From: Halomonas sp. ML-15
GTDB taxonomy: Bacteria > Pseudomonadota > Gammaproteobacteria > Pseudomonadales > Halomonadaceae
Reading direction: 5' to 3'
Assembly: GCF_014779595.1 (NCBI RefSeq)
Contig: NZ_JACXZT010000019.1
Span: 1,912,462-1,976,461, forward strand
Length of the DNA: 64,000 nt
The translations under genes were made by a program, and so were the position numbers. Of this stretch, positions 1-64,000 are shown piece after piece. Each line of letters starts with the position of its first letter. Position 1 is the stretch's first letter. The notes below the pieces were generated by a model. That model did not search any database, was not told the origin of the DNA, and saw only the letters and a list, made by a program, of their open reading frames with translations.

Positions 1-1
1 C

Positions 2-46
2 CAGGCCATCCATCGCGCCGCCGAGCGTGGGGAGGAGCAGGCATGA
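2..46 (+). CDS. 3' end of an upstream gene, probably the [2Fe-2S] small subunit of the molybdenum hydroxylase
   Basis: The window opens inside a reading frame whose last residues are QAIHRAAERGEEQA followed by TGA. The stop overlaps the ATG of the next gene in an ATGA junction, which implies translational coupling. In two-subunit IorAB-type hydroxylases the small ferredoxin-like subunit lies directly upstream of the large molybdopterin subunit, so position suggests this identity. The visible 14 residues carry no diagnostic motif, so the assignment is from context only. Confidence 0.45.
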   Translation, partial: QAIHRAAERGEEQA

Positions 47-2361
47 CCACTCATCGCAACCCCCTACTGCTGGCCAACGTCAGTCGCCGCCATGTGCTCA
101 AGGGGCTGGCCGCCTCCAGCGCTCTGGTCATCGCCGCCCGCTGGTCGCCGCTGCTCGCCGACGAAGCGGAGCGCTATGGCGCCGAGGCCATGCCCCACGG
201 CTGGGTCGACGACCCCAACGTCTTTATTCGTATCGACGAGGATGGCACCGTCACCGTGGTCAACCACCGTGCCGAGATGGGTCAGGGCATCCGCACCAGC
301 CTGGTGATGGTCGCCGCCGATGAGCTCGGCGCCGATTGGCCGCGCGTCCGCGTCGAGCAGGCCCCCGGCGATGAAGAAACCTACGGCAACCAGAACACCG
401 ACGGCTCGCGCAGCATGCGCCACTCCTTCGACCCGATGCGCCGCGCTGCCGCCGCAGCCCGCACCATGCTCGAACAGGCCGCCGCCGAGCAGTGGCAGGT
501 GCCGGCCGAGGAGTGCCAGGCCGGCGTGCATGTGGTCCGTCACGACCCCAGCGGGCGCGAGCTCGGCTTCGGCGAACTGGCCGCCGCGGCCAGCCAGCTG
601 CCGGTGCCCGAGCGTGACACCCTGACTCTCAAGCCACGGGACGAGTGGCGCTATATCGGCCGGGAAAACGTCACCGACGACGCGCCGCTGGCGATCGACG
701 GCGAGGATATCGTCACCGGCCGCGCTCTATACGGCGCCGATGTTCATCTCGACGACATGCGCTATGCGGTGATCGCCCGGCCGCCGGTCTACGGCGCGCA
801 GCTCGCCAGCGTCGATGACACCGCCGCGCTGGAAATACCCGGCGTGGTGCGAGTCGTCGAGGTACCGGGCGTGGGACAGCCGGCCGGCTTCGCCCCGCTA
901 GGCGGCGTGGCAGTGATCGCCGAGAACACCTGGGCGGCGATTCAGGGGCGCGATGCGCTGGAGATCGAGTGGGATCTGGACGCCGCCGGAGACAACGCCA
1001 GCTACGACAGCGACGCCTACCGTGAGGCGCTGGAGCAGGCCGCCTCGGCAGCCGGAAGGGTGGTCCGCGAACGCGGCGATATCGACGCCGCCCTGGACCA
1101 GGCCGAGCAGCGCCTGGAGGCGACCTACTATATGCCGCATATGGCCCAGGCACCCATCGAACCGCCGGTGGCGCTGGCCCGGATAGTCGACGGCAAGGCG
1201 GAAGTCTGGGCCCCGGTTCAGCACCCCCAGGCCGCCCGCGAGGGCATTGCCGAGCAGCTCGGCATCGCCCTCGAGGACGTGACCGTCCATGCCACCCTGC
1301 TGGGGGGCGGTTTCGGGCGCAAGTCCAAGCCCGACTTCATGCTCGAGGCGAGCTACCTGAGCCAGGCGTTGGATGGCCAGCCGGTGCGCGTGCAGTGGAC
1401 CCGCGAAGACGACCTGCACCACGCCTACTTCCACGCCGTCTCGGTGGACCGCCTGGAGGCCGGCCTCGACGCCGAGGGCAAGGCGATTGGCTGGCGTCAC
1501 CGCACCCTCTCGCCGAGCATCGCCTCGCTGTTCGCCCCGGATCCGGAGCACAAGCAGGACTTCGAACTCGGCATGGGGTTTACTACCGTGCCCTTCGATA
1601 TTCCCGCCATGCGCCTGGAGAATCCCGACGCCTCGGCACATGTGCGCATCGGCTGGTTCCGCGCCGTCTACAACCTGCCCCACGCCTTCGCCATCCAGAG
1701 CTTCACCGCCGAGATGGCCGCCGCCGCCGACCGCGATCATCGCGACTACCTGCTCGAGCTGCTGGGACCAGCGCGCCAGATCAATCCCCGCGACGTCAAC
1801 GACAGCTGGAACTACGGCGAAGACCCGGAGCGCTACCCCATCGATATCGGCCGCCTGTGCGGCGTGATCGAGAGCGCCACCGAAGCGGCCGAGTGGCAGC
1901 GTGAACGCCCTGCGGGTCGCGGCCTGGGGCTGGCCGTTCACCACAGCTTCGCCTCCTATGCCGCCGTGGTGTTCGACGTGGAGGTCAACGATGACGGCGA
2001 GGTGACGATTCACAGCGCCGATATTGCCTTCGACTGCGGCCCGCAGATCAACCCGGACCGCATTCGCGCACAGATGGAGGGCTCCTGCCTGATGGGCATC
2101 GGCATCGCCCTACATAGCGAGATCACCGCCCGCGAGGGGCGCATCGAACAGGACAACTTCCATCAGTTCCGGATTCCGCGCCTCTCCCACACCCCACACG
2201 AGATACGCGTGCATCTGATCAACGACGACCCCGAGGTGCCGCTGGGTGGCGTGGGCGAGCCGGGGCTGCCGCCAATAGCACCGGCGCTGTGCAATGCGAT
2301 CTACGCCGCTACCGGCAAGCGCATCCGGCGCCTGCCGGTAGGCGACCAGCTAGCGGGGTGA
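43..2361 (+). CDS. molybdopterin-binding large subunit of a xanthine dehydrogenase-family (IorB-like) hydroxylase
   Basis: The 772-residue product begins with a Tat-type leader: twin arginines at residues 15-16 within SRRHVLKG, then a hydrophobic stretch, so export to the periplasm after cofactor insertion is expected. It carries an aldehyde oxidase/xanthine dehydrogenase molybdopterin domain, with GGGFGRK near residue 421 and GVGEPGLPP near residue 736, which holds the usual catalytic Glu. Length and Tat leader fit the isoquinoline 1-oxidoreductase beta / membrane-linked aldehyde dehydrogenase branch, which oxidises aldehydes or N-heterocycles. GGAGGAG precedes the ATG. It is coupled to the small-subunit remnant upstream and followed by XdhC and a MocA-like protein, both maturation factors. 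The substrate cannot be read from sequence. Confidence 0.88.
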   Translation: MTTHRNPLLLANVSRRHVLKGLAASSALVIAARWSPLLADEAERYGAEAMPHGWVDDPNVFIRIDEDGTVTVVNHRAEMGQGIRTSLVMVAADELGADWPRVRVEQAPGDEETYGNQNTDGSRSMRHSFDPMRRAAAAARTMLEQAAAEQWQVPAEECQAGVHVVRHDPSGRELGFGELAAAASQLPVPERDTLTLKPRDEWRYIGRENVTDDAPLAIDGEDIVTGRALYGADVHLDDMRYAVIARPPVYGAQLASVDDTAALEIPGVVRVVEVPGVGQPAGFAPLGGVAVIAENTWAAIQGRDALEIEWDLDAAGDNASYDSDAYREALEQAASAAGRVVRERGDIDAALDQAEQRLEATYYMPHMAQAPIEPPVALARIVDGKAEVWAPVQHPQAAREGIAEQLGIALEDVTVHATLLGGGFGRKSKPDFMLEASYLSQALDGQPVRVQWTREDDLHHAYFHAVSVDRLEAGLDAEGKAIGWRHRTLSPSIASLFAPDPEHKQDFELGMGFTTVPFDIPAMRLENPDASAHVRIGWFRAVYNLPHAFAIQSFTAEMAAAADRDHRDYLLELLGPARQINPRDVNDSWNYGEDPERYPIDIGRLCGVIESATEAAEWQRERPAGRGLGLAVHHSFASYAAVVFDVEVNDDGEVTIHSADIAFDCGPQINPDRIRAQMEGSCLMGIGIALHSEITAREGRIEQDNFHQFRIPRLSHTPHEIRVHLINDDPEVPLGGVGEPGLPPIAPALCNAIYAATGKRIRRLPVGDQLAG

Positions 2362-2363
2362 GC

Positions 2364-3353
2364 ATGCAGCACCTCGACCTGCAGGTGATCGAGCGAGCCC
2401 TGAGTTGGGCCCGCGACGGCGAGAGCATATGGCTGTGCACGGTGCTCGCCACCTACGGCTCTGCGCCGCGTGCCCCGGGGGCACTGCTGGCGGTGTGCGG
2501 CGACGGTCGCCACGTCGGCTCGCTGTCCGGCGGCTGCGTCGAGGAGGACTTCCTCGAGCGCCTCCAGCGCGGCGAGTTCGACGCCCCGGTGACCGCCCTG
2601 CGCTACGGCGGCGGCAGCGAGGACGGCGGCGTTCATGCCCCCCATGTCGTCCTGCCGTGTGGCGGCATCCTCGACGTGCTGGTCGAGCGTCTACCCGCCA
2701 CTCCCGAGACCCTGGTCCATCTGGAGGTGTTCCACGCCACCCTGCTGGGGCAGCGCCCGCTGCTGCGCTGCGTCGATCTCGACGATGGACGCCGCCACTT
2801 CCTGAGCGATGACGGCACCGGGCCGCGGGTGGTGCGCGATCTGCAGCGGCGCACCGTTCAGCTGCGCATCGGCCCCGCGGCACGCCTGATCATTGCCGGC
2901 CTGTCGCCGGTCTCGGAGGCCTGCGCGCGCTTCGCCCAGAGTCTCGGCTTCGAGGTGATAGTGTGTGATCCCCGAGACGAGCCACATCGCGATACCGCGC
3001 TCGACGGCATCGAGCGGCAGCGAGTACTGCCGTCGCAGTTTATCGCCTCCGGCGCCTGCCACGCCGCCACTGCCGTCGTCGCCCTGACCCATGATCCGCG
3101 CATCGACGACCTGGCGCTGATCGAGGCAGTCCGCACCCCGGCGTTCTATATCGGCGTAATGGGCTCGCAGCGCACCTCCCAGGCGCGCGCCGAGCGCCTG
3201 CGCCGCTCCGGCGGCCTGAGTGACGCCGATATCGCCCGCCTGCATATGCCCATCGGACTCGACCTGGGCAGCAAGGCCCCCGCGGAGATCGCCCTCGCAG
3301 TGATGGCCGATATCCTCCGCGTGCAGCGCGGCAAGGCGCGCGATGAACTCTGA
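2364..3353 (+). CDS. xdhC: XdhC/CoxI family molybdenum-enzyme maturation factor
   Basis: This 330-residue protein has the XdhC architecture: an N-terminal XdhC_CoxI domain with GGCVEEDF around residue 55, and a C-terminal Rossmann-like XdhC domain (about residues 175-320). Family members bind molybdenum cofactor, promote its sulfuration and deliver it to hydroxylases. The ATG two bases after the stop of the large subunit was chosen; a longer in-frame extension into that gene would be out of family. It overlaps the next gene by 11 bases, so the locus is one transcription unit dedicated to this hydroxylase. Confidence 0.87.
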   Translation: MQHLDLQVIERALSWARDGESIWLCTVLATYGSAPRAPGALLAVCGDGRHVGSLSGGCVEEDFLERLQRGEFDAPVTALRYGGGSEDGGVHAPHVVLPCGGILDVLVERLPATPETLVHLEVFHATLLGQRPLLRCVDLDDGRRHFLSDDGTGPRVVRDLQRRTVQLRIGPAARLIIAGLSPVSEACARFAQSLGFEVIVCDPRDEPHRDTALDGIERQRVLPSQFIASGACHAATAVVALTHDPRIDDLALIEAVRTPAFYIGVMGSQRTSQARAERLRRSGGLSDADIARLHMPIGLDLGSKAPAEIALAVMADILRVQRGKARDEL

Positions 3354-3969
3354 GCAGACTCCCCACAGACAATGCGTGGCCATCCTTATGGCCGCAGGTT
3401 ATTCGCGGCGTTTCGGCGCCCAGGACAAGCGCCGCGCGCAGCTGACCGACGAGCAGACCCTGCTCGCCGCGACCCTGGCGCGCGCTCAGCAGGCCTTTCC
3501 TCTGATGCGGGTGGTACTTCGCGAAGACGACGACCCGCAGGCCCTGGGGCTAGCCATGACCACGCCGATCATCCGCGCCCCCCGCGCCGCACGCGGTCTT
3601 GGCGCTAGCATCGGCGATGCCATCGCAACGGTGAGCCGCGATCCCGACCTGGCCGAAGTGGCCGCCGCTGCCGTGCTGCTTGGCGATATGCCGGCGATCT
3701 CGCTCGCCACACTGAGGCGACTACAGGGCCTGGCCGACGCCTCGACCATCCTGCGCCCCCGCCATGCCGGCCGGCCCGGTCATCCGGTGCTGTTCGGGCG
3801 GGAGCTGTGGCGCGAATTGGCGTTGCTGGACGGCGACCAGGGCGCCCGCGAGATCATCCGCCAGCACCCCGCGCGCTACCGCGAGATCGCCGTCGCCGAT
3901 GGCGGCATTCACTGCGATATCGACACCCCCGCCGAGCTGCAAGGCGTTATGCCGCAAGATCGCCGGTAG
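3343..3969 (+). CDS. MocA-like molybdenum cofactor nucleotidyltransferase
   Basis: A 208-residue NTP-transferase-fold protein. The N-terminal LMAAGYSRRFG at residues 15-25 is the nucleotide-binding loop of the MobA/MocA/IspD superfamily, and LLGDMPAIS near residue 110 is the metal-binding segment. MocA proteins attach CMP to molybdopterin for the xanthine dehydrogenase family, which fits the two upstream genes. Related family members act on other substrates, so the specific reaction is inferred from the operon. The gene starts inside the end of xdhC and ends 15 bases from the convergent enoyl-CoA hydratase gene. Confidence 0.8.
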   Translation: MNSEQTPHRQCVAILMAAGYSRRFGAQDKRRAQLTDEQTLLAATLARAQQAFPLMRVVLREDDDPQALGLAMTTPIIRAPRAARGLGASIGDAIATVSRDPDLAEVAAAAVLLGDMPAISLATLRRLQGLADASTILRPRHAGRPGHPVLFGRELWRELALLDGDQGAREIIRQHPARYREIAVADGGIHCDIDTPAELQGVMPQDRR

Positions 3970-3984
3970 GCGGCTCGCGGCTGA

Positions 3985-4758
3985 TCAGAAGTCCGGTTTG
4001 CGCTTATCGACGAAGGCGCTCATGCCTTCGCGCTGCTCGTCGCCGGCGAACGCCAGGGCGAACAGCCCGGTCTCCAGCGCCAGGGCGCTATCCAGGTCCT
4101 GGTCGTGGCCGTCGTGGACCGCCTGCTTGGCGCCGCGCACCGCCTGGGGGCCGTTGCCGTTGAGCTGCTTGGCGAGCCGCTCGACGTAGGCGTCGAGGTC
4201 GGCCTGGGGCATCACCTGGTTGACCAGGCCGATACGCAGCGCCTCCTGGGCATCGATCTTGCGCCCGGTGGTAACCAGATCCAGCGCCATGGCCGGGCCG
4301 ACCCGGCGCGGCAGGCGCTGGGTACCGCCGAAGCCGGGGATCACCCCCAGCGCCACTTCAGGCTGGCCCAAGATGGCGTTGTCGCTGGCCACCGCCCAGT
4401 CGCAGGCCAGCGCCAGTTCGCAGCCGCCGCCCAGGCAGAAGCCGTTGACCAGTGCCACCACCGGCACCGGTAGCCGCTCGAGGCGCTTCAGGGTGGCCAG
4501 GCCACGCTGGGCGAAATCCCGCGCCTGGGCGGCGCTCAGCTCGCGCATCTCGGTAATATCGGCTCCCGCCACGAAGGCCTTGTCGCCGGCGCCGGTGATC
4601 AGCACCCCGCGCAGGTCGGGCTCGGCCTCGAGGGCGTCGAGCTCGGCGGCCAGAGCGTCGAGCAGCGCGCTGTTAAGGGCGTTGAGCGCCTTGGGACGAT
4701 TGATGGTCAGGCAGGCGAGGCCGTGGCGCTCGCTGCGTTGGATCAGGGCATCACTCAT
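3985..4758 (-). CDS. enoyl-CoA hydratase/isomerase (crotonase family)
   Basis: A 257-residue crotonase-fold protein. Family marks are NRPKALNALN near the start, KAFVAGADITEM forming the oxyanion-hole region near residue 65, GFCLGGGCELALACDW with the first catalytic Glu near residue 110, and GQPEVALGVIPGFGGTQRLPR with the second. Both catalytic glutamates are present, so hydration of trans-2-enoyl-CoA is likely. It follows the 3-hydroxyacyl-CoA dehydrogenase gene by 12 bases on the same strand; together they would catalyse two consecutive beta-oxidation or acetoacetyl-CoA/butyryl-CoA steps. Chain-length preference is not visible. Confidence 0.88.
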   Translation of the reverse strand: MSDALIQRSERHGLACLTINRPKALNALNSALLDALAAELDALEAEPDLRGVLITGAGDKAFVAGADITEMRELSAAQARDFAQRGLATLKRLERLPVPVVALVNGFCLGGGCELALACDWAVASDNAILGQPEVALGVIPGFGGTQRLPRRVGPAMALDLVTTGRKIDAQEALRIGLVNQVMPQADLDAYVERLAKQLNGNGPQAVRGAKQAVHDGHDQDLDSALALETGLFALAFAGDEQREGMSAFVDKRKPDF

Positions 4759-4770
4759 GGAGCACTCCGC

Positions 4771-5619
4771 TTATTGGTAGACATGGAAACCGCGGCCGCT
4801 CTTGCGGCCCAGATAGCCGGCGGCCACCATCCGCCGCAGCAGCGGGCAGGGGCGGTACTTGGGATCGCCGAAGCCCTGCTGCAGCACCTCCATGATCGCC
4901 AGGCAGACGTCGAGGCCGATCAGGTCGGCGAGGGCCAGTGGCCCCATCGGGTGGGCGGCGCCGAGCTTCATGCTGGCGTCGATATCGTCGGCGCTGGCCA
5001 CGCCATCCTGGAGCAGGAAGGCCGCCTCGTTGATCATCGGCACCAGCAGGCGGTTGACGGCGAAGCCGGGGGCATCGGCGATCAGCACCGCGGTCTTGCC
5101 GAGGCGCTCGGCGAGCGCCTCTACCGCCTCGACGGTGGCATCCGAGGTCTGTTCGGCGCGGATCACCTCGACCAGCTTGAGCACCGGCACCGGATTGAAG
5201 AAGTGCATGCCGACCACCCGCTCGGGGCGCTCGCACACTGCAGCCAGGCGGGTCAGCGACAGCGACGAGGTGTTGGAGGCGAGAATGGCGTCTGGCGCCA
5301 GGGCGTCGAGGTCACGGAACAGGCGCTCCTTGAGCTCGGGGTTCTCCGGGGCCGCCTCGATGATCACCTGGCAGCCGGCCAGGGCATCCAACTGCGTGGT
5401 GGTCGTCAGGCGCGCCAGGGCCGCCTGGCGGTCGGCGTCATCGAGCTTCTCCTTGTCGACCAGCTTGGCCAGGCGCTTGTCGATGGCCGCCTGGCCGCGC
5501 TCGAGGGACGCCTCGGCGACGTCGCACATCACGACCTCGAAACCGCTGGTAATGGCCACCTGGGCAATCCCCTGGCCCATGGTACCGGCGCCGACTACGC
5601 CGATCGTCATATCGCTCAT
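4771..5619 (-). CDS. 3-hydroxybutyryl-CoA (short-chain 3-hydroxyacyl-CoA) dehydrogenase
   Basis: A 282-residue stand-alone HAD-family dehydrogenase. The N terminus has the NAD-binding loop GAGTMGQGIAQ (residues 9-19); HFFNPVPVLKLVEV near residue 138 contains the catalytic His; the C-terminal helical domain follows from GFAVNRLLVPMINEA. Length equals that of typical PaaH/HbdA enzymes. The start (ATGAGCGAT) was chosen because AGGAGCG lies just upstream; a longer in-frame extension would add 17 residues before the Rossmann fold. It is the first gene of a two-gene unit with the enoyl-CoA hydratase. Confidence 0.9.
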   Translation of the reverse strand: MSDMTIGVVGAGTMGQGIAQVAITSGFEVVMCDVAEASLERGQAAIDKRLAKLVDKEKLDDADRQAALARLTTTTQLDALAGCQVIIEAAPENPELKERLFRDLDALAPDAILASNTSSLSLTRLAAVCERPERVVGMHFFNPVPVLKLVEVIRAEQTSDATVEAVEALAERLGKTAVLIADAPGFAVNRLLVPMINEAAFLLQDGVASADDIDASMKLGAAHPMGPLALADLIGLDVCLAIMEVLQQGFGDPKYRPCPLLRRMVAAGYLGRKSGRGFHVYQ

Positions 5620-5734
5620 CACTCGCTCCTGTTGCGCTGCACATAAGGCCCTAACATAAGCCCTTTGCAACGCCTTGCCCAGGCAGCGACCAATTAGCGC
5701 TATCGCAGATAGACAGCACCGCTCAGAACTGCTC

Positions 5735-5912
5735 CGTCGACAGGCCTACGAGGAGGCGCTGTAAACCCTTCCCTGGGCGCTACCTACGCCCTGCTGCGCT
5801 CTCGCATCCTGCTCCGCTTGCAGGACCGGTGCTGGCCATCCATGGCCAGCCCGTTCGGAGGAATCCTCCTCACCCCTGGCGTAGAACCTCCTCTTCGGCC
5901 TGTCCCCGGCGT
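5735..5912. repeat. dispersed intergenic repeat, copy A
   Basis: The 330-base gap between the dehydrogenase and MFS genes is filled mostly by this element. It shares long near-identical blocks with an inverted copy at 23072-23250, including GAGGAGGCGCTGTAAACCC, CCCTGGGCGCTACC, CTCGCATCCTGCTCCG and the palindrome TGGCCATCCATGGCCA. It shares the core and a similar palindrome with a shorter copy at 31666-31762. Open frames inside it are not credible genes. See the finding on this family. Confidence 0.85.
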
Positions 5913-5949
5913 TCTTCGCTTCGAGGCAACGAAAGAGCGACTAACGCAC

Positions 5950-7356
5950 TCAGCTCCGCGTGTCTGATTTCCCTTGGGCGTCGTCGCCGTGAGGGCCGGC
6001 TTCGGCATCGACGTCGAAGTACTCGATATGCGCCGCGTCCTCACGGGGCGGGCCCACCAGCGGCTCGGCCACGTCAATATCAGGTACCCAGTCTGAGAGG
6101 TCCTCGACATGCTCGTGCTCGGTGGCCCCCTGCACTTGCTCTTCGGTGACCCCAAGCTCGGCCCCCACCGAGGTCATCGGCGTGCTGGGGGCGAACGGCG
6201 CCACCGGCAGCGGCGCCGGACGCACGCTGCGCCGCCAGCAGAAGAACGCCACCAGTATCAGCCCCAGCCCGCCCAGCGACCAGAACAGGCCGCTGTCGCC
6301 CACCGCGCTCATCACCGGCGTGATCAGCGGCGGGCTAAGCGTAGAGCCGAGTGCGTTGATCAGCAGCAGGCCCTGGCTCATACGCACCAGGGCGCCGGCC
6401 GGCGCGCGGTCGGCAGCATGGCTCACCGCCACCGGGTAGAGTGCGAAGACACCGCCACCGAGCAGGAACAGCAGTCCGGCCAGCAGCCAGGTATTCAACG
6501 GCAGCCACAGCATGCCGGCCGAGATCACCACGCAGAACACGCCGATCAGGATCAGTACCTGCTGGCGGTCGTGGCGATCCGACCAGCGGCCGATGGGGTA
6601 CTGCAGCAGCATGGCCCCCAGTATCACCACCGCCATCATCTGACCGATCTGGTTGACCGACAGGCCCACCCGCTGCAGATAGAGCGGCAGCAGGCTGTAG
6701 ATCGCCGCCACCAGCAGGCCCGAGCCGAAGCTGCCCACCACCCCGGTTGGTGTGACGATCATCAGGCGCCACGGCGAGAGCGGCTCGGCGTGCTCGATCA
6801 GCGGCGAGACCCGCGGAATCATCGCCATCGGCAGCACCGAGAGTGCCGCCAGCATGCCCACTACCATGAACGGCTGGGTAACCCCCGCAGCATCGGTAAC
6901 ACCCAGCAGCAGCTGGCCAATGGCGCCGGCGGCGTAGAGCGCGATCATGTACATCGCCAGCAGCCGGCCGCGCACCTTCTGCTCGCCGGAGGTCAGCAGC
7001 CAGCTCTCGATGACCAGATAGACCCCCACCGTGGCCCAGCCGCCGATCAGACGCAGCACGAACCAGGCGTAGGCATCCAGCCACAGGCCCTGCAGCAGCA
7101 CCGTAACCGCGACGATAGAGGCGAAGCAGCCGTAGGCGCGGATATGCCCGATGCGCAGCAACAGCCGGTCGTTGAACACCGCGCCCAGCGCCAGGCCGAT
7201 GAAGTAGGCCGAGGAGACCCAGCCGATGACTACCGGTGAGTAGCCGGCATCGTCCAGACGCAGGGTAATCAGGGTGGCAAGGAAGCCGTTGCCGATGCCG
7301 AGGATAAACAACCCCAGCAGCGGCGCTAGCGCCATGGAGAGCAGTTGCCGCGACAT
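5950..7356 (-). CDS. MFS transporter
   Basis: A 468-residue major facilitator superfamily protein with twelve predicted hydrophobic segments. GAVFNDRLLLRIGHIR near residue 58 occupies the loop 2-3 (motif A) position, and GRWSDRHDRQQ marks the mid-protein repeat of it. The N-terminal half resembles the YcaD/YfkF-like branch. After the last helix there is a tail of about 75 residues rich in Glu and Asp, likely cytoplasmic; such a tail is uncommon in the family. GAGG lies eight bases before the ATG. It is transcribed away from the BCCT gene region and next to repeat copy A. No substrate can be inferred. Confidence 0.85.
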   Translation of the reverse strand: MSRQLLSMALAPLLGLFILGIGNGFLATLITLRLDDAGYSPVVIGWVSSAYFIGLALGAVFNDRLLLRIGHIRAYGCFASIVAVTVLLQGLWLDAYAWFVLRLIGGWATVGVYLVIESWLLTSGEQKVRGRLLAMYMIALYAAGAIGQLLLGVTDAAGVTQPFMVVGMLAALSVLPMAMIPRVSPLIEHAEPLSPWRLMIVTPTGVVGSFGSGLLVAAIYSLLPLYLQRVGLSVNQIGQMMAVVILGAMLLQYPIGRWSDRHDRQQVLILIGVFCVVISAGMLWLPLNTWLLAGLLFLLGGGVFALYPVAVSHAADRAPAGALVRMSQGLLLINALGSTLSPPLITPVMSAVGDSGLFWSLGGLGLILVAFFCWRRSVRPAPLPVAPFAPSTPMTSVGAELGVTEEQVQGATEHEHVEDLSDWVPDIDVAEPLVGPPREDAAHIEYFDVDAEAGPHGDDAQGKSDTRS

Positions 7357-7551
7357 GAAATCAGCCTCACAGGCTTGTGAATCGACAGGGGAAAAGTGAA
7401 TGGCAGGACCTGCCGAAGAGCGCCTGCCATGCTATCCGCACGCAGGGAGACGCGGGGCAATATACACCCGGCGATAGAGAAGTCAATCTACTATTGGGCA
7501 GGCGCCCATCGTGGCACTCTATCGGCGTGGCCCAGCGCCAATCTGACCGCC

Positions 7552-9180
7552 TCAGTGGCGCAGGTGACGTTCATCCGGCGACACCGGCGTTGCCTGGATC
7601 CCGGCATCATCCAGATCCACCCAGGGCTCACGCGGCGCTTCGGTACGTGACCCGGTACGCGCGGCGAAACGCTCACCGTGCAGCGCCTTGAGCAGCCCTA
7701 CCACCATGAGTATTATCACCACCGAGAACGGCAAGGCCGCCATGATCACCGCGGACTGCAGGGTCTCCAACCCGCCGGCCAGCAGCAGCACCGCTGTCAG
7801 CACCCCCAGTACAGCGCCCCAAAGGATGCGATGCCCGGTGGGCGGCTCGGGATCACCGCCGGCAAGAATGGTATTGATCACCAGCGTTCCGGCATTGGCG
7901 GAGGTAATCAGGTAGGTCGCGATCAGCACCACCAGCACTGCCGAGACGCCAACGCCCAGCATGCCCAGATCCATGGCCGCCACCGTGGCAAACAGCGCCG
8001 TGGCCACATCATTGTCCACGGCCTGGATGATCCCCCCGGCGCCAAAGAGTTCGTGATAGAGCGCGGTGCCGCCAAACAGGCCGATCCAGATAATGGTAAT
8101 CACCGTGGGCACCAGCAGTACGCCCATCACGAATTCGCGGAAGGTACGCCCCCGGGAGACGCGGGCGATAAACATCCCGACGAAGGGCGACCAGGCCAGC
8201 CACCAGCCCCAGAAGAAGACCGTCCATTCTGACTGCCAGCCATCGGCAATGGTGGCATTGGTGTGAAAGGTCATGCCCAGCAGGTGCTGCAAATAGTCGC
8301 CGGCGGATTCGATGGTAAGGGCAATCAGATACTGGGTCGGGCCGAACAGCAGCATGAAGATCACCACCGCAATACTCAGCCAGAAGTTAGCCTCCGAGAG
8401 CAGGCGCACGCCGCGCTTGACGCCGGAGACCACCGACAGGGTTGCCACGCTCATGATCACGGCAGTGATCACCAGTTGCAGCGTGATCGACGACGACAAC
8501 CCGAATACCGCATCCAGACCGGCATTCATCTGCTGTACACCGAGCCCCAGGGTGGTCGCTATACCAAACACCGTACCGAACACCGCCAGCAGGTCGACCA
8601 GATCACCCAATATGCCATGGGTGCGCTCACCCAGAATCGGCTCCAGCCCGGAGCGCACCGTCAGCGGCAGGTTGCGGCGATAGGCGAAGTAGGCCAGTAC
8701 CAGCGCCACGAACGAGAAGATCGCCCAGCCATTCAGCCCCCAATGGAAGTAGGTCAGGCGCATCGCTACCCGTGCCGCTTCGGGACTCATGCCATCGGCG
8801 ACAAAGGGGTTCTCCTGAAACTGCAGGATCGGCTGGGCCACCGCCCAGAACAGAATGCCCACGCCGGTACCGGCGGCAAACAGCATCGAGATCCACGAAA
8901 AAAAGGTGAACTCCGGCTGTTCGTTATCACCACCCAAGCGCACATTCTTGAAGCGCCCTACCCCCAGCCAGATCATGAAAAACAGTAGAAATGCGACGAG
9001 CAGGACGTAGTACCACTCCAGAAAGGGATTCACTACGCCGCGCACACGGTCAAGAACGTCGGAGAGGTGTTCGGTAAAAAAGGCCCCATACACCAAGGCG
9101 GCCCCTACCATGATGATGGCGATCAGCGTGACGCGAGCATTCATCCCCTTGAACAGCCCTGACGTGGCTTGGCGATACAT
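7552..9180 (-). CDS. BCCT family betaine/choline/carnitine transporter
   Basis: A 542-residue secondary transporter with twelve membrane segments. The family hallmarks are GTGVGILFWAVAQP near residue 94, and the signature region around WTVFFWGWWLAWSPFVGMF followed by SRGRTFREF in the eighth segment. BCCT carriers import compatible solutes such as glycine betaine with Na+ or H+. In the first motif A-V-A-Q replaces the common G-x-x-E pattern, so the substrate may not be plain betaine. The ATG was chosen because AGGAGCTGTG precedes it. The C-terminal tail is short, without a long osmosensory extension. The gene lies 16 bases after the MCE operon on the same strand and might be read through from it. 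Confidence 0.92.
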   Translation of the reverse strand: MYRQATSGLFKGMNARVTLIAIIMVGAALVYGAFFTEHLSDVLDRVRGVVNPFLEWYYVLLVAFLLFFMIWLGVGRFKNVRLGGDNEQPEFTFFSWISMLFAAGTGVGILFWAVAQPILQFQENPFVADGMSPEAARVAMRLTYFHWGLNGWAIFSFVALVLAYFAYRRNLPLTVRSGLEPILGERTHGILGDLVDLLAVFGTVFGIATTLGLGVQQMNAGLDAVFGLSSSITLQLVITAVIMSVATLSVVSGVKRGVRLLSEANFWLSIAVVIFMLLFGPTQYLIALTIESAGDYLQHLLGMTFHTNATIADGWQSEWTVFFWGWWLAWSPFVGMFIARVSRGRTFREFVMGVLLVPTVITIIWIGLFGGTALYHELFGAGGIIQAVDNDVATALFATVAAMDLGMLGVGVSAVLVVLIATYLITSANAGTLVINTILAGGDPEPPTGHRILWGAVLGVLTAVLLLAGGLETLQSAVIMAALPFSVVIILMVVGLLKALHGERFAARTGSRTEAPREPWVDLDDAGIQATPVSPDERHLRH

Positions 9181-9196
9181 CACAGCTCCTTGATTA

Positions 9197-9787
9197 TCAG
9201 TCGACAGCCCACTCGACCAGCTCGCTGGAGAGCCGCTCGGTAGCACGCCACAGCGCCATCACGGCCTGCTCGACGGAGGTCCCCACGAGCGCCTCGCGCA
9301 CCTCGAAGCGTTGACTGCCCACCAGCCGGTTAGCTGAGAGATCGATCAGATGGGCGTCGAACACGATCATGGCGAAGGGTTCGCCCTGCTCATACTGGAT
9401 CCGGTAGGTACGCAGCTGGCCTCCCAACTGCAGATCCGCCGAGATGCCCTCCTGGTCAGAGACCACCCGGGCCAGGCGTCCGTCACGCAGGAAGGCCTCC
9501 ATCAGGTGGTCGCGCAGCAGCACCGGCACCGGGGCACTCCAGCGTGCCTGGCCATAGCTCTGCAGCGTGATCGCATCCGGCGCCACCACGATGTCCGTGC
9601 CGCCCTGCACCTCATCCACGGCGGGCCTGGCTACCCTCAGCACCCTCTCGCTGACAGGCGCCTGGCTTGCCGGGAGCTGCGAGCCGGGCAGCTGATAGAC
9701 CTGGCGTGGCTCGCGCTCGGGAAACACGGTACAGCCGACGAGCAGCAGCGTCGCCAGGACGCAGAGTGTAGCGGTGACAGCCCTCAT
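9197..9787 (-). CDS. ABC-transport auxiliary lipoprotein (PqiC/MlaB-partner type)
   Basis: The 196-residue product has a short signal with lipobox LLVGC, so it should be lipidated at Cys near residue 19 and sit in the outer membrane or periplasmic face. The rest matches the ABC_trans_aux layout: an N-terminal strand region around RQVYQLPGS, then an alpha/beta domain with QYEQGEPFAMIVFDAHLID. Such lipoproteins are outer-membrane partners of MCE proteins (compare PqiC). Its ATG overlaps the stop of the MCE gene (ATGA), so it is the last gene of the four-gene lipid-transport operon. Confidence 0.82.
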   Translation of the reverse strand: MRAVTATLCVLATLLLVGCTVFPEREPRQVYQLPGSQLPASQAPVSERVLRVARPAVDEVQGGTDIVVAPDAITLQSYGQARWSAPVPVLLRDHLMEAFLRDGRLARVVSDQEGISADLQLGGQLRTYRIQYEQGEPFAMIVFDAHLIDLSANRLVGSQRFEVREALVGTSVEQAVMALWRATERLSSELVEWAVD

Positions 9788-10725
9788 GGATTGAACTCCG
9801 GTAAGCGCTCGCGTCCCAGCATATAGCCGGCCGGGTCGCCATCGAATTGACGGGTGGTGCGTTCGATCGTATTGACCGCATTGCGAAAATCGCGAATCGC
9901 CGGTTCCAGGGCATGCACGCCCTGCAAGCCCTGCTCGAGGGAGCCACGATTGTCATTGATGATTTCATCCACCGAGGCCATCACGGCGTCGAGCCGCCGC
10001 ATGGCATCCGACACGCTGCGCATCGCTTCTTCGCCATGCACGTCCAACATCCGGTTGGCATCCACTATCAAGCCGTCGAGACTCTCGAACGCCCGGTTGG
10101 CGGACGCAGTGGTCTGGGCCAGGTTGTCCATCGCCACTCCCGCCTGCTCCTGGTGCTCGACAGCGAAACGGCTGACCTCTTCGACATTGTGCAGAATCGA
10201 GGTAATGCTTCCGACGTTCTCCTCGGAGAACATCTGATTGATATTGTCGACCAGAGAATTGACGCCCCCCATGGACTCTTCCCAGTTGGTGCGCAGGCGT
10301 GAAAACGGCGACGGTTCGGCAATGATTACCGGCACCCCACCTTCCCTTCTGGCCACTAGCGGCGGCCCACTCAGGGAGTCGGTACTCAACTGGATATGCG
10401 ACGAGCCGGTAATATTGGTCATGGCGATGCGCGCCTGAGTATCGGTCGTCACCGGGGTATCGGCGGCCACCGTGATGCGTGCGATGACCTGGGTCGGGTC
10501 ACTGGGATCGAGGCGCAGGCGGCTCACCGAGCCGACGCGCAGGCCGTTATATTCGACGCGGCTGCCGTCGGAGAGGCCGCTCACCGCCTCCTGGAAGACC
10601 ACATCGATCATCAGCGTCTCGCGCTCATCGCCAAACCTCGCCAGCCATAGGCCAAACAGGGCGATGGCGGCGATCAGCAGCAGCGTAATGCCACCGATCA
10701 TGATGTGATTGGCACGTGGCTCCAT
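9784..10725 (-). CDS. MlaD/MCE-domain periplasmic lipid-binding protein
   Basis: A 313-residue protein with one N-terminal membrane anchor (about residues 8-28) and a single MCE domain (about residues 38-115; GSRVEYNGLRVGSVSRLRLD is the classic central segment). A long helical region follows from residue 150 to the end and could form the needle-like extension seen in MCE hexamers. MCE proteins ferry lipids between the inner membrane ABC transporter and outer-membrane partners. The gene starts three bases after the ATPase stop and overlaps the lipoprotein gene. It is longer than E. coli MlaD (about 183 residues), more like the mycobacterial/Pqi style. Confidence 0.87.
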   Translation of the reverse strand: MEPRANHIMIGGITLLLIAAIALFGLWLARFGDERETLMIDVVFQEAVSGLSDGSRVEYNGLRVGSVSRLRLDPSDPTQVIARITVAADTPVTTDTQARIAMTNITGSSHIQLSTDSLSGPPLVARREGGVPVIIAEPSPFSRLRTNWEESMGGVNSLVDNINQMFSEENVGSITSILHNVEEVSRFAVEHQEQAGVAMDNLAQTTASANRAFESLDGLIVDANRMLDVHGEEAMRSVSDAMRRLDAVMASVDEIINDNRGSLEQGLQGVHALEPAIRDFRNAVNTIERTTRQFDGDPAGYMLGRERLPEFNP

Positions 10726-10728
10726 CGC

Positions 10729-11541
10729 TCAAGCCTCCCTCGCTGAGTGTGCGGCCGACTGGGCACTGCGCCCACGCGGACCATGGAAATAGTCACGAAT
10801 CCACTCGTCATCGGTCTGTTCGACGACGCTCAGAGTGTCGGCGACCAGCACCCTCTTGTCGGAGAGGACGGCGATCCTGTCGCAGGCGGTGTAGAGGGTA
10901 TCCAGGTCGTGGGTCACCAGGAAGACCGTCAATCCGAAAGCATTTCTCAGCGTCAGCAGCAGCTGATCGAAGGCGGCGGCGCCGATCGGGTCGAGCCCGG
11001 CAGTGGGCTCATCGAGAAACAGGATATCGGGGTCCAGGGCCAGCGCCCTGGCCAGGGCGGCGCGCTTGATCATGCCCCCGGAGAGCTCCGATGGCGATAG
11101 CTTGCCGGCATGGGGTGGCAGCCCGACCAGCGCCAGCTTGACCTCAGCCAGGTGCTCGGCATCTGCCCGCGGCAGCTTCAGGTGCTCGCTCAGCGGCAGC
11201 GCCACGTTCTGGGTGACGGTCAGCGACGAGAACAGCGCGCCTTGCTGGAAGAGCACGCCACAGCGGGTCTCCAGCAGCACTCGCTGGCGCTCCGAGAGCT
11301 GGTCGAGACGCTCGCCCAGCATCCTCACCTCGCCACCGCTGGGTTTGAGCAGGCCGACGATGCTTCTCAGCAGTACCGACTTGCCGCTGCCGGAGCCGCC
11401 TACCACGCCCAGGATCTCGCCGCGCATGACATCCAGGTCGAGCTGGTCGTGCACCACGTGGTCGCCGAAGCGATTCTGCAACCCCCGTACCTGGATGATC
11501 GCTTCCTCCAGCGTAGCCGGCCGTTCGCTTGGTTCGCTCAT
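10729..11541 (-). CDS. MlaF-like ABC transporter ATP-binding protein
   Basis: A 270-residue ATPase. Walker A is GGSGSGKS (residues 48-55), the signature is LSGGM near residue 148, and Walker B is ILFLDEPTAGLD with the H-loop TH about 30 residues later. The sequence style matches MlaF/Ttg2A ATPases that energise MCE lipid transport. An ATG (TGATG with the permease stop) is taken as start; a GTG three bases earlier is equally in frame and has better spacing from GGAG, so the start is uncertain by one codon. It lies between the permease and MCE genes. Confidence 0.9.
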   Translation of the reverse strand: MSEPSERPATLEEAIIQVRGLQNRFGDHVVHDQLDLDVMRGEILGVVGGSGSGKSVLLRSIVGLLKPSGGEVRMLGERLDQLSERQRVLLETRCGVLFQQGALFSSLTVTQNVALPLSEHLKLPRADAEHLAEVKLALVGLPPHAGKLSPSELSGGMIKRAALARALALDPDILFLDEPTAGLDPIGAAAFDQLLLTLRNAFGLTVFLVTHDLDTLYTACDRIAVLSDKRVLVADTLSVVEQTDDEWIRDYFHGPRGRSAQSAAHSAREA

Positions 11542-12671
11542 CACCAGCCCATCTCCATGAAGAACAGGGCCGCCAGCGCATCGACCAGAATCACCACGAA
11601 GATACTCTGCACCACACTCGAGGTGGTGTGCTGGCCCACCGACTCGGCGCTACCGCCGACCCGAAAGCCCTCCCGGCAGCCGATCACGGCGATCAGAAAC
11701 GCAAACACCGGCGCCTTGCCCATGCCCACCAGGAAGTGCTGCAGCGGCACGTCGCGATAGATGGCGATGATCCGCCCCAGCGGGACCTCGAGGGCCAGCA
11801 GCGCCACCAGGCCGCCGCCCAGCAGGCCCGAGAGCAGGCCGACAAAGGCGAGCAGCGGCAGCGTGATCAGCAGCGCAAGCACCCGCGGCAGTATCAGCCA
11901 CTCCGCCGGGTCGAAGCCCTGGACGCGCAGCGCATCGATCTCCTCGTTGACCTTCATCGAGCCGATCTGGGCAGTAAAGGCGCTGGCGGTCCTGCCGGCC
12001 ACCAGAATCGCCGCCAGCAGCACGCCGAACTCACGCATAAAGGAGTAGGCCACCAGATCCACGGTGTAGACGCTGGCACCAAAGGCCTCGAGCACCGTGG
12101 CGCCGAGAAAGGCCACCACGGCGCCGATCATGAAGGTCAGCAGGGCGACTATCGGCAACGCATTCAAGCCGGTGTTCTGAATCTGGCTCATCAGGGCGTT
12201 GATCCGCCAGCGGCGGGGACGCCATACCACTTGGGCGCCGATGGCCAATGTCAGGCCGATAAAGCCGAGCAGGCCGACGAGGTTCTGCAGGTGCTGCTGC
12301 ACCCCCTGGCCGATACGCGCCAGACAGTCGGCGAGCGCCGAGGTTTCTCGCGCCACGGGCTGCTGCGCGACCTTGGCCAGCGCATCGCACACCGTGCGTA
12401 GCAGCGCGCGCCGCTCGGCGCTGAGCGAGGTATCGCTATCGGCCACTACGCTCAACCGCTCTACGCCGAGCAGGCGAGCAAACAGCACCACTCCTGCGGT
12501 GTCGAGCCGCAGTACCTGGTCGAGCTCAAGGGCCTCGGCGCCTCGCCAGCGCTCGACTTCTCCACACAGCGTAGCGTAGTGGGCCAGTGTCCAGTCGCCG
12601 GTCGCTACCAGGGACTTGGAATCCTCACTCTCCCCCCCTTGCAGTGCCCCTGGACTGCCTTCCGATTGCAT
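11541..12671 (-). CDS. MlaE-family permease with fused N-terminal STAS-like domain
   Basis: The 376-residue product has two parts. Residues 20-110 form a STAS-like domain (the segment DTAGVVLFARLLGV resembles the MlaB/SpoIIAA core). Residues 130-375 form a MlaE/YrbE permease with five or six membrane segments and the conserved stretch TASAFTAQIGSMKVNEEIDAL near residue 245. In E. coli the STAS protein MlaB is separate; here the domain is fused to the permease. It is the first gene of a permease-ATPase-MCE-lipoprotein operon, so the transporter is complete in four genes. Confidence 0.87.
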   Translation of the reverse strand: MQSEGSPGALQGGESEDSKSLVATGDWTLAHYATLCGEVERWRGAEALELDQVLRLDTAGVVLFARLLGVERLSVVADSDTSLSAERRALLRTVCDALAKVAQQPVARETSALADCLARIGQGVQQHLQNLVGLLGFIGLTLAIGAQVVWRPRRWRINALMSQIQNTGLNALPIVALLTFMIGAVVAFLGATVLEAFGASVYTVDLVAYSFMREFGVLLAAILVAGRTASAFTAQIGSMKVNEEIDALRVQGFDPAEWLILPRVLALLITLPLLAFVGLLSGLLGGGLVALLALEVPLGRIIAIYRDVPLQHFLVGMGKAPVFAFLIAVIGCREGFRVGGSAESVGQHTTSSVVQSIFVVILVDALAALFFMEMGW

Positions 12672-12692
12672 CGCTATTCCTTTAGGCGTTAG

Positions 12693-13385
12693 CTACTTCC
12701 ACTCTACCATGCCGGCCCAGCGCACCGGCTTATTCCCCTGCGCACTCTTGTGCAGCAGCACGACATCGTCTGCCGGAAATTCCACCTGCATCCCCAGATG
12801 CTCGGCCAACCATGTGAACGTTGCGTCACTGTAGAAGCTCACATGGGTGGGATCGAGGATATAGTGCCAGTGGACGAAGGTCGCGTGGCTGGTCGGGCGT
12901 TTGGTCATCAGTCCCAACCAACCGCCCGGACGCAGCAGCCCCACCAGCCGCGCCAGCTCATGCCCCGGGGCCGATAGATGCTCGACCACCTCCGTGGCGG
13001 TAATAAAGTCGTACGCGTCGGCGAGCACCGCGGTATCCGGCGCGTAATAGGGATCGTAGATCGCCATCGAATGGCCGGCCTCCTCGAACATCACCGACAG
13101 CGTCGGCCCCGGGCCGCTGCCGAAGTCGAGACCGCAGGCCCCGGGCGATAGCTTGGCAGACAGCGGTGTGAAAAGTCGCGATAGAAAACGCCGGTAGCCG
13201 GCATCCTGGGGGGAATTCTGGTGCTGGTCGTAGACCGCGCGCTCCTCCGCCGGCCCCAGATGAAAGGCAGACGGCACGAAGATCAGCGCACAGCGCGGGC
13301 ACTGCAGATAGACGCGCCGCGCGTCGCGGTGGTAGTGCGTGCAGTCTGCACCAGCACACAGCGGGCAGGTCGGACTATCGGTCAT
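12693..13385 (-). CDS. class I SAM-dependent methyltransferase with N-terminal zinc-ribbon-like cysteines
   Basis: A 230-residue protein. Residues 6-32 carry two CxxC pairs (CPLC and CPRC) in a zinc-ribbon arrangement. The rest is a Methyltransf_23-type Rossmann domain with the SAM loop GLDFGSGPGPT near residue 85 and the acidic partner IYDPYY near residue 110; TATEVVEHL is the post-motif helix. Proteins of this kind often modify sugars or small polar compounds in envelope gene sets. It is 21 bases upstream of the MCE permease gene on the same strand, but its own function is not evident. Confidence 0.8.
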   Translation of the reverse strand: MTDSPTCPLCAGADCTHYHRDARRVYLQCPRCALIFVPSAFHLGPAEERAVYDQHQNSPQDAGYRRFLSRLFTPLSAKLSPGACGLDFGSGPGPTLSVMFEEAGHSMAIYDPYYAPDTAVLADAYDFITATEVVEHLSAPGHELARLVGLLRPGGWLGLMTKRPTSHATFVHWHYILDPTHVSFYSDATFTWLAEHLGMQVEFPADDVVLLHKSAQGNKPVRWAGMVEWK

Positions 13386-13464
13386 GGCGGCGGCTCGGTG
13401 CTGTCATCGGCGGTTGTGGCAGGTATCATGAAGGGCCATATGGTAACTCCTCAAGGATGAACCG

Positions 13465-13842
13465 ATGAATGACACCGTCACCCCCGAGCCCAATCCGGTC
13501 GAGCCGCCCAACGGGCCGGACACCACCATCCCTATCGTGGTCTATGTGCTGCTCCTGGCGGGGATCGCCACCGGCGGCCTGACCTCGCTGATCGGCGTGG
13601 TGATCGCCTACGTTTACCGTGGCAAGGGGCCGGAGTGGCTCGACGAGCACTACCGCTTTCAGATCCGCACCTTCTGGATCTCGCTGGTCTATTTCCTGCT
13701 GGCCGGCATCCTGACGCTGATCGCAATCGGCTTCGTGCTGTGGCTGGTGGTGGTGGTGTGGCTGGTGATCCGCTGCGTCAAGGGCATCAAGGCGCTACAG
13801 GCCAAACACGCGCCGGATAACGTCGACACCTGGCTGTTCTGA
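13465..13842 (+). CDS. DUF4870-type small membrane protein
   Basis: The 125-residue product has a Pro-rich hydrophilic N terminus (about 25 residues) and three hydrophobic segments at roughly 25-50, 72-90 and 92-108. The loop EWLDEHYRFQIRTFW is typical of the DUF4870/YtjP-like family. Function is unknown. AAGGATG precedes the ATG. It is divergent from the methyltransferase and four bases ahead of the acyltransferase gene, so the two are probably co-transcribed. Confidence 0.8.
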   Translation: MNDTVTPEPNPVEPPNGPDTTIPIVVYVLLLAGIATGGLTSLIGVVIAYVYRGKGPEWLDEHYRFQIRTFWISLVYFLLAGILTLIAIGFVLWLVVVVWLVIRCVKGIKALQAKHAPDNVDTWLF

Positions 13843-13846
13843 GATC

Positions 13847-14779
13847 ATGAGCCGCAAGCCACGCTCCAGCGCCTCGTCGCTACAAGCCACTCTCATCGCC
13901 GGCCTCTGGCGCAGCCTGGCCGGCCGCCATCTGGGCACGCTATGGCGGCTGGCAAGCATCTCCGGCCCCCTGGTCCACCGCTTCAGTCGCCGCGAACGAG
14001 AGGTCACCGAGATCAACCTGGCCGAGGTCTACCCTGGGCAGAGCGATGCCGAGCGGCGCCAGCTGGCCCGCCACAGTCTCTCCCACTCCACCGCTACCAT
14101 GCTCGAGCTGGGCTTTGCGTGGATGGCCGAACCGGGCCGCGTCGAGCGCTCGATCGTTGACGTCCACGGCCGCGAACTGCTCGATGAAGCCCGCGCCGAG
14201 GGTCGCGGGGTGATCGTGCTGGCGCCCCACTTCGGCAACTGGGAGGTGCTCAATTTCTGGCTATCCAGCCACTTCCCCTTCACCGCCATGTACGAACCGC
14301 CCAAGATCGAGCGCCTCGACCCGATCATCCGCCACGGACGCGAGCGCATGGGCGCCAGCCTGGTGCCGACCAATCCCCGCGGCGTGGCAGCGCTGCTCAA
14401 GGCGCTCAAGCGCAGCGAAGCGATAGGCATCCTGCCCGATCAGGAGCCAGACTGGGGCAGCGGCGTCTTCGCGCCCTTTTACGGCCGTTTGGCCTACACC
14501 GCCACCCTGCTGCCCAAGCTGGTCGCCCGCACTCAGGCGCGGGTTGTCACCGGCGTGGCGCAGCGGGTGCCGGGCAAGGGATTCGTAATCCACTTCCTGG
14601 CCGCCGACGCGCGGGTCTATGAGACCGACGAAACCGCCTCGGCGGCCGGCGTCAACGCCTGCGTAGAGGCCGCCATTGCCCTGGAACCAGCCCAGTACCA
14701 GTGGGAATACAAGCGCTACCGCAAGGTGATTCAGGAGCAGGAGGGGCATCCCGACCACCCCTCATTCCGGCTTTACTGA
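13847..14779 (+). CDS. LpxL/HtrB-family lysophospholipid (lipid A) acyltransferase
   Basis: A 310-residue protein of the bacterial lipid A acyltransferase family. The catalytic HX4E motif is visible as APHFGNWE near residue 125, followed by the substrate-binding region MYEPPK and GILPDQEPDWG near residue 195 that fits the LpxL/LpxM pattern. An N-terminal hydrophobic stretch (about residues 15-45) probably anchors it to the inner membrane. The family transfers secondary acyl chains onto lipid A; a role with ornithine lipids or other lysolipids is possible. No strong ribosome site precedes the ATG, consistent with coupling to the gene five bases upstream. Confidence 0.85.
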   Translation: MSRKPRSSASSLQATLIAGLWRSLAGRHLGTLWRLASISGPLVHRFSRREREVTEINLAEVYPGQSDAERRQLARHSLSHSTATMLELGFAWMAEPGRVERSIVDVHGRELLDEARAEGRGVIVLAPHFGNWEVLNFWLSSHFPFTAMYEPPKIERLDPIIRHGRERMGASLVPTNPRGVAALLKALKRSEAIGILPDQEPDWGSGVFAPFYGRLAYTATLLPKLVARTQARVVTGVAQRVPGKGFVIHFLAADARVYETDETASAAGVNACVEAAIALEPAQYQWEYKRYRKVIQEQEGHPDHPSFRLY

Positions 14780-14782
14780 GTA

Positions 14783-16228
14783 TTAACTGTTGCTGCCGTC
14801 GCGACCGTAACTGTCCTCAAAACGCACAATATCGTCCTCGCCCAGGTAGCTCCCCGACTGCACTTCGATCAGCTCCAGCGGGATCTTGCCGGGGTTCTCC
14901 AGGCGGTGGGGCTCGCCGATAGGGATATAGGTCGACTCATTCTCGCTGAGCATGAAGACCCGCTCGCCCAGCGAGACCCGGGCGGTGCCGCTGACCACCA
15001 CCCAGTGCTCGGCGCGGTGGTGGTGCAGCTGTCGCGATAGCCGCCCCCCGGGCGCCACCGTGATGTGCTTGACCTGATAGCGCTGCCCTCGCTCAATGGC
15101 CTGGTAGCTTCCCCAGGGCCGGTGCACTCGCGGGTGATGCACGGGCTCCTCGCGCCCCGCCGCCAGCAGCCCCTCGACCAGCGTCTTGACCTCCTGGCTG
15201 CGTCGGCGATCCACCACCAACACCGTGTCCTGGGTCTCGATGATCACCAGATCCTCGACCCCCAGCGCACTGACCAGACGCTCCTCGGCGTGTACCAGCA
15301 GCCCACTGCAGTCGTGAAGCTGCACATCGCCGCGCACGGCATTGCCGCAGGCGTCCTTGGGGCTCGCCTCCCACAGCGCCTGGAATCCGCCGATATCGGA
15401 CCAGCCGGCGTCCAGGGGGACCACGGCGGCGCGGCTGGCGTGCTCCATCACCGCGTAGTCGATGGAGTCGGCAGGACTCTGGCGAAAGGCCTCGGCATCG
15501 AGGCGCAGGAAATCGAGGTCCTCGCGGGCCCCTTCCACCGCGACGCGGCAGGCGGCGAGCATTGCTGGATGACGCGCGGCCAGCTCATCGAGGTAGCGCG
15601 AGGCGCGAAACATGAACATGCCGCTGTTCCACAGGTAGTCGCCGCTGGCCAGGTAACCCTCGGCGGTGGCCCGATCGGGCTTCTCGACGAAGCGCATCAG
15701 CCGATACCCCGCCGCCCCCAGCGCCTCGCCGCGCTGCACATAGCCGTAGCCGGTTTCGGCGTATTCGGGTACCACGCCAAAGGTCACCAGCTCGCCAGCC
15801 GCCGCCAGCGTCGTGGCTGCCGCCACGCTGTCCTGAAAGGACGATACATTTTCTATCAGATGATCGGCGGGCAGCACCAGCAGCAGCGGGTCGCCGCCGC
15901 CTAGGCGGGCGTGCAGGGCCGCACAGGCGATCGCCGGCGCAGTATTGCGCCCCTCCGGCTCGAGCAGCAGGGTCGCATCCCCGACCCCAGCCTCGCGCAG
16001 CTGTTCGGCGAGCAGAAAGCGGTGCGACTCGCTGCCCACTACCACCGGTGGTGCCAGAGGCAGGCCATGCAGGCGTCTCAGGGTCTGCTGCAGCAGGCTG
16101 GCCGGCACGGCATCGTCGCCCTGACCGCCCAGGGCCAGGAACTGCTTGGGGTAGTGCTGGCGCGACAGCGGCCACAGCCGGCTGCCGCTGCCGCCGGCGA
16201 GCACTACTGGCGTCAATGTCTCATTCAT
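14783..16228 (-). CDS. manC: mannose-1-phosphate guanylyltransferase / mannose-6-phosphate isomerase (bifunctional)
   Basis: The 481-residue enzyme has the AlgA/ManC/CpsB layout. The N-terminal GDP-mannose pyrophosphorylase domain begins GGSGSRLWPLSRQHYPKQFL (residues 12-31). The C-terminal cupin isomerase domain spans about 350-475, with RPWGSYQ and the metal-ligand region QLHHHRAEHWVV. It would convert mannose-6-P and GTP towards GDP-mannose for polysaccharide. It overlaps the membrane sulfatase-fold gene by four bases (ATGA), so the pair is co-expressed. No other nucleotide-sugar genes lie beside it. Confidence 0.92.
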   Translation of the reverse strand: MNETLTPVVLAGGSGSRLWPLSRQHYPKQFLALGGQGDDAVPASLLQQTLRRLHGLPLAPPVVVGSESHRFLLAEQLREAGVGDATLLLEPEGRNTAPAIACAALHARLGGGDPLLLVLPADHLIENVSSFQDSVAAATTLAAAGELVTFGVVPEYAETGYGYVQRGEALGAAGYRLMRFVEKPDRATAEGYLASGDYLWNSGMFMFRASRYLDELAARHPAMLAACRVAVEGAREDLDFLRLDAEAFRQSPADSIDYAVMEHASRAAVVPLDAGWSDIGGFQALWEASPKDACGNAVRGDVQLHDCSGLLVHAEERLVSALGVEDLVIIETQDTVLVVDRRRSQEVKTLVEGLLAAGREEPVHHPRVHRPWGSYQAIERGQRYQVKHITVAPGGRLSRQLHHHRAEHWVVVSGTARVSLGERVFMLSENESTYIPIGEPHRLENPGKIPLELIEVQSGSYLGEDDIVRFEDSYGRDGSNS

Positions 16229-17850
16229 GGCGAAGCGTCCGGCAGGCGTTGAGCGTCGTCCAGCGGCTCGAACTCGGCACCCGGCTCGCCGAAATCCTCG
16301 TGCAGCCAGCCGCGCAGGCGGTCCATCCCCGCCGCGCCCTGTGACGGCGGCGGCTGGGTACCCGGCACGAAGCCGCGCTCGAGAAACGGCGCCAACAGGG
16401 CTGGGTCACCGCTGATGATATGCACCGGCACGCCGAGGCTGGCGCCCTCACCGGTGATCAGCGGTGCGGCCTGATGGTCGCCGAGCATGATCAGCAACGT
16501 ATTGTCATCGACCGCCCACTCGGCCCAGCGCGCAGTGGCCTTGACCGAATAGTCGACCGACCAGGCGTAGTGGTCGCGGATACGTTCGATATCCTGCCAC
16601 ACCACCTCGGGCGGGTCACCGGCGTGCTCCCAGGGGGCGAACAGGCTGCCGTCACCGATCAGCTCCCACTCCTCGAGCACCGGCAGAATCGGCGTCCAGG
16701 GGGCATGGCTGGAGATCAGCGCGATCTGGGTAAACAGTGGCGTCTGCTGCGGCTCGCGAATCTGGCGCTGATAGTAGTCGAGCACGAACTGGTCGGGCAT
16801 GGTCACCCAGTGCAGCGGCGGGCCGGCGTAGTCGATGTCGGCGGCGGCATAGATGTCGTCGAAGCCGTAGGCCTCACCCTCCGGCCACAGCATGGTGATC
16901 GCCGGCATCACCGTCTGGGTGCGCTGGCCGGTAGCACGAAAGTCGTCGATCAGGGTGGCCTGATCGCTGTCGAGCAACAGCCGATACCACAGTTGATTGT
17001 CGATCCACAGCCCGCTCAGCGTCGTGGCATGCGCCAGCCATGACTGGCCGCCGCGAATCGGCGCATCGAGCACACCGGACACGACGTCCAGCCCGGCCGC
17101 GGCCAGTCTCTCTTCCATCTCGGCCAGGGTCGGCAGCAGTACATGGGAGTAGCGATCATCCTCCACGGCGGCAACGCCGTAGGACTCGACGAAGGCCAGG
17201 ATCACGTCGCGCCCTTCCAGACCCGGCAGCGGCCGCGCGGGACTCGGCGACTCGGCGAGGCGCTCACTGAAGGCCTGACGGGCCTGATGGGTCACCACGA
17301 CCTGCTCGGCCTGGTAGCGCCAGGTGTCCACCAGCGGCGTGCGCGCCGCGGATACCAGCCGGGTGCCGGCAATTTCCAGAGCGCCCAGCAGCGTGGTGAC
17401 CGCCAGTGCCACCAGCGTGATGCCGCGCGCCACGCCGCGCTGCGGCCGGGCCAGCAGGGCTGCCAACATGCGCAGCAGCCCCCAGGCCACCGCAACGATC
17501 AGCAGCACGCCCAAGATCATGGCCACCACGGCGGCGAGATCGCCGAGATTGCCCTGCAGCAGGTGATAGATGGCGCGCAGCAGCGGCAGATCGAGGTAGA
17601 CGTTGAGCGAGCGCCCCAGCGCCATCTGGGCGGCGGCCTCGCCAAGCCCGGCCAGCACGCCCAACAGTACCACCAGCACCGCCACCCAGCGCAGGGCGAG
17701 ACTCCAGGCGGCCAGCGGCAGCAACGCGAACAGCGCCGCCAGCCACCAGGCCTCCCAGGCCACCAGTCGCGGTGTGATCTCGGTAAACCGCCACCACAGG
17801 GGAATCAGCACTAGGATGTTGAGTAGCAAACCGCTGATCAGCCAGCGCAT
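16225..17850 (-). CDS. membrane sulfatase-fold hydrolase/transferase, possibly a glucan phosphoglycerol/phosphoethanolamine transferase
   Basis: A 541-residue protein with about five N-terminal membrane segments (residues 1-155) and a periplasmic alkaline-phosphatase/sulfatase-fold domain. VILAFVESYG near residue 198 is the first metal-binding segment, GGQSWLAHATTLSG near 255 holds the expected nucleophile region, and LIMLGDHQAAPL near 455 is the conserved Asp-His metal site. The layout matches LtaS/OpgB/EptA transferases. It is divergent from opgGH, and OpgB is the phosphoglycerol transferase for osmoregulated periplasmic glucans, so a glucan-modifying role is a reasonable inference. The ATG at 17850 was preferred over one twelve codons upstream. 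Confidence 0.78.
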   Translation of the reverse strand: MRWLISGLLLNILVLIPLWWRFTEITPRLVAWEAWWLAALFALLPLAAWSLALRWVAVLVVLLGVLAGLGEAAAQMALGRSLNVYLDLPLLRAIYHLLQGNLGDLAAVVAMILGVLLIVAVAWGLLRMLAALLARPQRGVARGITLVALAVTTLLGALEIAGTRLVSAARTPLVDTWRYQAEQVVVTHQARQAFSERLAESPSPARPLPGLEGRDVILAFVESYGVAAVEDDRYSHVLLPTLAEMEERLAAAGLDVVSGVLDAPIRGGQSWLAHATTLSGLWIDNQLWYRLLLDSDQATLIDDFRATGQRTQTVMPAITMLWPEGEAYGFDDIYAAADIDYAGPPLHWVTMPDQFVLDYYQRQIREPQQTPLFTQIALISSHAPWTPILPVLEEWELIGDGSLFAPWEHAGDPPEVVWQDIERIRDHYAWSVDYSVKATARWAEWAVDDNTLLIMLGDHQAAPLITGEGASLGVPVHIISGDPALLAPFLERGFVPGTQPPPSQGAAGMDRLRGWLHEDFGEPGAEFEPLDDAQRLPDASP

Positions 17851-17929
17851 GGGCACAGATCCTTTTGAATGGTGGCGACCCGCCAAAACATGTACTGTAA
17901 TTGAAATATGTACAAGTTATGTCTCGCTT

Positions 17930-17935
17930 TATACT
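17930..17935 (+). promoter_or_regulatory. candidate -10 element for opgG
   Basis: TATACT lies 25 bases before the TTG start of opgG in the short divergent gap with the sulfatase-fold gene. The gap also holds TGTAC (17891-17895) and GTACA (17910-17914), an inverted pair that could be an operator. No good -35 box at 17-base spacing is visible, so this is a weak call. Confidence 0.35.
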
Positions 17936-17959
17936 ATCACTCTTCGCGAGGAAACGCCG

Positions 17960-19522
17960 TTGACTCCCCTGACAAATACGGGACGCACCGTGGCTCTGGG
18001 CTGCGCCTGCTGGTTACTCCTGCTGCCGCTGGTGAGCGCCGCCCAGAGTACCGAGGAGCACTTCGAGGCGGTGATCGAGCGCGCCGAAACGCTGGCTGGA
18101 GAGCCCCACGACAGTCGCCGCGGCGAGCTGCCCACCGCGCTCCGCGACCTGAACTATGACACTTACCGCCAGATCCGTTTCCGCGGTGATCGGGCGATCT
18201 GGCGCGACGCTGGTCTGTTCTCGGTGCAGTTGTTCCACAGCGGTTTTCTGTTCGAGACGCCGGTAACGCTCAATCTGATCGAAGATGGTGAAGTCCGTCC
18301 CCTGGAGTTCTCCAGCGACTATTACTCCTACGACGGCGACGCCGAACGCCTGCTCGAGGCCGACCTCGACGGCGCCGGCCATGCCGGCTTCCGGCTTCAC
18401 TACCCGCTCAACCGCGGCGACTACGACGATGAATTCCTGGTATTTCTCGGCGCCAGCTACTTCCGCCTGGTCGGCCGAGACCAAGGCTACGGCCTCTCCA
18501 CCCGCGGGCTGGCCATCGATACCGGCGGCTCCCAGGGGGAGGAGTTTCCCGCCTTTCGCGAGTTCTGGCTGGTCAAGCCAGACGATGATGCCAACGAGAT
18601 GAGCGTGCTGGCGCTGCTCGACAGCCCTTCGCTGGCCGGCGCCTACCGCTTCGATATCCGCCCCGGCCGCGATGTGGAGGTCGAGGTCGACGCCCGCCTG
18701 TTCGCCCGCCGCGACGTTGACAAGCTTGGCGTGGCGCCGTTGACCAGCATGTTTGCCCATGGCGATACCAGCGCCTACCCCGCCGATGACTTTCGGCCAC
18801 GCGTCCATGACTCCGAAGGCCTCACCATGCGCACCACCGCCGGCGAGTGGATCTGGCGGCCCTTGACCAATCCGCGTCGCTTGCGCTTCTCACGGCTGCT
18901 CGACGGCGAGCTCTCCGGCTTTGGTCTGGCCCAGCGTGAGCGCAATTTCGATGCCTACCTGGATATGGAAGCACGCTACGATCGTCGTCCCAGCCAGTGG
19001 GTCGAGGCGCTGGGCGGCGACTGGGGCAGCGGCGGCGTCGAGCTGGTGGAGATCCCCACCGACACCGAAACCAACGACAACATCGTTGCCTACTGGGTAC
19101 CGGATGAGCCGCTCAATGCCGGCGAGTCGCGGCGTTTCCACTACCGCACCCATACCTTCGGCTCACAGCCAGAGGCTCAGCAGGTCGCCAGCGTGGTGCG
19201 CACTCGCACCGGCTGGGCCGCCATCCCCGGCCAGAGCAACCCGCCACCGCGCAGCCGCCGACAGTTCATGGTCGATTTTCATGGCGGAGAACTCGCCGGC
19301 CTCGACGCCAGCCAGCCGGTGGACGCCGAGCTCACCACCAGCGACGGCGAGATTCACCAGCTGCAGGTACAGCAGCTCCCCGATGGCGATACCTGGCGCG
19401 CCAGCTTCCGCGTGCAGCCCGAAGGGCGCAGCGCCGCCGACATGCGCCTCTATCTGAGCCTGCGCGGCCAGCGAATCAGCGAAACCTGGAGCTATGTCTG
19501 GTACCCCGATGAGCTACGCTGA
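17960..19522 (+). CDS. opgG: periplasmic glucan biosynthesis protein OpgG/OpgD
   Basis: The product is a MdoG-family protein of about 520 residues that acts in the periplasm on the osmoregulated beta-glucan backbone. A signal peptide is visible (TVALGCACWLLLLPLVSAAQ) and the mature part starts with the family's FEAVIERAETLA. A TTG start is proposed because GAGGAAA sits eight bases upstream and no ATG lies between the promoter region and the signal peptide; the longest open frame would start far inside the divergent gene. Conserved blocks include FLGASYFRLVGRDQGYGLSTRGLAIDT-like text near residue 165. It overlaps opgH, the glucosyltransferase. Confidence 0.88.
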   Translation: MTPLTNTGRTVALGCACWLLLLPLVSAAQSTEEHFEAVIERAETLAGEPHDSRRGELPTALRDLNYDTYRQIRFRGDRAIWRDAGLFSVQLFHSGFLFETPVTLNLIEDGEVRPLEFSSDYYSYDGDAERLLEADLDGAGHAGFRLHYPLNRGDYDDEFLVFLGASYFRLVGRDQGYGLSTRGLAIDTGGSQGEEFPAFREFWLVKPDDDANEMSVLALLDSPSLAGAYRFDIRPGRDVEVEVDARLFARRDVDKLGVAPLTSMFAHGDTSAYPADDFRPRVHDSEGLTMRTTAGEWIWRPLTNPRRLRFSRLLDGELSGFGLAQRERNFDAYLDMEARYDRRPSQWVEALGGDWGSGGVELVEIPTDTETNDNIVAYWVPDEPLNAGESRRFHYRTHTFGSQPEAQQVASVVRTRTGWAAIPGQSNPPPRSRRQFMVDFHGGELAGLDASQPVDAELTTSDGEIHQLQVQQLPDGDTWRASFRVQPEGRSAADMRLYLSLRGQRISETWSYVWYPDELR

Positions 19523-21431
19523 GCCCGCGCCCCGCCAGCCGCTGTTGTGGCTGCGCCGGTTGGGCCTCGCTGGCGTGGTGCTGGGCAGCACCGCGCTGGG
19601 CGTAGCGACCATGTTCCGTATCCTCCATGACGGCGGATTGAGCATGCTGCAGGTCGCGGTGCTGGGGCTGTTCACCGTCACCTTCGGTTGGATCGCCCTG
19701 GCCTTCTGGACCGCTGTCATCGGATTTTTGCTTAGCCTGACCCGACGCGACCCGTTGAGCCTGGCACGCCAGACGCCACCGGTCGTCGCGCCGCTGAGCT
19801 CGCGCACCGCGCTGGTCATGCCGATCTACAACGAATCTCCGGCCCGCGCCCTGGCCGGCCTGGAAGCCACCTGTCAGGATCTGCTGGCCAGCGCCAATCA
19901 CGCTCTTGACGACCATATCGAAGCCTTCATCCTCAGCGACACTCGTGACGACGCCATCGCCGGCGATGAGCGACGCCATGTGGTGGCGCTACGTCAGCGC
20001 CTGGCCGGCCGGCTCGAGGTGCACTATCGTCGTCGCGCCGACAACACCGCGCGCAAGGCCGGTAACCTGGCCGAGTTCTGCCGCCGCTGGGGGCACCGCT
20101 ACGACTACCTGATAGTACTCGACGCGGATAGCCTGATGGGCGGCAAGAGCCTGCTCGCGATGATCGGCGCCATGCAGCGCGAGCCCGACCTGGGTCTGCT
20201 GCAGACGGTCCCGATCCCGGTGCGGCAATCCACCCTGTTCGGGCGATTCACGCAGTTCGCCGCGGCCCTCTACAGCCCCATGCTGGCCACCGGCCAGGCC
20301 TTCTGGCAGGGCGACTGCGCCAACTACTGGGGCCATAACGCCATCCTGCGCACCCGCGCCTTCATGGCTCACTGCGGGCTGCCGACGCTGCCAGGCCGCC
20401 CACCGCTGGGCGGCGATATCATGAGTCACGACTTCGTCGAAGCGGCGCTGCTGCGGCGCGGCGGCTGGCGGGTGAGGCTCGATGTGCGCCTCAACGACAG
20501 CTTCGAGGAGCTGCCCGGCAACCTGCTCGACTACGCCAAGCGCGACCGCCGCTGGACCCAGGGCAACCTGCAGCACCTGCGCCTGCTGGCGACTGCAGGC
20601 CTGCACCCCATCAGCCGCCTGCATTTCGCCATGGGGGCACTGGCCTATCTCTCCTCGCTGCTATGGGTGATGATGCTGGCGCTGAGCAGCGCCGCCGCCA
20701 TGCTCGACGTCTTCAGCCGCGAGCGCTTCTTCGGCGACAGCTACCAGCTGTTTCCCGACTGGCCGCTGGATACCAGCGCCATGGTCATGCCGCTGCTGGC
20801 GCTGACCGCCGCCATGCTGCTGCTGCCCAAGCTGTTTGGTCTGCTGCTGGCACTCTGGCAGACTCCTGCGGCCTTCGGCGGGCGCTGGCGATTGAGCATC
20901 AGCGCGCTGCTGGAAATGCTCCACGCGATCCTGATCGCACCGCTGATGATGGCCTACCACAGCGTCTTCGTGCTGGGCATTGTGCTCGGCCGCAGCGTCG
21001 GCTGGGATCCGCAGCTACGTGAGGGGCGCCCGGTGCCCTGGCGCCAGGCGTTTACCCACAGCCGTGCGGCCACCCTGCTCGGCGGCGGCTGGGCGCTGGC
21101 CATGTACCAGTTCACGCCGGCCTTCTTCTGGTGGCTGACGCCGGTATGGGCGGGGCTGATCGTCGCCCCGCTGCTGGTGAGGCTGTCGGGAAACCGTCGC
21201 CTTGGCGCCTGGCTGGCGAGGCTTGGACTGCTGGCGGTACCCAGCGAGGTATCTCCCGCCGCGGTGCTGACGCGCCTCGACCAGGCGCTGCATCGCCCCA
21301 CGCCGATGCTGGCCGATAGCGGCGCGGCCACTGCTCCGCCGGAACAACCGGGCGACATGCCGGCTCAAAGCCTTAGCCGGCGTCGCCGGCAACCCGCACG
21401 ACAGCGTCCGCCCCTCAAGGAACCGCACTGA
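19494..21431 (+). CDS. opgH: glucans biosynthesis glucosyltransferase OpgH
   Basis: A 645-residue inner-membrane family 2 glycosyltransferase that makes the linear beta-1,2-glucan chain from UDP-glucose. Two N-terminal membrane segments precede the cytosolic GT2 domain, which contains LDADSLMGG near residue 220 and the processive-enzyme motif RRWTQGN near residue 352; several further membrane helices follow. It is shorter than E. coli OpgH (847 residues), like other non-enteric versions. Two starts are possible: the ATG used here, and ATGAGCTAC 15 bases later (19509). The C-terminal 40 residues are Arg- and Pro-rich. It overlaps opgG and the next gene. Confidence 0.92.
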   Translation: MSGTPMSYAEPAPRQPLLWLRRLGLAGVVLGSTALGVATMFRILHDGGLSMLQVAVLGLFTVTFGWIALAFWTAVIGFLLSLTRRDPLSLARQTPPVVAPLSSRTALVMPIYNESPARALAGLEATCQDLLASANHALDDHIEAFILSDTRDDAIAGDERRHVVALRQRLAGRLEVHYRRRADNTARKAGNLAEFCRRWGHRYDYLIVLDADSLMGGKSLLAMIGAMQREPDLGLLQTVPIPVRQSTLFGRFTQFAAALYSPMLATGQAFWQGDCANYWGHNAILRTRAFMAHCGLPTLPGRPPLGGDIMSHDFVEAALLRRGGWRVRLDVRLNDSFEELPGNLLDYAKRDRRWTQGNLQHLRLLATAGLHPISRLHFAMGALAYLSSLLWVMMLALSSAAAMLDVFSRERFFGDSYQLFPDWPLDTSAMVMPLLALTAAMLLLPKLFGLLLALWQTPAAFGGRWRLSISALLEMLHAILIAPLMMAYHSVFVLGIVLGRSVGWDPQLREGRPVPWRQAFTHSRAATLLGGGWALAMYQFTPAFFWWLTPVWAGLIVAPLLVRLSGNRRLGAWLARLGLLAVPSEVSPAAVLTRLDQALHRPTPMLADSGAATAPPEQPGDMPAQSLSRRRRQPARQRPPLKEPH

Positions 21432-22240
21432 TGCCGCACACTCACGACTCCCCGCCATCACTGCAGGAGCGCGGCAAATCCCTGCTCGGCGTCGCTCGCT
21501 CGCTGGTCGTCTATTGGCGCCCCGGTCGTCAGCGCGGCCTGCAGCGACTCTACGAAGAGTTCCTGGCCCCCGGTGATCTGGCCTTCGATATCGGCGCACA
21601 CCTCGGCGACCGTACCGCCGCCTTCCAGGCGCTGGGCGCCGAGGTGGTGGCACTGGAACCACAACCGGCGCTGTTTCGTTGGCTGGTGCGACTGATGGGC
21701 GAGCGCAGCGGGCTAGTGCTGATGCCGCTGGCTGCAGGCCCCGAAGAGTGCGAGGCCGAGATTGCCATCAGCGCCGCCAACCCCAGCGTCTCGACCCTGG
21801 CGCGCCGCTGGCGGGAGCGCATCGGGCGCGACAACCCCGGCTTTCGACAGGTACGCTGGGAGCGTCGGATCACCGTGAGGGTCACTACCCTGGACGTATT
21901 GATCCAGCGTTTCGGCGTGCCGCGCTTTATCAAGATCGACGTCGAGGGCTTCGAAGCCGAGGTGCTGAGCGGTCTTAGCAAGCCGGTGGAGGCGCTATCG
22001 GTGGAGTTCGTCGCCGGCGCGCTGGACGTCTCCCAGGCCTGCGTCACGCGCCTTGAAGCGCTGGGTGATTACCGCTTCAATGCCATTCAGGGCGAGCGTC
22101 GCGAGTTTCTCTGGGATGAGTGGCGCAGCCCCGCCCAGGCTCACGACTGGCTGGCAGGCGGTGCCGACGGTCTCGCCTCAGGCGACCTCTATGCGCGCCT
22201 TCAGCCCAAGGCCACCCGAGACTTCGGAGAGATGTCATGA
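21431..22240 (+). CDS. FkbM-family methyltransferase
   Basis: A 269-residue protein with an FkbM SAM-binding core: LAFDIGAHLGDRT near residue 50, ALEPQP about 25 residues later, and FIKIDVEGFEAEVLSG near residue 178, the family's signature. FkbM enzymes O-methylate sugars, lipids or polyketides. Its ATG shares a base with the opgH stop (TGATG), so it is probably translated with opgGH; methylation of the periplasmic glucan or its precursor is a testable inference, not shown by sequence. Confidence 0.83.
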   Translation: MPHTHDSPPSLQERGKSLLGVARSLVVYWRPGRQRGLQRLYEEFLAPGDLAFDIGAHLGDRTAAFQALGAEVVALEPQPALFRWLVRLMGERSGLVLMPLAAGPEECEAEIAISAANPSVSTLARRWRERIGRDNPGFRQVRWERRITVRVTTLDVLIQRFGVPRFIKIDVEGFEAEVLSGLSKPVEALSVEFVAGALDVSQACVTRLEALGDYRFNAIQGERREFLWDEWRSPAQAHDWLAGGADGLASGDLYARLQPKATRDFGEMS

Positions 22241-23043
22241 CCACCCTCTGCCACTGGGCCGACCTCAGCCACTGCCGGCTCGGCGCCCTCGCCGGCGAGG
22301 ACCCGGTAGCGATTCTGGTCCTCGGTGCCATCGAGCAGCACGGTCACCACCTGCCCCTCTCCACCGATCTCGATATTGCTCTGGGCCTGCAGCAGGCAAC
22401 GCTGGAGGCCCTGCAGCGCCGCCAGGCGAAGGTATGCACCCTCTGCCTGCCACCCCTCGCGGTGGGCGCCAGCGACGAACACGCCAGCTATCCCGGCACC
22501 CTGAGCCTGCCCGCCCCGCTGGCCATCGCCACCCTCGAAGCCTACGGCGACAGCATCGCCCGAGCCGGCATTCGCCGCCTGCTGCTGCTCAATAGCCACG
22601 GCGGCAACAAGGCAGTGATGGATCTCGCTGCACTGACCCTGCGTCGCCGCCACGCCATGCTGGTGGTCAAGGCCACCTATACCCGGCTGGCACCACCGCC
22701 CAGCGACTGGCTGCCTGCCCAGGAGCTGCGCCACGGCCTCCACGGTGGCGCCCTGGAAACCGCCATGATGCTGCACTTGGCGCCGCACAAGGTCGAGATG
22801 TCGCTGGCCGGGCACCCTCCATCGAGCGGGGAGTCCCTGGCGGCCGCCGGCAAGCGCCTGGGCCCCGAAGGCGAGGCCGCCTTCGCCTGGCTGGCCGAGG
22901 ACCTGCACGCCGACGGCGTCGCCGGCAACGCCACCCTGGCCGACGCCGCACTCGGCGAGCGGCTGGTGGCGCACTACGCCGAGGGCCTGGCCGAGGTGGT
23001 GATCGAGACCCAGGCGCTATCGCTATCCGGCTGGGCTAAGTAG
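22237..23043 (+). CDS. creatininase-family amidohydrolase
   Basis: A 268-residue metal-dependent amidohydrolase. Metal-binding motifs are intact: EQHGHHLPLSTD at residues 33-44, NSHGGN near residue 125, and HGGALETAM near residue 168. The family includes creatininase, the mycofactocin peptidase MftE and the archaeal FAPy deformylase ArfB of flavin/F420 synthesis. GGAGAG precedes the ATG, which overlaps the FkbM stop (ATGA). It is last in the opgGH unit but also flanks RibA and RibD genes just downstream, so a deformylase-like step on a GTP-derived pyrimidine is a possible role. The neighbouring region 23044-23301 contains only a repeat. Confidence 0.82.
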   Translation: MTTLCHWADLSHCRLGALAGEDPVAILVLGAIEQHGHHLPLSTDLDIALGLQQATLEALQRRQAKVCTLCLPPLAVGASDEHASYPGTLSLPAPLAIATLEAYGDSIARAGIRRLLLLNSHGGNKAVMDLAALTLRRRHAMLVVKATYTRLAPPPSDWLPAQELRHGLHGGALETAMMLHLAPHKVEMSLAGHPPSSGESLAAAGKRLGPEGEAAFAWLAEDLHADGVAGNATLADAALGERLVAHYAEGLAEVVIETQALSLSGWAK

Positions 23044-23071
23044 CACTAAGCCAGGGCTGACAAGACAACGG

Positions 23072-23250
23072 AGACCGGGGGAAGGCCGAAGAGGAGGTGT
23101 CGATGCCAGGGGTGAGGAGCACTGCTCCGAACGGGCTGGCCATGGATGGCCAGCACCGGTCCTGCAAACGGAGCAGGATGCGAGAGTGCAGCAGGGCATC
23201 GGTAGCGCCCAGGGAGGGTTTACAGCGCCTCCTCGAAGGCCTTTCGACGG
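23072..23250. repeat. dispersed intergenic repeat, copy B (inverted relative to copy A)
   Basis: This gap between the creatininase and ribA genes carries the reverse complement of copy A with only scattered differences over about 170 bases, including TGGCCATGGATGGCCA, the GGAGCAGGATGCGAGAG block and GGTTTACAGCGCCTCCTCG. The open frame through it is not protein-like. Position between two convergent stop codons fits an element tolerated only between genes. Confidence 0.85.
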
Positions 23251-23301
23251 CCCCCCCCCGCCCTTGTCGCTATCTGCAAAAGGGCCGGGGAGTCAACGGG
23301 G

Positions 23302-24438
23302 CTACTTGCAGGCCGAGGAGCGTGATGTATCGGCGTGAAGCACATCATCCAGCAGATGGCCGGAACGTTCCGCCTTGGCGCTGAGGTAGCGACGGTTGTG
23401 ATCGTTGAGCTGGCCATACAGCGCCTGACGCTCCACCACCTCGATGCCGCCCGCCTCCAGTGCCACAATCTTCTGCGGGTTATTGGTCAACATCTGGATA
23501 CGCTGGATCTCGAGCGCGCCGAGCATATCCACCGCGGCGCGGTAGTGGCGCTCGTCGTCGCCAAAGCCCAGGACCTGATCGGCGTCCACGGTATCCAGGC
23601 CACCATCCTGCAGGGTGTAGGCGCGCAGCTTGTTGGCCAGGCCGATGCCGCGCCCTTCCTGCGCCAGATAGAGCAGTACCCCGCCGCCCAGCGACTCGAT
23701 ATCCGCCACCGCGTTGCGCAGCTGCTCGCCGCAGTCGCAGCGCAGGCTGCCGAACAGGTCACCGGTCAGACACGCCGAGTGCAGGCGCAGCGGTACCGCC
23801 GACGGCCAGTCACGGCGATGGCCGATGACCACCGCCACATGCTCACGCAGGCCGTCCGGCTCGCGAAACAGGATAAAGCGGCTCTCTGGCGCGTCGGCCA
23901 GCGGTATCCGCGCATCGCTGACTCGGGTCAGCATCCCCGCCGCACTGTCGAAGCAACCGATCGCCGCCTCGGCCTCGACGCTCAGCCACTCCCCGCTATC
24001 GATACGCGCCTGTGCCACGTCACGCGCCTCTCCGCTCAGCTTGACGGTGAGCGCCGCGGGGATCAGCAGCGCACGGCGCATCAGCGCCAGGGCACCGCGC
24101 TCGCCAGCATCGGCAGGTTGGGCCAGTGTCGCCACCCGCGGCTCGGGCTGAGAGCCGAACGCCAGGCGCTCGAGACGAGCCAGATCGAGCGGTCCGCAGC
24201 TGCTCAGCGGCAGTCGCAATGCCTCGGCCTGGTGGGCGTCAGCGCTGGCACCGAGTACCGCCAGGCGATGCCGGCTGACCACCAGCGCAGCTTCCGGCTG
24301 CAGCTCCTCCAGCCGCGCTGCCTGCAGCCCCTCCAGCGGCTGAATCAGGGTCGCCGTGTCGGCGTCCTGCAGCACCACCGGCACCCCGCGGCGTAGATCG
24401 AAGATGGCGCGCTCGACGTGATGTCCTATGCGTGGCAT
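23302..24438 (-). CDS. ribA: GTP cyclohydrolase II (RibA) with long N-terminal extension
   Basis: The 378-residue protein has a C-terminal GTP cyclohydrolase II domain from about residue 185. The zinc cysteines are in LHSACLTGDLFGSLRCDCG, and YLAQEGRGIGLANKLRAYTL plus MLTNNPQK are the catalytic/GTP regions. The N-terminal 180 residues lack the DHBP synthase (RibB) signature and look like a degenerate version. The enzyme would convert GTP to 2,5-diamino-6-ribosylamino-4-pyrimidinone 5'-phosphate with release of formate. AAGGAGG precedes the chosen ATG. No FMN riboswitch is visible upstream, and the neighbours are not other rib genes except a RibD reductase domain, so a role outside bulk riboflavin synthesis is plausible. 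Confidence 0.87.
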   Translation of the reverse strand: MPRIGHHVERAIFDLRRGVPVVLQDADTATLIQPLEGLQAARLEELQPEAALVVSRHRLAVLGASADAHQAEALRLPLSSCGPLDLARLERLAFGSQPEPRVATLAQPADAGERGALALMRRALLIPAALTVKLSGEARDVAQARIDSGEWLSVEAEAAIGCFDSAAGMLTRVSDARIPLADAPESRFILFREPDGLREHVAVVIGHRRDWPSAVPLRLHSACLTGDLFGSLRCDCGEQLRNAVADIESLGGGVLLYLAQEGRGIGLANKLRAYTLQDGGLDTVDADQVLGFGDDERHYRAAVDMLGALEIQRIQMLTNNPQKIVALEAGGIEVVERQALYGQLNDHNRRYLSAKAERSGHLLDDVLHADTSRSSACK

Positions 24439-24455
24439 ATAGCCTCCTTGTCGCC

Positions 24456-26417
24456 TCAACCGGGTAGGCGTATGGCACTGAGGGTAGTAAATCGACATAC
24501 GGGCGCGACGGCGCCGCGGGTGCGTTGGACTTGTGCCGCCCGAGGGGGCTGCCCATGATAAGAAACGTTTTTGATCGAGAGAGGCCGTGCATGAGCGAAG
24601 CCGCCAAGCCCCCAACGCCGCGCCGTGACGACGCCGACCTGGCGTTCGCCTGGAAGGCGCTGCTGACGGCGCGCGACCACTCCTGGGAGGATGTTACCGA
24701 GCTTGTCATCCACCGTAATAGTGCGCGTCTGACGCTGCACCGCGGCGGACACTGGCATGCCGAGCCGGCCCTGGACAGCGCCACCGCGGCCCTGCTCGAC
24801 AGCCTGCTGCCGCTGGTCTGCGATAGTGGACCGCGGGTCATCGCCCAACTCGGCCAGAGCCTCGACGGGCGTATCGCCACCCATAGCGGTCACTCCCACT
24901 ACATCAATGGATTCGAGAGCCGGGTTCACCTGCATCGGCTGCGCGCCCTGGTCGACGCAGTGCTGGTCGGCGCCGGCACCGCCGACGAGGACGACCCGCA
25001 GCTCAACGTGCGCCACATCGAGGGGCGCCAGCCGCTGCGCGTGGTGCTCGATCCGCGCGGCCGGGTGCCGGTCGCGCGGCGTGTATTTCAGGACCCGACG
25101 CTGCCCACCTTGCATCTGCTCGGCGAGGGCATGGCCCCGCCTGTCGGCGTCGGCGCGCATGTCGGCCAGCGCTGGCTGGCGCGTGACGCCGAGGGGCGAG
25201 TGGCTCCCCAGGCGGTGATCGACGCCCTCCAGCAGGCGGGCTGCCGCCGCGTGCTGATCGAGGGCGGCGGCCAGACCGTATCGCAGTTTATCGCCGCCGG
25301 CTGCGTCGACCGCCTGCATCTGCTGGTGGCGCCGCTGCTGATCGGCTCCGGCCGCCCCGGATTGACGCTGCCGCTCATCGACACCCTCGACCAGGCGCTG
25401 CGCCCGTCGATGCGGCGTTTCGACTGCGGCGACGACACCCTCTTCGATATCGCCTTGCGAGCCTCCGTTGGCTGAGCCAGGCGCCGCGCTGCGCTTACGC
25501 TGCCACCAGCATAGCGCCCCGGGCAGGCTGGCCAGCAGCACCAACAGCCCGTAGCTCACCGACACCGCCACGCCCTGGGCCGGCGGCAAGCCGACGCCGA
25601 GCCAGACCAGGGCCGCAGCGCCTTCGCGAAAGCCCCAGCCGGCCACCGACAGCGGGATCAGCATCGCCAGCAGCACCGGCGGAAGCAGCGCCAGCAGCGT
25701 GGTGGCCGGCAGCTCGACGCCGATGGCGCGAGCCGCGCAGACGAAGATCGCTCCATAGCTCGCCAGCACCAGCAGCGAGCCTCCCAACTGCGCCGGCCAG
25801 GCACGCCGGCTGAATAGCGCGCGATGCACATCGCCACCCAGCCCCTTGGCCCATAGCGGCATATTGAGGTTTGATCGATACAGCCTCCGCCACAGCACGG
25901 CGCCGAGTACGGCCAGTCCCAGCGCGCCGACGGCGCCTATGACCACGCCGGGGCGGGTCAGCAGCCGACCGAAGGCCGTATGCCACAGCGGCGACAGCGC
26001 CAGAATGGCCAGCGTGACCACCGCCAGTACCAGTTGCCCGGACGCGCGCTCGATCAGTACCCCGCGCCAGGCCGCCGCGCGCCTGCCGCTGGCACGGGCG
26101 TGGCGCCAGGCGCGGGTGGCATCACCCAATACCGCTCCGGGCAGCACCTGGTTGAGAAAGCTGGCCAGATAGTAGTCGTTGATGGCATGGCGCCAGCTCA
26201 GCCCCACCCCCAGACGAGAAGCGGTAAAGCGCCAGCGCCACGCCGAGATCACCACCTGGGGCAGGCTCAGCAGCAGCGCCAGCAGCACCCAGCCGGGGGC
26301 AAGCCGCTGTACTTCGGCGACCACTTCCCCAGCGTCCAGCCACACCGCAACACCGACCAGCAGCGCCAGGCTGACCGCCAGGCGCAGCAGGCTGCGCCGC
26401 CGCGAGGCGCCGACCAT
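24456..26417 (-). CDS. flippase-like (UPF0104 / lysylphosphatidylglycerol synthase membrane-domain) protein with no stop before the opposite-strand RibD gene
   Basis: Residues 1-309 form a recognisable UPF0104/AglD-type membrane domain with about eight helices; NDYYLASFLNQVLPGAVLGD near residue 60 and PLSVAGWGFREGAAALVW near residue 262 are family-like. Homologues are usually around 310-330 residues. Here the frame has no stop at that point and runs on for about 340 residues antisense to the RibD-like gene, ending 17 bases from ribA. The extra part looks like a shadow of RibD codons, so the biological C terminus is uncertain. It starts by a TGATG overlap with the methyltransferase gene upstream. 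Confidence 0.7.
   Translation of the reverse strand: MVGASRRRSLLRLAVSLALLVGVAVWLDAGEVVAEVQRLAPGWVLLALLLSLPQVVISAWRWRFTASRLGVGLSWRHAINDYYLASFLNQVLPGAVLGDATRAWRHARASGRRAAAWRGVLIERASGQLVLAVVTLAILALSPLWHTAFGRLLTRPGVVIGAVGALGLAVLGAVLWRRLYRSNLNMPLWAKGLGGDVHRALFSRRAWPAQLGGSLLVLASYGAIFVCAARAIGVELPATTLLALLPPVLLAMLIPLSVAGWGFREGAAALVWLGVGLPPAQGVAVSVSYGLLVLLASLPGALCWWQRKRSAAPGSANGGSQGDIEEGVVAAVETPHRRAQRLVEGVDERQRQSGAAGADQQRRHQQMQAVDAAGGDKLRYGLAAALDQHAAAARLLEGVDHRLGSHSPLGVTRQPALADMRADADRRGHALAEQMQGGQRRVLKYTPRDRHPAARIEHHAQRLAPLDVAHVELRVVLVGGAGADQHCVDQGAQPMQVNPALESIDVVGVTAMGGDTPVEALAELGDDPRSTIADQRQQAVEQGRGGAVQGRLGMPVSAAVQRQTRTITVDDKLGNILPGVVARRQQRLPGERQVGVVTARRWGLGGFAHARPLSIKNVSYHGQPPRAAQVQRTRGAVAPVCRFTTLSAIRLPG
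24591..25475 (+). CDS. RibD C-terminal-type (dihydrofolate reductase fold) reductase
   Basis: A 294-residue protein containing only a RibD reductase domain, from about residue 85: AQLGQSLDGRIATHSGHS, then LRALVDAVLVGAGTADEDDPQLNVR, and GCRRVLIEGGGQTVSQFI near residue 215. The deaminase half of bifunctional RibD is absent; the first 80 residues are not recognisable. The fold reduces the ribosyl side chain of GTP-derived pyrimidines with NADPH. The ATG at 24591 follows GAGAGAGG; two earlier in-frame ATGs lack such a site. It is divergent from ribA and is overlapped on the other strand by an unusually long open frame (24456-26417). Confidence 0.84.
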   Translation: MSEAAKPPTPRRDDADLAFAWKALLTARDHSWEDVTELVIHRNSARLTLHRGGHWHAEPALDSATAALLDSLLPLVCDSGPRVIAQLGQSLDGRIATHSGHSHYINGFESRVHLHRLRALVDAVLVGAGTADEDDPQLNVRHIEGRQPLRVVLDPRGRVPVARRVFQDPTLPTLHLLGEGMAPPVGVGAHVGQRWLARDAEGRVAPQAVIDALQQAGCRRVLIEGGGQTVSQFIAAGCVDRLHLLVAPLLIGSGRPGLTLPLIDTLDQALRPSMRRFDCGDDTLFDIALRASVG

Positions 26418-27316
26418 CAGTCGTCGCTCCCGGGGGGCAGCAGCAGCAGATCGACATGACCAACCCAGACCCCGCAGCGCCCGTTTGCCAGATCGCGCTG
26501 GCGGGCCAGCTGCCAGGCCTCGATACGCGCCGCCTGAGCAGGGCACTGTTCGACAGCCGCCGCGGCCCAGCCGGCCACCAGCGCCTGCCCCAGGGTCAAT
26601 GCCGCGTCGCTGCCCGGCGCCAGCTGCCACGGGCTAACGGCACGCGCAATCCGATAACCACGCTTCTCGAAGGCACTGACCAGCGCCGCCGGGGCCTCAC
26701 CGCCCAGCGCGGCACCGAGCCCCTTGTCGCGGCGCTGGTGGTCAACGAACTGACCGCGCACCCACTCATCCTCGGCGTCCCGGCGCGCGCCATCGGCATC
26801 GATAAACTGCCAGTGGCCATCGACGCTGAGGGTGAACAGCGCCGCCAATTGGCGAGCCGCGCAGGCCTCGGCCAGCGTCTCGATCCAGGCTGCCGAACAG
26901 AGATCCAACAGCGCCGAGGCGCACACCAGCTCGGCGCCATCGAGCAGACCAGGCAGTGCCTTGGCGTCGGCCAGATCGACCTGGCGACGCTCACTATCAA
27001 GCGACTTGCCCGCGGCGTCTTGGCAGCCTGCCAGCCGCTGGCGAGCGCTCTCCAGTAGCGCCGGATCGTGATCGACCAGCCGCCAGCGCTGGGGGCCGGG
27101 CAAGCGCGATGCCAGATAGGCGGGATTACTGGCACGCCCGCAGCCCAGATCGACCAGGGTCAGCGGCGCGCTGTTCGAGGCCCGGATACGGGTCAGCCAG
27201 GCGCCCGCTTCGGCGGTAAGCTCGGCGCAGCGCGCGGCGTGGTCGGCAGACTCGCGAAGCGCCAACCAGTCGCTGGCAAAGCGGCTGCCAACAGCACTGT
27301 TATCAGGGGCATTCAT
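26417..27316 (-). CDS. class I SAM-dependent methyltransferase of the pteridine-like cluster
   Basis: A 299-residue protein with a Rossmann methyltransferase domain: LTLVDLGCGRASNPAYLA around residues 53-70 is the SAM loop, and WRLVDHDPALL supplies the acidic residue that follows. Downstream sequence, including ELVCASALLDLCSAAW, fits family topology. The acceptor is unknown. It overlaps the glycosyltransferase gene (ATGA) and the flippase-like gene (TGATG), so it sits in the middle of a tightly coupled five-gene operon. Confidence 0.8.
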   Translation of the reverse strand: MNAPDNSAVGSRFASDWLALRESADHAARCAELTAEAGAWLTRIRASNSAPLTLVDLGCGRASNPAYLASRLPGPQRWRLVDHDPALLESARQRLAGCQDAAGKSLDSERRQVDLADAKALPGLLDGAELVCASALLDLCSAAWIETLAEACAARQLAALFTLSVDGHWQFIDADGARRDAEDEWVRGQFVDHQRRDKGLGAALGGEAPAALVSAFEKRGYRIARAVSPWQLAPGSDAALTLGQALVAGWAAAAVEQCPAQAARIEAWQLARQRDLANGRCGVWVGHVDLLLLPPGSDD

Positions 27317-28380
27317 AGATGCGGCGCTCCGAGGGCAGCGGCGAAGGCATCGCCGGCCGCCTGCCAGTCGCTCTGCCGTTCGCGGGCTGCGATGGCACCG
27401 CGGCGCAGTTCCCGCCGCAGACGGGCATCATTCAGCCAGCTGCGCAGCGCCCCGCGCAGGGCAGACGCATCGCCAGGCGCTACCGCCAGGCCAGCCCCCT
27501 CCGGCAAGGTGAAACGCAGCGCACCGCCGGTGGTGGTAATCACCGGCAGGCCGCGGGCTAGCGCTTCGGTGACCACCATCCCGTAGCCTTCATAGTGGGA
27601 GGGCAGCACGAACAGGTCGGCGCTGCGGTAGGCAGCGTCCAACGCCTCGGAGTCGCGTTCGCCGAGCAACCGCAGCTGCTCCGTCAGGCCATGCTCGGCG
27701 ATGCTGGCGGCCACGCGTGCGGCGTGGTCCGGGTCGCGGTCTAGTCCGCCGATGCAGTCACAGGTCCAGCGAGTCGCATCCAGCCCGGCCAGCGCCTCGA
27801 CCAGCAGGTCGTGGCCCTTGCGCGGGGTCAGCGTGGCCACGCACAGCAGCCTCTGGGGGCGTTGGCTATCTTCCAGATCGAGGGCGCTGGGCGCCAGCGA
27901 CGCCGGCTCGACGCCAGGTTCCACCACCTGAGCCGTGGCAATCCCCATGTCGCGCAGCCGCCGGGCGGTAAAGGCGCTGGTGCTGATCACCCTCGCCACC
28001 GCGGCCAGGGCGCGCGCCTCGCTGTCCAGAAACCGCACTTGGCTGGCCTCATCCAGGCCAGTCTCGTCGGCCAGCGGGTGATGCACCAGGGCGGTGAGAT
28101 CGAGACGCTCGGCGTGGGCCTGGACGACCTCGGGCAGGCCGCCCATGGCCAGGCCGTCGATCACCACACGGCTATCGTCGGGCTGGGCGGCCAGCGCCGT
28201 CTCCAGGGCGTCTCGAGCCTGGGCATCGGGGTCAGGAAAGCGCCCCGCCAGTCCCACCACCGATACCTGCCAACCGCGCGCCTCCAGGGCGGCCACGATG
28301 CGGGCATCGTAGACATAACCCCCGGTCAGCTGACCGGGATCGCCGGCGACGATCAGGCAAAGGGTGTGCGGCGCCGCCAT
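27313..28380 (-). CDS. glycosyltransferase family 4 (GT-B) protein
   Basis: A 355-residue GT-B glycosyltransferase. The N-terminal domain starts with a glycine-rich loop DPGQLTGGYVYDARI; the C-terminal donor domain includes LLCVATLTPRKGHDLLVEAL near residue 180 and the GT4 signature region FVLPSHYEGYGMVVTEALARGLPVI near residue 255 with the EX7E-type glutamates. It would transfer a sugar from a nucleotide donor to the cluster's product. Overlaps with both neighbours (TAATG and ATGA) mark one operon. Confidence 0.87.
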   Translation of the reverse strand: MAAPHTLCLIVAGDPGQLTGGYVYDARIVAALEARGWQVSVVGLAGRFPDPDAQARDALETALAAQPDDSRVVIDGLAMGGLPEVVQAHAERLDLTALVHHPLADETGLDEASQVRFLDSEARALAAVARVISTSAFTARRLRDMGIATAQVVEPGVEPASLAPSALDLEDSQRPQRLLCVATLTPRKGHDLLVEALAGLDATRWTCDCIGGLDRDPDHAARVAASIAEHGLTEQLRLLGERDSEALDAAYRSADLFVLPSHYEGYGMVVTEALARGLPVITTTGGALRFTLPEGAGLAVAPGDASALRGALRSWLNDARLRRELRRGAIAARERQSDWQAAGDAFAAALGAPHL

Positions 28381-28778
28381 TACAGCTGCCCCTCGTAGCT
28401 AGCCCAGGCGATATGCGATTCGTGGAGGGTTACCGTCAGCGCCTCCAATCCACGCCCGCTGTCGCCCAGGCGCCCTTCGGCAATCGCCGCCGCGAGGCGT
28501 TCGAAAATCACCCGCGCCATGAACTCGGTGGTGGTATTGCGTCCCTGAAACTCCTCCAGGTCGTCGAGATTATGGAAATTGAATTCTGCCAGCAGGGTCG
28601 ACAGCGTCTCGCTGGCCAGGCCGATATCGACGATCAGGTCGTCGTCATCCAGCTCGCAGCGCTGGAAAGTGACGTCGACCACATAGGTGGCGCCGTGGGT
28701 ACGCTGGGCGGGGCCGAAGATATCGCCACGAAAGCTATGGGCGATCATGAAGTGGTCACGGACGGTCAGGCGATACAT
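28380..28778 (-). CDS. divergent 6-pyruvoyl-tetrahydropterin synthase / QueD homologue
   Basis: A 132-residue PTPS-fold protein: N-terminal FMIAHSFRGDIFG, then RTHGATYVVDVTFQ, FNFHNLDDL and the pterin-anchor region GRNTTTEFMA. In PTPS/QueD the zinc is held by one early His and by both His of an HGH motif; here HGH reads HGA (residues about 38-40), so the third ligand is missing, and the usual catalytic Cys before it is also absent. The pterin-binding Glu is retained. It may bind or transform a pteridine by different chemistry. GAGGAGCC precedes the ATG. Confidence 0.82.
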   Translation of the reverse strand: MYRLTVRDHFMIAHSFRGDIFGPAQRTHGATYVVDVTFQRCELDDDDLIVDIGLASETLSTLLAEFNFHNLDDLEEFQGRNTTTEFMARVIFERLAAAIAEGRLGDSGRGLEALTVTLHESHIAWASYEGQL

Positions 28779-28807
28779 GCTTGGCTCCTCGATCGGGGCA
28801 AATCAGT

Positions 28808-29791
28808 TCAGGTCGGTGCATAGCGAATTCGGTGGCAGAGCACCCTGCCGCCGCCCTGCACCAGGCGCGGCATCTCGTCAGGCAGCGACGCAAACGGCGT
28901 CTCACCGCTGATCAGGGCGTCCAGGCGCGGCTCGGCCAGCAGACGCAACGCGAGCTCCAGGCGACGCCGAAAGTCCCAGCGCGGCTGACGCTGCGGCGCA
29001 ATGCCACCCACCTGGCTGGAGCGCAGGGTTAGTCGCTGGGAGTGGAAGGCACCTCCCAACGACAGCGCCACCGGCTGCTCGCCGTACCAGCTCATCTCGA
29101 CCAGCGTGGCCTCCCGTGCGGCCACACGCAGTGCCGTCTCCAGCCCCGCAGGGTGACCACTGACATGGATCACCAGGTCGTTGTCGAGGGGTGCCTCCTC
29201 GGGGAGGGCAAAGTTCACGCCTAACGACTGGGCCAGGCTGGCACGACCAGGTTCGATGTCCACCAGGCATACCTGGGTGCCGGGAATGCCGTCGCAAAGC
29301 CAGGCCACTAGCGCGCCCACCACCCCGGCGCCGATCACGCAGATCCGGTCGCCGAGCCCGGGGGCGGCGTCCCACACGCCGTTGATGGCGGTTTCGAGAT
29401 TGGCCGCCAGCACGGCACGCTCGGCGGGCACGTCATCGGGCAGCAGATGCACGGCGCTGGCCGGTACCACATAGCGCTGCTGATGGGGGTAGAGGCAAAA
29501 CACCCTACGTTCACGCAGCTCCTCTGGCCCCTCGACCACCCGCCCGACGCTGGCGTAGCCATATTTCAGCGGGCCGGGGAAATCGCCCTCCTGAAACGGC
29601 GCCCGCATGCGCTGATACTCACTGGGCGGCACTCGGCCGGTGAACACCAGCGCTTCGGTGCCCCTGCTGACGCCGCTGTAAAGCGCTTCGACCAGCACAT
29701 CCTGCGGGCCTGGTGCCTCCAGGGGCTGACTGCGCAGTACCCCGTGCCCGGGGGCCAACGTCCAAAAGGCCATGCTGGTCGTATAAGGCAT
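28808..29791 (-). CDS. zinc-type alcohol dehydrogenase-like (MDR) oxidoreductase
   Basis: A 327-residue medium-chain dehydrogenase. LVEALYSGVSRGTEALVFTGRVP near residue 35 is the GroES-like substrate domain and ICVIGAGVVGALVAWL near residue 148 the NAD(P)-binding loop, followed by DIEPGRASLAQSLG. The usual catalytic zinc Cys is replaced by Ser (SGVSRGTE), as in some reductases of secondary metabolism, so it may work without catalytic zinc. It is the first gene of the five-gene operon. ATG at 29791 was preferred to an upstream TTG for which the ribosome site is weak. Confidence 0.82.
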   Translation of the reverse strand: MPYTTSMAFWTLAPGHGVLRSQPLEAPGPQDVLVEALYSGVSRGTEALVFTGRVPPSEYQRMRAPFQEGDFPGPLKYGYASVGRVVEGPEELRERRVFCLYPHQQRYVVPASAVHLLPDDVPAERAVLAANLETAINGVWDAAPGLGDRICVIGAGVVGALVAWLCDGIPGTQVCLVDIEPGRASLAQSLGVNFALPEEAPLDNDLVIHVSGHPAGLETALRVAAREATLVEMSWYGEQPVALSLGGAFHSQRLTLRSSQVGGIAPQRQPRWDFRRRLELALRLLAEPRLDALISGETPFASLPDEMPRLVQGGGRVLCHRIRYAPT

Positions 29792-29856
29792 ATCGCGGTC
29801 CCGGTGGTGAGTCGCTGTACTCAAGACGCCTTTTAGGCATTAAGGTTTCAATATCT

Positions 29857-29871
29857 GTACAATATATGTAC
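29857..29871. promoter_or_regulatory. inverted repeat in the divergent promoter of the pteridine-like cluster
   Basis: GTACA-ATATA-TGTAC lies in the 192-base gap between the dehydrogenase operon (leftward) and the CDP-alcohol phosphatidyltransferase gene (rightward), in an AT-rich stretch. It is a candidate operator for joint control. TGTACA-like pairs are used by several MerR-type regulators, but no regulator gene is nearby. The rest of the gap shows no other clear structure. Confidence 0.4.
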
Positions 29872-29983
29872 CAGAAGGAAAATTTGCATCATTTTTCGCC
29901 ACTGACGCTGCACTGAGCTAGCCTAATAGCCATGGCTATTCCACAACACAGCTCCCCTTAGCTATAGCGCATAAGAGACCAGC

Positions 29984-30712
29984 ATGAGCCGGATACTCTC
30001 TCCCTCCGCCACCGTTCAGCGCCCCTTTGCCGACCTGGCAGCCGGGCTGGCCGTGGTGCTGGTGTTAGCGCAGCTCGCCCAGCATGCGCTGACCGCACCG
30101 GGGTGGCTGGCACTTACCAGCGGCCTGAGCTATCTCATCATCGCGGGGCTGGTGGCAGCTGCCTGGACCGGGGAGCTGCGCCGGTTTGGCTGGGCTAACC
30201 GTGTAACGCTGCTGCGCGGCACTTTGATCGCGCTGCTCGCTGGTAGTCTGTGGTGGCCGGCCCTGTGGCAGCAGCACGCCGTTGCGCTCGCCGCTATCGC
30301 TGGCGCCGCACTGCTGCTCGACGGTATCGATGGCTGGGTGGCCCGACGCACCGGATCCAGCAGCGCCTTTGGTGCACGCTTCGATATGGAACTGGACGCC
30401 AGCTTTATTCTGCTGCTATGCCTGGCGCTGGTGGTGCTCGGCAAGGTCGGCAGCTGGGTGCTGCTGATCGGCGCGATGCGCTACGTCTTCGTGGTCAGCG
30501 GGCATCTGTGGCCCTGGCTGCGGGCGCCGCTGCCGGAGAGTCTGCGCCGCAAGGCGGTGTGTGTCGTCCAGGTGGTCGCCCTGATGATCGCCCTGCTGCC
30601 CGCGGTGTCAGCCGCCCAGGCCAGCCTGCTGACGGCACTGGCGCTGCTGCTGTTAAGCCTCTCCTTTGCCCTCGATGTTCACTGGCTGGCTGGCAAGCCA
30701 GCCGCAAAATAG
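29984..30712 (+). CDS. CDP-alcohol phosphatidyltransferase family protein
   Basis: A 242-residue integral membrane protein with about six hydrophobic segments. The CDP-OH-P active-site motif is complete: DGIDGWVARRTGSSSAFGAR followed by FDMELD, giving the D-G-x2-A-R-x8-G-x3-D-x3-D pattern near residues 111-134. The family joins CDP-activated alcohols (usually CDP-diacylglycerol) to a hydroxyl acceptor. It is divergent from the dehydrogenase-PTPS-GT-methyltransferase-flippase operon, suggesting it may attach a lipid to that pathway's product. The acceptor is not predictable. Confidence 0.85.
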   Translation: MSRILSPSATVQRPFADLAAGLAVVLVLAQLAQHALTAPGWLALTSGLSYLIIAGLVAAAWTGELRRFGWANRVTLLRGTLIALLAGSLWWPALWQQHAVALAAIAGAALLLDGIDGWVARRTGSSSAFGARFDMELDASFILLLCLALVVLGKVGSWVLLIGAMRYVFVVSGHLWPWLRAPLPESLRRKAVCVVQVVALMIALLPAVSAAQASLLTALALLLLSLSFALDVHWLAGKPAAK

Positions 30713-30754
30713 TCGATTAGAGTTAAGCCCGGCAGGCTGCTACACTCCTGGCAT

Positions 30755-30876
30755 CGCTTGACGGGGTGCCGGTGGAACCGGCTGAGATCGCCATATGACA
30801 CGCACGGCAGTGCAACAGTCATCACGGCGGGGCCCGTAGAACCTGATCCGGCTCGTACCGGCGTAGGGATCAAGCG
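30755..30876 (+). promoter_or_regulatory. TPP riboswitch upstream of tenA
   Basis: The THI-box core is clear: ACGGGGTGCC, GGCTGAGA, then GAACCTGATCCGG and CCGGCGTAGGGA, closed by the outer pair CGCTTG (30755-30760) and CAAGCG (30871-30876). It lies 92 bases before tenA on the same strand. A variable P3 arm of about 40 bases separates the two halves. Thiamine diphosphate binding should lower tenA expression. Confidence 0.93.
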
Positions 30877-30968
30877 GTGGCCCTGACGCGGCATCTGCCC
30901 GCCACCTGACCCGGCCACCTCTTTCTTCCTCCCGCCCGCTCCGGATCCGATCTGATACCGGAGGAAAG

Positions 30969-31637
30969 ATGGGCTATCGCTTTACCGACCTCACCGCCGC
31001 TTGCCAGGACGATTGGCGCGCCTATATCGAGCACGACTTCGTTCGTCAGTTGGGCCAGGGCCGCCTCGCCGATGAGGCCTTCCGCCACTACCTCAAGCAG
31101 GACTACCTGTTTCTGATCCACTTTGCGCGTGCCTATGCGCTGGCCGCCTACAAGAGCCCGACCCTGGCCGATCTGCGCCAGGCGTATGAAGGCTTGAAGG
31201 CGATCGTCGACGTCGAGCTCGAGCTGCACGTCGGCTACTGCCGGGAGTGGGGCATCAGTGAGCAGCAGCTGGCCGAGCTCCCCGAAGCCCGCGCCACCCT
31301 CGCCTATACCCGCTACGTGCTGGATACCGGCAACCGCGGCGACCTGCTCGACCTGCATGTGGCGCTCGCCCCCTGCCTGATCGGCTATGGCGAGATCGCC
31401 AACTGGCTCAATGCCCAGCCCGATACCCTGCGCGGCGATGCCAACCCCTATGACGCCTGGATCGCCATGTACGAGGGCGAAGAGTTCCAGGCCGCCATGC
31501 GTGCCGAACTCGAATGGCTCGATGCGCGCCTGGCCGACGTCACCCCGGCGCGCTTCGAGGAGCTGACGCGGATCTTCCGCGACGCGACGCGGCTCGAGAT
31601 CGACTTCTGGCAGATGGGGCTGGATGGTGCGGACTAA
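30969..31637 (+). CDS. tenA: TenA family aminopyrimidine aminohydrolase / thiaminase II
   Basis: The 222-residue all-helical TenA protein contains FRHYLKQDYLFLIHFARAYA near residue 37 and the catalytic Cys region ALAPCLIGYGEI near residue 137. TenA hydrolyses aminopyrimidine breakdown products of thiamine for salvage. GGAGGAAAG precedes the ATG. It has its own TPP riboswitch and is separated from thiC by 411 bases holding a repeat and the second riboswitch, so both pyrimidine salvage and synthesis respond to thiamine diphosphate. Confidence 0.92.
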   Translation: MGYRFTDLTAACQDDWRAYIEHDFVRQLGQGRLADEAFRHYLKQDYLFLIHFARAYALAAYKSPTLADLRQAYEGLKAIVDVELELHVGYCREWGISEQQLAELPEARATLAYTRYVLDTGNRGDLLDLHVALAPCLIGYGEIANWLNAQPDTLRGDANPYDAWIAMYEGEEFQAAMRAELEWLDARLADVTPARFEELTRIFRDATRLEIDFWQMGLDGAD

Positions 31638-31665
31638 GGCAGTGGCCACGCTATCGCCGAGCTAT

Positions 31666-31762
31666 GCCGGGGACAAGCCTGCGCGAGGGCGCTGTAAACC
31701 CTTCCCTGGGCGCTACTTTTGCCATCCATGGCAAAAAACCCTCGCTCCGCCTTGTCCCCGGC
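31666..31762. repeat. dispersed intergenic repeat, copy C (short form with terminal inverted repeats)
   Basis: A 97-base unit bounded by perfect 12-base inverted repeats GCCGGGGACAAG (31666-31677) and CTTGTCCCCGGC (31751-31762). It shares GGCGCTGTAAACCCTTCC and CTGGGCGCTAC with copies A and B, and has an inner palindrome TTTTGCCATCCATGGCAAAA. It could fold into a long stem-loop. It sits between tenA and the thiC riboswitch; the remaining bases of that 411-base gap (to 31861) show no gene. Confidence 0.85.
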
Positions 31763-31861
31763 GCTCGGCTCACCTCGTGCCAGCCTTCGAGCAGTAACCA
31801 CGCGTCGCCTCTGGTCAAGGCGACACGCTTCACCGCGATACTCCGGTATCGCCGACCACCA

Positions 31862-33938
<2,077 letters not shown>

Positions 33939-33955
33939 CGAGCGCCAGACACGAC

Positions 33956-33982
33956 GCAGGGGCCTACTGGCCCCTGCGATTT
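33956..33982 (+). terminator. hairpin after thiC
   Basis: GCAGGGGCC and GGCCCCTGC form a perfect nine-base stem around TACT, followed by GATTT. The short T run is weak, but position 18 bases after the thiC stop and before the convergent csbD gene suits a terminator. Confidence 0.6.
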
Positions 33983-34011
33983 GGCAACGCGAGTGCGAAG
34001 TCTGGCACAGA

Positions 34012-34191
34012 CTACTTCTTGAGCTTGTCCTTGACCTCGCCCTTGCCCTTCTGCAGCTCGCCCTTGGCCTGCTGTGCCTTGCCTTTAAGCTCGGTCTCGG
34101 TACTGCCGGTGGCCTTGCCAGTCGCTTCCTTGACCTTGCCTGCGGCCTTGTTCGCAGACCCCTTGAGTTTGTCCGTCTTTCCATTGGTCAT
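34012..34191 (-). CDS. CsbD-like stress protein
   Basis: A 59-residue, Lys- and Ala-rich, highly charged protein: TDKLKGSANKAAGKVKEATG near the start is the CsbD-family signature, repeated as LKGKAQQAKGELQKGKGEV. Such proteins are general-stress markers of unknown biochemical role and are predicted to be helical and partly disordered. GAGGTGTT precedes the chosen ATG; the longer in-frame extension (38 residues) does not resemble the family. Confidence 0.85.
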   Translation of the reverse strand: MTNGKTDKLKGSANKAAGKVKEATGKATGSTETELKGKAQQAKGELQKGKGEVKDKLKK

Positions 34192-34328
34192 GATCAACAC
34201 CTCGAATCCGTGAGTGCAGTGAAAACGCTGCGTGAACGCCTGAGCCGACGGCTCGGACGAGCAGCGCCACTCACAGCGTAGCCGCTTTATAGCGCTGGGC
34301 GTCAATAACCTGGACTATTTCGACCACG

Positions 34329-35000
34329 TCATGGCGAGCCCCCAAACACTTTGATACTGGCCACGAAGTCGCTAAAGCGCTCGCCCTGAATCAGCACATG
34401 CTCGCGCAGTGCCCGCTCGGCAAGCTCGGCATCTCCCTGCTGAATCGCAGCAACGATCTCGCGATGCTCGCCCAGGGAGTTGCTCATGCGCTGGCGGACC
34501 TGAAGCTGCAGACGACGATAGGGCTTCAAGCGCTGCTTGAGCTGACGCGCCTCCTCAGCCAGAAAAGCGTTGTGACTGGCCGCATAGATACAGGCATGAA
34601 AGGCTTCATTCTCGTAATAATAGTCGTCGGGATCCCCTCCTCGGGCAGCGACTTCACAGCGATCGAGGGCTTCCTGCAAGGCCGTGAGCTCCTGGTCGCT
34701 GATGCGGCGTGCCGCCAAGCGGCCACACATCCCCTCCAGCTCGGCCATCACCTCGAACATTTCGATCAGCTCTTCCAGGCCCACCTTGGCCACGAAGGTG
34801 CCCTTCTTTGGCGACACCGTGACCAAACCGCTGGCCACCAGCTGCTGAATCGCTTCTCTCACCGGTGTTCGCGATACCTTGAATGCCTGCCCCAACGCCT
34901 CGGGATCTAGCCGCTCTCCCGGCGCCCGCCGGCCATTGATGATGTCATCCTCCAGCGCATCCCTGAGTCGCTGCGCGCTGGAACGCTTGGCACCGGTCAT
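34329..35000 (-). CDS. GntR-family (FCD domain) transcriptional regulator, MatR-like
   Basis: A 223-residue regulator: winged helix at the N terminus (LGQAFKVSRTPVREAIQQLV near residues 40-60) and an all-helical FCD ligand domain from about residue 80 with ENEAFHACIYAASHN. The ATG after AGGAGGGGAGAG was chosen over one nine codons upstream. It is divergent from a permease-malonyl-CoA decarboxylase-malonyl-CoA synthetase gene set. In rhizobial mat operons a GntR regulator (MatR) senses malonate, so the same ligand is inferred here. Confidence 0.85.
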   Translation of the reverse strand: MTGAKRSSAQRLRDALEDDIINGRRAPGERLDPEALGQAFKVSRTPVREAIQQLVASGLVTVSPKKGTFVAKVGLEELIEMFEVMAELEGMCGRLAARRISDQELTALQEALDRCEVAARGGDPDDYYYENEAFHACIYAASHNAFLAEEARQLKQRLKPYRRLQLQVRQRMSNSLGEHREIVAAIQQGDAELAERALREHVLIQGERFSDFVASIKVFGGSP

Positions 35001-35053
35001 CTCTCCCCTCCTGTCGCGACCGCTCATAGCAGCCTAGACAAAGCGTCATAAAC

Positions 35054-35088
35054 TTGACAGTAGTACACATCAAATCTATTGATATATA
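35054..35088 (+). promoter_or_regulatory. candidate promoter/operator of the malonate permease gene
   Basis: TTGACA (35054-35059) and TATTGA (35077-35082) at 17-base spacing make a plausible sigma-70 promoter in the 240-base divergent gap. Overlapping AT-rich inverted sequence (GATATATACATC and GATATGATGGATAT nearby) is where an FCD-type regulator could bind. The leader to the ATG is long, about 150 bases, with no other gene. Confidence 0.45.
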
Positions 35089-35240
35089 CATCATTTCGAT
35101 ATGATGGATATTTTAGTAAATGCCATACAAGAATAAAGCGTCCTCCGCTTGAGGTGAATCACGCCAGCCACAGGGAGCAGCCCCGCGCTGCCTGCCATGG
35201 ACGTACAACAACTTCCATTACCCCGACAGCGAGACACCCC

Positions 35241-36587
35241 ATGATAAAACAACTAGGCGATACCTTTTCGCGCTTCTCGGAACGCTACATGCCCGAGCCG
35301 ATCATCTTTGCCGTGCTGTTGACCATCGTCACCTTCCTGCTCGGCCTGATACTGACCGACAGTGGCCTGCTGGCCATGGTCGACCACTGGTACGAGGGCT
35401 TCTGGGACCTGCTCTCCTTCACCATGCAGATGGTCCTGATCCTGGTCACCGGCCACGCCTTGGCAACGGCCCCTGCCGTCAAGAAGTGGATCCAGCGGCT
35501 GGCCTCTCAACCCGCCAGCAGCGCTCAGGCGGCGGCTCTTACCGCGCTGGTTGCCTGCGCTTTCTCCTGGTTCAACTGGGCGCTTGGGCTGATTGTAGGG
35601 GCTATCTTCGCCCTCGAGATCGGCAAGGCGGCCCACCGCCAGGGCATCAAGCTGCACTATCCCTTGATCGTCGCGGCGGGCTACTCCGGCCAGATGGTCT
35701 GGCATATGGGGCCCTCCTCCTCATCCGGCCTTACCGTGGCCACCAGCGGTCACTTTCTGGAAGACGCTATCGGCATCATTCCCATCACCCAGACCGCCTT
35801 CTCGAGCTATGCTCTGCTCAACAGCCTGATGCTGATCGCCGTGGTCGTGCCAGTCACCTTCTACCTGATGTCGCCTCGCAAGAAAGACGAGATGGCCGGC
35901 ATCGACGCCTATGCCCCTCAGTTCCTGAAGGAGGAGGAGCCTCAGCCGCAACAGGAAGATGCCGATAGCATCGGCGCGCGCATGGATTCGGTATGGTTCA
36001 CGGTCGTCCTGCTGGTGCTGGCAGGAAGCTATGCGATCATACACTTCTCGCGCAACGGCTTTGACCTCAACCTCAATATTGTCAACTTCCTGTTCCTGTT
36101 CCTGGGACTGGCCCTGCACAAGACCCCGGTGCGCTACATGAATGCGGTAACCGACGCCACCAAGGGGGCCAGTGGCATCATCCTGCAGTTTCCCTTCTAC
36201 GGCGGCATCATGGGCATGGTGACGCTGTCGGGCCTCGCCGTGATCTTCGTCGATGCGATGCTCAGCATTGCCACGCCCCAGACCCTGCCCGTGATCAGCT
36301 GGTTCGCCGCGGGTCTGCTCAATATCTTCGTGCCTTCCGGCGGCGGTCAATGGGCCGTGCAAGGTCCGATTCTGATGGAGGTGGCGAAGGAGCTCGATGT
36401 ATCGATCGGGCGCATCATCACCGCCTTCGGTGCCGGCGACACCTGGACCAACATGTTCCAGCCGTTCTGGGCACTGGCGTTGCTGGGTATTACCGGCGTC
36501 AAGGCACGCCATATCATGGGCTACTGCATGACGCTGTTGATCATCTCGATTCCGTTCTACGTGATCGGCCTGACCTTCTTCCCCTAA
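35241..36587 (+). CDS. AtoE/short-chain fatty acid transporter-like permease, probable malonate uptake
   Basis: A 448-residue integral membrane protein of the AtoE (TIGR00366) family: EPIIFAVLLTIVTFLLGLIL at residue 18, WFNWALGLIVGAIFALEIGK near 115, GYSGQMVWHMGPSSSSGL near 150 and NIFVPSGGGQWAVQGPI near 360 are typical. The family carries short-chain carboxylates. Its place before malonyl-CoA decarboxylase and synthetase genes and after a GntR regulator suggests that it imports malonate, the job done by MatC in rhizobia. The stop codon TAA is part of a CTAA target duplication of an inserted MITE. Confidence 0.82.
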   Translation: MIKQLGDTFSRFSERYMPEPIIFAVLLTIVTFLLGLILTDSGLLAMVDHWYEGFWDLLSFTMQMVLILVTGHALATAPAVKKWIQRLASQPASSAQAAALTALVACAFSWFNWALGLIVGAIFALEIGKAAHRQGIKLHYPLIVAAGYSGQMVWHMGPSSSSGLTVATSGHFLEDAIGIIPITQTAFSSYALLNSLMLIAVVVPVTFYLMSPRKKDEMAGIDAYAPQFLKEEEPQPQQEDADSIGARMDSVWFTVVLLVLAGSYAIIHFSRNGFDLNLNIVNFLFLFLGLALHKTPVRYMNAVTDATKGASGIILQFPFYGGIMGMVTLSGLAVIFVDAMLSIATPQTLPVISWFAAGLLNIFVPSGGGQWAVQGPILMEVAKELDVSIGRIITAFGAGDTWTNMFQPFWALALLGITGVKARHIMGYCMTLLIISIPFYVIGLTFFP

Positions 36588-36735
36588 GGAAACGCAGCAT
36601 AAATCGGCGAGCGGGATGAAGCACAAGGCGCACGGAGCACAGAAACCGGATATAGGTGGGGATTTCGACCGGGCTGGCGCACCAGCACCGCGCAACGCAG
36701 TGATTCGCTCGCGCAGACATTTATGCAGTGTTTCC
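36588..36735. mobile_element. 148-bp MITE with IS5-group-like ends
   Basis: The element has 17-base terminal inverted repeats, GGAAACGCAGCATAAAT on the left (36588-36604) and ATTTATGCAGTGTTTCC on the right (36719-36735), matching at 15 of 17 positions. CTAA flanks both ends (36584-36587 and 36736-36739), a four-base target duplication of the Y-W-A-R type made by IS5-group transposases. No transposase frame is inside. It separates the permease from the malonyl-CoA decarboxylase gene. Confidence 0.88.
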
Positions 36736-36761
36736 CTAAGCCAAGACGGGGGTAACAGACC

Positions 36762-38117
36762 ATGAACATGAGCTTCCTGCAGGAGCTGTTCAACAACATC
36801 ACCCAGCGCGATGCGCTGCTGTGGCGGCGCCAGGGCGACGCCGTGGTTCACGACCACAAGGTGCTGGTCGAGGCGTGTCACGATCTGCTGGAGAGCGATG
36901 GCGAAGCCTCCAGCATCACCCAGGCGAGCCGCGCGCTGGCGATCTACCGGCAACTCGATGACGGTCAAAAGCACGCGTTCTTCCACACTCTGGCAGACGT
37001 CTTCGCCGCCGATCCGGCACAGATCGACGCCACGTACTCGGCCTATCGGGAAGCGCGTGACAACAGCAGCCTCCAGGCGCTGTTCAATGCCTGCGAGCCA
37101 CGCCGCCAGGAACTGTTCCGGCGCCTCAATCTGGCCAGTGGCGGCACCTACCAGCTGGTCAAGATGCGCGAGGACCTGCTCGGCCAGCTCAAGGAGGCCC
37201 CCGCGCTACAGGCCATCGATGCCGACTTCGCGCATCTGTTCGGCTCCTGGTTCAACCGCGGCTTTCTGGTACTCAGGCGTATCGACTGGAACACCCCGGC
37301 ATCGATCCTCGAGAAGATCATCCGCTACGAAGCGGTCCACGAGATTCAGGACTGGGACGACCTGCGTCGTCGCCTCGACGCCCGCCACCGCCGCTGCTTC
37401 GCCTTCTTCCATCCGGCGATCGGCGACGAACCGCTGATTTTCGTTGAAGTGGCGCTGCACAAGGGGCTACCAAGCCGTATCCAGCCGATCCTGGCCGGGG
37501 AAGATGCCGGCGTGGAAGAGCCCGAGGACGCCGACACCGCGGCCTTCTTTGGCATCAGCAACTGCCAGACCGGCCTGCGCGGCATCTCGTTTGGCAACTT
37601 CCTGATCAAGCAGGTGGTCCAGGAGCTCAAGCAGGAGCTGCCGCAGCTACGGCACTTCGTGACCCTTTCACCGGTGCCCGGCTTCGCCCAGTGGCTGAAC
37701 GAGCAGCGTGAGAGCAACAGCCTGACCGGCGCCACGCGCCACGCGCTCGAGGCGCTGGATACCCCAGACTGGCATCAACGACCCGAACTAGCCGACCAAC
37801 TGGGCGCCATCATCAAGCCCTTGGCGGCGAGGTATCTGGCCGAGGCCAAACACCGTAGTGGGCTGCCGCTCAACCCGGTGGCACGCTTCCACCTCGGTAA
37901 CGGCGCGCAGCTACATCGCATCAACTGGCTCGGCGACACCTCCACCAAGGGGCTTAGGCAAGCCGCCGGGTTGATGGTCAACTACCTCTACGTGCTCGAT
38001 GACATCGAGCGCAACCATGAAAACTATATTGCCAACGCCAGTGTGGCACGCTCCAGCGAGGTCAAGGATCTCACCAAGCGCGCCAGGAAGCTGATCACCG
38101 GAGACAGTCCCACATGA
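36762..38117 (+). CDS. malonyl-CoA decarboxylase
   Basis: A 451-residue MCD-family enzyme converting malonyl-CoA to acetyl-CoA and CO2. An N-terminal helical domain (to about residue 165) precedes the catalytic GNAT-like domain, with FAFFHPAIGDEPLIFVEVAL near residue 215, GISFGNFLIKQVVQEL near 272 and TLSPVPGFAQWL near 300, where the active-site Ser-His region lies. Its stop overlaps the start of the malonyl-CoA synthetase gene, so the two form one unit for growth on malonate. A GGGGGTAAC site precedes the ATG; a second ATG two codons on is possible. Confidence 0.93.
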   Translation: MNMSFLQELFNNITQRDALLWRRQGDAVVHDHKVLVEACHDLLESDGEASSITQASRALAIYRQLDDGQKHAFFHTLADVFAADPAQIDATYSAYREARDNSSLQALFNACEPRRQELFRRLNLASGGTYQLVKMREDLLGQLKEAPALQAIDADFAHLFGSWFNRGFLVLRRIDWNTPASILEKIIRYEAVHEIQDWDDLRRRLDARHRRCFAFFHPAIGDEPLIFVEVALHKGLPSRIQPILAGEDAGVEEPEDADTAAFFGISNCQTGLRGISFGNFLIKQVVQELKQELPQLRHFVTLSPVPGFAQWLNEQRESNSLTGATRHALEALDTPDWHQRPELADQLGAIIKPLAARYLAEAKHRSGLPLNPVARFHLGNGAQLHRINWLGDTSTKGLRQAAGLMVNYLYVLDDIERNHENYIANASVARSSEVKDLTKRARKLITGDSPT

Positions 38118-39631
38118 ACCACAACCTCTTCGCGACCTTTGCCGAGCGCATGCAGGCGCGCGGCGACGCCGACTTTATCACCACCCGCGAGGGGCGCCGC
38201 TACGCCTACACCGACGCCCTTACCGAGAGCGCCCGGCTCGCCGGGGCCCTGGCCGAGCTGGGCGTGGCGCAAGGGGACCGGGTCGCGGTGCAGGTCGACA
38301 AGAGCCCGGAGGCGATCCTGCTCTACCTGGCGTGCCTGCGCAGCGGCGCCGTCTACCTGCCGCTCAATACCGGCTATACCGGAGAGGAGATCCGCTACTT
38401 CCTCAGCGACGCCGAACCGGCGCTGTTCGTCTGCCGTCCTGCGGATATCGCTCAAGCCCGCCAGCTCGCCGACGACACCGGCTGCCCCGCCGTCGAGACG
38501 CTGGGCGCCGCCGCCGACGGCAGCCTGATGGAGAAGGCCGCCAGCGCCACCCCGCGGGAAGAGATCGCCACCCTGGGCGAGCGCGACCTGGCGGCGATCC
38601 TCTACACCTCGGGCACCACCGGCCGCTCCAAGGGTGCCATGCTGACCCATCGCAACCTCGGCTCCAACGCCGAGACCCTGCGCCAGGCCTGGCACTTTAG
38701 CGCCGCGGACCGGCTGATTCATGCTCTGCCGATCTTCCACACCCACGGCCTGTTCGTGGCCTGCAACGTCACTCTGATGACCGGCTCGAGCATGCTGTTC
38801 TTGCCGAAATTCGACGCCGACGTGGTCTTCGAGGAGATGCCTCATGGCAGCGTGCTGATGGGCGTGCCGACCTTCTACACCCGCCTGGTGCAGGATCCGC
38901 GCCTGTCCCCCGAGGCGACCGCCAACATGCGCCTGTTCGTCTCCGGCTCGGCACCGCTCACCGCCGAAACCCATCAGGCCTTCGAGGCCAAGACCGGTCA
39001 CGCCATCCTCGAGCGCTACGGCATGACCGAGACCAACATGAACCTCTCCAATCCGTATGAAGGCGAGCGCCGCGCCGGCACCGTGGGTATGCCGCTGCCC
39101 GGTGTGGAGTATCGCATCACCGACCGCGAGACAGGTGATGAGGTGCCCCAGGGCGAGATCGGCATGCTGCAGATTCGCGGTCCCAACGTCTTCATCGGCT
39201 ACTGGCGGATGCCCGAGAAGACCCGTGAGGAGTTGCTGGAGGACGGCTTCTTCATTACCGGCGACCTGGCCCTGGTCGACGAGCGTGGCTATGTGCATAT
39301 CGTCGGCCGCGACAAGGACCTGGTGATCTCCGGCGGCTATAACGTCTACCCCAAGGAGGTCGAGCAGCTGCTCGACGAGCTCGACGAGGTGCAGGAGTCT
39401 GCGGTGATTGGCCTCCCCCACCCTGACTTCGGTGAGGGCGTTACCGCCGTGGTAGTGCGTCAACCGGGGGTCAGTCTCGATGAGACCGAGGTACTCGCCC
39501 ACCTCGACGGCCGGCTGGCCAAGTACAAGCAGCCCAAGCGAGTGTTCTTCGTCGACAGCCTGCCCCGCAACACCATGGGCAAGGTGCAGAAGAACGAGCT
39601 GCGCCGACAGTTCGACGCCACCTACCGCTGA
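38114..39631 (+). CDS. matB: malonyl-CoA synthetase (MatB-like acyl-CoA ligase)
   Basis: The 505-residue product is an ANL-superfamily ligase. Motifs are YTSGTTGRSKGAMLTHRNL (P-loop, near residue 162), YGMTETNM near 300, GDLALVDERGYVHIVGRDKD near 390 and the catalytic-Lys region NTMGKVQKN near the C terminus. It activates malonate with ATP and CoA, supplying malonyl-CoA for the decarboxylase encoded just upstream with a four-base overlap. Length and sequence match MatB rather than long-chain ligases. Confidence 0.9.
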   Translation: MNHNLFATFAERMQARGDADFITTREGRRYAYTDALTESARLAGALAELGVAQGDRVAVQVDKSPEAILLYLACLRSGAVYLPLNTGYTGEEIRYFLSDAEPALFVCRPADIAQARQLADDTGCPAVETLGAAADGSLMEKAASATPREEIATLGERDLAAILYTSGTTGRSKGAMLTHRNLGSNAETLRQAWHFSAADRLIHALPIFHTHGLFVACNVTLMTGSSMLFLPKFDADVVFEEMPHGSVLMGVPTFYTRLVQDPRLSPEATANMRLFVSGSAPLTAETHQAFEAKTGHAILERYGMTETNMNLSNPYEGERRAGTVGMPLPGVEYRITDRETGDEVPQGEIGMLQIRGPNVFIGYWRMPEKTREELLEDGFFITGDLALVDERGYVHIVGRDKDLVISGGYNVYPKEVEQLLDELDEVQESAVIGLPHPDFGEGVTAVVVRQPGVSLDETEVLAHLDGRLAKYKQPKRVFFVDSLPRNTMGKVQKNELRRQFDATYR

Positions 39632-39645
39632 GCGGCCCCCACACG

Positions 39646-39678
39646 ACCGCGCCCCCGGTCGTCGACCGGGGGCGCGGT
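39646..39678 (+). terminator. strong hairpin after the malonate operon
   Basis: ACCGCGCCCCCGGTC and GACCGGGGGCGCGGT form a perfect 15-base stem with a three-base loop, placed 14 bases after the ligase stop and ahead of the convergent barrel gene. There is no T run on either side, so it may act as a Rho-aided or bidirectional transcription stop. Confidence 0.6.
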
Positions 39679-39701
39679 GAGATCACACCTGAGGCAGGCG
39701 C

Positions 39702-40205
39702 TTAGAAGCGGTAGCGCAGACCGACGCTGGCGGCGTCGAAGGTGTAGTTCGACTTGTCGAGGTAGCGGATGTAGTCGGCACCCACCGAGAGGTTCTGGGC
39801 AACGTCGAATTCCGCACCGGCGCCATAGGAGAAACCGCTCTGGCGGTCGACGTCGAAGTCCACCTCGGTGAAGCCGGCCAGACCATAGAGCCGGATTTCG
39901 TCGGCCACCGGCAGGATGCCCTTGGCATAGGCACCGACCAGGTAGTCGAGCTCGACCGGGCCGTCGGAGCCGCCGCCGCCGAGATGGCCTTCGACCGCGA
40001 AGTAGTCGTTGATCTGGGCGCCACCGCGCAGACGCAGGCCGACGTCGTCTCGGCTGCTACCGCGGTCGGGGTTGAGATCCCAGAACATGGCGTCACCGCC
40101 GACATAGCCCTGCGGGTAGAAGGTCTGCGCCTGCTGGGCGTGAGCCGTGCTGGCAGCTGCAGCGGTAAACAATGCAATGGCACTAACGGAAAGCAATGTC
40201 TTCAT
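39702..40205 (-). CDS. YfaZ-like outer-membrane beta-barrel protein
   Basis: A 167-residue protein with a signal peptide (KTLLSVSAIALFTAAAAS, cut near AHA-QQ) and alternating polar/aromatic strands, ending LRYRF; the C-terminal Phe is the usual BamA insertion mark. About eight strands are likely, as in small OmpA/YfaZ barrels. Function is unknown; no enzymatic residues are visible. The ATG after GAGGTGTGTG was used. Confidence 0.8.
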   Translation of the reverse strand: MKTLLSVSAIALFTAAAASTAHAQQAQTFYPQGYVGGDAMFWDLNPDRGSSRDDVGLRLRGGAQINDYFAVEGHLGGGGSDGPVELDYLVGAYAKGILPVADEIRLYGLAGFTEVDFDVDRQSGFSYGAGAEFDVAQNLSVGADYIRYLDKSNYTFDAASVGLRYRF

Positions 40206-40341
40206 CACACACCTCACTTAGGAAACAGTGTTTTCTTACCCGTCGGCAGTGTGGTCCAGTGCGCCACAAAAGACAAATGAGATCGCTTCATTTCCACGGT
40301 TGTTGCATTAAGTGTTGCTCAGAGGGTGTTCAAGCAGCCTC

Positions 40342-41265
40342 TCAGGCGCGACGCGATAGCCCCAGTACCACTATCCCTCCCAGCACGATGGCACCCCCCA
40401 GCAGTTGGGTCGGGCCCAGCATCTGCCCCAGCACGATATAGCCCAGCACCAGCGAAGCCACCGGCTCGATATTCATCACCGGGGCGTTGCGCGCCATATT
40501 GAGGCGTGGCAACGATATGAACAGCATCGAGAAACCGATGCCATACAGCAGCGCCAGCGCCGTAAGGCCGCTCCAGCCGCTGACGCTGGCGGGCAGAGCG
40601 AGCCCACCGGGGACCAACCCTGCCACGCCAGCGACCAACATGCTGAGAAGTACCACGCCCATGGTCAGGAAGGTACGCAGGGTATTGCTGACCCGGGCCA
40701 GGCGTCGGTCGGTAATCCACAGCGCGCAGGAGAACACCGCCGCCGCACCGATGCCGAAGGCCACCCCCGCTACCCAGTCATCGCCCATCTGGGCGGGATC
40801 GGCAAGCCAGGTGGGGACATCGAGCACCACCACCAGCCCCACCAGGATCACCGCCATGATAAGCGTGGCTCGCAGCGTCGGGCGGGCGCCGCCCAGCGCC
40901 CATGTCAGCAGCGCCAGCAGGATCGGAAAGGTGTTCATCAACAGCAGGGCTACCGCTACCGGCAGCCTCGCCACCGCCGAATAGAGGAACAGACTCTGCA
41001 GTGCAATCAGCAACCCAACGCCAAGCTGCCAGGGCCAGCTGCCCGCAGGCAGTTGCAGCGGCGTACGCTTGATCGCCAGCAGCGTACCCAGCACCAGCAG
41101 TGCCAGGCTCGAGCGCGCCATGATCGCCAGCAGCAGGCCGGTACCGTCGTCGAAGGCCAGTCGCGCGGCCACATGGTTGGCGGCGAACAGGCATGCCACA
41201 CTCAGTAGCAGGACGATAGCCAGGTGGCGGGGCAGTGGCGCGGGGGTCAGAGCGGGCGGTGTCAT
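40342..41265 (-). CDS. DMT-superfamily (EamA) transporter
   Basis: A 307-residue protein with ten hydrophobic helices in two EamA halves (about 15-145 and 160-300); FLYSAVARLPVAVALLLMNTFPIL in the first half and FISLPRLNMARNAPVMNIEPV in the second are typical. The family exports metabolites such as amino acids or drug-like compounds. It is flanked by convergent and divergent genes with no functional link; the gap 40206-40341 shows no feature. Confidence 0.85.
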   Translation of the reverse strand: MTPPALTPAPLPRHLAIVLLLSVACLFAANHVAARLAFDDGTGLLLAIMARSSLALLVLGTLLAIKRTPLQLPAGSWPWQLGVGLLIALQSLFLYSAVARLPVAVALLLMNTFPILLALLTWALGGARPTLRATLIMAVILVGLVVVLDVPTWLADPAQMGDDWVAGVAFGIGAAAVFSCALWITDRRLARVSNTLRTFLTMGVVLLSMLVAGVAGLVPGGLALPASVSGWSGLTALALLYGIGFSMLFISLPRLNMARNAPVMNIEPVASLVLGYIVLGQMLGPTQLLGGAIVLGGIVVLGLSRRA

Positions 41266-41384
41266 TCAGGGATCCAATCGATAGCAGGCTAATCCAAGCG
41301 GCTATCAGAGCATAGTTTGGCCGGCAAACCCAGCGCTGCGGCCCGCCACCGACTGCCTTCGATTCAGCCAGCGACGCAAAATGT

Positions 41385-41390
41385 TATACT
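41385..41390 (+). promoter_or_regulatory. candidate -10 element for ackA
   Basis: TATACT within AAAATGTTATACTAAGG lies 50 bases before the ackA ATG. The upstream 20 bases do not show a strong -35 box. The extended TG two bases before the element supports a TGn-type promoter. Confidence 0.4.
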
Positions 41391-41439
41391 AAGGTCTTAT
41401 CTTCTAGCTCTATATACGACACAGGTTCACAGATCGCCC

Positions 41440-42615
41440 ATGAAAGCCCCCGTTCTGGTCATCAACTGCGGTTCTTCCTCTATCAAGTATGCGCTGATTC
41501 CCGCCGACGACGGGCCGCGTCTGGAAGGTATCGCCGAGCGGCTGGGGAGCCAGGAAGCGCTGCTCAAGGCCAAGGACATCCAAGGCCAGCGCCACGAGAC
41601 AGCACTGCCAGGCGCCGATCACGCCGCAGCGCTGAAGGCGATCTTCGCCCGCCTCGACGGTCATATGCCGGTGGCCGTAGGCCATCGCATCGTTCACGGC
41701 GGCGAACACTTTACCCGCGCCTCGCGGCTCGACGATGACGTTATCGCCGCAGTAGAAGAGACCTCGGCGCTGGCACCGCTGCACAACCCGGCCAACCTGG
41801 CCGGCATCGCCGCCACCCGTGCCCTGTTCCCCGAGCTGCCCCAGGTCGGCGTGTTCGACACCGCCTTCCATCAGAGCCTGCCGGCCCACGCCTATCGCTA
41901 TGCCTTGCCCGAGTCGCTGTATCGCGAGCACGGCATTCGCCGCTACGGTTTCCACGGCACCAGCCACGCCTTCGTCAGTCGGCGCGCCGATGAACTGGTC
42001 GGCGGCAGCGACCACGGCTGGCTCACCGCCCACCTCGGCAACGGCTGCTCAACTTGCGCGGTGTGGCACGGCCAGAGCCGCGATACCAGCATGGGCCTGA
42101 CGCCCCTCGAAGGCCTGGTAATGGGCACCCGCAGCGGCGACGTCGACCCCGGCCTGCACGCACACCTGCACCGCCAGTTGGGTTGGTCGCTGGACGAGAT
42201 AGATGCCATGCTCAACCAGCGCAGCGGCCTCAAGGGCCTGTCGGAACTGACCAACGACATGCGCGAACTGGAAGCCGCTGCTGAACGCGGCCACGCCGGT
42301 GCCAGCCTGGCACTGGAGGTATTCTGCTACCGCATTGCCAAATCGCTGGCGGCACTCTCCTGTGCCCTGCCATCGCTGAGCGGACTGATCTTCACCGGCG
42401 GCATCGGCGAAAACTCGCCGACCGTACGCACCAAGGTGATCGCCGCCCTGCCCCACTTCGGACTAGGCCTCGATGAGGCGGCCAACCAGGCCACCCTGCG
42501 CGGCCGCGAGGGTCGTATCGACGCCGGTGAGGGCCCCCAGCTGTGGGTAATCCCCACCGATGAGGAGGGCCAGATCGCCCGCGAAACTCGCGAACTGCTG
42601 GAGCGCCAGGCATGA
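41440..42615 (+). CDS. ackA: acetate kinase
   Basis: A 391-residue ASKHA-fold kinase: [13 protein letters not shown] at residues 7-19 and [15 protein letters not shown] near residue 168 are the acetate-kinase signatures; [13 protein letters not shown] near 322 is the ADP-binding end. It interconverts acetate plus ATP with acetyl-phosphate plus ADP. It overlaps pta by four bases. The ATG is preceded by a weak ribosome site; a longer in-frame extension of 41 codons lacks family similarity. Confidence 0.95.
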
Positions 42616-44783
42616 CCCCGCTACCCGACGACCGCCAGGTTCAGACCCTGCTGATGGTGCCCACCTCGGTAGGCGCCGGCCTCACCTCGGCCTGCCTGGG
42701 GCTGATCCAGGCGCTGGATTTCATCGGCATGAAGGCCGGCTTCCTCAAGCCGTTCATGCAGCGCGAACTCAACGGCAGCGGCCCGGACCGCTCCAGCGCC
42801 CTGGTCGCCCGGGCGCTGGGCCGCACGACGCCGACACCGATCACCCAGGAGCATCTCGAGCGTCTGCTACGCGACGACCAGCTCGACGAACTGCTGGAGT
42901 CGGTGATCGAGCTGCACCAGCAGGCCGCCAGCGAGGCGGATACCACTCAGGACATCGTGGTGGTGGAAGGGTTAGTGCCCACCGCACACAGCACCTACGC
43001 CAACCAGCTCAACGCCCAGCTGGCTCAGGCCTTGAATGCCCGCATCATCTTCGTCGGCAGCGGCGACCTGGCCGCGCCCCGCGAGTTGGCCGAACAGCTC
43101 GACATGCACTCGCGCAGCTTTGGCGGCGTCAGTTCCACACGCACCATGGGCTGCATCCTGATGCGCATGAAGGGCCTGCCAGCGCCGCCCAGCGGCGAGC
43201 AGCCGATCGCCCCAGGCGCGGCCAACGTGACCCTCGATGCCGGTATGCTCGAGGAGCTGCGCCGCCACTCACCGGCGCTGGCCACCGACCGCTTCCATAT
43301 GATCGGCGTGGTGCCCTTCAGCGACACCCTCAGCGTACCGCGCACCAAGGATGTCGCCGAAGCCCTCGGCGCGCGCTGGCTCAACGAAGGTGATGCCGCC
43401 AGCAGACGAGTGCTGAGTACCAGTCTGTGCGGCCGCCGCGCCGCCCACGCCCTCGAGGTTTTCAAGCCCGGTAGCCTGATCGTCACCTCCGGCGACCGCG
43501 ACGATATCCTGCTCGCCGCCGCGCTGATGACCATGAACGGCACCCCGCTGGCGGGCGTCATGCTGACCAACGGCTACCTGCCCAACGACGCCATGATCGA
43601 CGCCTGCCGCCCTGCGCTGAAGACCGGGCTGCCGGTGCTGGCGGTGGAGACCGACAGCTATACCACCGTGCAGCATCTATCTCGCATGAGCAGCGAGATT
43701 CCCGTCGACGACCTGGAGCGTGCCGAACAGGTGGCCCACTTCGTTGCCGCGCATATCGACCTGCAGTGGCTCAAGGATCACCTCAGCCGCGGCTATATCC
43801 GACGCCTGTCGCCGTCGGCGTTTCGTCATCAGCTGGTCAAGAAGGCCCAGCAGGTGCGCAAACGCATCGTGCTACCGGAAGGCAGCGAGCCCCGTACCGT
43901 GGAAGCCGCAGCGCTGTGCCAGCGGCGCGGCATCGCCGACTGCGTGCTGCTGGCCAAGCGCGAGGAGGTCGAGAGTGTGGCGCGCAGCCGCGGCATCGCC
44001 CTGCCCGAGGAGCTGGAGATCATCGATCCGGAGGGTATCTATCACGACTATATTGCCGATATGGTCGAACGCCGTCGCGGCAAGATCAACGAGCCGATGG
44101 CCGAGGCGCAGCTACAGGACACGGTCGTGCTGGGCACCATGATGCTGCATCGTGGCGAGGTCGACGGCTTGGTCTCCGGCGCGGTGCACACCACCGCCAA
44201 CACGGTGCGCCCGGCCTTCCAACTGATCAAGACCGCACCGGACTACCGCCTGGTCTCGTCGATCTTCTTTATGCTGCTGCCCGAGCAGGTAGTGGTCTAC
44301 GGCGACTGCGCGGTCAACCCCGACCCCGACGCCGAAGCGCTGGCCGAGATCGCCATCCAGAGCGCGCGCTCGGCCAAGGCCTTCGGTATCGAACCCAAGG
44401 TGGCGATGATCAGCTACTCCACCGGCGAGTCGGGCAGCGGCAGCGACGTCGACAAGGTTCGCGAGGCGACCCGCATCGCCCGCCAGCGCGCCCCCGAGCT
44501 GCTGATCGACGGCCCACTGCAGTACGACGCCGCGGCGATCGAGAGCGTCGGCAAGCAGAAGGCCCCCGACTCCCCGGTCGCCGGCCAGGCCACGGTGTTC
44601 GTGTTCCCCGACCTCAACACCGGCAACACCACCTACAAGGCGGTGCAGCGCAGCGCCAAGGTGGTCAGCGTCGGCCCCATGCTCCAGGGCCTCAACAAGC
44701 CGGTCAACGACCTCTCGCGTGGCGCCCTGGTCGACGACATCGTCTACACCATCGCGCTGACCGCGATCCAGGCAGCACAGTGA
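42612..44783 (+). CDS. pta: phosphate acetyltransferase
   Basis: The 723-residue long-form Pta has an N-terminal P-loop-like regulatory domain ([20 protein letters not shown], residues 14-33), a DRTGG middle domain (about 225-340) and a C-terminal catalytic PTA_PTB domain (about 400-720) with KIVL-type [32 protein letters not shown] and [15 protein letters not shown]. It converts acetyl-phosphate and CoA to acetyl-CoA. With ackA it gives acetate activation or overflow, and would handle acetyl-CoA produced from malonate a few kilobases upstream. Confidence 0.95.
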
Positions 44784-44893
44784 ATTTTGCTGCCATCCGG
44801 GTCCATCACGATAGCATCCGCCTGGCCCAAGCGGCGCAATGCCCTTAGGCTTAGGCCTATCCACACGCCACGCTGACACGAAAGAGGCTGACC

Positions 44894-46021
44894 ATGCCCG
44901 GACTACTGCCCGACGTCGATCCCGACGGCCTGCTCGAATACTCGGTGGTCTATACCGACCGCTCGCTCAACCACATGTCGCGTGCCTTCCAGGGCGTGAT
45001 GAACGATGTCTCCGCAACCCTCAAGCGAGTCTATAACGCCGCCGGTGTCGCCATCGTGCCGGGCAGCGGCACCTTCGGCATGGAGTCAGTGGCACGGCAG
45101 TTCGCGGCCGGCAACAAGACGCTGACGATCCGCAACGGCTGGTTTAGCTACCGCTGGACACAGATCCTCGAGATGGGCGACCTGCCGGCCAGCGCCACCG
45201 TGCTCAAGGCGCGCCGCCAGGGCGATGGGGCCCAGGCGCCGTTTGCCCCCGTACCTATCGAAGAGGCTGTTGCTGCTATCGAAGCCGAGCGCCCCGACGT
45301 CGTGTTCGCCCCGCATGTCGAGACCTCCGCGGGGATGCTACTGCCCGACGACTATATTCGCCGCCTGGCCGAGGCCGTCCACGCCGTCGGCGGCCTGCTG
45401 GTACTCGACTGCATCGCCTCGGGCACGCTGTGGGTGGATATGCAGGAGACCGGTGTCGACGTGCTGATCAGCGCGCCGCAGAAGGGATGGAGCGGTTCTC
45501 CGGGCTGCGCCATGGTGATGATGTCGCCGCGGGCGCTGGAGCGCCTGGCGACCACCACCAGCTCGAGCTTCGCCGCCGATCTGCGCAAGTGGTACGAGAT
45601 CATGCAGGCCTACGAGAACGGCGGCCACGCCTACCATGCCACCATGCCCACCGACGGCCTGCGGCGGCTACGCGATATCATGGCCGAGACCGAGGCCTAC
45701 GGCTTCGACAAGGTGCGCGCCGAGCAGCTCGAGCTGGGCGAGCGGGTGCGCACCCTGCTCAGCGAGCATGGCTTCAAAAGCGTTGCCGCCGCGGGCTTCC
45801 AGGCCCCCGGGGTGGTGGTCAGCTACAGCGACGATGCAGGCATTGCCGCCAAGTTTGCCGCGGCCGGGCTGCAAGTTGCCGGCGGCGTACCGCTGATGTG
45901 CGATGAGGGCGACGACTTCCGCACCTTCCGCATCGGCCTGTTCGGCCTCGACAAGCTGCATCACGTCGAGCGCAGCGTGGCGGCGCTGGAAACAGCGCTG
46001 TCACGCCTGAACGAGACATAG
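44894..46021 (+). CDS. class V aminotransferase family protein (alanine-glyoxylate aminotransferase-like)
   Basis: A 375-residue PLP fold-type I enzyme: IVPGSGTFGMESVARQF near residue 56 binds the cofactor phosphate, LVLDCIASGTLWVDM near 170 contains the cofactor Asp, and SAPQKGWSGSPG near 195 contains the Schiff-base lysine. It resembles alanine-glyoxylate or serine-pyruvate aminotransferases. AGAGGCTG precedes the ATG. It follows pta by 110 bases and its substrate pair is not certain. Confidence 0.83.
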   Translation: MPGLLPDVDPDGLLEYSVVYTDRSLNHMSRAFQGVMNDVSATLKRVYNAAGVAIVPGSGTFGMESVARQFAAGNKTLTIRNGWFSYRWTQILEMGDLPASATVLKARRQGDGAQAPFAPVPIEEAVAAIEAERPDVVFAPHVETSAGMLLPDDYIRRLAEAVHAVGGLLVLDCIASGTLWVDMQETGVDVLISAPQKGWSGSPGCAMVMMSPRALERLATTTSSSFAADLRKWYEIMQAYENGGHAYHATMPTDGLRRLRDIMAETEAYGFDKVRAEQLELGERVRTLLSEHGFKSVAAAGFQAPGVVVSYSDDAGIAAKFAAAGLQVAGGVPLMCDEGDDFRTFRIGLFGLDKLHHVERSVAALETALSRLNET

Positions 46022-46029
46022 AAACGACT

Positions 46030-46050
46030 GCGGCGCCATCAAGGCGCCGC
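46030..46050. terminator. bidirectional hairpin between convergent genes
   Basis: GCGGCGCC and GGCGCCGC form an eight-base stem around ATCAA between the aminotransferase stop and the CBS-BON gene stop. T content after it is low on both strands. Confidence 0.5.
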
Positions 46051-46053
46051 ACC

Positions 46054-46752
46054 TCAAGTGCCGCTGAGCCCACCGCGGGGCATGTAGCCGAGGTGATTCT
46101 CGACCCGCACCACGCCGTTGATGTTTTCGGCGGCGACCTGCACGGCCAGCTTCTCCTGCTTGCTCTCCACCAGCCCCCACAGCTGCACTTCACCACCGCT
46201 GACCATGACGTTGATATGGTCGGTCAGCACATCGGTATTGTCCTTGAGCTCCTTGATGATCGCGGCACGGATATCGCGGTCATCGCTACTGGGCGGCTGA
46301 GACTTGCTGACCCCAGCCATGGCCAGGCCGTGCAGCAGATTGGCGCGGCTGACGATGCCCACCAGCCGACCATCCCGGACTACAGGCACGCGCTTGATAT
46401 GGTGCTTCTCGAGCAGCTTGGCCACCTCGTCGAGAGGAGTGTCCTCAGCGATGGTCACCGGATCGGGCGTCATGATCTCACCCGCCTTGCGGCCGTGGGA
46501 CTTGACGTACTCGCCGGCACTCTGAGCACCGCTGAACAGATTGGCCAGCCACCAGGAACTGCGTCGTTCGGTGCCGGTCTCGACCCGGCGCATCAGGTCA
46601 CCCTCACTGACGATTCCCAGCACCTGGTCCTGGGCGCCGACCACCGGCACCGCGCTGATGCGATTCTCGAGTAGCAGACCAGCAATTTCACGCACCTCGG
46701 TATCCACCGAAACACTGATCACATCCTGGGTCATGACATCGAAGGCTTGCAT
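46054..46752 (-). CDS. CBS-domain pair plus BON domain protein
   Basis: A 232-residue protein with two CBS motifs (about residues 5-60 and 95-150; MTQDVISVSVDTEVREIA and IMTPDPVTIAEDTPLDEVA) and a C-terminal BON domain (about 160-225; INVMVSGGEVQLWGLVES). CBS pairs bind adenine nucleotides; BON domains bind phospholipid. The combination is common as a stress-linked protein of unclear role. A strong GAGGAGG site precedes the ATG. Confidence 0.88.
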   Translation of the reverse strand: MQAFDVMTQDVISVSVDTEVREIAGLLLENRISAVPVVGAQDQVLGIVSEGDLMRRVETGTERRSSWWLANLFSGAQSAGEYVKSHGRKAGEIMTPDPVTIAEDTPLDEVAKLLEKHHIKRVPVVRDGRLVGIVSRANLLHGLAMAGVSKSQPPSSDDRDIRAAIIKELKDNTDVLTDHINVMVSGGEVQLWGLVESKQEKLAVQVAAENINGVVRVENHLGYMPRGGLSGT

Positions 46753-46928
46753 GATGACGTCCTCCTCAAACGCAGCGACGCATGATCGTCGCTCGACTCT
46801 TTGAGCTTAGCAGTGCGGCGATACAGCGACCTTGACCCACGACAAGCTAACGCCAACCGTCCCTGGGGGCTGCCCCCTCAGCACAGCGCGGCCGCCACGA
46901 TCACAGCACCTTGGCGAACAGGGTGAAG

Positions 46929-46970
46929 TAAAAAAACCGCCCCAGGCAGAGGCTGCCGAGGGCGGTTTTA
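46929..46970 (-). terminator. Rho-independent terminator of the cyo operon
   Basis: On the minus strand AAAACCGCCC pairs with GGGCGGTTTT around a loop with its own small stem (GGCAGCCTCTGCC), followed by TTTTTTTAC. It lies 30 bases after the cyoE stop, ending the cyoABCDE transcript. Confidence 0.9.
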
Positions 46971-46999
46971 TGGTGGGCATTCATTCACCCACGGACGCT

Positions 47000-47881
47000 T
47001 TACGCTAGCATCGGCACCATGGCCTCCAGCACCATAACGAGACTTATCGCGGTGATGGTAAGGATAGAGACACCGAACACCTGCTTGGCCCAGCGCACAT
47101 CGTCGTCCAACCGATAACCGCGCAGCGCCAGGTAGAGCCAGTAGCCGCCCATGGTAAGCGCCACGCAGAGATACCCCATCCCCGCTTGGCTGGCCAACAC
47201 CAGCGCCAGCGAGGCCGGGATAAACGCCACGATATAGCCCAGGATATGGTGTTTCGCCATTGTCACCCCGCGCACCACCGGCAACACCGGAATCGATGCC
47301 CGCTGGTAATCCGCATAGCGAAAAATCGCAATCGCGTAGGAGTGCGGCATCTGCCACAGGCAGAAGATCACCAGCAGCATAAAAGCACCGCTATCGAACT
47401 GCCCGGTGACCGCGCAGTAGCCCACCACCGGTGGCATGGCACCGGAGAGGCTGCCCACCAAGGTGCCGTACTCCGAGCGGCGCTTCATGTAGAGGCTATA
47501 GAGCCCCACATAGACGCCCCAGCCAATCACCGCCAAGGCAACGGTCAAGCCGTTGGTGCCCAGTGCTAAGCACACCACGCCGGTCACGCCCAAAAGCGCC
47601 GACACGCCCAGCGCCTGGGTGATGGACAGGCTGCCCCTTACCAGGGGGCGATGGCGCGTGCGCGCCATCAATGCATCAATATCGCGGTCTATGACGTTAT
47701 TACACGCACAGCCGGACGCGATGATCAATGCAATCCCCACCATGACCGCGACAAAGCTGAGCCACGCGAACTGCCCCTGGGCGGCGAGAAAATAGCCGCC
47801 CAGGGTGGCAATCAGGTTACCCCCGATAATGCCCGGCTTGGTCAGCTCAAGCAGATCCCGCCAGCGGCCAGGGGCCGACAT
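47000..47881 (-). CDS. cyoE: protoheme IX farnesyltransferase
   Basis: A 293-residue UbiA-family membrane enzyme that makes heme O from heme B and farnesyl diphosphate for the bo3 oxidase. NNVIDRDIDALMARTRHRPL near residue 58 is the first Asp-rich motif (N-x3-D-x2-D), and YSLYMKRRSEYGTLVGSLSGA near 130 is typical. ATG sharing a base with the cyoD stop (TGATG) was chosen; E. coli CyoE is 296 residues. It is the last gene of the operon. Confidence 0.95.
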   Translation of the reverse strand: MSAPGRWRDLLELTKPGIIGGNLIATLGGYFLAAQGQFAWLSFVAVMVGIALIIASGCACNNVIDRDIDALMARTRHRPLVRGSLSITQALGVSALLGVTGVVCLALGTNGLTVALAVIGWGVYVGLYSLYMKRRSEYGTLVGSLSGAMPPVVGYCAVTGQFDSGAFMLLVIFCLWQMPHSYAIAIFRYADYQRASIPVLPVVRGVTMAKHHILGYIVAFIPASLALVLASQAGMGYLCVALTMGGYWLYLALRGYRLDDDVRWAKQVFGVSILTITAISLVMVLEAMVPMLA

Positions 47882-48198
47882 CAGCCGATCATCATGTTGA
47901 GATGCAGGTGGTGCATGATCCACAGCGAGCCTCCCACTACCAGACCGAGTATGGTCACCGTGAAGACCAAGGACATGACGTTCCAGCCCTCCTCCTGCTT
48001 GGTGTCCATGTGCATGAACATGATCAGCTGCACCAGCACCTGCGACACCGCGGCCGCCACGATCACCAGCACCTTGGTGGACGCGGCGACCAGATCGCCC
48101 ATCACCACGGCGAAGGGAATCGCCGTGAGTACCAGCGAGAGTGCCAGGCCAATCACATAGGATCTGACGCTACCGTGCGCTATCGGTGAATCCTTCAT
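47881..48198 (-). CDS. cyoD: cytochrome o ubiquinol oxidase subunit IV
   Basis: A 105-residue protein with three membrane helices; the block VSQVLVQLIMFMHMDTKQEEGWN near residue 58 is the CyoD signature. It stabilises the bo3 complex during assembly. It lies two bases after cyoC and overlaps cyoE. Confidence 0.93.
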   Translation of the reverse strand: MKDSPIAHGSVRSYVIGLALSLVLTAIPFAVVMGDLVAASTKVLVIVAAAVSQVLVQLIMFMHMDTKQEEGWNVMSLVFTVTILGLVVGGSLWIMHHLHLNMMIG

Positions 48199-48199
48199 A

Positions 48200-48820
48200 T
48201 CACACTACCCCCATCAGATAGACGAACGAGAATACGCAGATCCACACCACATCCAGGAAGTGCCAGAACAGGCTCAGGCACAGGATGCGCGGTCGCGTCA
48301 TGTCATTCAGCCCCTTGGTCTGCAGCTGTACCAACACCACGACCAGCCACAGCAGCCCGAACAGCACATGCAGCCCGTGGGTACCGACCAGGGTGAAAAA
48401 AGCCGACAGAAAGGCACTGCGATCAGGCCCATGACCGGCATGGATCAGGTGGCGAAACTCATAGAACTCGATGGCGATGAATCCCGCCCCGAGCAGGAAG
48501 GTCACGACCAACCAGGCCTTGAGCCGGGTCAGCCGCTCAGCGGTCATCGACAGCACCGCCATGCCATAGGTGAAGCTGCTCACCAGCAGCAGCAGGGTCC
48601 CCGCCAGGATCAGGCGCAGGTCGAAGATCTCCGCACCGCTGGGGCCGCCCGCCGTGCCCCGCATAAGCACGGCGTAGGTGGCGAACAGGGTGCCGAAGAT
48701 GACCAGGTCGCTCATCAGGTAGACCCAGAAGCCGAACACCTTGATGCTGCCGGTGTCGTGGTGACCGTGGGTCATCGGATGTGCATGATCGTCACACTGC
48801 TTGATGGTATCGGTCGTCAT
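48200..48820 (-). CDS. cyoC: cytochrome o ubiquinol oxidase subunit III
   Basis: A 206-residue heme-copper oxidase subunit III with five helices. [20 protein letters not shown] near residue 29 and [19 protein letters not shown] near 142 match CyoC. The N-terminal His-rich tail ([11 protein letters not shown]) is variable in the family. The gene starts three bases after cyoB. Confidence 0.94.
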
Positions 48821-48823
48821 GGA

Positions 48824-50848
48824 TCACCCCCGCAGCTCGGCCGGAGCGAAATCGCCCTGGGCCGATCCGTTCGTCTGCCATTCGTCACGTGCCTGCTGAT
48901 GGGCGCGCTCGCTGCGCGCCACCTCTGCGGCGGGCACCCAGTAGTCGATGTCGTCGTTGAACACCCGGGCCAGGAAGCTCACCAGGCCACCGATGGCGGC
49001 GGTGATCGCCAGCCACCAGATGTGCCACACCAGGGCGAAGCCCAGCACCACCGCAAACAGGCTGATGATCGGCCCGGCCACGGTGTTGCGGGGCATATGG
49101 ATATCCTGGTAAGGGACTTGATCAACGGCCTCGATGCCACGCTGCTTGTGGGTCCAGAAGCTGTCGATGCCGCCGACCTCGGGGGCGTGAGCGAAGTTGT
49201 AGTGCGGCGGCGGCGAGGCGACCGACCACTCCAGGGTGCGGCCATTCCAGGGGTCGCCGGTGACGTCGGCATTTAGGCGCCGGTCACGGATGCTCACCCA
49301 CAGCTGAATTACGGTGCAGGCGATGCCCAGCATGATCACCACCGCACCGACCAGCGCCAGGATCATCCACGGCTGCCACTCGGGATTGGCATAGGACTGC
49401 ATGCGCCGCACGGCACCGAAGAAGCTCAGCACGTAGAGCGGCATGAATGCCAGATAGAAGCCGATCAACCAGCACCAGAAGGCGCGCTTGCCCCAGGTCT
49501 CGTCGAGGGTGAAGCCGAATGCCTTTGGGAACCAGTAGGTCATGCCGGCCATCATGCCGAACACCACACCACCGACGATCACGTTATGGAAGTGAGCGAT
49601 GACGAACAGGCTGTTGTGAAGCACGAAGTTGGCGCCGGGCACCGCCAGCATCACCCCTGTCATGCCGCCCAGGGTGAAGGTGATGATAAAGCCCAGCGTC
49701 CAGAGTACCGGCGAGGTGAACTCGAGACGCCCGCGGAACATGGTGAACAGCCAGTTGAATACCTTCACCCCGGTGGGGATGGCGATGATCATCGTCATGA
49801 TGCCGAAGAAGGCATTGACGTTGGCCCCCGCCCCCATGGTGAAGAAGTGGTGCAACCAGACGATGAAGGACAGCAGCGTGATCGCCACCGTCGCCCACAC
49901 CATGGTGGTGTAGCCAAACAGACGCTTGCGCGCAAAGGTCGCGATCACCTCCGAGAAGACTCCGAAGGCCGGCAGGATGAGGATGTAAACCTCCGGATGC
50001 CCCCAGGCCCAGATGAGGTTGACGTACATCATCATGTTGCCGCCGAAGTCATTGGTGAAGAAGTGCATGCCCAGATAGCGGTCCAGGGTCAACAGCGCAA
50101 TGGTGGCGGTGAGAATCGGGAAGGAGGCGATGATCAGCACGTTGGCGCACAGCGATGTCCATGTGAAGATCGGCATGCGGAACAGCGTCATCCCCGGGGT
50201 ACGCATCTTGAGGATGGTGACGAAGAAGTTGATCCCCGTCAGCGTGGTGCCGACTCCCGATATCTGCAGCGCCCAGATCCAGTAGTCGACCCCGACGCCG
50301 GGGCTGTACTCGATCCCCGACAAGGGGGCATAGGCCAGCCAGCCGGTGGTGGCGAACTCGCCGACGAACAGCGACACATTGACCAGGATAGCCCCGGCGG
50401 CGAACAGCCAGAAGCTGAGGTTATTGAGGAACGGATAGGCGACATCGCGAGCGCCGATCTGCAGCGGCACCACCAGGTTCATCAAGCCGATGACCATCGG
50501 CATGGCGACGAAGAAGATCATGATCACGCCATGGGCGGTGAAGATCTGATCGTAGTGCTCCGGCGGGAGATAGCCCATCGAGCCACCGGCCGCCATGGCC
50601 AGTTGGAGGCGCATCATGATGGCGTCGGAGAAGCCGCGTAGCAGCATCACCAAGGCAACCAGAAAATACATGATGCCGAGCTTCTTGTGGTCGACGCTGG
50701 TGAACCACTCGGACCACAACCAGCCCCATTTGCGGTAGTAGGTGAGAGCAGCGATCAGGGCAAAGGCGCCGATCGCCATGATGGCGGCCACGACCATGAT
50801 GATGGGTTCGTGGTAAGGAATTGCCTCTAGACTCAGTTTTCCTAACAT
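48824..50848 (-). CDS. cyoB: cytochrome o ubiquinol oxidase subunit I
   Basis: The 674-residue catalytic subunit of the bo3 oxidase, with about 15 helices. Heme and CuB ligands are visible: [10 protein letters not shown] (heme b His), [15 protein letters not shown] with the Cu-B His and cross-linked Tyr, WLHHFFTMG with the His pair, and [12 protein letters not shown] with the two distal His. It reduces O2 to water using ubiquinol and pumps protons. Second gene of cyoABCDE. Confidence 0.97.
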
Positions 50849-50851
50849 GAC

Positions 50852-51835
50852 TTATCCCCCTGCCTCGGTGCGCGCGGGTTGACGGCGCAGGGCATCTCGT
50901 TGATCCGTATGGTGATGGCGGACGCGATGGTCGGCGGCGTCGCTGCGAGTGGCGGTGGCGCTCTCCAAATCGTGGGAGTCACCGTGCTCGGCGCCGTCGT
51001 GGAAGCTGAGCAGCAACTGCTCATAGAGGTGCGGCGTCACGCTCGAGAAGTACTCGACCGGGTGATATTGGCTGGGCGCCGCCAGTTCAGCGTAGCGATC
51101 CGGATAGTCGAGCCCCTGCTCGGCGGCACGCACCTTATCGACCCACGCCTCGAACCCCTGCTCGGAGGTGGCTAGCGCCTCGAAGGTCATGCCGGAAAAG
51201 CCTGCGCCGCTATAGTTGGTGGAACGACCGGCGTAGCGCCCCGGGTGATTGGCGATCAGATGGACATCGTTATCCATGCCCGCCATGGCGTAGATCTGGC
51301 TGCCCAGCTGGGGAATGAAGAAGGCGTTCATCACCGAATCGGAACTGACCCGAAAGCGCACCGGAACATCCACCGGGAAGGCGACCTCGTTGACCGTAGC
51401 GATGCCCTGCTCGGGGTAGATGAACAGCCACTTCCAGTCCATGGAGACGGCCTGGATCTCGAGGGTGTCTTCGCTGGAGGCGAGGGGCTTGTGCGGATCT
51501 AGCGTGTGCGAGGTATGCCAGGTCAGGGCGGCCAAGACGGCGATGATCAGGCACGGTACCACCCATACCACGGCCTCGATCCAATTGTTGTGTGCCCAGT
51601 CAGGCTGGTAGGCAGCGGGTCGCTCACGGTGTCGATAGCGCCAGGCGAACAGCAGCGTCATGACGATCACGGGGACCACGACGATCAGCATCAGACCGAA
51701 GGAGGTCAGGATCAGGCTACGCTGCTCCACCCCGATCTCCCCCTTGGGATCCAGCAGCGCCGAACTGCAGCCGGCCAGCAGCAACGATAGCGACCATAAC
51801 GATAGGGTGCCGAGAAAACGGCGAATTTTGCTCAT
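50852..51835 (-). CDS. cyoA: cytochrome o ubiquinol oxidase subunit II
   Basis: The 327-residue lipoprotein has lipobox LLAGC near residue 21, two membrane helices, and a periplasmic cupredoxin domain without CuA ligands, as in quinol oxidases. EIQAVSMDWKWLFIYPEQGIA near residue 130 and FFIPQLGSQIYAMAGM near 178 are the CyoA signature. The ATG followed by SKIRRFLG was chosen. It is the first gene of the operon; the 260-base gap upstream to 52095 has AT-rich promoter-like sequence but no motif I can assign. Confidence 0.95.
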   Translation of the reverse strand: MSKIRRFLGTLSLWSLSLLLAGCSSALLDPKGEIGVEQRSLILTSFGLMLIVVVPVIVMTLLFAWRYRHRERPAAYQPDWAHNNWIEAVVWVVPCLIIAVLAALTWHTSHTLDPHKPLASSEDTLEIQAVSMDWKWLFIYPEQGIATVNEVAFPVDVPVRFRVSSDSVMNAFFIPQLGSQIYAMAGMDNDVHLIANHPGRYAGRSTNYSGAGFSGMTFEALATSEQGFEAWVDKVRAAEQGLDYPDRYAELAAPSQYHPVEYFSSVTPHLYEQLLLSFHDGAEHGDSHDLESATATRSDAADHRVRHHHTDQRDALRRQPARTEAGG

Positions 51836-52095
51836 GGGACTCTCTCGTAAGCAAGACACGCAAAAATTCGCACGCACAATATGAGCATGCTAATGAAATG
51901 CGCGAAATTTACCCAATACCGCCCAGCAGGCGGTGCCCGAAATGTGGCCAAAACCACCACATCGAGGCTATTGAATAAGGAAATGCTGATGCGCAAAAGC
52001 GACCAAACGTCGCAGTAGGCGGTCGGGTTCACCTTCCACAGCGCCGCCCAGTGGCCTAGAGTGGGAGAATCGCTCACTTGCCAAGGGATGGATGC

Positions 52096-52698
52096 ATGAA
52101 CGTAGAGGAACGCAAGACCGCCGCCGCACCGAACTCCCAGCGCCAGCAGCTCTCGCTGTTCGCGCGCAACTTCTTCAAGCATCCCAAGATGCTGGGCTCG
52201 ATTATTCCCAGTTCGCCTTTCTTGATTCGCCGGCTGCTGGCTCCGGTTGACTGGGAGCGCGCCAGGGTAATCGTCGAATACGGCCCGGGTGTCGGCACCA
52301 TCAGCCGCGAGATTCTGCGCCGCATGCACCCCGAGGCAATCCTGGTCGCCATCGAGACCAATGAAGACTTCGTCGATTATTTACGTACCGCGCTGCCTGA
52401 CCCGCGCCTGCAGCTGGTGCCGGGATCAGCAGAAGACGTGGCGACGATTCTCGCCGAGCGGGGGCTGAGCGCCGCCGACTACGTGGTGGCGGGCATTCCC
52501 TTCAGCACCATGCCGGAGGAACTTCGCAACGGCGTGCTCAGCGCCACTCGCGATGCCCTCGCCGCCCAGGGCGAGCTGCTGATCTACCAGTTCTCACCGA
52601 AGGTACTGCCCGACCTGCAGCGCACCTACCAGAACGTGCGGCGCGGCTTCGAACCGCTCAACATCCCGCCCGCTCAGGTCTATTTCTGCGAGCCGTGA
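52096..52698 (+). CDS. SAM-dependent methyltransferase, phospholipid N-methyltransferase (PmtA)-like
   Basis: A 200-residue protein: FARNFFKHPKMLGSIIPSS near residue 23 and IVEYGPGVGTISREIL near 60 are typical of the PmtA/rRNA-adenine-methylase-related group that methylates phosphatidylethanolamine. IPFSTMPEE near 136 takes the place of the NPPY-type motif. AAGGGATGG precedes the ATG; a TTG six codons earlier is less likely. It lies alone between the divergent cyo operon and the convergent deoR gene. Confidence 0.75.
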   Translation: MNVEERKTAAAPNSQRQQLSLFARNFFKHPKMLGSIIPSSPFLIRRLLAPVDWERARVIVEYGPGVGTISREILRRMHPEAILVAIETNEDFVDYLRTALPDPRLQLVPGSAEDVATILAERGLSAADYVVAGIPFSTMPEELRNGVLSATRDALAAQGELLIYQFSPKVLPDLQRTYQNVRRGFEPLNIPPAQVYFCEP

Positions 52699-52708
52699 GC
52701 CCTTTGGG

Positions 52709-53482
52709 TCAGGCTACCATTACCCGCGGCGGCTGGTGGGTTCCGCCGGCCCGAGCATTGAGTACCGGTGCCGCCTTGGCATCGGTCACCACGACATCGA
52801 ACGCCTCCAACTGGGCAAAGAAGGCCGGCCGCACCACGCCGAGCTTGCTGGCATCCACCACCAGAATCCGATAAAGCGCGGTATCCAGTGCCGCCTGTTT
52901 GGGCGCCACCTCGTGAAAGTGGAAACAGCTCACGCCGCGCTCCAGATCGACCCCCGCCGCCGAGATAAACGCCTTGTTGATGCCCAGCCGCCTGACCGCA
53001 TCGTACATATCACCGCTACCGAACGACTGCGAGCTGGGGTGATAAAGCCCGCCCAATAGCACCAGGCGTACATTGGGGAGCGCACCTACCGCATTGGCCA
53101 CGTTAAGCGCATAGGTCACCACCGTCAGTTCCTCGAACTCACCGAGCATGCCCAGCAGGGGCATCAGGGTGGTGCCGCAGTCGATGAACAGCGTGTCACC
53201 CTCGGTGATGAATGACGCCGCCCCCTGGCACAGCCGCTGTTTTGCCAGGTAGTGGCTGCCTTGCTGCTCGTCGAGATCATAGACCGGCGCGAACTGCGGG
53301 TTGGCGGCCATCATCAGATGGCCGCCAAGGAACGTCATGGCACCGTCGCTGGCGGCCACGTCGCGGCGAATGGTCATTTCCGAGACGCCACACAGCTTGG
53401 CCGCCTCGCTGAGATGGATGGTACCGCCCCCGGCCAGGGCATCCTGTAGCCGGGCAAGGCGCATGGCGCTTCGGCCGTTCAT
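52709..53482 (-). CDS. deoR: DeoR/GlpR-family transcriptional regulator of the deo regulon
   Basis: A 257-residue regulator: N-terminal helix-turn-helix (LSEAAKLCGVSEMTIRRDVA near residue 24-43) and a C-terminal DeoR sensor domain with LFIDCGTTLMPLLG near 100 and ISAAGVDLERGVSCFH near 170. It is divergent from the Tsx-like channel and the deo genes, and an E. coli-like DeoR operator lies in the gap, so deoxyribose phosphate sensing is likely. A GGAGG site is ten bases before the ATG. Confidence 0.88.
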   Translation of the reverse strand: MNGRSAMRLARLQDALAGGGTIHLSEAAKLCGVSEMTIRRDVAASDGAMTFLGGHLMMAANPQFAPVYDLDEQQGSHYLAKQRLCQGAASFITEGDTLFIDCGTTLMPLLGMLGEFEELTVVTYALNVANAVGALPNVRLVLLGGLYHPSSQSFGSGDMYDAVRRLGINKAFISAAGVDLERGVSCFHFHEVAPKQAALDTALYRILVVDASKLGVVRPAFFAQLEAFDVVVTDAKAAPVLNARAGGTHQPPRVMVA

Positions 53483-53640
53483 CTAATCGCCACCTCCCCA
53501 TTGATAAGACTGATCGATCCGCAAGGCTCCATGCTGAGCCAGCGGCCGAGTAATTTCCACTTCAGCCTGGTTCTACCTTCCCGCCATAGCGCCGAAATCA
53601 CGTTGATGCGCATCGAGGTACGAATAGCGGAGCAAAAAAA

Positions 53641-53667
53641 TGTTAGAAAAATAACACTGAGTGTTAT
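53641..53667. promoter_or_regulatory. DeoR operator
   Basis: TGTTAGAAAAATAACA (53641-53656) agrees at 13 of 16 positions with the E. coli DeoR palindrome TGTTAGAATTCTAACA. A second perfect inverted repeat ATAACAC-TGA-GTGTTAT (53651-53667) overlaps it, giving three TGTTA-type half-sites in alternate orientation. It lies 74-100 bases before the Tsx-like gene and 160 from deoR. The remaining part of this 258-base gap shows no other clear structure. Confidence 0.8.
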
Positions 53668-53740
53668 AGCTTTCACACAAGCAGTAGATTATCCCTGGCC
53701 CAGCCGGGACACCAACAACGACAACTGCCTCGAGGCCCCG

Positions 53741-54559
53741 ATGACATATCACCGCCCCACTTCTCTCGCCGCCTTAGGTGCCGGCGCGCTCTTCGCCATT
53801 TCCGCCGCTTCCAGCGTCCAGGCCGATGCCACCCAGCCACTCTGGTCGTTCGGCAACGTCTCGCTCAACTATCTCGACTGGTCGTCCGGCACCGAGCGGC
53901 GCACCGCCAACAATGCCGCCAAGAGCGACTTCTTGTTCATCGAGCTCGAGGGTGGCGTGGGCTTCGAGTGGGGCGAGTTCTACGGCTTCGTCGACCTCGA
54001 GAATCCCACCAACGACCAGTTCGACGAGGCCAGCGACGGCCAGGACAATCTGCGCACCGCGGCCAAGGTGACCTCGCATATCTACCTCGGCGACTCGCCC
54101 TTCTCGGTCTATGCCCACGTCTATGACTTCCGCGACTACGGCTTCAACGCCCGTGAGCAGGACCAGATCCTCGGTGCCGGTTACCGCCACACCTTCGACA
54201 ATGGCCTGTGGATCAAGCCGTTTCTCGGCGCGGCAAGGGTGCAGAGCGATGCCTACACTGGCATGAACGGCTACATGGCCGGCTGGGTCGCGGGTTACGA
54301 CTTCACCGCTTTCGAGCAGAATTTCAGCGTCACCAACTGGCACGAACAGACCTTCGACCGCGACGACGACTACCTTGAGCAGAACTTCGTCGGCGACCGC
54401 GCCGGGGTGGTCGGCACCAACGGCGCACTGAGCCTGTGGTGGCACCCCAGCGAGCTGATTACCACCGGCGTGCAGTATCGCTACGCCAACAACAAACTGG
54501 GTACCCCCAACGACTATCAGAACGCCATGATCTACTCCATCAAGCTCAACTTCCTGTAA
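53741..54559 (+). CDS. Tsx/OmpK-like nucleoside-specific outer-membrane channel
   Basis: A 272-residue outer-membrane protein with a signal peptide (SLAALGAGALFAISAASSVQA) and a beta-barrel body of the Channel_Tsx type: WSFGNVSLNYLDWSSGTE near residue 34, FEWGEFYGFVDLEN near 77 and GVQYRYANNKLGTPNDYQN near the end. Tsx channels pass nucleosides. The product ends NFL. It is first in the deo unit, beside the inner-membrane NupC gene, and the DeoR operator is just upstream. Confidence 0.88.
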   Translation: MTYHRPTSLAALGAGALFAISAASSVQADATQPLWSFGNVSLNYLDWSSGTERRTANNAAKSDFLFIELEGGVGFEWGEFYGFVDLENPTNDQFDEASDGQDNLRTAAKVTSHIYLGDSPFSVYAHVYDFRDYGFNAREQDQILGAGYRHTFDNGLWIKPFLGAARVQSDAYTGMNGYMAGWVAGYDFTAFEQNFSVTNWHEQTFDRDDDYLEQNFVGDRAGVVGTNGALSLWWHPSELITTGVQYRYANNKLGTPNDYQNAMIYSIKLNFL

Positions 54560-54595
54560 GTTGCGCCTCCACCAGCCCGACTCGAAGGATCTCCT

Positions 54596-55870
54596 ATGAC
54601 ACTCCTTATGAGCCTGGTCGGGATGACCACCCTCATCCTGATCGCCCTAGCGTTCTCTTCCGACCGTCGCGCCATTCGCCTGCGTACCGTGGGCGGCGCC
54701 TTCGCCATCCAGGCCGGCATCGGAGCCTTCGTTCTCTATGTGCCCTTTGGCCAGACCGTGCTCTACGCGATTTCCGACGCCGTCAGCCAGGTGGTGACCT
54801 ACGCCAACGATGGCATCGACTTCCTGTTCGGCGGCCTGGCCGATACCGACACCGTCGGCTTCGTGTTCGCCATCAAGGTGCTGCCGGTGATCATCTTCTT
54901 CTCGTCGCTGATCGCCGTGCTCTACTACATCGGCATCATGCAGTGGGTGATCCGTATCCTCGGCGGCGCGCTGCAGAAGGCGCTGGGCACCTCGCGCACC
55001 GAGTCGCTGTCGGCGACCGCCAATATCTTCGTCGGCCAGACCGAGGCGCCGCTGGTGGTACGCCCCTTCATTGCGCGCATGACCCCGTCGCAGCTGTTTG
55101 CGGTGATGTGCGGCGGGCTGGCCTCGGTGGCCGGCTCGGTGCTGGCCGGCTATGCCGCGCTGGGCATTCCCATGGAGTACCTGGTGGCCGCCTCGTTTAT
55201 GGCCGCACCGGGCGGGCTGCTGTTCGCCAAGCTGATCATGCCCGAGACCCAGGAGCCCGAAGACAGCGTCTCCGAGGCCGAGGAGCGTCTCAAGGAGGAG
55301 GAGGACCGTCCCGCCAACGTCATCGACGCCGCCGCGGCGGGCGCCACCTCGGGGCTCAAGCTGGCCGCCAACGTCGGTGCCATGCTGCTCGCTTTCATCG
55401 GCCTGATCGCGCTGATCAACGGCATGCTGGGCGGCATCGGCGGCTGGTTCGGCGCCGAGTGGCTGAGCCTGGAGCTGATCCTCGGCTGGCTGTTCGCGCC
55501 GCTGGCCTTCCTGCTCGGGGTGCCCTGGGCCGAGGCGACTCTGGCCGGCTCCTTTATCGGCCAGAAGCTGGTGGTCAACGAGTTCGTCGCCTATATCAAC
55601 CTTGCGCCCTACCTCGACGGCGAGCAGGTGGTGGCCGCCACCGGCCAGGCGATGAGCGCCCACACCATGGCGATCCTGTCGTTCGCGCTGTGCGGCTTCG
55701 CCAACCTGTCGTCGATCGCCATCCTGCTCGGCGGCCTCGGCAGCATCGCCCCGAGCCGGCGCCCGGATATCGCCCGGTTCGGCCTCAAGGCGGTGCTCGC
55801 CGGCACCCTCTCCAACCTGATGTCGGCCTCCATCGCCGGGTTCTTCCTGGCCCTGGGTGCGCTAGGCTAG
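54596..55870 (+). CDS. nupC: NupC-family concentrative nucleoside transporter
   Basis: A 424-residue inner-membrane nucleoside symporter (CNT family). [19 protein letters not shown] near residue 142 and [22 protein letters not shown] near 308 are the substrate- and cation-binding regions, and [17 protein letters not shown] near 363 is typical. A charged loop of about 30 residues lies in the middle ([19 protein letters not shown]). It takes nucleosides that entered through the Tsx-like channel. Confidence 0.93.
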
Positions 55871-55883
55871 CATCACACATCGA

Positions 55884-55909
55884 GCGCTGCGGCCACGTCG
55901 CCGCAGCGC
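55884..55909 (+). terminator. intercistronic hairpin between nupC and deoC
   Basis: GCGCTGCGG and CCGCAGCGC form a perfect nine-base stem with an eight-base loop in the 75-base gap. There is no T run, so it may stabilise mRNA ends or give partial termination, separating the level of the transport genes from that of the enzyme genes. Confidence 0.5.
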
Positions 55910-55945
55910 CACTGCACGCCTTCTCATGACGCCACGGACACTGCC

Positions 55946-56740
55946 ATGACCGATACTCCCCTTCAGGCCGACGCCCGCCGGGCGCTGGCCCTCATGGACC
56001 TGACCAGCCTCAACGCCGACGACAGCGAGGTTAGCATCGACGCGCTGTGCGCCCAGGCCGACACCCCGGTCGGCGCACCTGCCGCTCTGTGCGTCTACCC
56101 AGCCTTTATCGCCGCCGCCCATCGCGGCCTCAGCGAGCGCGGCCTGCGCCAGCGAGTCAGAATCGCCACCGTCACCAACTTCCCCGACGGCAGCGACGAT
56201 ATCGCCCGCGCCGAGCGCGAGACCCGCGAGGTCGTTGCCGCCGGCGCCGATGAGGTCGACGTGGTGTTCCCCTATCGCGCGCTGATGGCCGGTCAGCAGA
56301 CCATCGGCCGCGATCTGGTCGCCGCCTGCAAGGCCGCCTGCGGCGAAGCGACCCTCAAGGTGATCCTCGAGACCGGCGAGCTGGCAACGCCGACACTGAT
56401 CCGCCAGGCCTGCGAGCTGGCCATCGCCGGCGGCGCCGACTTCCTCAAGACCTCCACCGGCAAGGTGCCGGTCAACGCCACCCTCGAATCTGCCGAGCTG
56501 CTGCTCGAGGCGATCAAGCGCAGCGGCGCCGATATCGGCTTCAAGGCCGCAGGCGGGGTGCGCAGCAGCGAGGATGCCGCCGCCTATCTGGCGCTGGCCG
56601 AGCGCATCATGGGCGCCGACTGGGTGACCCCGGCGCACTTCCGCTTCGGCGCCTCGAGCCTGCTCGGCAACCTGCTCGACACCCTGGGTGTCGACACCAG
56701 CGTCGCGGCGCAACAACCGGACACCCCGGGAGGCTACTGA
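55946..56740 (+). CDS. deoC: deoxyribose-phosphate aldolase
   Basis: A 264-residue class I aldolase (TIM barrel). [17 protein letters not shown] near residue 170 contains the Schiff-base Lys, and [14 protein letters not shown] near 200 the second essential Lys; [12 protein letters not shown] near 98 is typical. It splits deoxyribose-5-P into acetaldehyde and glyceraldehyde-3-P. It overlaps deoA by one base. Confidence 0.96.
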
Positions 56741-58068
56741 TGCTGCCCCAGGAGCTGATTCGCGCCAAGCGCGACGGCCAGACGCTGCCGGCCGAGGCGC
56801 TGCACGAGTTTATCCAGGCCATCGCCAACGGCCATATCGGCGATGCCCAGATCGGCGCCTTCGCCATGGCCACCTACCTCAACGGCATGAACGACGCCGA
56901 GACGGTAGCGCTGACCGAGGCGACCCGCGACTCCGGCCAGGTGCTCGCCTGGGACGACCTCGACCTGCCCGGCCCGGTGCTCGACAAGCACTCCACCGGC
57001 GGTGTCGGCGACCTGGTGTCGCTGGTGCTGGGTCCGTGGATCGCCGCCTGCGGCGGCCATGTGCCGATGATCTCCGGGCGCGGCCTGGGCCACACCGGCG
57101 GCACCCTCGACAAGCTCGAGGCGATCCCCGGCTACGACATCGCCCCCGATCAGGCGCGCTTCCGGCGCCTGGTCAAGGAGGTCGGGGTGGCGATCATCGG
57201 CCAGACCGCCGACCTGGCCCCCGCCGACAAGCGCCTCTATGCGGTGCGCGACGTTACCGCCACGGTGGAGTCGATGCCGCTGATCGTCGCCTCGATCCTC
57301 GGCAAGAAGCTGGCCTGCGGCCTCGATGCGCTGGCGATGGACGTCAAGAGCGGCAGCGGTGCCTTCATGCCCACCCATCAGGCCTCGCTGGAACTCGCCA
57401 CGCGCATCGCCGAGGTCGCCAGCCGGGCCGGTACGCCGACCACCGCGCTGGTCACCGATATGAGCCAGCCGCTGGCACCCTGCGCCGGCAACGCCGTGGA
57501 GATTAACGAAGCGCTGCGCCTGCTGCGCGGCGACGCGGCCAATAGCCGGCTGCTCGAGGTCACCCGCGCCCTGGCCGTGGAGATGCTGCTGCAGGGCCGG
57601 CTGGCCGCGGATCGCGACGCCGCCGAGCGCAAGCTCGACCATGCCCTGAGTTCAGGCGCGGCCGCCGAGCGCTTCGCACTCATGGTCGCCGGCCTCGGCG
57701 GACCCGCCGACCTGCTCGAACGCCCCGGCCGCTACCTGCCCAGGGCGCCCATACAGCGAGCGGCACACGCCGAGACGCCGGGCATCGTCCACGCCTTCGA
57801 TACCCGCGCGCTGGGCATGGCGGTGGTCGAGCTCGGCGGCGGCCGCCTGCAGGCCGGTGCCGCCATCGACCACCGCGTCGGCCTGAGCGAGATCGCCGCC
57901 ATCGGTGAGCGCGTCGACGCCGAGCGCCCGCTGGCGGTGATTCACGCCGCCGACGACGCCGCGGCCGAACGCGCCGCCGCCCAGCTGCGCGCCGCCATCA
58001 CCGTCGACGACGCCGCCGCGACACCACCCACGCTGATTCACGACGCTATCCGCCGGGAGGCTTTATGA
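56740..58068 (+). CDS. deoA: thymidine phosphorylase
   Basis: A 442-residue nucleoside phosphorylase [20 protein letters not shown] near residue 85 binds phosphate and [20 protein letters not shown] near 112 is the family signature; [14 protein letters not shown] near 198 follows. It releases thymine and deoxyribose-1-P. It overlaps deoB by four bases. Confidence 0.96.
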
Positions 58069-59411
58069 CCCGCGCCATCGTCCTGGTCCTCGACTCCTTC
58101 GGCATCGGCGCCGCCCCAGACGCCGCTGCCTTCGGCGACGCCGGCGCCGACACCCTCGGCCATATCGCCGCCGCCTGCGCGCGTGGCTCTCTACAGGGCC
58201 CCGAAGCCGGCCCGAAACAGGGCCCCGAAACCGGCCCACGACAAGGCTCCGAAACCGGCCCACGACAAGGCCCCGAAACTGTCCTATCGAATCGGACCGG
58301 TCCGCTCAGCCTGCCCAACCTGGCCCGCCTGGGGCTGTTCCACGCCCACCGCGACAGCAGCGGCAGCCTGGCGGCGGGCATCACCCTCCCCGAGCGGGTC
58401 GAAGGCGCCTACGGCCACGCCCGGGAGATCTCCTCCGGCAAGGACACCCCCTCCGGCCACTGGGAGATCGCCGGCGTGCCGGTACGCTTCGACTGGGGCT
58501 ACTTCGAGAACAAGCAGCAGAGCTTTCCCGCCGCGCTGCTCGAGGCACTGATCGATGAGGCCGAGCTGCCCGGCTTACTCGGCGACTGCCACGCCTCGGG
58601 CACCGAGATCATCGCCCGGCTCGGCGAGGAGCACGTCGCCAGCGGCAAGCCCATCGTCTACACCTCGGCGGACTCGGTATTCCAGATTGCCGCCCATGAG
58701 CAGCACTTCGGCCTCGAGCGCCTCTACCGGCTGTGCGAGATCGCCCGCCGGCTGCTCGAGCCCTACAATATCGGCCGGGTGATCGCACGCCCCTTCGACG
58801 GCGAAGACGCGGCAAGCTTCCAGCGCACCGCCAACCGCCGCGACTACAGCGTCGAGCCGCCCTCGCCCACGGTGCTGCAAGCGCTGCATGACGCCGGCGG
58901 CGAGGTCGTCTCGGTGGGCAAGATCGCCGATATCTACGCCCACTGCGGCATCAGCCGGGCGGTCAAGGCCAGCGGCCACGACGCCCTGATGGACGCCACC
59001 CTCGCCGAGATAGAGCGCAGCGCCTCCCGCGCGTCTAGCGAGCGGGTGCTGATCATGACCAACTTCGTCGACTTCGACATGGTCTACGGCCACCGCCGCG
59101 ACGTGGCCGGCTACGCCGCAGCCCTGGAGCACTTCGACGCCCGGCTGCCCGAACTGCTGGCACGCCTGACGGACGAGGACCTGCTGATCCTCACCGCCGA
59201 CCACGGCTGCGACCCCACCTGGCACGGCACCGACCATACCCGTGAGTACGTGCCGGTGCTGGCCCGCGGCGCCGGCTTGGCCATGGGCCCGCTGGGCGAA
59301 CGCCACAGCTTCGCCGATATCGGCCAGAGCCTGGCCAGCCACTTCGGCCTGGCGCCCATGGCCGATGGCGACAGCTTCCTCCCCAAATCCACTGCGACAG
59401 GAGCCTCGTGA
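58065..59411 (+). CDS. deoB: phosphopentomutase with an in-frame repeat insertion
   Basis: A 448-residue alkaline-phosphatase-superfamily mutase that interconverts (deoxy)ribose-1-P and 5-[14 protein letters not shown] at residue 8, [17 protein letters not shown] near 122 (the Thr nucleophile), [14 protein letters not shown] near 200 and [19 protein letters not shown] near 375 are all present. Between residues 45 and about 77 there is an insertion of octapeptide repeats GPETGPRQ that E. coli DeoB (407 residues) lacks, in a surface loop before LPNLARLG. Frame and catalytic residues are kept, so the enzyme is probably active. Confidence 0.95.
58197..58285 (+). repeat. 24-bp tandem repeat inside deoB
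   Basis: Three full 24-base units (58197-58220, 58221-58244, 58245-58268) and a partial fourth encode [24 protein letters not shown] and GPET. Units 2 and 3 differ by one base; unit 1 is more diverged. The unit length is a multiple of three, so copy changes would keep the frame. Confidence 0.93.
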
Positions 59412-60154
59412 TGGCCACTCCGCATATCGACGCCGAACGCGGCGACTTCGCCGACACCGTGCTGATGCCCGGCGACCCGCTGCGCGCCCAGTACATCGCC
59501 GAGACCTTCCTCGACGACGTGCGCCAGGTGAACCGCGTGCGCAATATGTACGGCTACACCGGCCGCTACAAGGGCCGCGAGATCTCGGTGATGGGCCACG
59601 GCATGGGCATCCCCTCGGTTTCGATCTACGCCAAGGAGCTGATCACCGACTACGACGTCAAGACGCTGATCCGGGTCGGCTCCTGCGGTGCCGTCCGCGA
59701 CGACGTCAAGGTCCGCGACGTGGTGGTCGGGCTCGGCGCCTGCACCGACTCCAAGGTCAACCGGATGCGCTTCAACGACCACGACTTCGCCGCCACCGCC
59801 GACTTTGCCCTGACCCGCCATGCCGTGGATGCCGCCGCCGCCAAGGGCGTGCCGGTCAAGGTCGGCAACCTCTTCTCCGCCGACCTGTTCTACAACCCCC
59901 AGGCCGAGATGGTCGAGCTGATGCGCCGCTACGGCATCGTCGGCGTGGAGATGGAGGCCGCCGGCCTGTACGGCGTGGCCGCCGAGTTCGGCGCCCGGGC
60001 GGCGACGGTGTGCACGGTGTCGGACCACATCGTCAGCGGCGATTCGCTGTCCAGCGCCGAGCGCCAGAACACCTTCGATGAGATGATGGAGATCGCCCTC
60101 GAGGCGGTACTGCGCGACGACGCCGCCGGCAGCGGCACAGGGGGAGCGCCATGA
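59411..60154 (+). CDS. deoD: purine-nucleoside phosphorylase
   Basis: A 247-residue hexameric PNP of the DeoD type: [16 protein letters not shown] near residue 19, [18 protein letters not shown] near 91, [16 protein letters not shown] near 178 and [12 protein letters not shown] near 202 (catalytic Asp). It releases purine bases and (deoxy)ribose-1-P. Its ATG shares a base with the deoB stop; a GTG one codon earlier is possible. It overlaps cdd by four bases. Confidence 0.96.
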
Positions 60155-60576
60155 GTGAGGTATCCCGCGACATCGTCGAGCGCCTGCGGCACATCCAGGG
60201 ACACGCCTATGTGCCCTACTCCCAGCACCCGGTCGCGGCACTGGTGGAGAGCGCTGACGGCAGCCAGTTTCTCGGCTGCAACGTCGAGATCGCCAACTAC
60301 AAGGGGCTGTGTGCCGAGGCGTCGGCCATCGCCGCCATGGTCGGCAGCGGCCGCCAGCAGATTCGTCAGGTCTACGTGATGGGCCCCGGCGAACACCTGT
60401 GCACGCCCTGCGGCGACTGCCGCCAGCGCATCCGCGAATTCGCCGGCCCCGACACCCGCATCGAGGTGCTCGACGCCAACGGCCAGCGGCTCAAGTCCTA
60501 CAGCATGGACGACCTGCTGCCCGACTCCTTCGGGCCGGAGAACCTCGGCAAGCCCTCACCGAGGTCGTCAGGTTGA
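60151..60576 (+). CDS. cdd: cytidine deaminase
   Basis: A 141-residue tetrameric-type deaminase. Zinc ligands are the Cys of GLCAEASAI (with the catalytic Glu next to it, near residue 53) and the two Cys of [12 protein letters not shown] near residue 88. It converts (deoxy)cytidine to (deoxy)uridine, feeding the deo enzymes. It is the last gene of the salvage set; no terminator hairpin is obvious in the 22 bases to the convergent toxin gene. Confidence 0.94.
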
Positions 60577-60598
60577 GGCCGACGGGGCAAGTACTAAA

Positions 60599-60889
60599 TC
60601 ATTTTCGACGCTTGATCTCGCGGTAGAAGTTTTCGTGTGAGCCCGGCGCCATCAGTTCAAGGACAAGAGCACCATCATCAAAGCTATACCCTAGCAGAGT
60701 CATTTGCTTATTCATTTTGAACTTGTGCACTCGCAGAAAAGCCAGGTCGCCTTTTTTCTGCTCGCCAATGTTGGGATTGGCCATTAGCTCCTTAATGGCC
60801 AAATCAAGGTCTTTTTTCTGGTTGGGCTTGAGCTTCTTTACCGCCCTTTTGAATGTAGGCGTCTGTAAGACACTAGTGACTTTAATCAA
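60599..60889 (-). CDS. RelE/ParE-family toxin of a type II toxin-antitoxin pair
   Basis: A 96-residue basic protein with the RelE-like pattern: TPTFKRAVKKLKPNQKKDLDLAIKEL at the N terminus and LLGYSFDDGALVLELMAPGSHENFYREIKRR at the end. A TTG start is proposed because GGAGG lies nine bases upstream and no ATG occurs before residue 36. It overlaps the antitoxin gene by eight bases. Base composition is clearly AT-richer than the deo genes, a sign of transfer. Likely an mRNA-cleaving ribosome-dependent toxin, by family only. Confidence 0.82.
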   Translation of the reverse strand: MIKVTSVLQTPTFKRAVKKLKPNQKKDLDLAIKELMANPNIGEQKKGDLAFLRVHKFKMNKQMTLLGYSFDDGALVLELMAPGSHENFYREIKRRK

Positions 60890-61103
60890 AGTCGTAAGCC
60901 TCCAGCTTGCCGGCCTCTCGCTCTGCCTGCGCGATGATGGCCTGCCTTACAAACTCGTAAGGTAAATCGGGATTGTCTTCCATCATCTTGCCAATTTTTG
61001 CCCAATGTTCTATTTGCTTAGGTGGGGTTCGGTTAAGCGCTTTAGCGATAATAGTTGCTTTTTCGATAAGGTTTTGGTCTAAACGTATGCTGCTAGTGGG
61101 CAT
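60882..61103 (-). CDS. ParD-like antitoxin
   Basis: A 73-residue protein starting PTSSIRLDQNLIEKATIIAKAL, a ribbon-helix-helix-like N terminus, with PPKQIEHWAKIGKMMEDNPDLPYEFV typical of ParD-like antitoxins. TGGAGGATATC precedes the ATG. It precedes and overlaps the toxin gene, as usual, and a perfect inverted repeat lies 27 bases upstream, probably its own operator. Confidence 0.83.
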   Translation of the reverse strand: MPTSSIRLDQNLIEKATIIAKALNRTPPKQIEHWAKIGKMMEDNPDLPYEFVRQAIIAQAEREAGKLEAYDFD

Positions 61104-61130
61104 GTTGATATCCTCCATAGGGCTTCTTGA

Positions 61131-61151
61131 AATGTAGCAATCTGCTACATT
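61131..61151. promoter_or_regulatory. candidate operator of the toxin-antitoxin pair
   Basis: AATGTAGCA-ATC-TGCTACATT is a perfect inverted repeat with nine-base arms and a three-base spacer, in an AT-rich 60-base gap. A further half-site, CTGCTACAG, follows at 61161-61169. Placement just upstream of the antitoxin fits autorepression. Confidence 0.72.
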
Positions 61152-61163
61152 TGATGCAAGCTG

Positions 61164-61871
61164 CTACAGCTGCCCACAGCGTCGGCGAAGAGCAACGACG
61201 CCAGCCAGCGCATCCGCATCGACGCCAACGGCCTCCAGTTGGGTGCCGATCTCTTCACTTTCGCGGCGCGTGTTGTGCCGTGTCCTAAAGCGCTCTTGCG
61301 TCGTCAATGTCGCTAGGCTCAGGTCGCGACCGGCGTCGAGTATCAGGTCGTCACCTGCCGACAAGCTTGCCCCACGCTCCAGTTCACTGCGCTCGCTCAT
61401 GCCACCCCAGCGCGTCTCGCGCCTTGAGGTGCTGGCGATATCCAGGTCGCGACCAGCGCCGAGTCGGAGATCGCCGGCACTATCGAGGTCGGCACCGACA
61501 ACACTCAGATCACGGCCAGCGGTGGCATTCAAACTGCCGCCAGCCTCGGTGACGTAGAGCCCGGCCAGGCGCTCCGAGGTGCTGGCCAGGTTCAGGTCAC
61601 GCCCAGCCGCTATATTCAGCGACTCACCGGCGGTTATCTCGCCACCGATATTGTCGAGATCGTTGCGTGCGTCGAGGTCGACCCGGTTCCCCCCGATACG
61701 GCCGGCCAGGGTGTCCGTGTTAAGGATATCGTCCACCACCTACAAGGCCAGGGAGTTGCCGGCAATCAGGGTGCCACCGCCGTTCAGGTCGCCCTCGCGT
61801 ACCCGGATATAGACTGTGGGCCCAAAGATATCAATGACACTGCCCCCATTGATGTTGACCCCATTGATTCC
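61164..61871 (-). pseudogene. fragment of a filamentous haemagglutinin / CdiA-type adhesin
   Basis: The frame carries haemagglutinin repeats: AAGRDLNLAST, TAGRDLSVVGADLDSAGDLRL, GAGRDLDIASTS and DAGRDLSLATL. Upstream the same frame reads YIRVREGDLNGGGTLIAGNSLAL and then an in-frame TAG (61740-61742) before VVDDILNTDTLAGRIGGNRV, so the coding sequence is interrupted. Both ends are abrupt; the 3' end runs out of repeat pattern near 61220, close to the toxin-antitoxin region. It is the broken remnant of a two-partner secretion exoprotein related to the toxin at the window end. Confidence 0.78.
61837..61871. repeat. 35-bp repeat behind the first immunity-like gene
   Basis: ACACTGCCCCCATTGATG followed by TTGACCCCATTGATTCC; near-identical to 62496-62531. 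It begins a few bases after the stop (on the minus strand) of the gene at 61878-62177 and joins that gene to the haemagglutinin fragment. Confidence 0.8.
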
Positions 61872-61877
61872 AAATAC

Positions 61878-62177
61878 TTACGTGATTCTCACTGGATATC
61901 GGTTCGGGTCATGATCGGTTAGTTCAACCAAATTTTCATAAGACAATTCACCCTGTTTGATGCGTTCAAACTCCTGTTCAGAAATCTCATAAACCGTCAC
62001 TCCTCCACCGTGATATCCGTTCATTTTTTCAAAGTAACAATGATCATCAGAATCTCTACAAGCTTCCCAAGTTTCCTCGCGCCAAAGATCTTCGGAGTGA
62101 ATTACCGGCCTTCCACTTGGATAATATTTTCCACCAACTTTCTTTACACTAGGGCCAAAACGGCTGTCTTCCACCAT
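61878..62177 (-). CDS. hypothetical protein, possible orphan immunity protein
   Basis: A 99-residue acidic protein (PSVKKVGGKYYPSGRPVIHS, then FEKMNGYHGGGVTVYEIS) in markedly AT-richer DNA than the chromosome around it. GGGAG precedes the chosen ATG. No family is recognised. Size, acidity, composition and place between haemagglutinin/CdiA pieces resemble displaced immunity genes of contact-dependent inhibition loci. The matching toxin is not in the window. Confidence 0.6.
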   Translation of the reverse strand: MVEDSRFGPSVKKVGGKYYPSGRPVIHSEDLWREETWEACRDSDDHCYFEKMNGYHGGGVTVYEISEQEFERIKQGELSYENLVELTDHDPNRYPVRIT

Positions 62178-62226
62178 CAACTCATCTCCCAATCAACTCG
62201 CTTTGTGATATCTTCAAGAGGCATAG

Positions 62227-62390
62227 AGCGTTCCCAGCTTGCAAGCGCCGGCATATAGTTGGGTAGCATGAGCGGCGATATCCTGGCCGTCGAGGAACGC
62301 GAGGCTGCCGTCTGGAGCAGGACCGATGGTGAAGCTGCCGCCGGCCTGGAAGTCCCATGATTGATAGTCGCTGGTGCCCTGCAGGCTTCG
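62227..62390 (-). pseudogene. second CdiA/haemagglutinin-like coding remnant
   Basis: In the 359-base gap between the two immunity-like genes the minus strand can be read as LQGTSDYQSWDFQAGGSFTI then GPAPDGSLAFLDGQDIAAHA, a high-GC, repeat-like exoprotein fragment flanked by AT-rich DNA. There is no start and the frame ends soon after at TGA near 62217. Bases 62391-62495 show nothing I can assign. Confidence 0.45.
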
Positions 62391-62495
62391 ATGATCAGCC
62401 CTCCGACTGTTAGTGGGTGAGATTGGGGAATAGCAGAATGTGCTTAGTTAAGCGAGCCTTTGCGGGCATGTGTCAGGTGGATACTATCACTGTAC

Positions 62496-62531
62496 ACACT
62501 GCCCCCATTGATTTCTGACCCCATTTATTCC
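62496..62531. repeat. 36-bp repeat behind the second immunity-like gene
   Basis: ACACTGCCCCCATTGATT followed by TCTGACCCCATTTATTCC, about 32 of 36 positions shared with 61837-61871. It begins five bases after the stop (minus strand) of the gene at 62537-62827. Confidence 0.8.
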
Positions 62532-62536
62532 TTGCT

Positions 62537-62827
62537 TCATGGACAATATTCAACTATATAAGCACCCTCCAGTTCTAGCTGTAATCTCTTAGCAATCCGT
62601 GCTCCTTCAGCTATGTGCATACACTCGGCTTCAGATGAGCTAAAGCCTGAATCTGGTGGATAGTCATCGTTAAATGTTGCCTGATATGCGCTATCCCAAG
62701 CCAGAATTTTAGCTTTTAGCGCTTGAGAAATGGGTAGCTCATCAACATCCACATGCCCCATCCTCTCAGGATCAGGACAGAACAGCGGTCCTGCCATATA
62801 CTCTTTCGCAAATCTTAGTGTGATCAT
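62537..62827 (-). CDS. hypothetical protein, probable immunity protein of the adjacent CdiA-like toxin
   Basis: A 96-residue acidic protein (EYMAGPLFCPDPERMGHVDV and NDDYPPDSGFSSSEAECMHI). Its ATG overlaps the stop of the toxin-bearing gene (ATGA), the standard arrangement of cdiA-CT/cdiI pairs. DNA is AT-rich relative to the core genome. No family is recognised; the role is inferred from coupling and size. Confidence 0.7.
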   Translation of the reverse strand: MITLRFAKEYMAGPLFCPDPERMGHVDVDELPISQALKAKILAWDSAYQATFNDDYPPDSGFSSSEAECMHIAEGARIAKRLQLELEGAYIVEYCP

Positions 62828-64000
62828 GGTAGGGGGTTCCAAGAACTAACAGGATTGGCTCGAACAACAAAACCATTCGAGCCAACCCCAATCGCTATAT
62901 TTTGCTCAACACCATTATGCGTTACGCGATAAACGCTGGCTGAGCCATTTGTCCCGACAACATTTCCTCGTTCCAGTGCATCCATCACAACCGTTGAAAT
63001 CTCCTCACGAGGAACACCTTTATTCGAAAAATCAACTTCATGCCGTCGGTAAATATGTTGTAATCCTGCAGCATCGTTGCCGGTCTCAAGCCACACAGTT
63101 CGGCCATCTGGCAGCCTGCGAATATCGACAAGGTCTTCGGGAGTGATCTTGGTGCCCTGTGGCAGCCCTGCAATCAACTCATCCCGTGTCAATGCCCGGC
63201 TTGTGACAACACTCTTGGCCATCCTCGGCAGGCTTGCCACCAGCCCACCTGCGCCCATCAGCATCGACTGATTCTCTAGCGCGACGCGTACTCTCAGCCT
63301 GTCGGCTTCGTCCTGCTGTCCTGCCAGTTCCAGTGCATCGGCTTGGGCCAGCTGCTCGCGGTTACTCTCGGTAATGTAGTTCAGCGGGTTGGCAGCGAAG
63401 GCCTTTATCTCTTGGCCCATTTCTTGCAGTAGCGCTTGGGATTCTTCGTCACCCAACAGCGCTTGCCCGACGAGCTGACCCATTATGATGGGCGCGTTGA
63501 CAGAATCAACCACCATCTCTGAGAGGGCTTCGGCGCCAATGTGCTCCATACGCTGCTGTTGGTGCTGAGCATACTGTCTCGCCGTATGGGTGTACTCAGC
63601 AAAGACCGTGTCTCGATCCTCGCGACCCAGTGTCACGTCTTGCCAGCTATTCATGGCAACCTGCAGCAGTGCCCGTTCGTAGCTGCAGGCTTGTGCCGAG
63701 CCGCCCTGGCCACAGGCTTCCTCTAGCGCAAGGTCACGAGACTGGCTGAGGGCGTGAATCGCTAGGCGTTCTTCCTCCAGGGCTTGGCGCTGTGCCTCGG
63801 TGAGGCTGTCGTCATCTTCCAGTAGGCGATTCAGTTCTTGTAGCCGATTGGCTTCTGGGTGGGCCAGGTAGTTATACCGCGTCGCTTGAGCTGCAATCTC
63901 GGCCCCCTGGTAGACGTCGCCGTTAACCAGCTCGGCGGCGACGATACCCACCAGTTGCGAGGCCGTGGTCAGGAAGTGGTTTCGCGTTTCGGGATCGCTG
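62824..64000 (-). CDS. C-terminal part of a CdiA-like contact-dependent inhibition toxin (runs off the window)
   Basis: The frame is open to the window edge and ends at 62824. ATRYNYLAHPEANRLQELNR corresponds to the variable pre-toxin (VENN-like) boundary found in CdiA proteins, followed by a helical region of about 220 residues with a hydrophobic stretch (MGAGGLVASLPRMAKSVV), then a toxin-like domain in the last 110 residues with GLQHIYRRHEVDFSNKG and NGFVVRANPVSSW. His and Arg residues there suggest a nuclease, but I cannot name the family. Base use becomes AT-richer towards the 3' end, as expected for exchangeable toxin tips. The coupled downstream gene would be its immunity protein. Confidence 0.75.
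   Translation of the reverse strand, partial: SDPETRNHFLTTASQLVGIVAAELVNGDVYQGAEIAAQATRYNYLAHPEANRLQELNRLLEDDDSLTEAQRQALEEERLAIHALSQSRDLALEEACGQGGSAQACSYERALLQVAMNSWQDVTLGREDRDTVFAEYTHTARQYAQHQQQRMEHIGAEALSEMVVDSVNAPIIMGQLVGQALLGDEESQALLQEMGQEIKAFAANPLNYITESNREQLAQADALELAGQQDEADRLRVRVALENQSMLMGAGGLVASLPRMAKSVVTSRALTRDELIAGLPQGTKITPEDLVDIRRLPDGRTVWLETGNDAAGLQHIYRRHEVDFSNKGVPREEISTVVMDALERGNVVGTNGSASVYRVTHNGVEQNIAIGVGSNGFVVRANPVSSWNPLP

What the first reader, a model, noticed from the sequence alone, without database searches (positions are those of the whole stretch)
22237..30712. Uncharacterised pteridine/lumazine-like biosynthetic cluster with lipid-linked features
Seen: a creatininase-family amidohydrolase, RibA with a long N-terminal extension, a stand-alone RibD reductase domain, a PTPS/QueD homologue, an MDR dehydrogenase, a GT4 glycosyltransferase, a methyltransferase, a flippase-like membrane protein and a CDP-alcohol phosphatidyltransferase lie together, five of them translationally coupled or closely spaced in one operon. 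Known: RibA and RibD act on GTP-derived pyrimidines, PTPS enzymes on dihydroneopterin triphosphate, and one creatininase homologue (archaeal ArfB) deformylates the same kind of pyrimidine. Inference: the cluster makes a GTP-derived heterocycle that is glycosylated, methylated and perhaps attached to a lipid and flipped. No regular riboflavin, folate or queuosine partner genes are present.
Basis: partly seen in the sequence, partly recalled or inferred. Interest (0 to 1): 0.85.

Follow-up and report, generated by a model that had tools for sequence, protein, structure and literature searches.

The report
Orphan pterin-like envelope biosynthesis gene cluster
This is a real gene set, kept together in many distantly related bacteria, that seems to turn GTP into an unknown sugar-bearing, vitamin-like molecule and hand it to the cell envelope; one of its proteins has a solved structure, but what the set makes is not known.

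Summary
In detail: nine genes at the stated places, five in one overlapping operon. They are no chance gathering: MDR-PTPS-GT4-MT, often with RibD_C, CDP-alcohol phosphotransferase, flippase-like protein, RibA and creatininase, recurs in Gamma-, Beta- and Alphaproteobacteria, Actinomycetes, MAGs of two further phyla and, in part, a haloarchaeon. The 'PTPS' is no PTPS or QueD: in 92 members the catalytic Cys and His are gone, in 91 a zinc ligand too, while the pterin-anchoring Glu stays. It is the family of the solved, uncharacterised SCO6650 (3D7J), so the cluster is partly known but unsolved. RibA carries a dead RibB half; RibD lacks the deaminase; two divergent clusters fuse RibA to RibD_C. 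This points to 2,5-diamino-6-ribitylamino-4(3H)-pyrimidinone 5'-phosphate as precursor, not lumazine/riboflavin, for which the genome has other copies. Satellites are envelope proteins: MdoH (7 of 13 genomes), cytochrome b561 (6 of 13), YceI (6 of 15), each far above chance. Best reading: a glycosylated, methylated GTP-derived heterocycle delivered to the envelope, possibly redox-active. Product, order of steps and lipid link are inferred.

The parts
28380..28778 (-). T-fold 'PTPS' of the SCO6650 family; catalytic residues and one zinc ligand lost, pterin-anchor Glu kept
28808..29791 (-). MDR dehydrogenase (BchC-like by NCBIfam, below cut-off); first gene of the operon
27313..28380 (-). GT4 glycosyltransferase
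26417..27316 (-). class I SAM methyltransferase
25448..26420 (-). flippase-like membrane protein (LPG_synthase_TM); its frame has no stop until 24456
24591..25475 (+). stand-alone RibD_C reductase with an N-terminal extension, no deaminase domain found
23302..24435 (-). RibA (GTP cyclohydrolase II), active site intact incl. Tyr105; N-terminal half RibB-like without the RibB acidic motif
22237..23043 (+). creatininase-family amidohydrolase, candidate formamidase; Glu33, His35, Asp44, His121, Glu174 invariant in 19 (ligand roles recalled)
29984..30712 (+). CDP-alcohol phosphotransferase, complete DxxDGxxARx8GxxxDxxxD motif
21431..22240 (+). FkbM-family methyltransferase, recurs beside the cluster (27 of 91 loci)
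19494..21431 (+). MdoH (periplasmic glucan glucosyltransferase), recurs beside the cluster
17603..19522 (+). MdoG, recurs with MdoH in part of the relatives
16225..17886 (-). sulfatase-superfamily protein with hydrophobic stretches in its first 170 aa, recurs beside the cluster; start uncertain

Best explanation
The locus is one copy of a widely spread biosynthetic cluster (the SCO6650 cluster). Inferred route: RibA opens GTP to the ribosylaminopyrimidine 5'-phosphate, with the creatininase-family protein removing any formyl group left; the stand-alone RibD_C reduces the ribose to ribityl; because there is no deaminase the 2-amino group stays, so the intermediate keeps the guanine-like 2-amino-4-oxo edge that the T-fold protein's conserved Glu can bind. 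The T-fold protein does something other than the PTPS/QueD reaction (ring closure, side-chain rearrangement, or holding the intermediate), the MDR enzyme does a redox step, GT4 adds a sugar and the methyltransferase a methyl group. The product is handed to the envelope by a lineage-specific module: CDP-alcohol phosphotransferase plus flippase-like protein (as in this window), or MdoH often with cytochrome b561, with a YceI lipocalin or a membrane phosphotransferase-type protein in others. The result would be an envelope-associated, probably redox-active, glycosylated diaminopyrimidine or pterin. Shown: gene identity, conservation, loss of PTPS catalytic residues, intact RibA and CDP-alcohol motifs, RibA-RibD_C fusions, enrichment of envelope partners. 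Inferred: substrates, order, product, lipid link.
For: Neighbourhood: in 91 loci (80 best of 591 or more matching stretches, plus 11 plasmid loci) PTPS 91, MDR 90, GT4 89, MT 87, CDP-OH 76, RibD 68, flippase 64, creatininase 48, RibA 47. Reverse test in 274 Gammaproteobacterial genomes: the MDR subfamily is in 16; 15 of these hold the PTPS (12 strong, 3 weak but adjacent; 14 adjacent in all), and all 12 genomes with a strong PTPS match have the MDR (Fisher 6e-18 on the strong matches). Active site. RibA-RibD_C fusion beside MDR-PTPS in two divergent clusters. RibD profile fits best 6p8c, deposited as a 2,5-diamino-pyrimidinone reductase. RibB half without its motif. RibA Tyr105 replaced by Met in 13 loci, all 13 with creatininase. 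Co-divergence with PTPS: Mantel r 0.83 MDR, 0.79 GT4, 0.74 flippase, 0.65 CDP-OH. Envelope partners above chance: MdoH 7 near of 16 copies, expected 0.08; b561 6 of 53, expected 0.24; YceI 6 of 20, expected 0.14.
Against: RibD is not found beside 15 of 23 actinomycete loci and RibA not beside 44 of 91 loci, so a common precursor is not proven (some contigs end early). RibD co-diverges weakly with PTPS (r 0.32), and the window RibD scores higher with the bacterial RibD C-terminal model (134.7 bits) than with the archaeal one (101.4). Creatininase accompanies 27 of 33 RibA with the normal Tyr, where no separate deformylase should be needed. CDP-OH and flippase are near in 1 of 13 genomes each outside the class, against a universal lipid link. 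MdoG/MdoH are near in 0 of 15 other Gammaproteobacterial genomes. One Streptomyces plasmid holds the PTPS alone, one genome (G174) the MDR with RibA and RibD but no PTPS found. No metabolite is known. A T-fold protein without its zinc site may not be an enzyme.
Confidence: 0.5

Rival explanations
1. A soluble or secreted glycosylated pterin/pyrimidine (pigment, UV screen, signal or antibiotic) is made; the membrane proteins only export it or are unrelated envelope neighbours.
For: 12 of 13 clusters outside the class lack CDP-OH and flippase nearby; the PTPS-like gene is on 21 plasmid records, as many accessory metabolite genes are.
Against: CDP-OH in 76 and flippase in 64 of 91 loci with co-divergence; MdoH, b561 and YceI enriched near the cluster.
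Confidence: 0.27
2. The cluster is an envelope glycan/lipid modification system in which RibA/RibD/T-fold proteins make a head group (for example a phospho-ribityl heterocycle) that a sulfatase-superfamily phosphotransferase moves from lipid to periplasmic glucans.
For: MdoH adjacency in 7 of 13 genomes; a sulfatase-superfamily protein near in 23 of 92 loci, with hydrophobic stretches in the N-terminal part in the window and 4 others looked at.
Against: 0 of 15 other Gammaproteobacterial genomes have MdoGH near; the sulfatase-superfamily proteins matched no NCBIfam model (5 tried) and no PDB chain (2 tried).
Confidence: 0.12
3. A second riboflavin/flavin supply, as with RibBA versus BrbF in Sinorhizobium.
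For: RibA, formamidase-like protein and RibD_C are flavin enzymes; PMC9478397 (abstract and passages) argues for parallel branches.
Against: No deaminase, RibB, RibH or RibE among the cluster proteins; complete RibD and RibBA elsewhere; GT4, MT and MDR unexplained.
Confidence: 0.06
4. Chance neighbourhood of unrelated genes.
For: None found beyond variable satellites.
Confidence: 0.01

Closest known systems
SCO6650 of Streptomyces coelicolor (PDB 3D7J) and its neighbours up to the GCH II SCO6655
   Same: Window PTPS matches 3D7J over 130 aa at E 7e-52. A Streptomyces copy of the cluster runs PTPS-GT4-MT-flippase-creatininase-RibA (L043), which fits the numbering 6650-6655 (my inference). Recalled, not read: the structure paper reports a T-fold without zinc and triad, no PTPS activity, pterin site kept.
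   Different: Recalled: SCO6655 makes the formylated pyrimidine because of Tyr-to-Met; the window RibA keeps Tyr. The window also has RibD_C, FkbM and MdoGH beside it.
BrbF, creatininase-like formamidase of riboflavin synthesis (PMC9478397, abstract and passages)
   Same: Creatininase family by annotation; acts on the formylated pyrimidine from GTP
   Different: BrbF serves riboflavin; here the partner genes are not a flavin set. Activity and close kinship untested here.
PTPS/QueD paralogue families PTPS-I to VI (PMC5041015, passages)
   Same: Same protein family; PTPS-V is said there to be of unclear function and could be this one (not checked)
   Different: Catalytic Cys and His lost in 92 of 92, one zinc His in 91 of 92
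LcoA (cytochrome b561) - BcnA (YceI lipocalin) lipid peroxyl radical system (PMC9113575, abstract and passages)
   Same: Relatives of the cluster carry YceI or b561 next to it
   Different: Neither is in the window's cluster; the genome's only YceI match lies elsewhere
Riboflavin pathway (RibA, RibD)
   Same: First enzyme and reductase domain
   Different: No deaminase, RibB, RibH or RibE found in the cluster; RibB half without its motif

Membership tests
6-pyruvoyl/6-carboxytetrahydropterin synthase (PTPS, QueD) | catalytic Cys27, Asp70, His71 (E. coli QueD numbers; roles recalled) | tested here: not met
   Cys is Ala in 91 of 92 and Glu in 1; Asp70 kept in 3 of 92; His71 in 0 of 92
6-pyruvoyl/6-carboxytetrahydropterin synthase (PTPS, QueD) | three zinc His (16, 31, 33; roles recalled) | tested here: not met
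   16 and 31 kept in 92 of 92; 33 is Ala in 91 of 92, kept in the haloarchaeal copy and in three divergent copies outside the 92
SCO6650-type T-fold proteins | close sequence, triad lost, pterin-anchor Glu kept | tested here: met
   E 7e-52 to 3D7J; Glu110 in 92 of 92
SCO6650-type T-fold proteins | no PTPS activity in vitro | not testable with these tools
   recalled for SCO6650 only
Riboflavin pathway | deaminase, RibB, lumazine and riboflavin synthase in the set | tested here: not met
   none among the cluster proteins; complete RibD and RibBA elsewhere
GTP cyclohydrolase II | three zinc Cys, Tyr105, Asp126, Arg128 (roles recalled) | tested here: met
   window keeps all; Cys, Asp, Arg in 48 of 48, Tyr in 33 of 48
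AFRPP formamidase (BrbF-like) | creatininase family with conserved candidate metal ligands | tested here: met
   Pfam E 1e-60; Glu33, His35, Asp44, His121, Glu174 invariant in 19 aligned; ligand roles recalled
AFRPP formamidase (BrbF-like) | release of formate from AFRPP | not testable with these tools
   needs enzyme assay
CDP-alcohol phosphotransferase | DxxDGxxARx8GxxxDxxxD motif (recalled) | tested here: met
   invariant in 24 of 24 aligned
LcoA-BcnA system | linked b561 and YceI genes | tested here: not met
   neither in the window cluster; each found near the cluster in other lineages

The most novel reading that the evidence does not exclude
The cluster makes a new class of envelope cofactor: a glycosylated, methylated ribityl-diaminopyrimidine or 8-ribityl-pterin anchored to a phospholipid (by the CDP-alcohol phosphotransferase through the ribityl part) or carried with periplasmic glucans, flipped outward, kept reduced by cytochrome b561 and carried by YceI, that is, a pterin counterpart of membrane quinones or tocopherol, spread across phyla and, in part, into haloarchaea.
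Probability: 0.2. Interest if true: 0.95.

Novelty: new variant of a known kind. Interest (0 to 1): 0.76.

Why it matters
An inter-phylum pathway, with 591 or more matching stretches in one species-level collection and a solved but unassigned member, has no known product. If it makes an envelope-bound GTP-derived cofactor it would add a new kind of membrane redox or protective molecule, explain an orphan PTPS subfamily that records label '6-carboxytetrahydropterin synthase' (queuosine), and explain extra RibA/RibD copies that look like riboflavin genes. The fixed gene set makes the question directly testable in a cultivable Halomonas or Streptomyces.

Tried and rejected
Chance gathering, rejected. 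Riboflavin supply, disfavoured. PTPS/QueD function, rejected on residues. A specific methyltransferase substrate from structure: the model matched many different class I methyltransferases at similar scores. A link of the whole family to MdoGH: seen in the first set (MdoG 19, MdoH 18 of 91), 0 of 15 in the second, Gammaproteobacterial set, 7 of 13 (MdoH) outside the class. Sulfatase-superfamily protein: no NCBIfam model (5 proteins) and no PDB chain (2 proteins). Papers: ten word searches listed five papers in all; three were opened (PMC9478397 and PMC9113575 abstract and passages, PMC5041015 passages), two not (PMC2853524, which names SCO6655 once; PMC8963723; one search also listed PMC10025160, not opened, so six with that one). 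None that I saw describes this cluster. The Spoonamore/Bandarian work on SCO6650 and SCO6655 is recalled and was not held. Whether the flippase tail over ribD is real: its frame is codon-aligned with ribD, so an open antisense frame is expected from GC-rich codon use; left open.

Selection and limits: loci were chosen by best PTPS match, so they lean to close relatives, and short contigs were kept in the counts. In one search, 76 further genomes had only weak PTPS matches (5e-9 or weaker), which I took for ordinary PTPS/QueD by score; of these, 16 had a locus fetched and none shows the MDR within 1.5 kb, the rest were not checked. One search scored at most 8 candidates a genome. Of the 22 MDR-positive genomes I examined 13 (left out: 6 of the window's family, its own included, and 3 of its order). 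Mantel rows over 480 or under 101 aa were dropped, which removes run-on flippases. The Poisson values use rounded genome sizes and a 19.9 kb stretch, ignore kinship between genomes (two share a genus), and YceI and b561 were picked for testing after being seen in the first set.
Full report
Observation. MDR, PTPS, GT4, methyltransferase and flippase-like gene form one minus-strand operon with gaps of 29, -1, -4 and -4 nt; RibA lies on the same strand beyond the convergent ribD; creatininase, ribD and the CDP-alcohol phosphotransferase are on the plus strand. The genome (4.8 Mb, 20 contigs) has three RibA matches, of which the cluster's is one, a full-length RibD with deaminase beside a RibBA, and a tandem PTPS-domain protein beside frames that I read as queE and queC. 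So the cluster's RibA and RibD are extra copies.

Is it a unit? A tblastn of the PTPS against plasmid records found 21 records; 11 neighbourhoods were fetched, 10 of them annotated. Five show zinc-binding alcohol dehydrogenase, '6-carboxytetrahydropterin synthase', GT4 and an annotated methyltransferase in a row; Methylosinus and Haloarcula have a hypothetical protein in the methyltransferase place, two Rhodobacterales lack the GT4 in the row, and Streptomyces sp. NBC_00028 has the PTPS without partners. A scan of the species-genome collection with a 21-member alignment (A1) found 591 matching stretches, the list being cut; the best 80 were kept. With the 11 plasmid loci this gives 91 loci, in which window proteins match: PTPS 91, MDR 90, GT4 89, MT 87, CDP-OH 76, RibD 68, flippase 64, creatininase 48, RibA 47, FkbM 27, MdoG 19, sulfatase 19, MdoH 18. 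Grouped by me from record titles, the core genes are kept in Gamma-, Beta- and Alphaproteobacteria, Actinomycetes, and in four contigs titled as Gemmatimonadota or Acidobacteria MAGs (binning not checked), and partly in one haloarchaeon (MDR, PTPS, GT4, CDP-OH, creatininase). Because these loci were chosen by PTPS, I asked the reverse. In 274 Gammaproteobacterial genomes the MDR subfamily occurs in 16 at E<=1e-20; 15 of them hold the PTPS, 12 strongly and 3 as weak but adjacent matches, 14 adjacent in all and one on another contig; all 12 strong PTPS genomes have the MDR. Fisher: 6e-18 on the strong matches, 8e-24 if the three weak ones count and no other genome does; the latter is an upper claim, since 76 other genomes have weak PTPS matches that I took for ordinary PTPS/QueD by score. 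Of the window's family 90 of 151 genomes carry it, and 22 of 349 across the phylum have the MDR. Distances co-vary with PTPS distances for MDR (r 0.83, 61 loci), GT4 (0.79, 48), flippase (0.74, 31), CDP-OH (0.65, 47), creatininase (0.61, 26), MT (0.56, 57), each unreached in 1000 permutations, and weakly for RibD (0.32, 49; reached by 3 of 1000). The 21 actinomycete tips of a 69-tip tree form one clade.

What the T-fold protein is. Its only close solved relative is 3D7J, SCO6650 of S. coelicolor. Against E. coli QueD read from the K-12 record, 92 members (91 loci and the window) keep His16, His31 and Glu110, but Cys27 is Ala in 91 and Glu in 1, His33 is Ala in 91, Asp70 is lost in 89 and His71 in 92. 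Three divergent Gammaproteobacterial copies keep the third His but also lack the Cys. So it can hold a 2-amino-4-oxo heterocycle but hardly do the known reaction. I recall, without having read it here, that the SCO6650 structure paper reached the same view and found no PTPS activity. A 2016 review lists a PTPS-V subfamily of unclear function (PMC5041015, passages); whether it is this one I could not check.

What the flavin-type enzymes say. RibA has the zinc Cys, Asp126 and Arg128 in 48 of 48. Tyr105 is Met in 13, all actinomycete and all 13 with creatininase, Ile in 1 and His in 1; I recall that SCO6655 with the Met change stops at the formylated pyrimidine. A bacterial creatininase-like protein is a proven formamidase for it (PMC9478397, abstract and passages). 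Yet 27 of 33 Tyr-type RibA also have the creatininase, which I cannot explain. The RibA extension models with a RibB-like fold (best match RibBA 4i14, then RibB structures at E about 1e-4 to 1e-5; mean pLDDT 84) and lacks the RibB acidic motif, 0 of 31. The RibD_C profile fits best 6p8c, deposited as 2,5-diamino-6-ribosylamino-4(3H)-pyrimidinone 5'-phosphate reductase, an activity that acts before deamination, then 2azn; but the single window protein scores higher with the general bacterial RibD C-terminal model than with the archaeal reductase model. In two divergent clusters RibA and RibD_C are one protein (447 and 433 aa) directly before MDR and PTPS. Together this argues for 2,5-diamino-6-ribitylamino-4(3H)-pyrimidinone 5'-phosphate as the entry compound, which keeps the 2-amino group that the T-fold Glu would bind. 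It is inference; 15 of 23 actinomycete loci show no RibD nearby.

Later steps and envelope. The GT4 profile matches best Tll1590 and the D-inositol-3-phosphate glycosyltransferase group. The CDP-alcohol motif is complete in 24 of 24. In 92 loci (91 and the window) YceI is found in 25, a sulfatase-superfamily protein in 23, b561 in 5 (example identities by Pfam). Genome-wide counts give 16 MdoH and 53 b561 copies in those 13 genomes and 20 YceI copies over the cut-off in the 16 Gammaproteobacterial ones; 7, 6 and 6 lie near the cluster against 0.08, 0.24 and 0.14 expected. YceI lipocalins carry polyprenyl molecules or ubiquinone, and a YceI protein works with a b561 against lipid peroxyl radicals in Burkholderia (PMC9113575, abstract and passages). 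I therefore read the product as an envelope molecule, perhaps redox-active. The window's own cluster has neither YceI nor b561 next to it.

Novelty. The parts are known families and one member has a structure, so this is not wholly new. The conserved set, the RibA-RibD_C fusion in it, the eroded RibB half and the switching envelope modules were not described in any paper that ten word searches of the held library brought up and I opened; most subscription papers are not in that library.

Noticed in passing
window 24456-26420 (-), antisense to ribD 24591-25475 (+): The flippase-like frame has no stop after its membrane part and runs antisense through all of ribD to just before ribA; in 14 of 34 loci examined, all Halomonas-type and the window among them, the run-on ends within -18 to +25 nt of the ribA start. 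Codon-aligned antisense frames are often open in GC-rich DNA, so it may be a run-on tail without function.
   Followed up: partly
L160 11370-12713 (-) and L163 8504-9805 (+): RibA-RibD_C fusion proteins next to MDR and PTPS in two divergent clusters
   Followed up: yes
L162 81-2747: A cytochrome b561 and a cytochrome c' gene beside the CDP-alcohol phosphotransferase of a divergent cluster
   Followed up: no
L034 14001-14399: A Streptomyces plasmid carries the PTPS-like gene, 61% identical to the window's, with no tblastn match of the other twelve window proteins within 14 kb
   Followed up: no
L200: A second, more distant MDR copy in genome G672 without cluster neighbours
   Followed up: no
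L128 1480-2316 (-): The other PTPS-family protein of this genome is a tandem of two PTPS stretches beside frames that look like queE and queC
   Followed up: no
window 13847-16228: A lipid A acyltransferase-type gene and a ManC-type mannose-1-phosphate guanylyltransferase lie just before the sulfatase-superfamily gene
   Followed up: no
window 30969-33938: A TenA-family gene and (by my reading of the translation) ThiC follow the cluster
   Followed up: no
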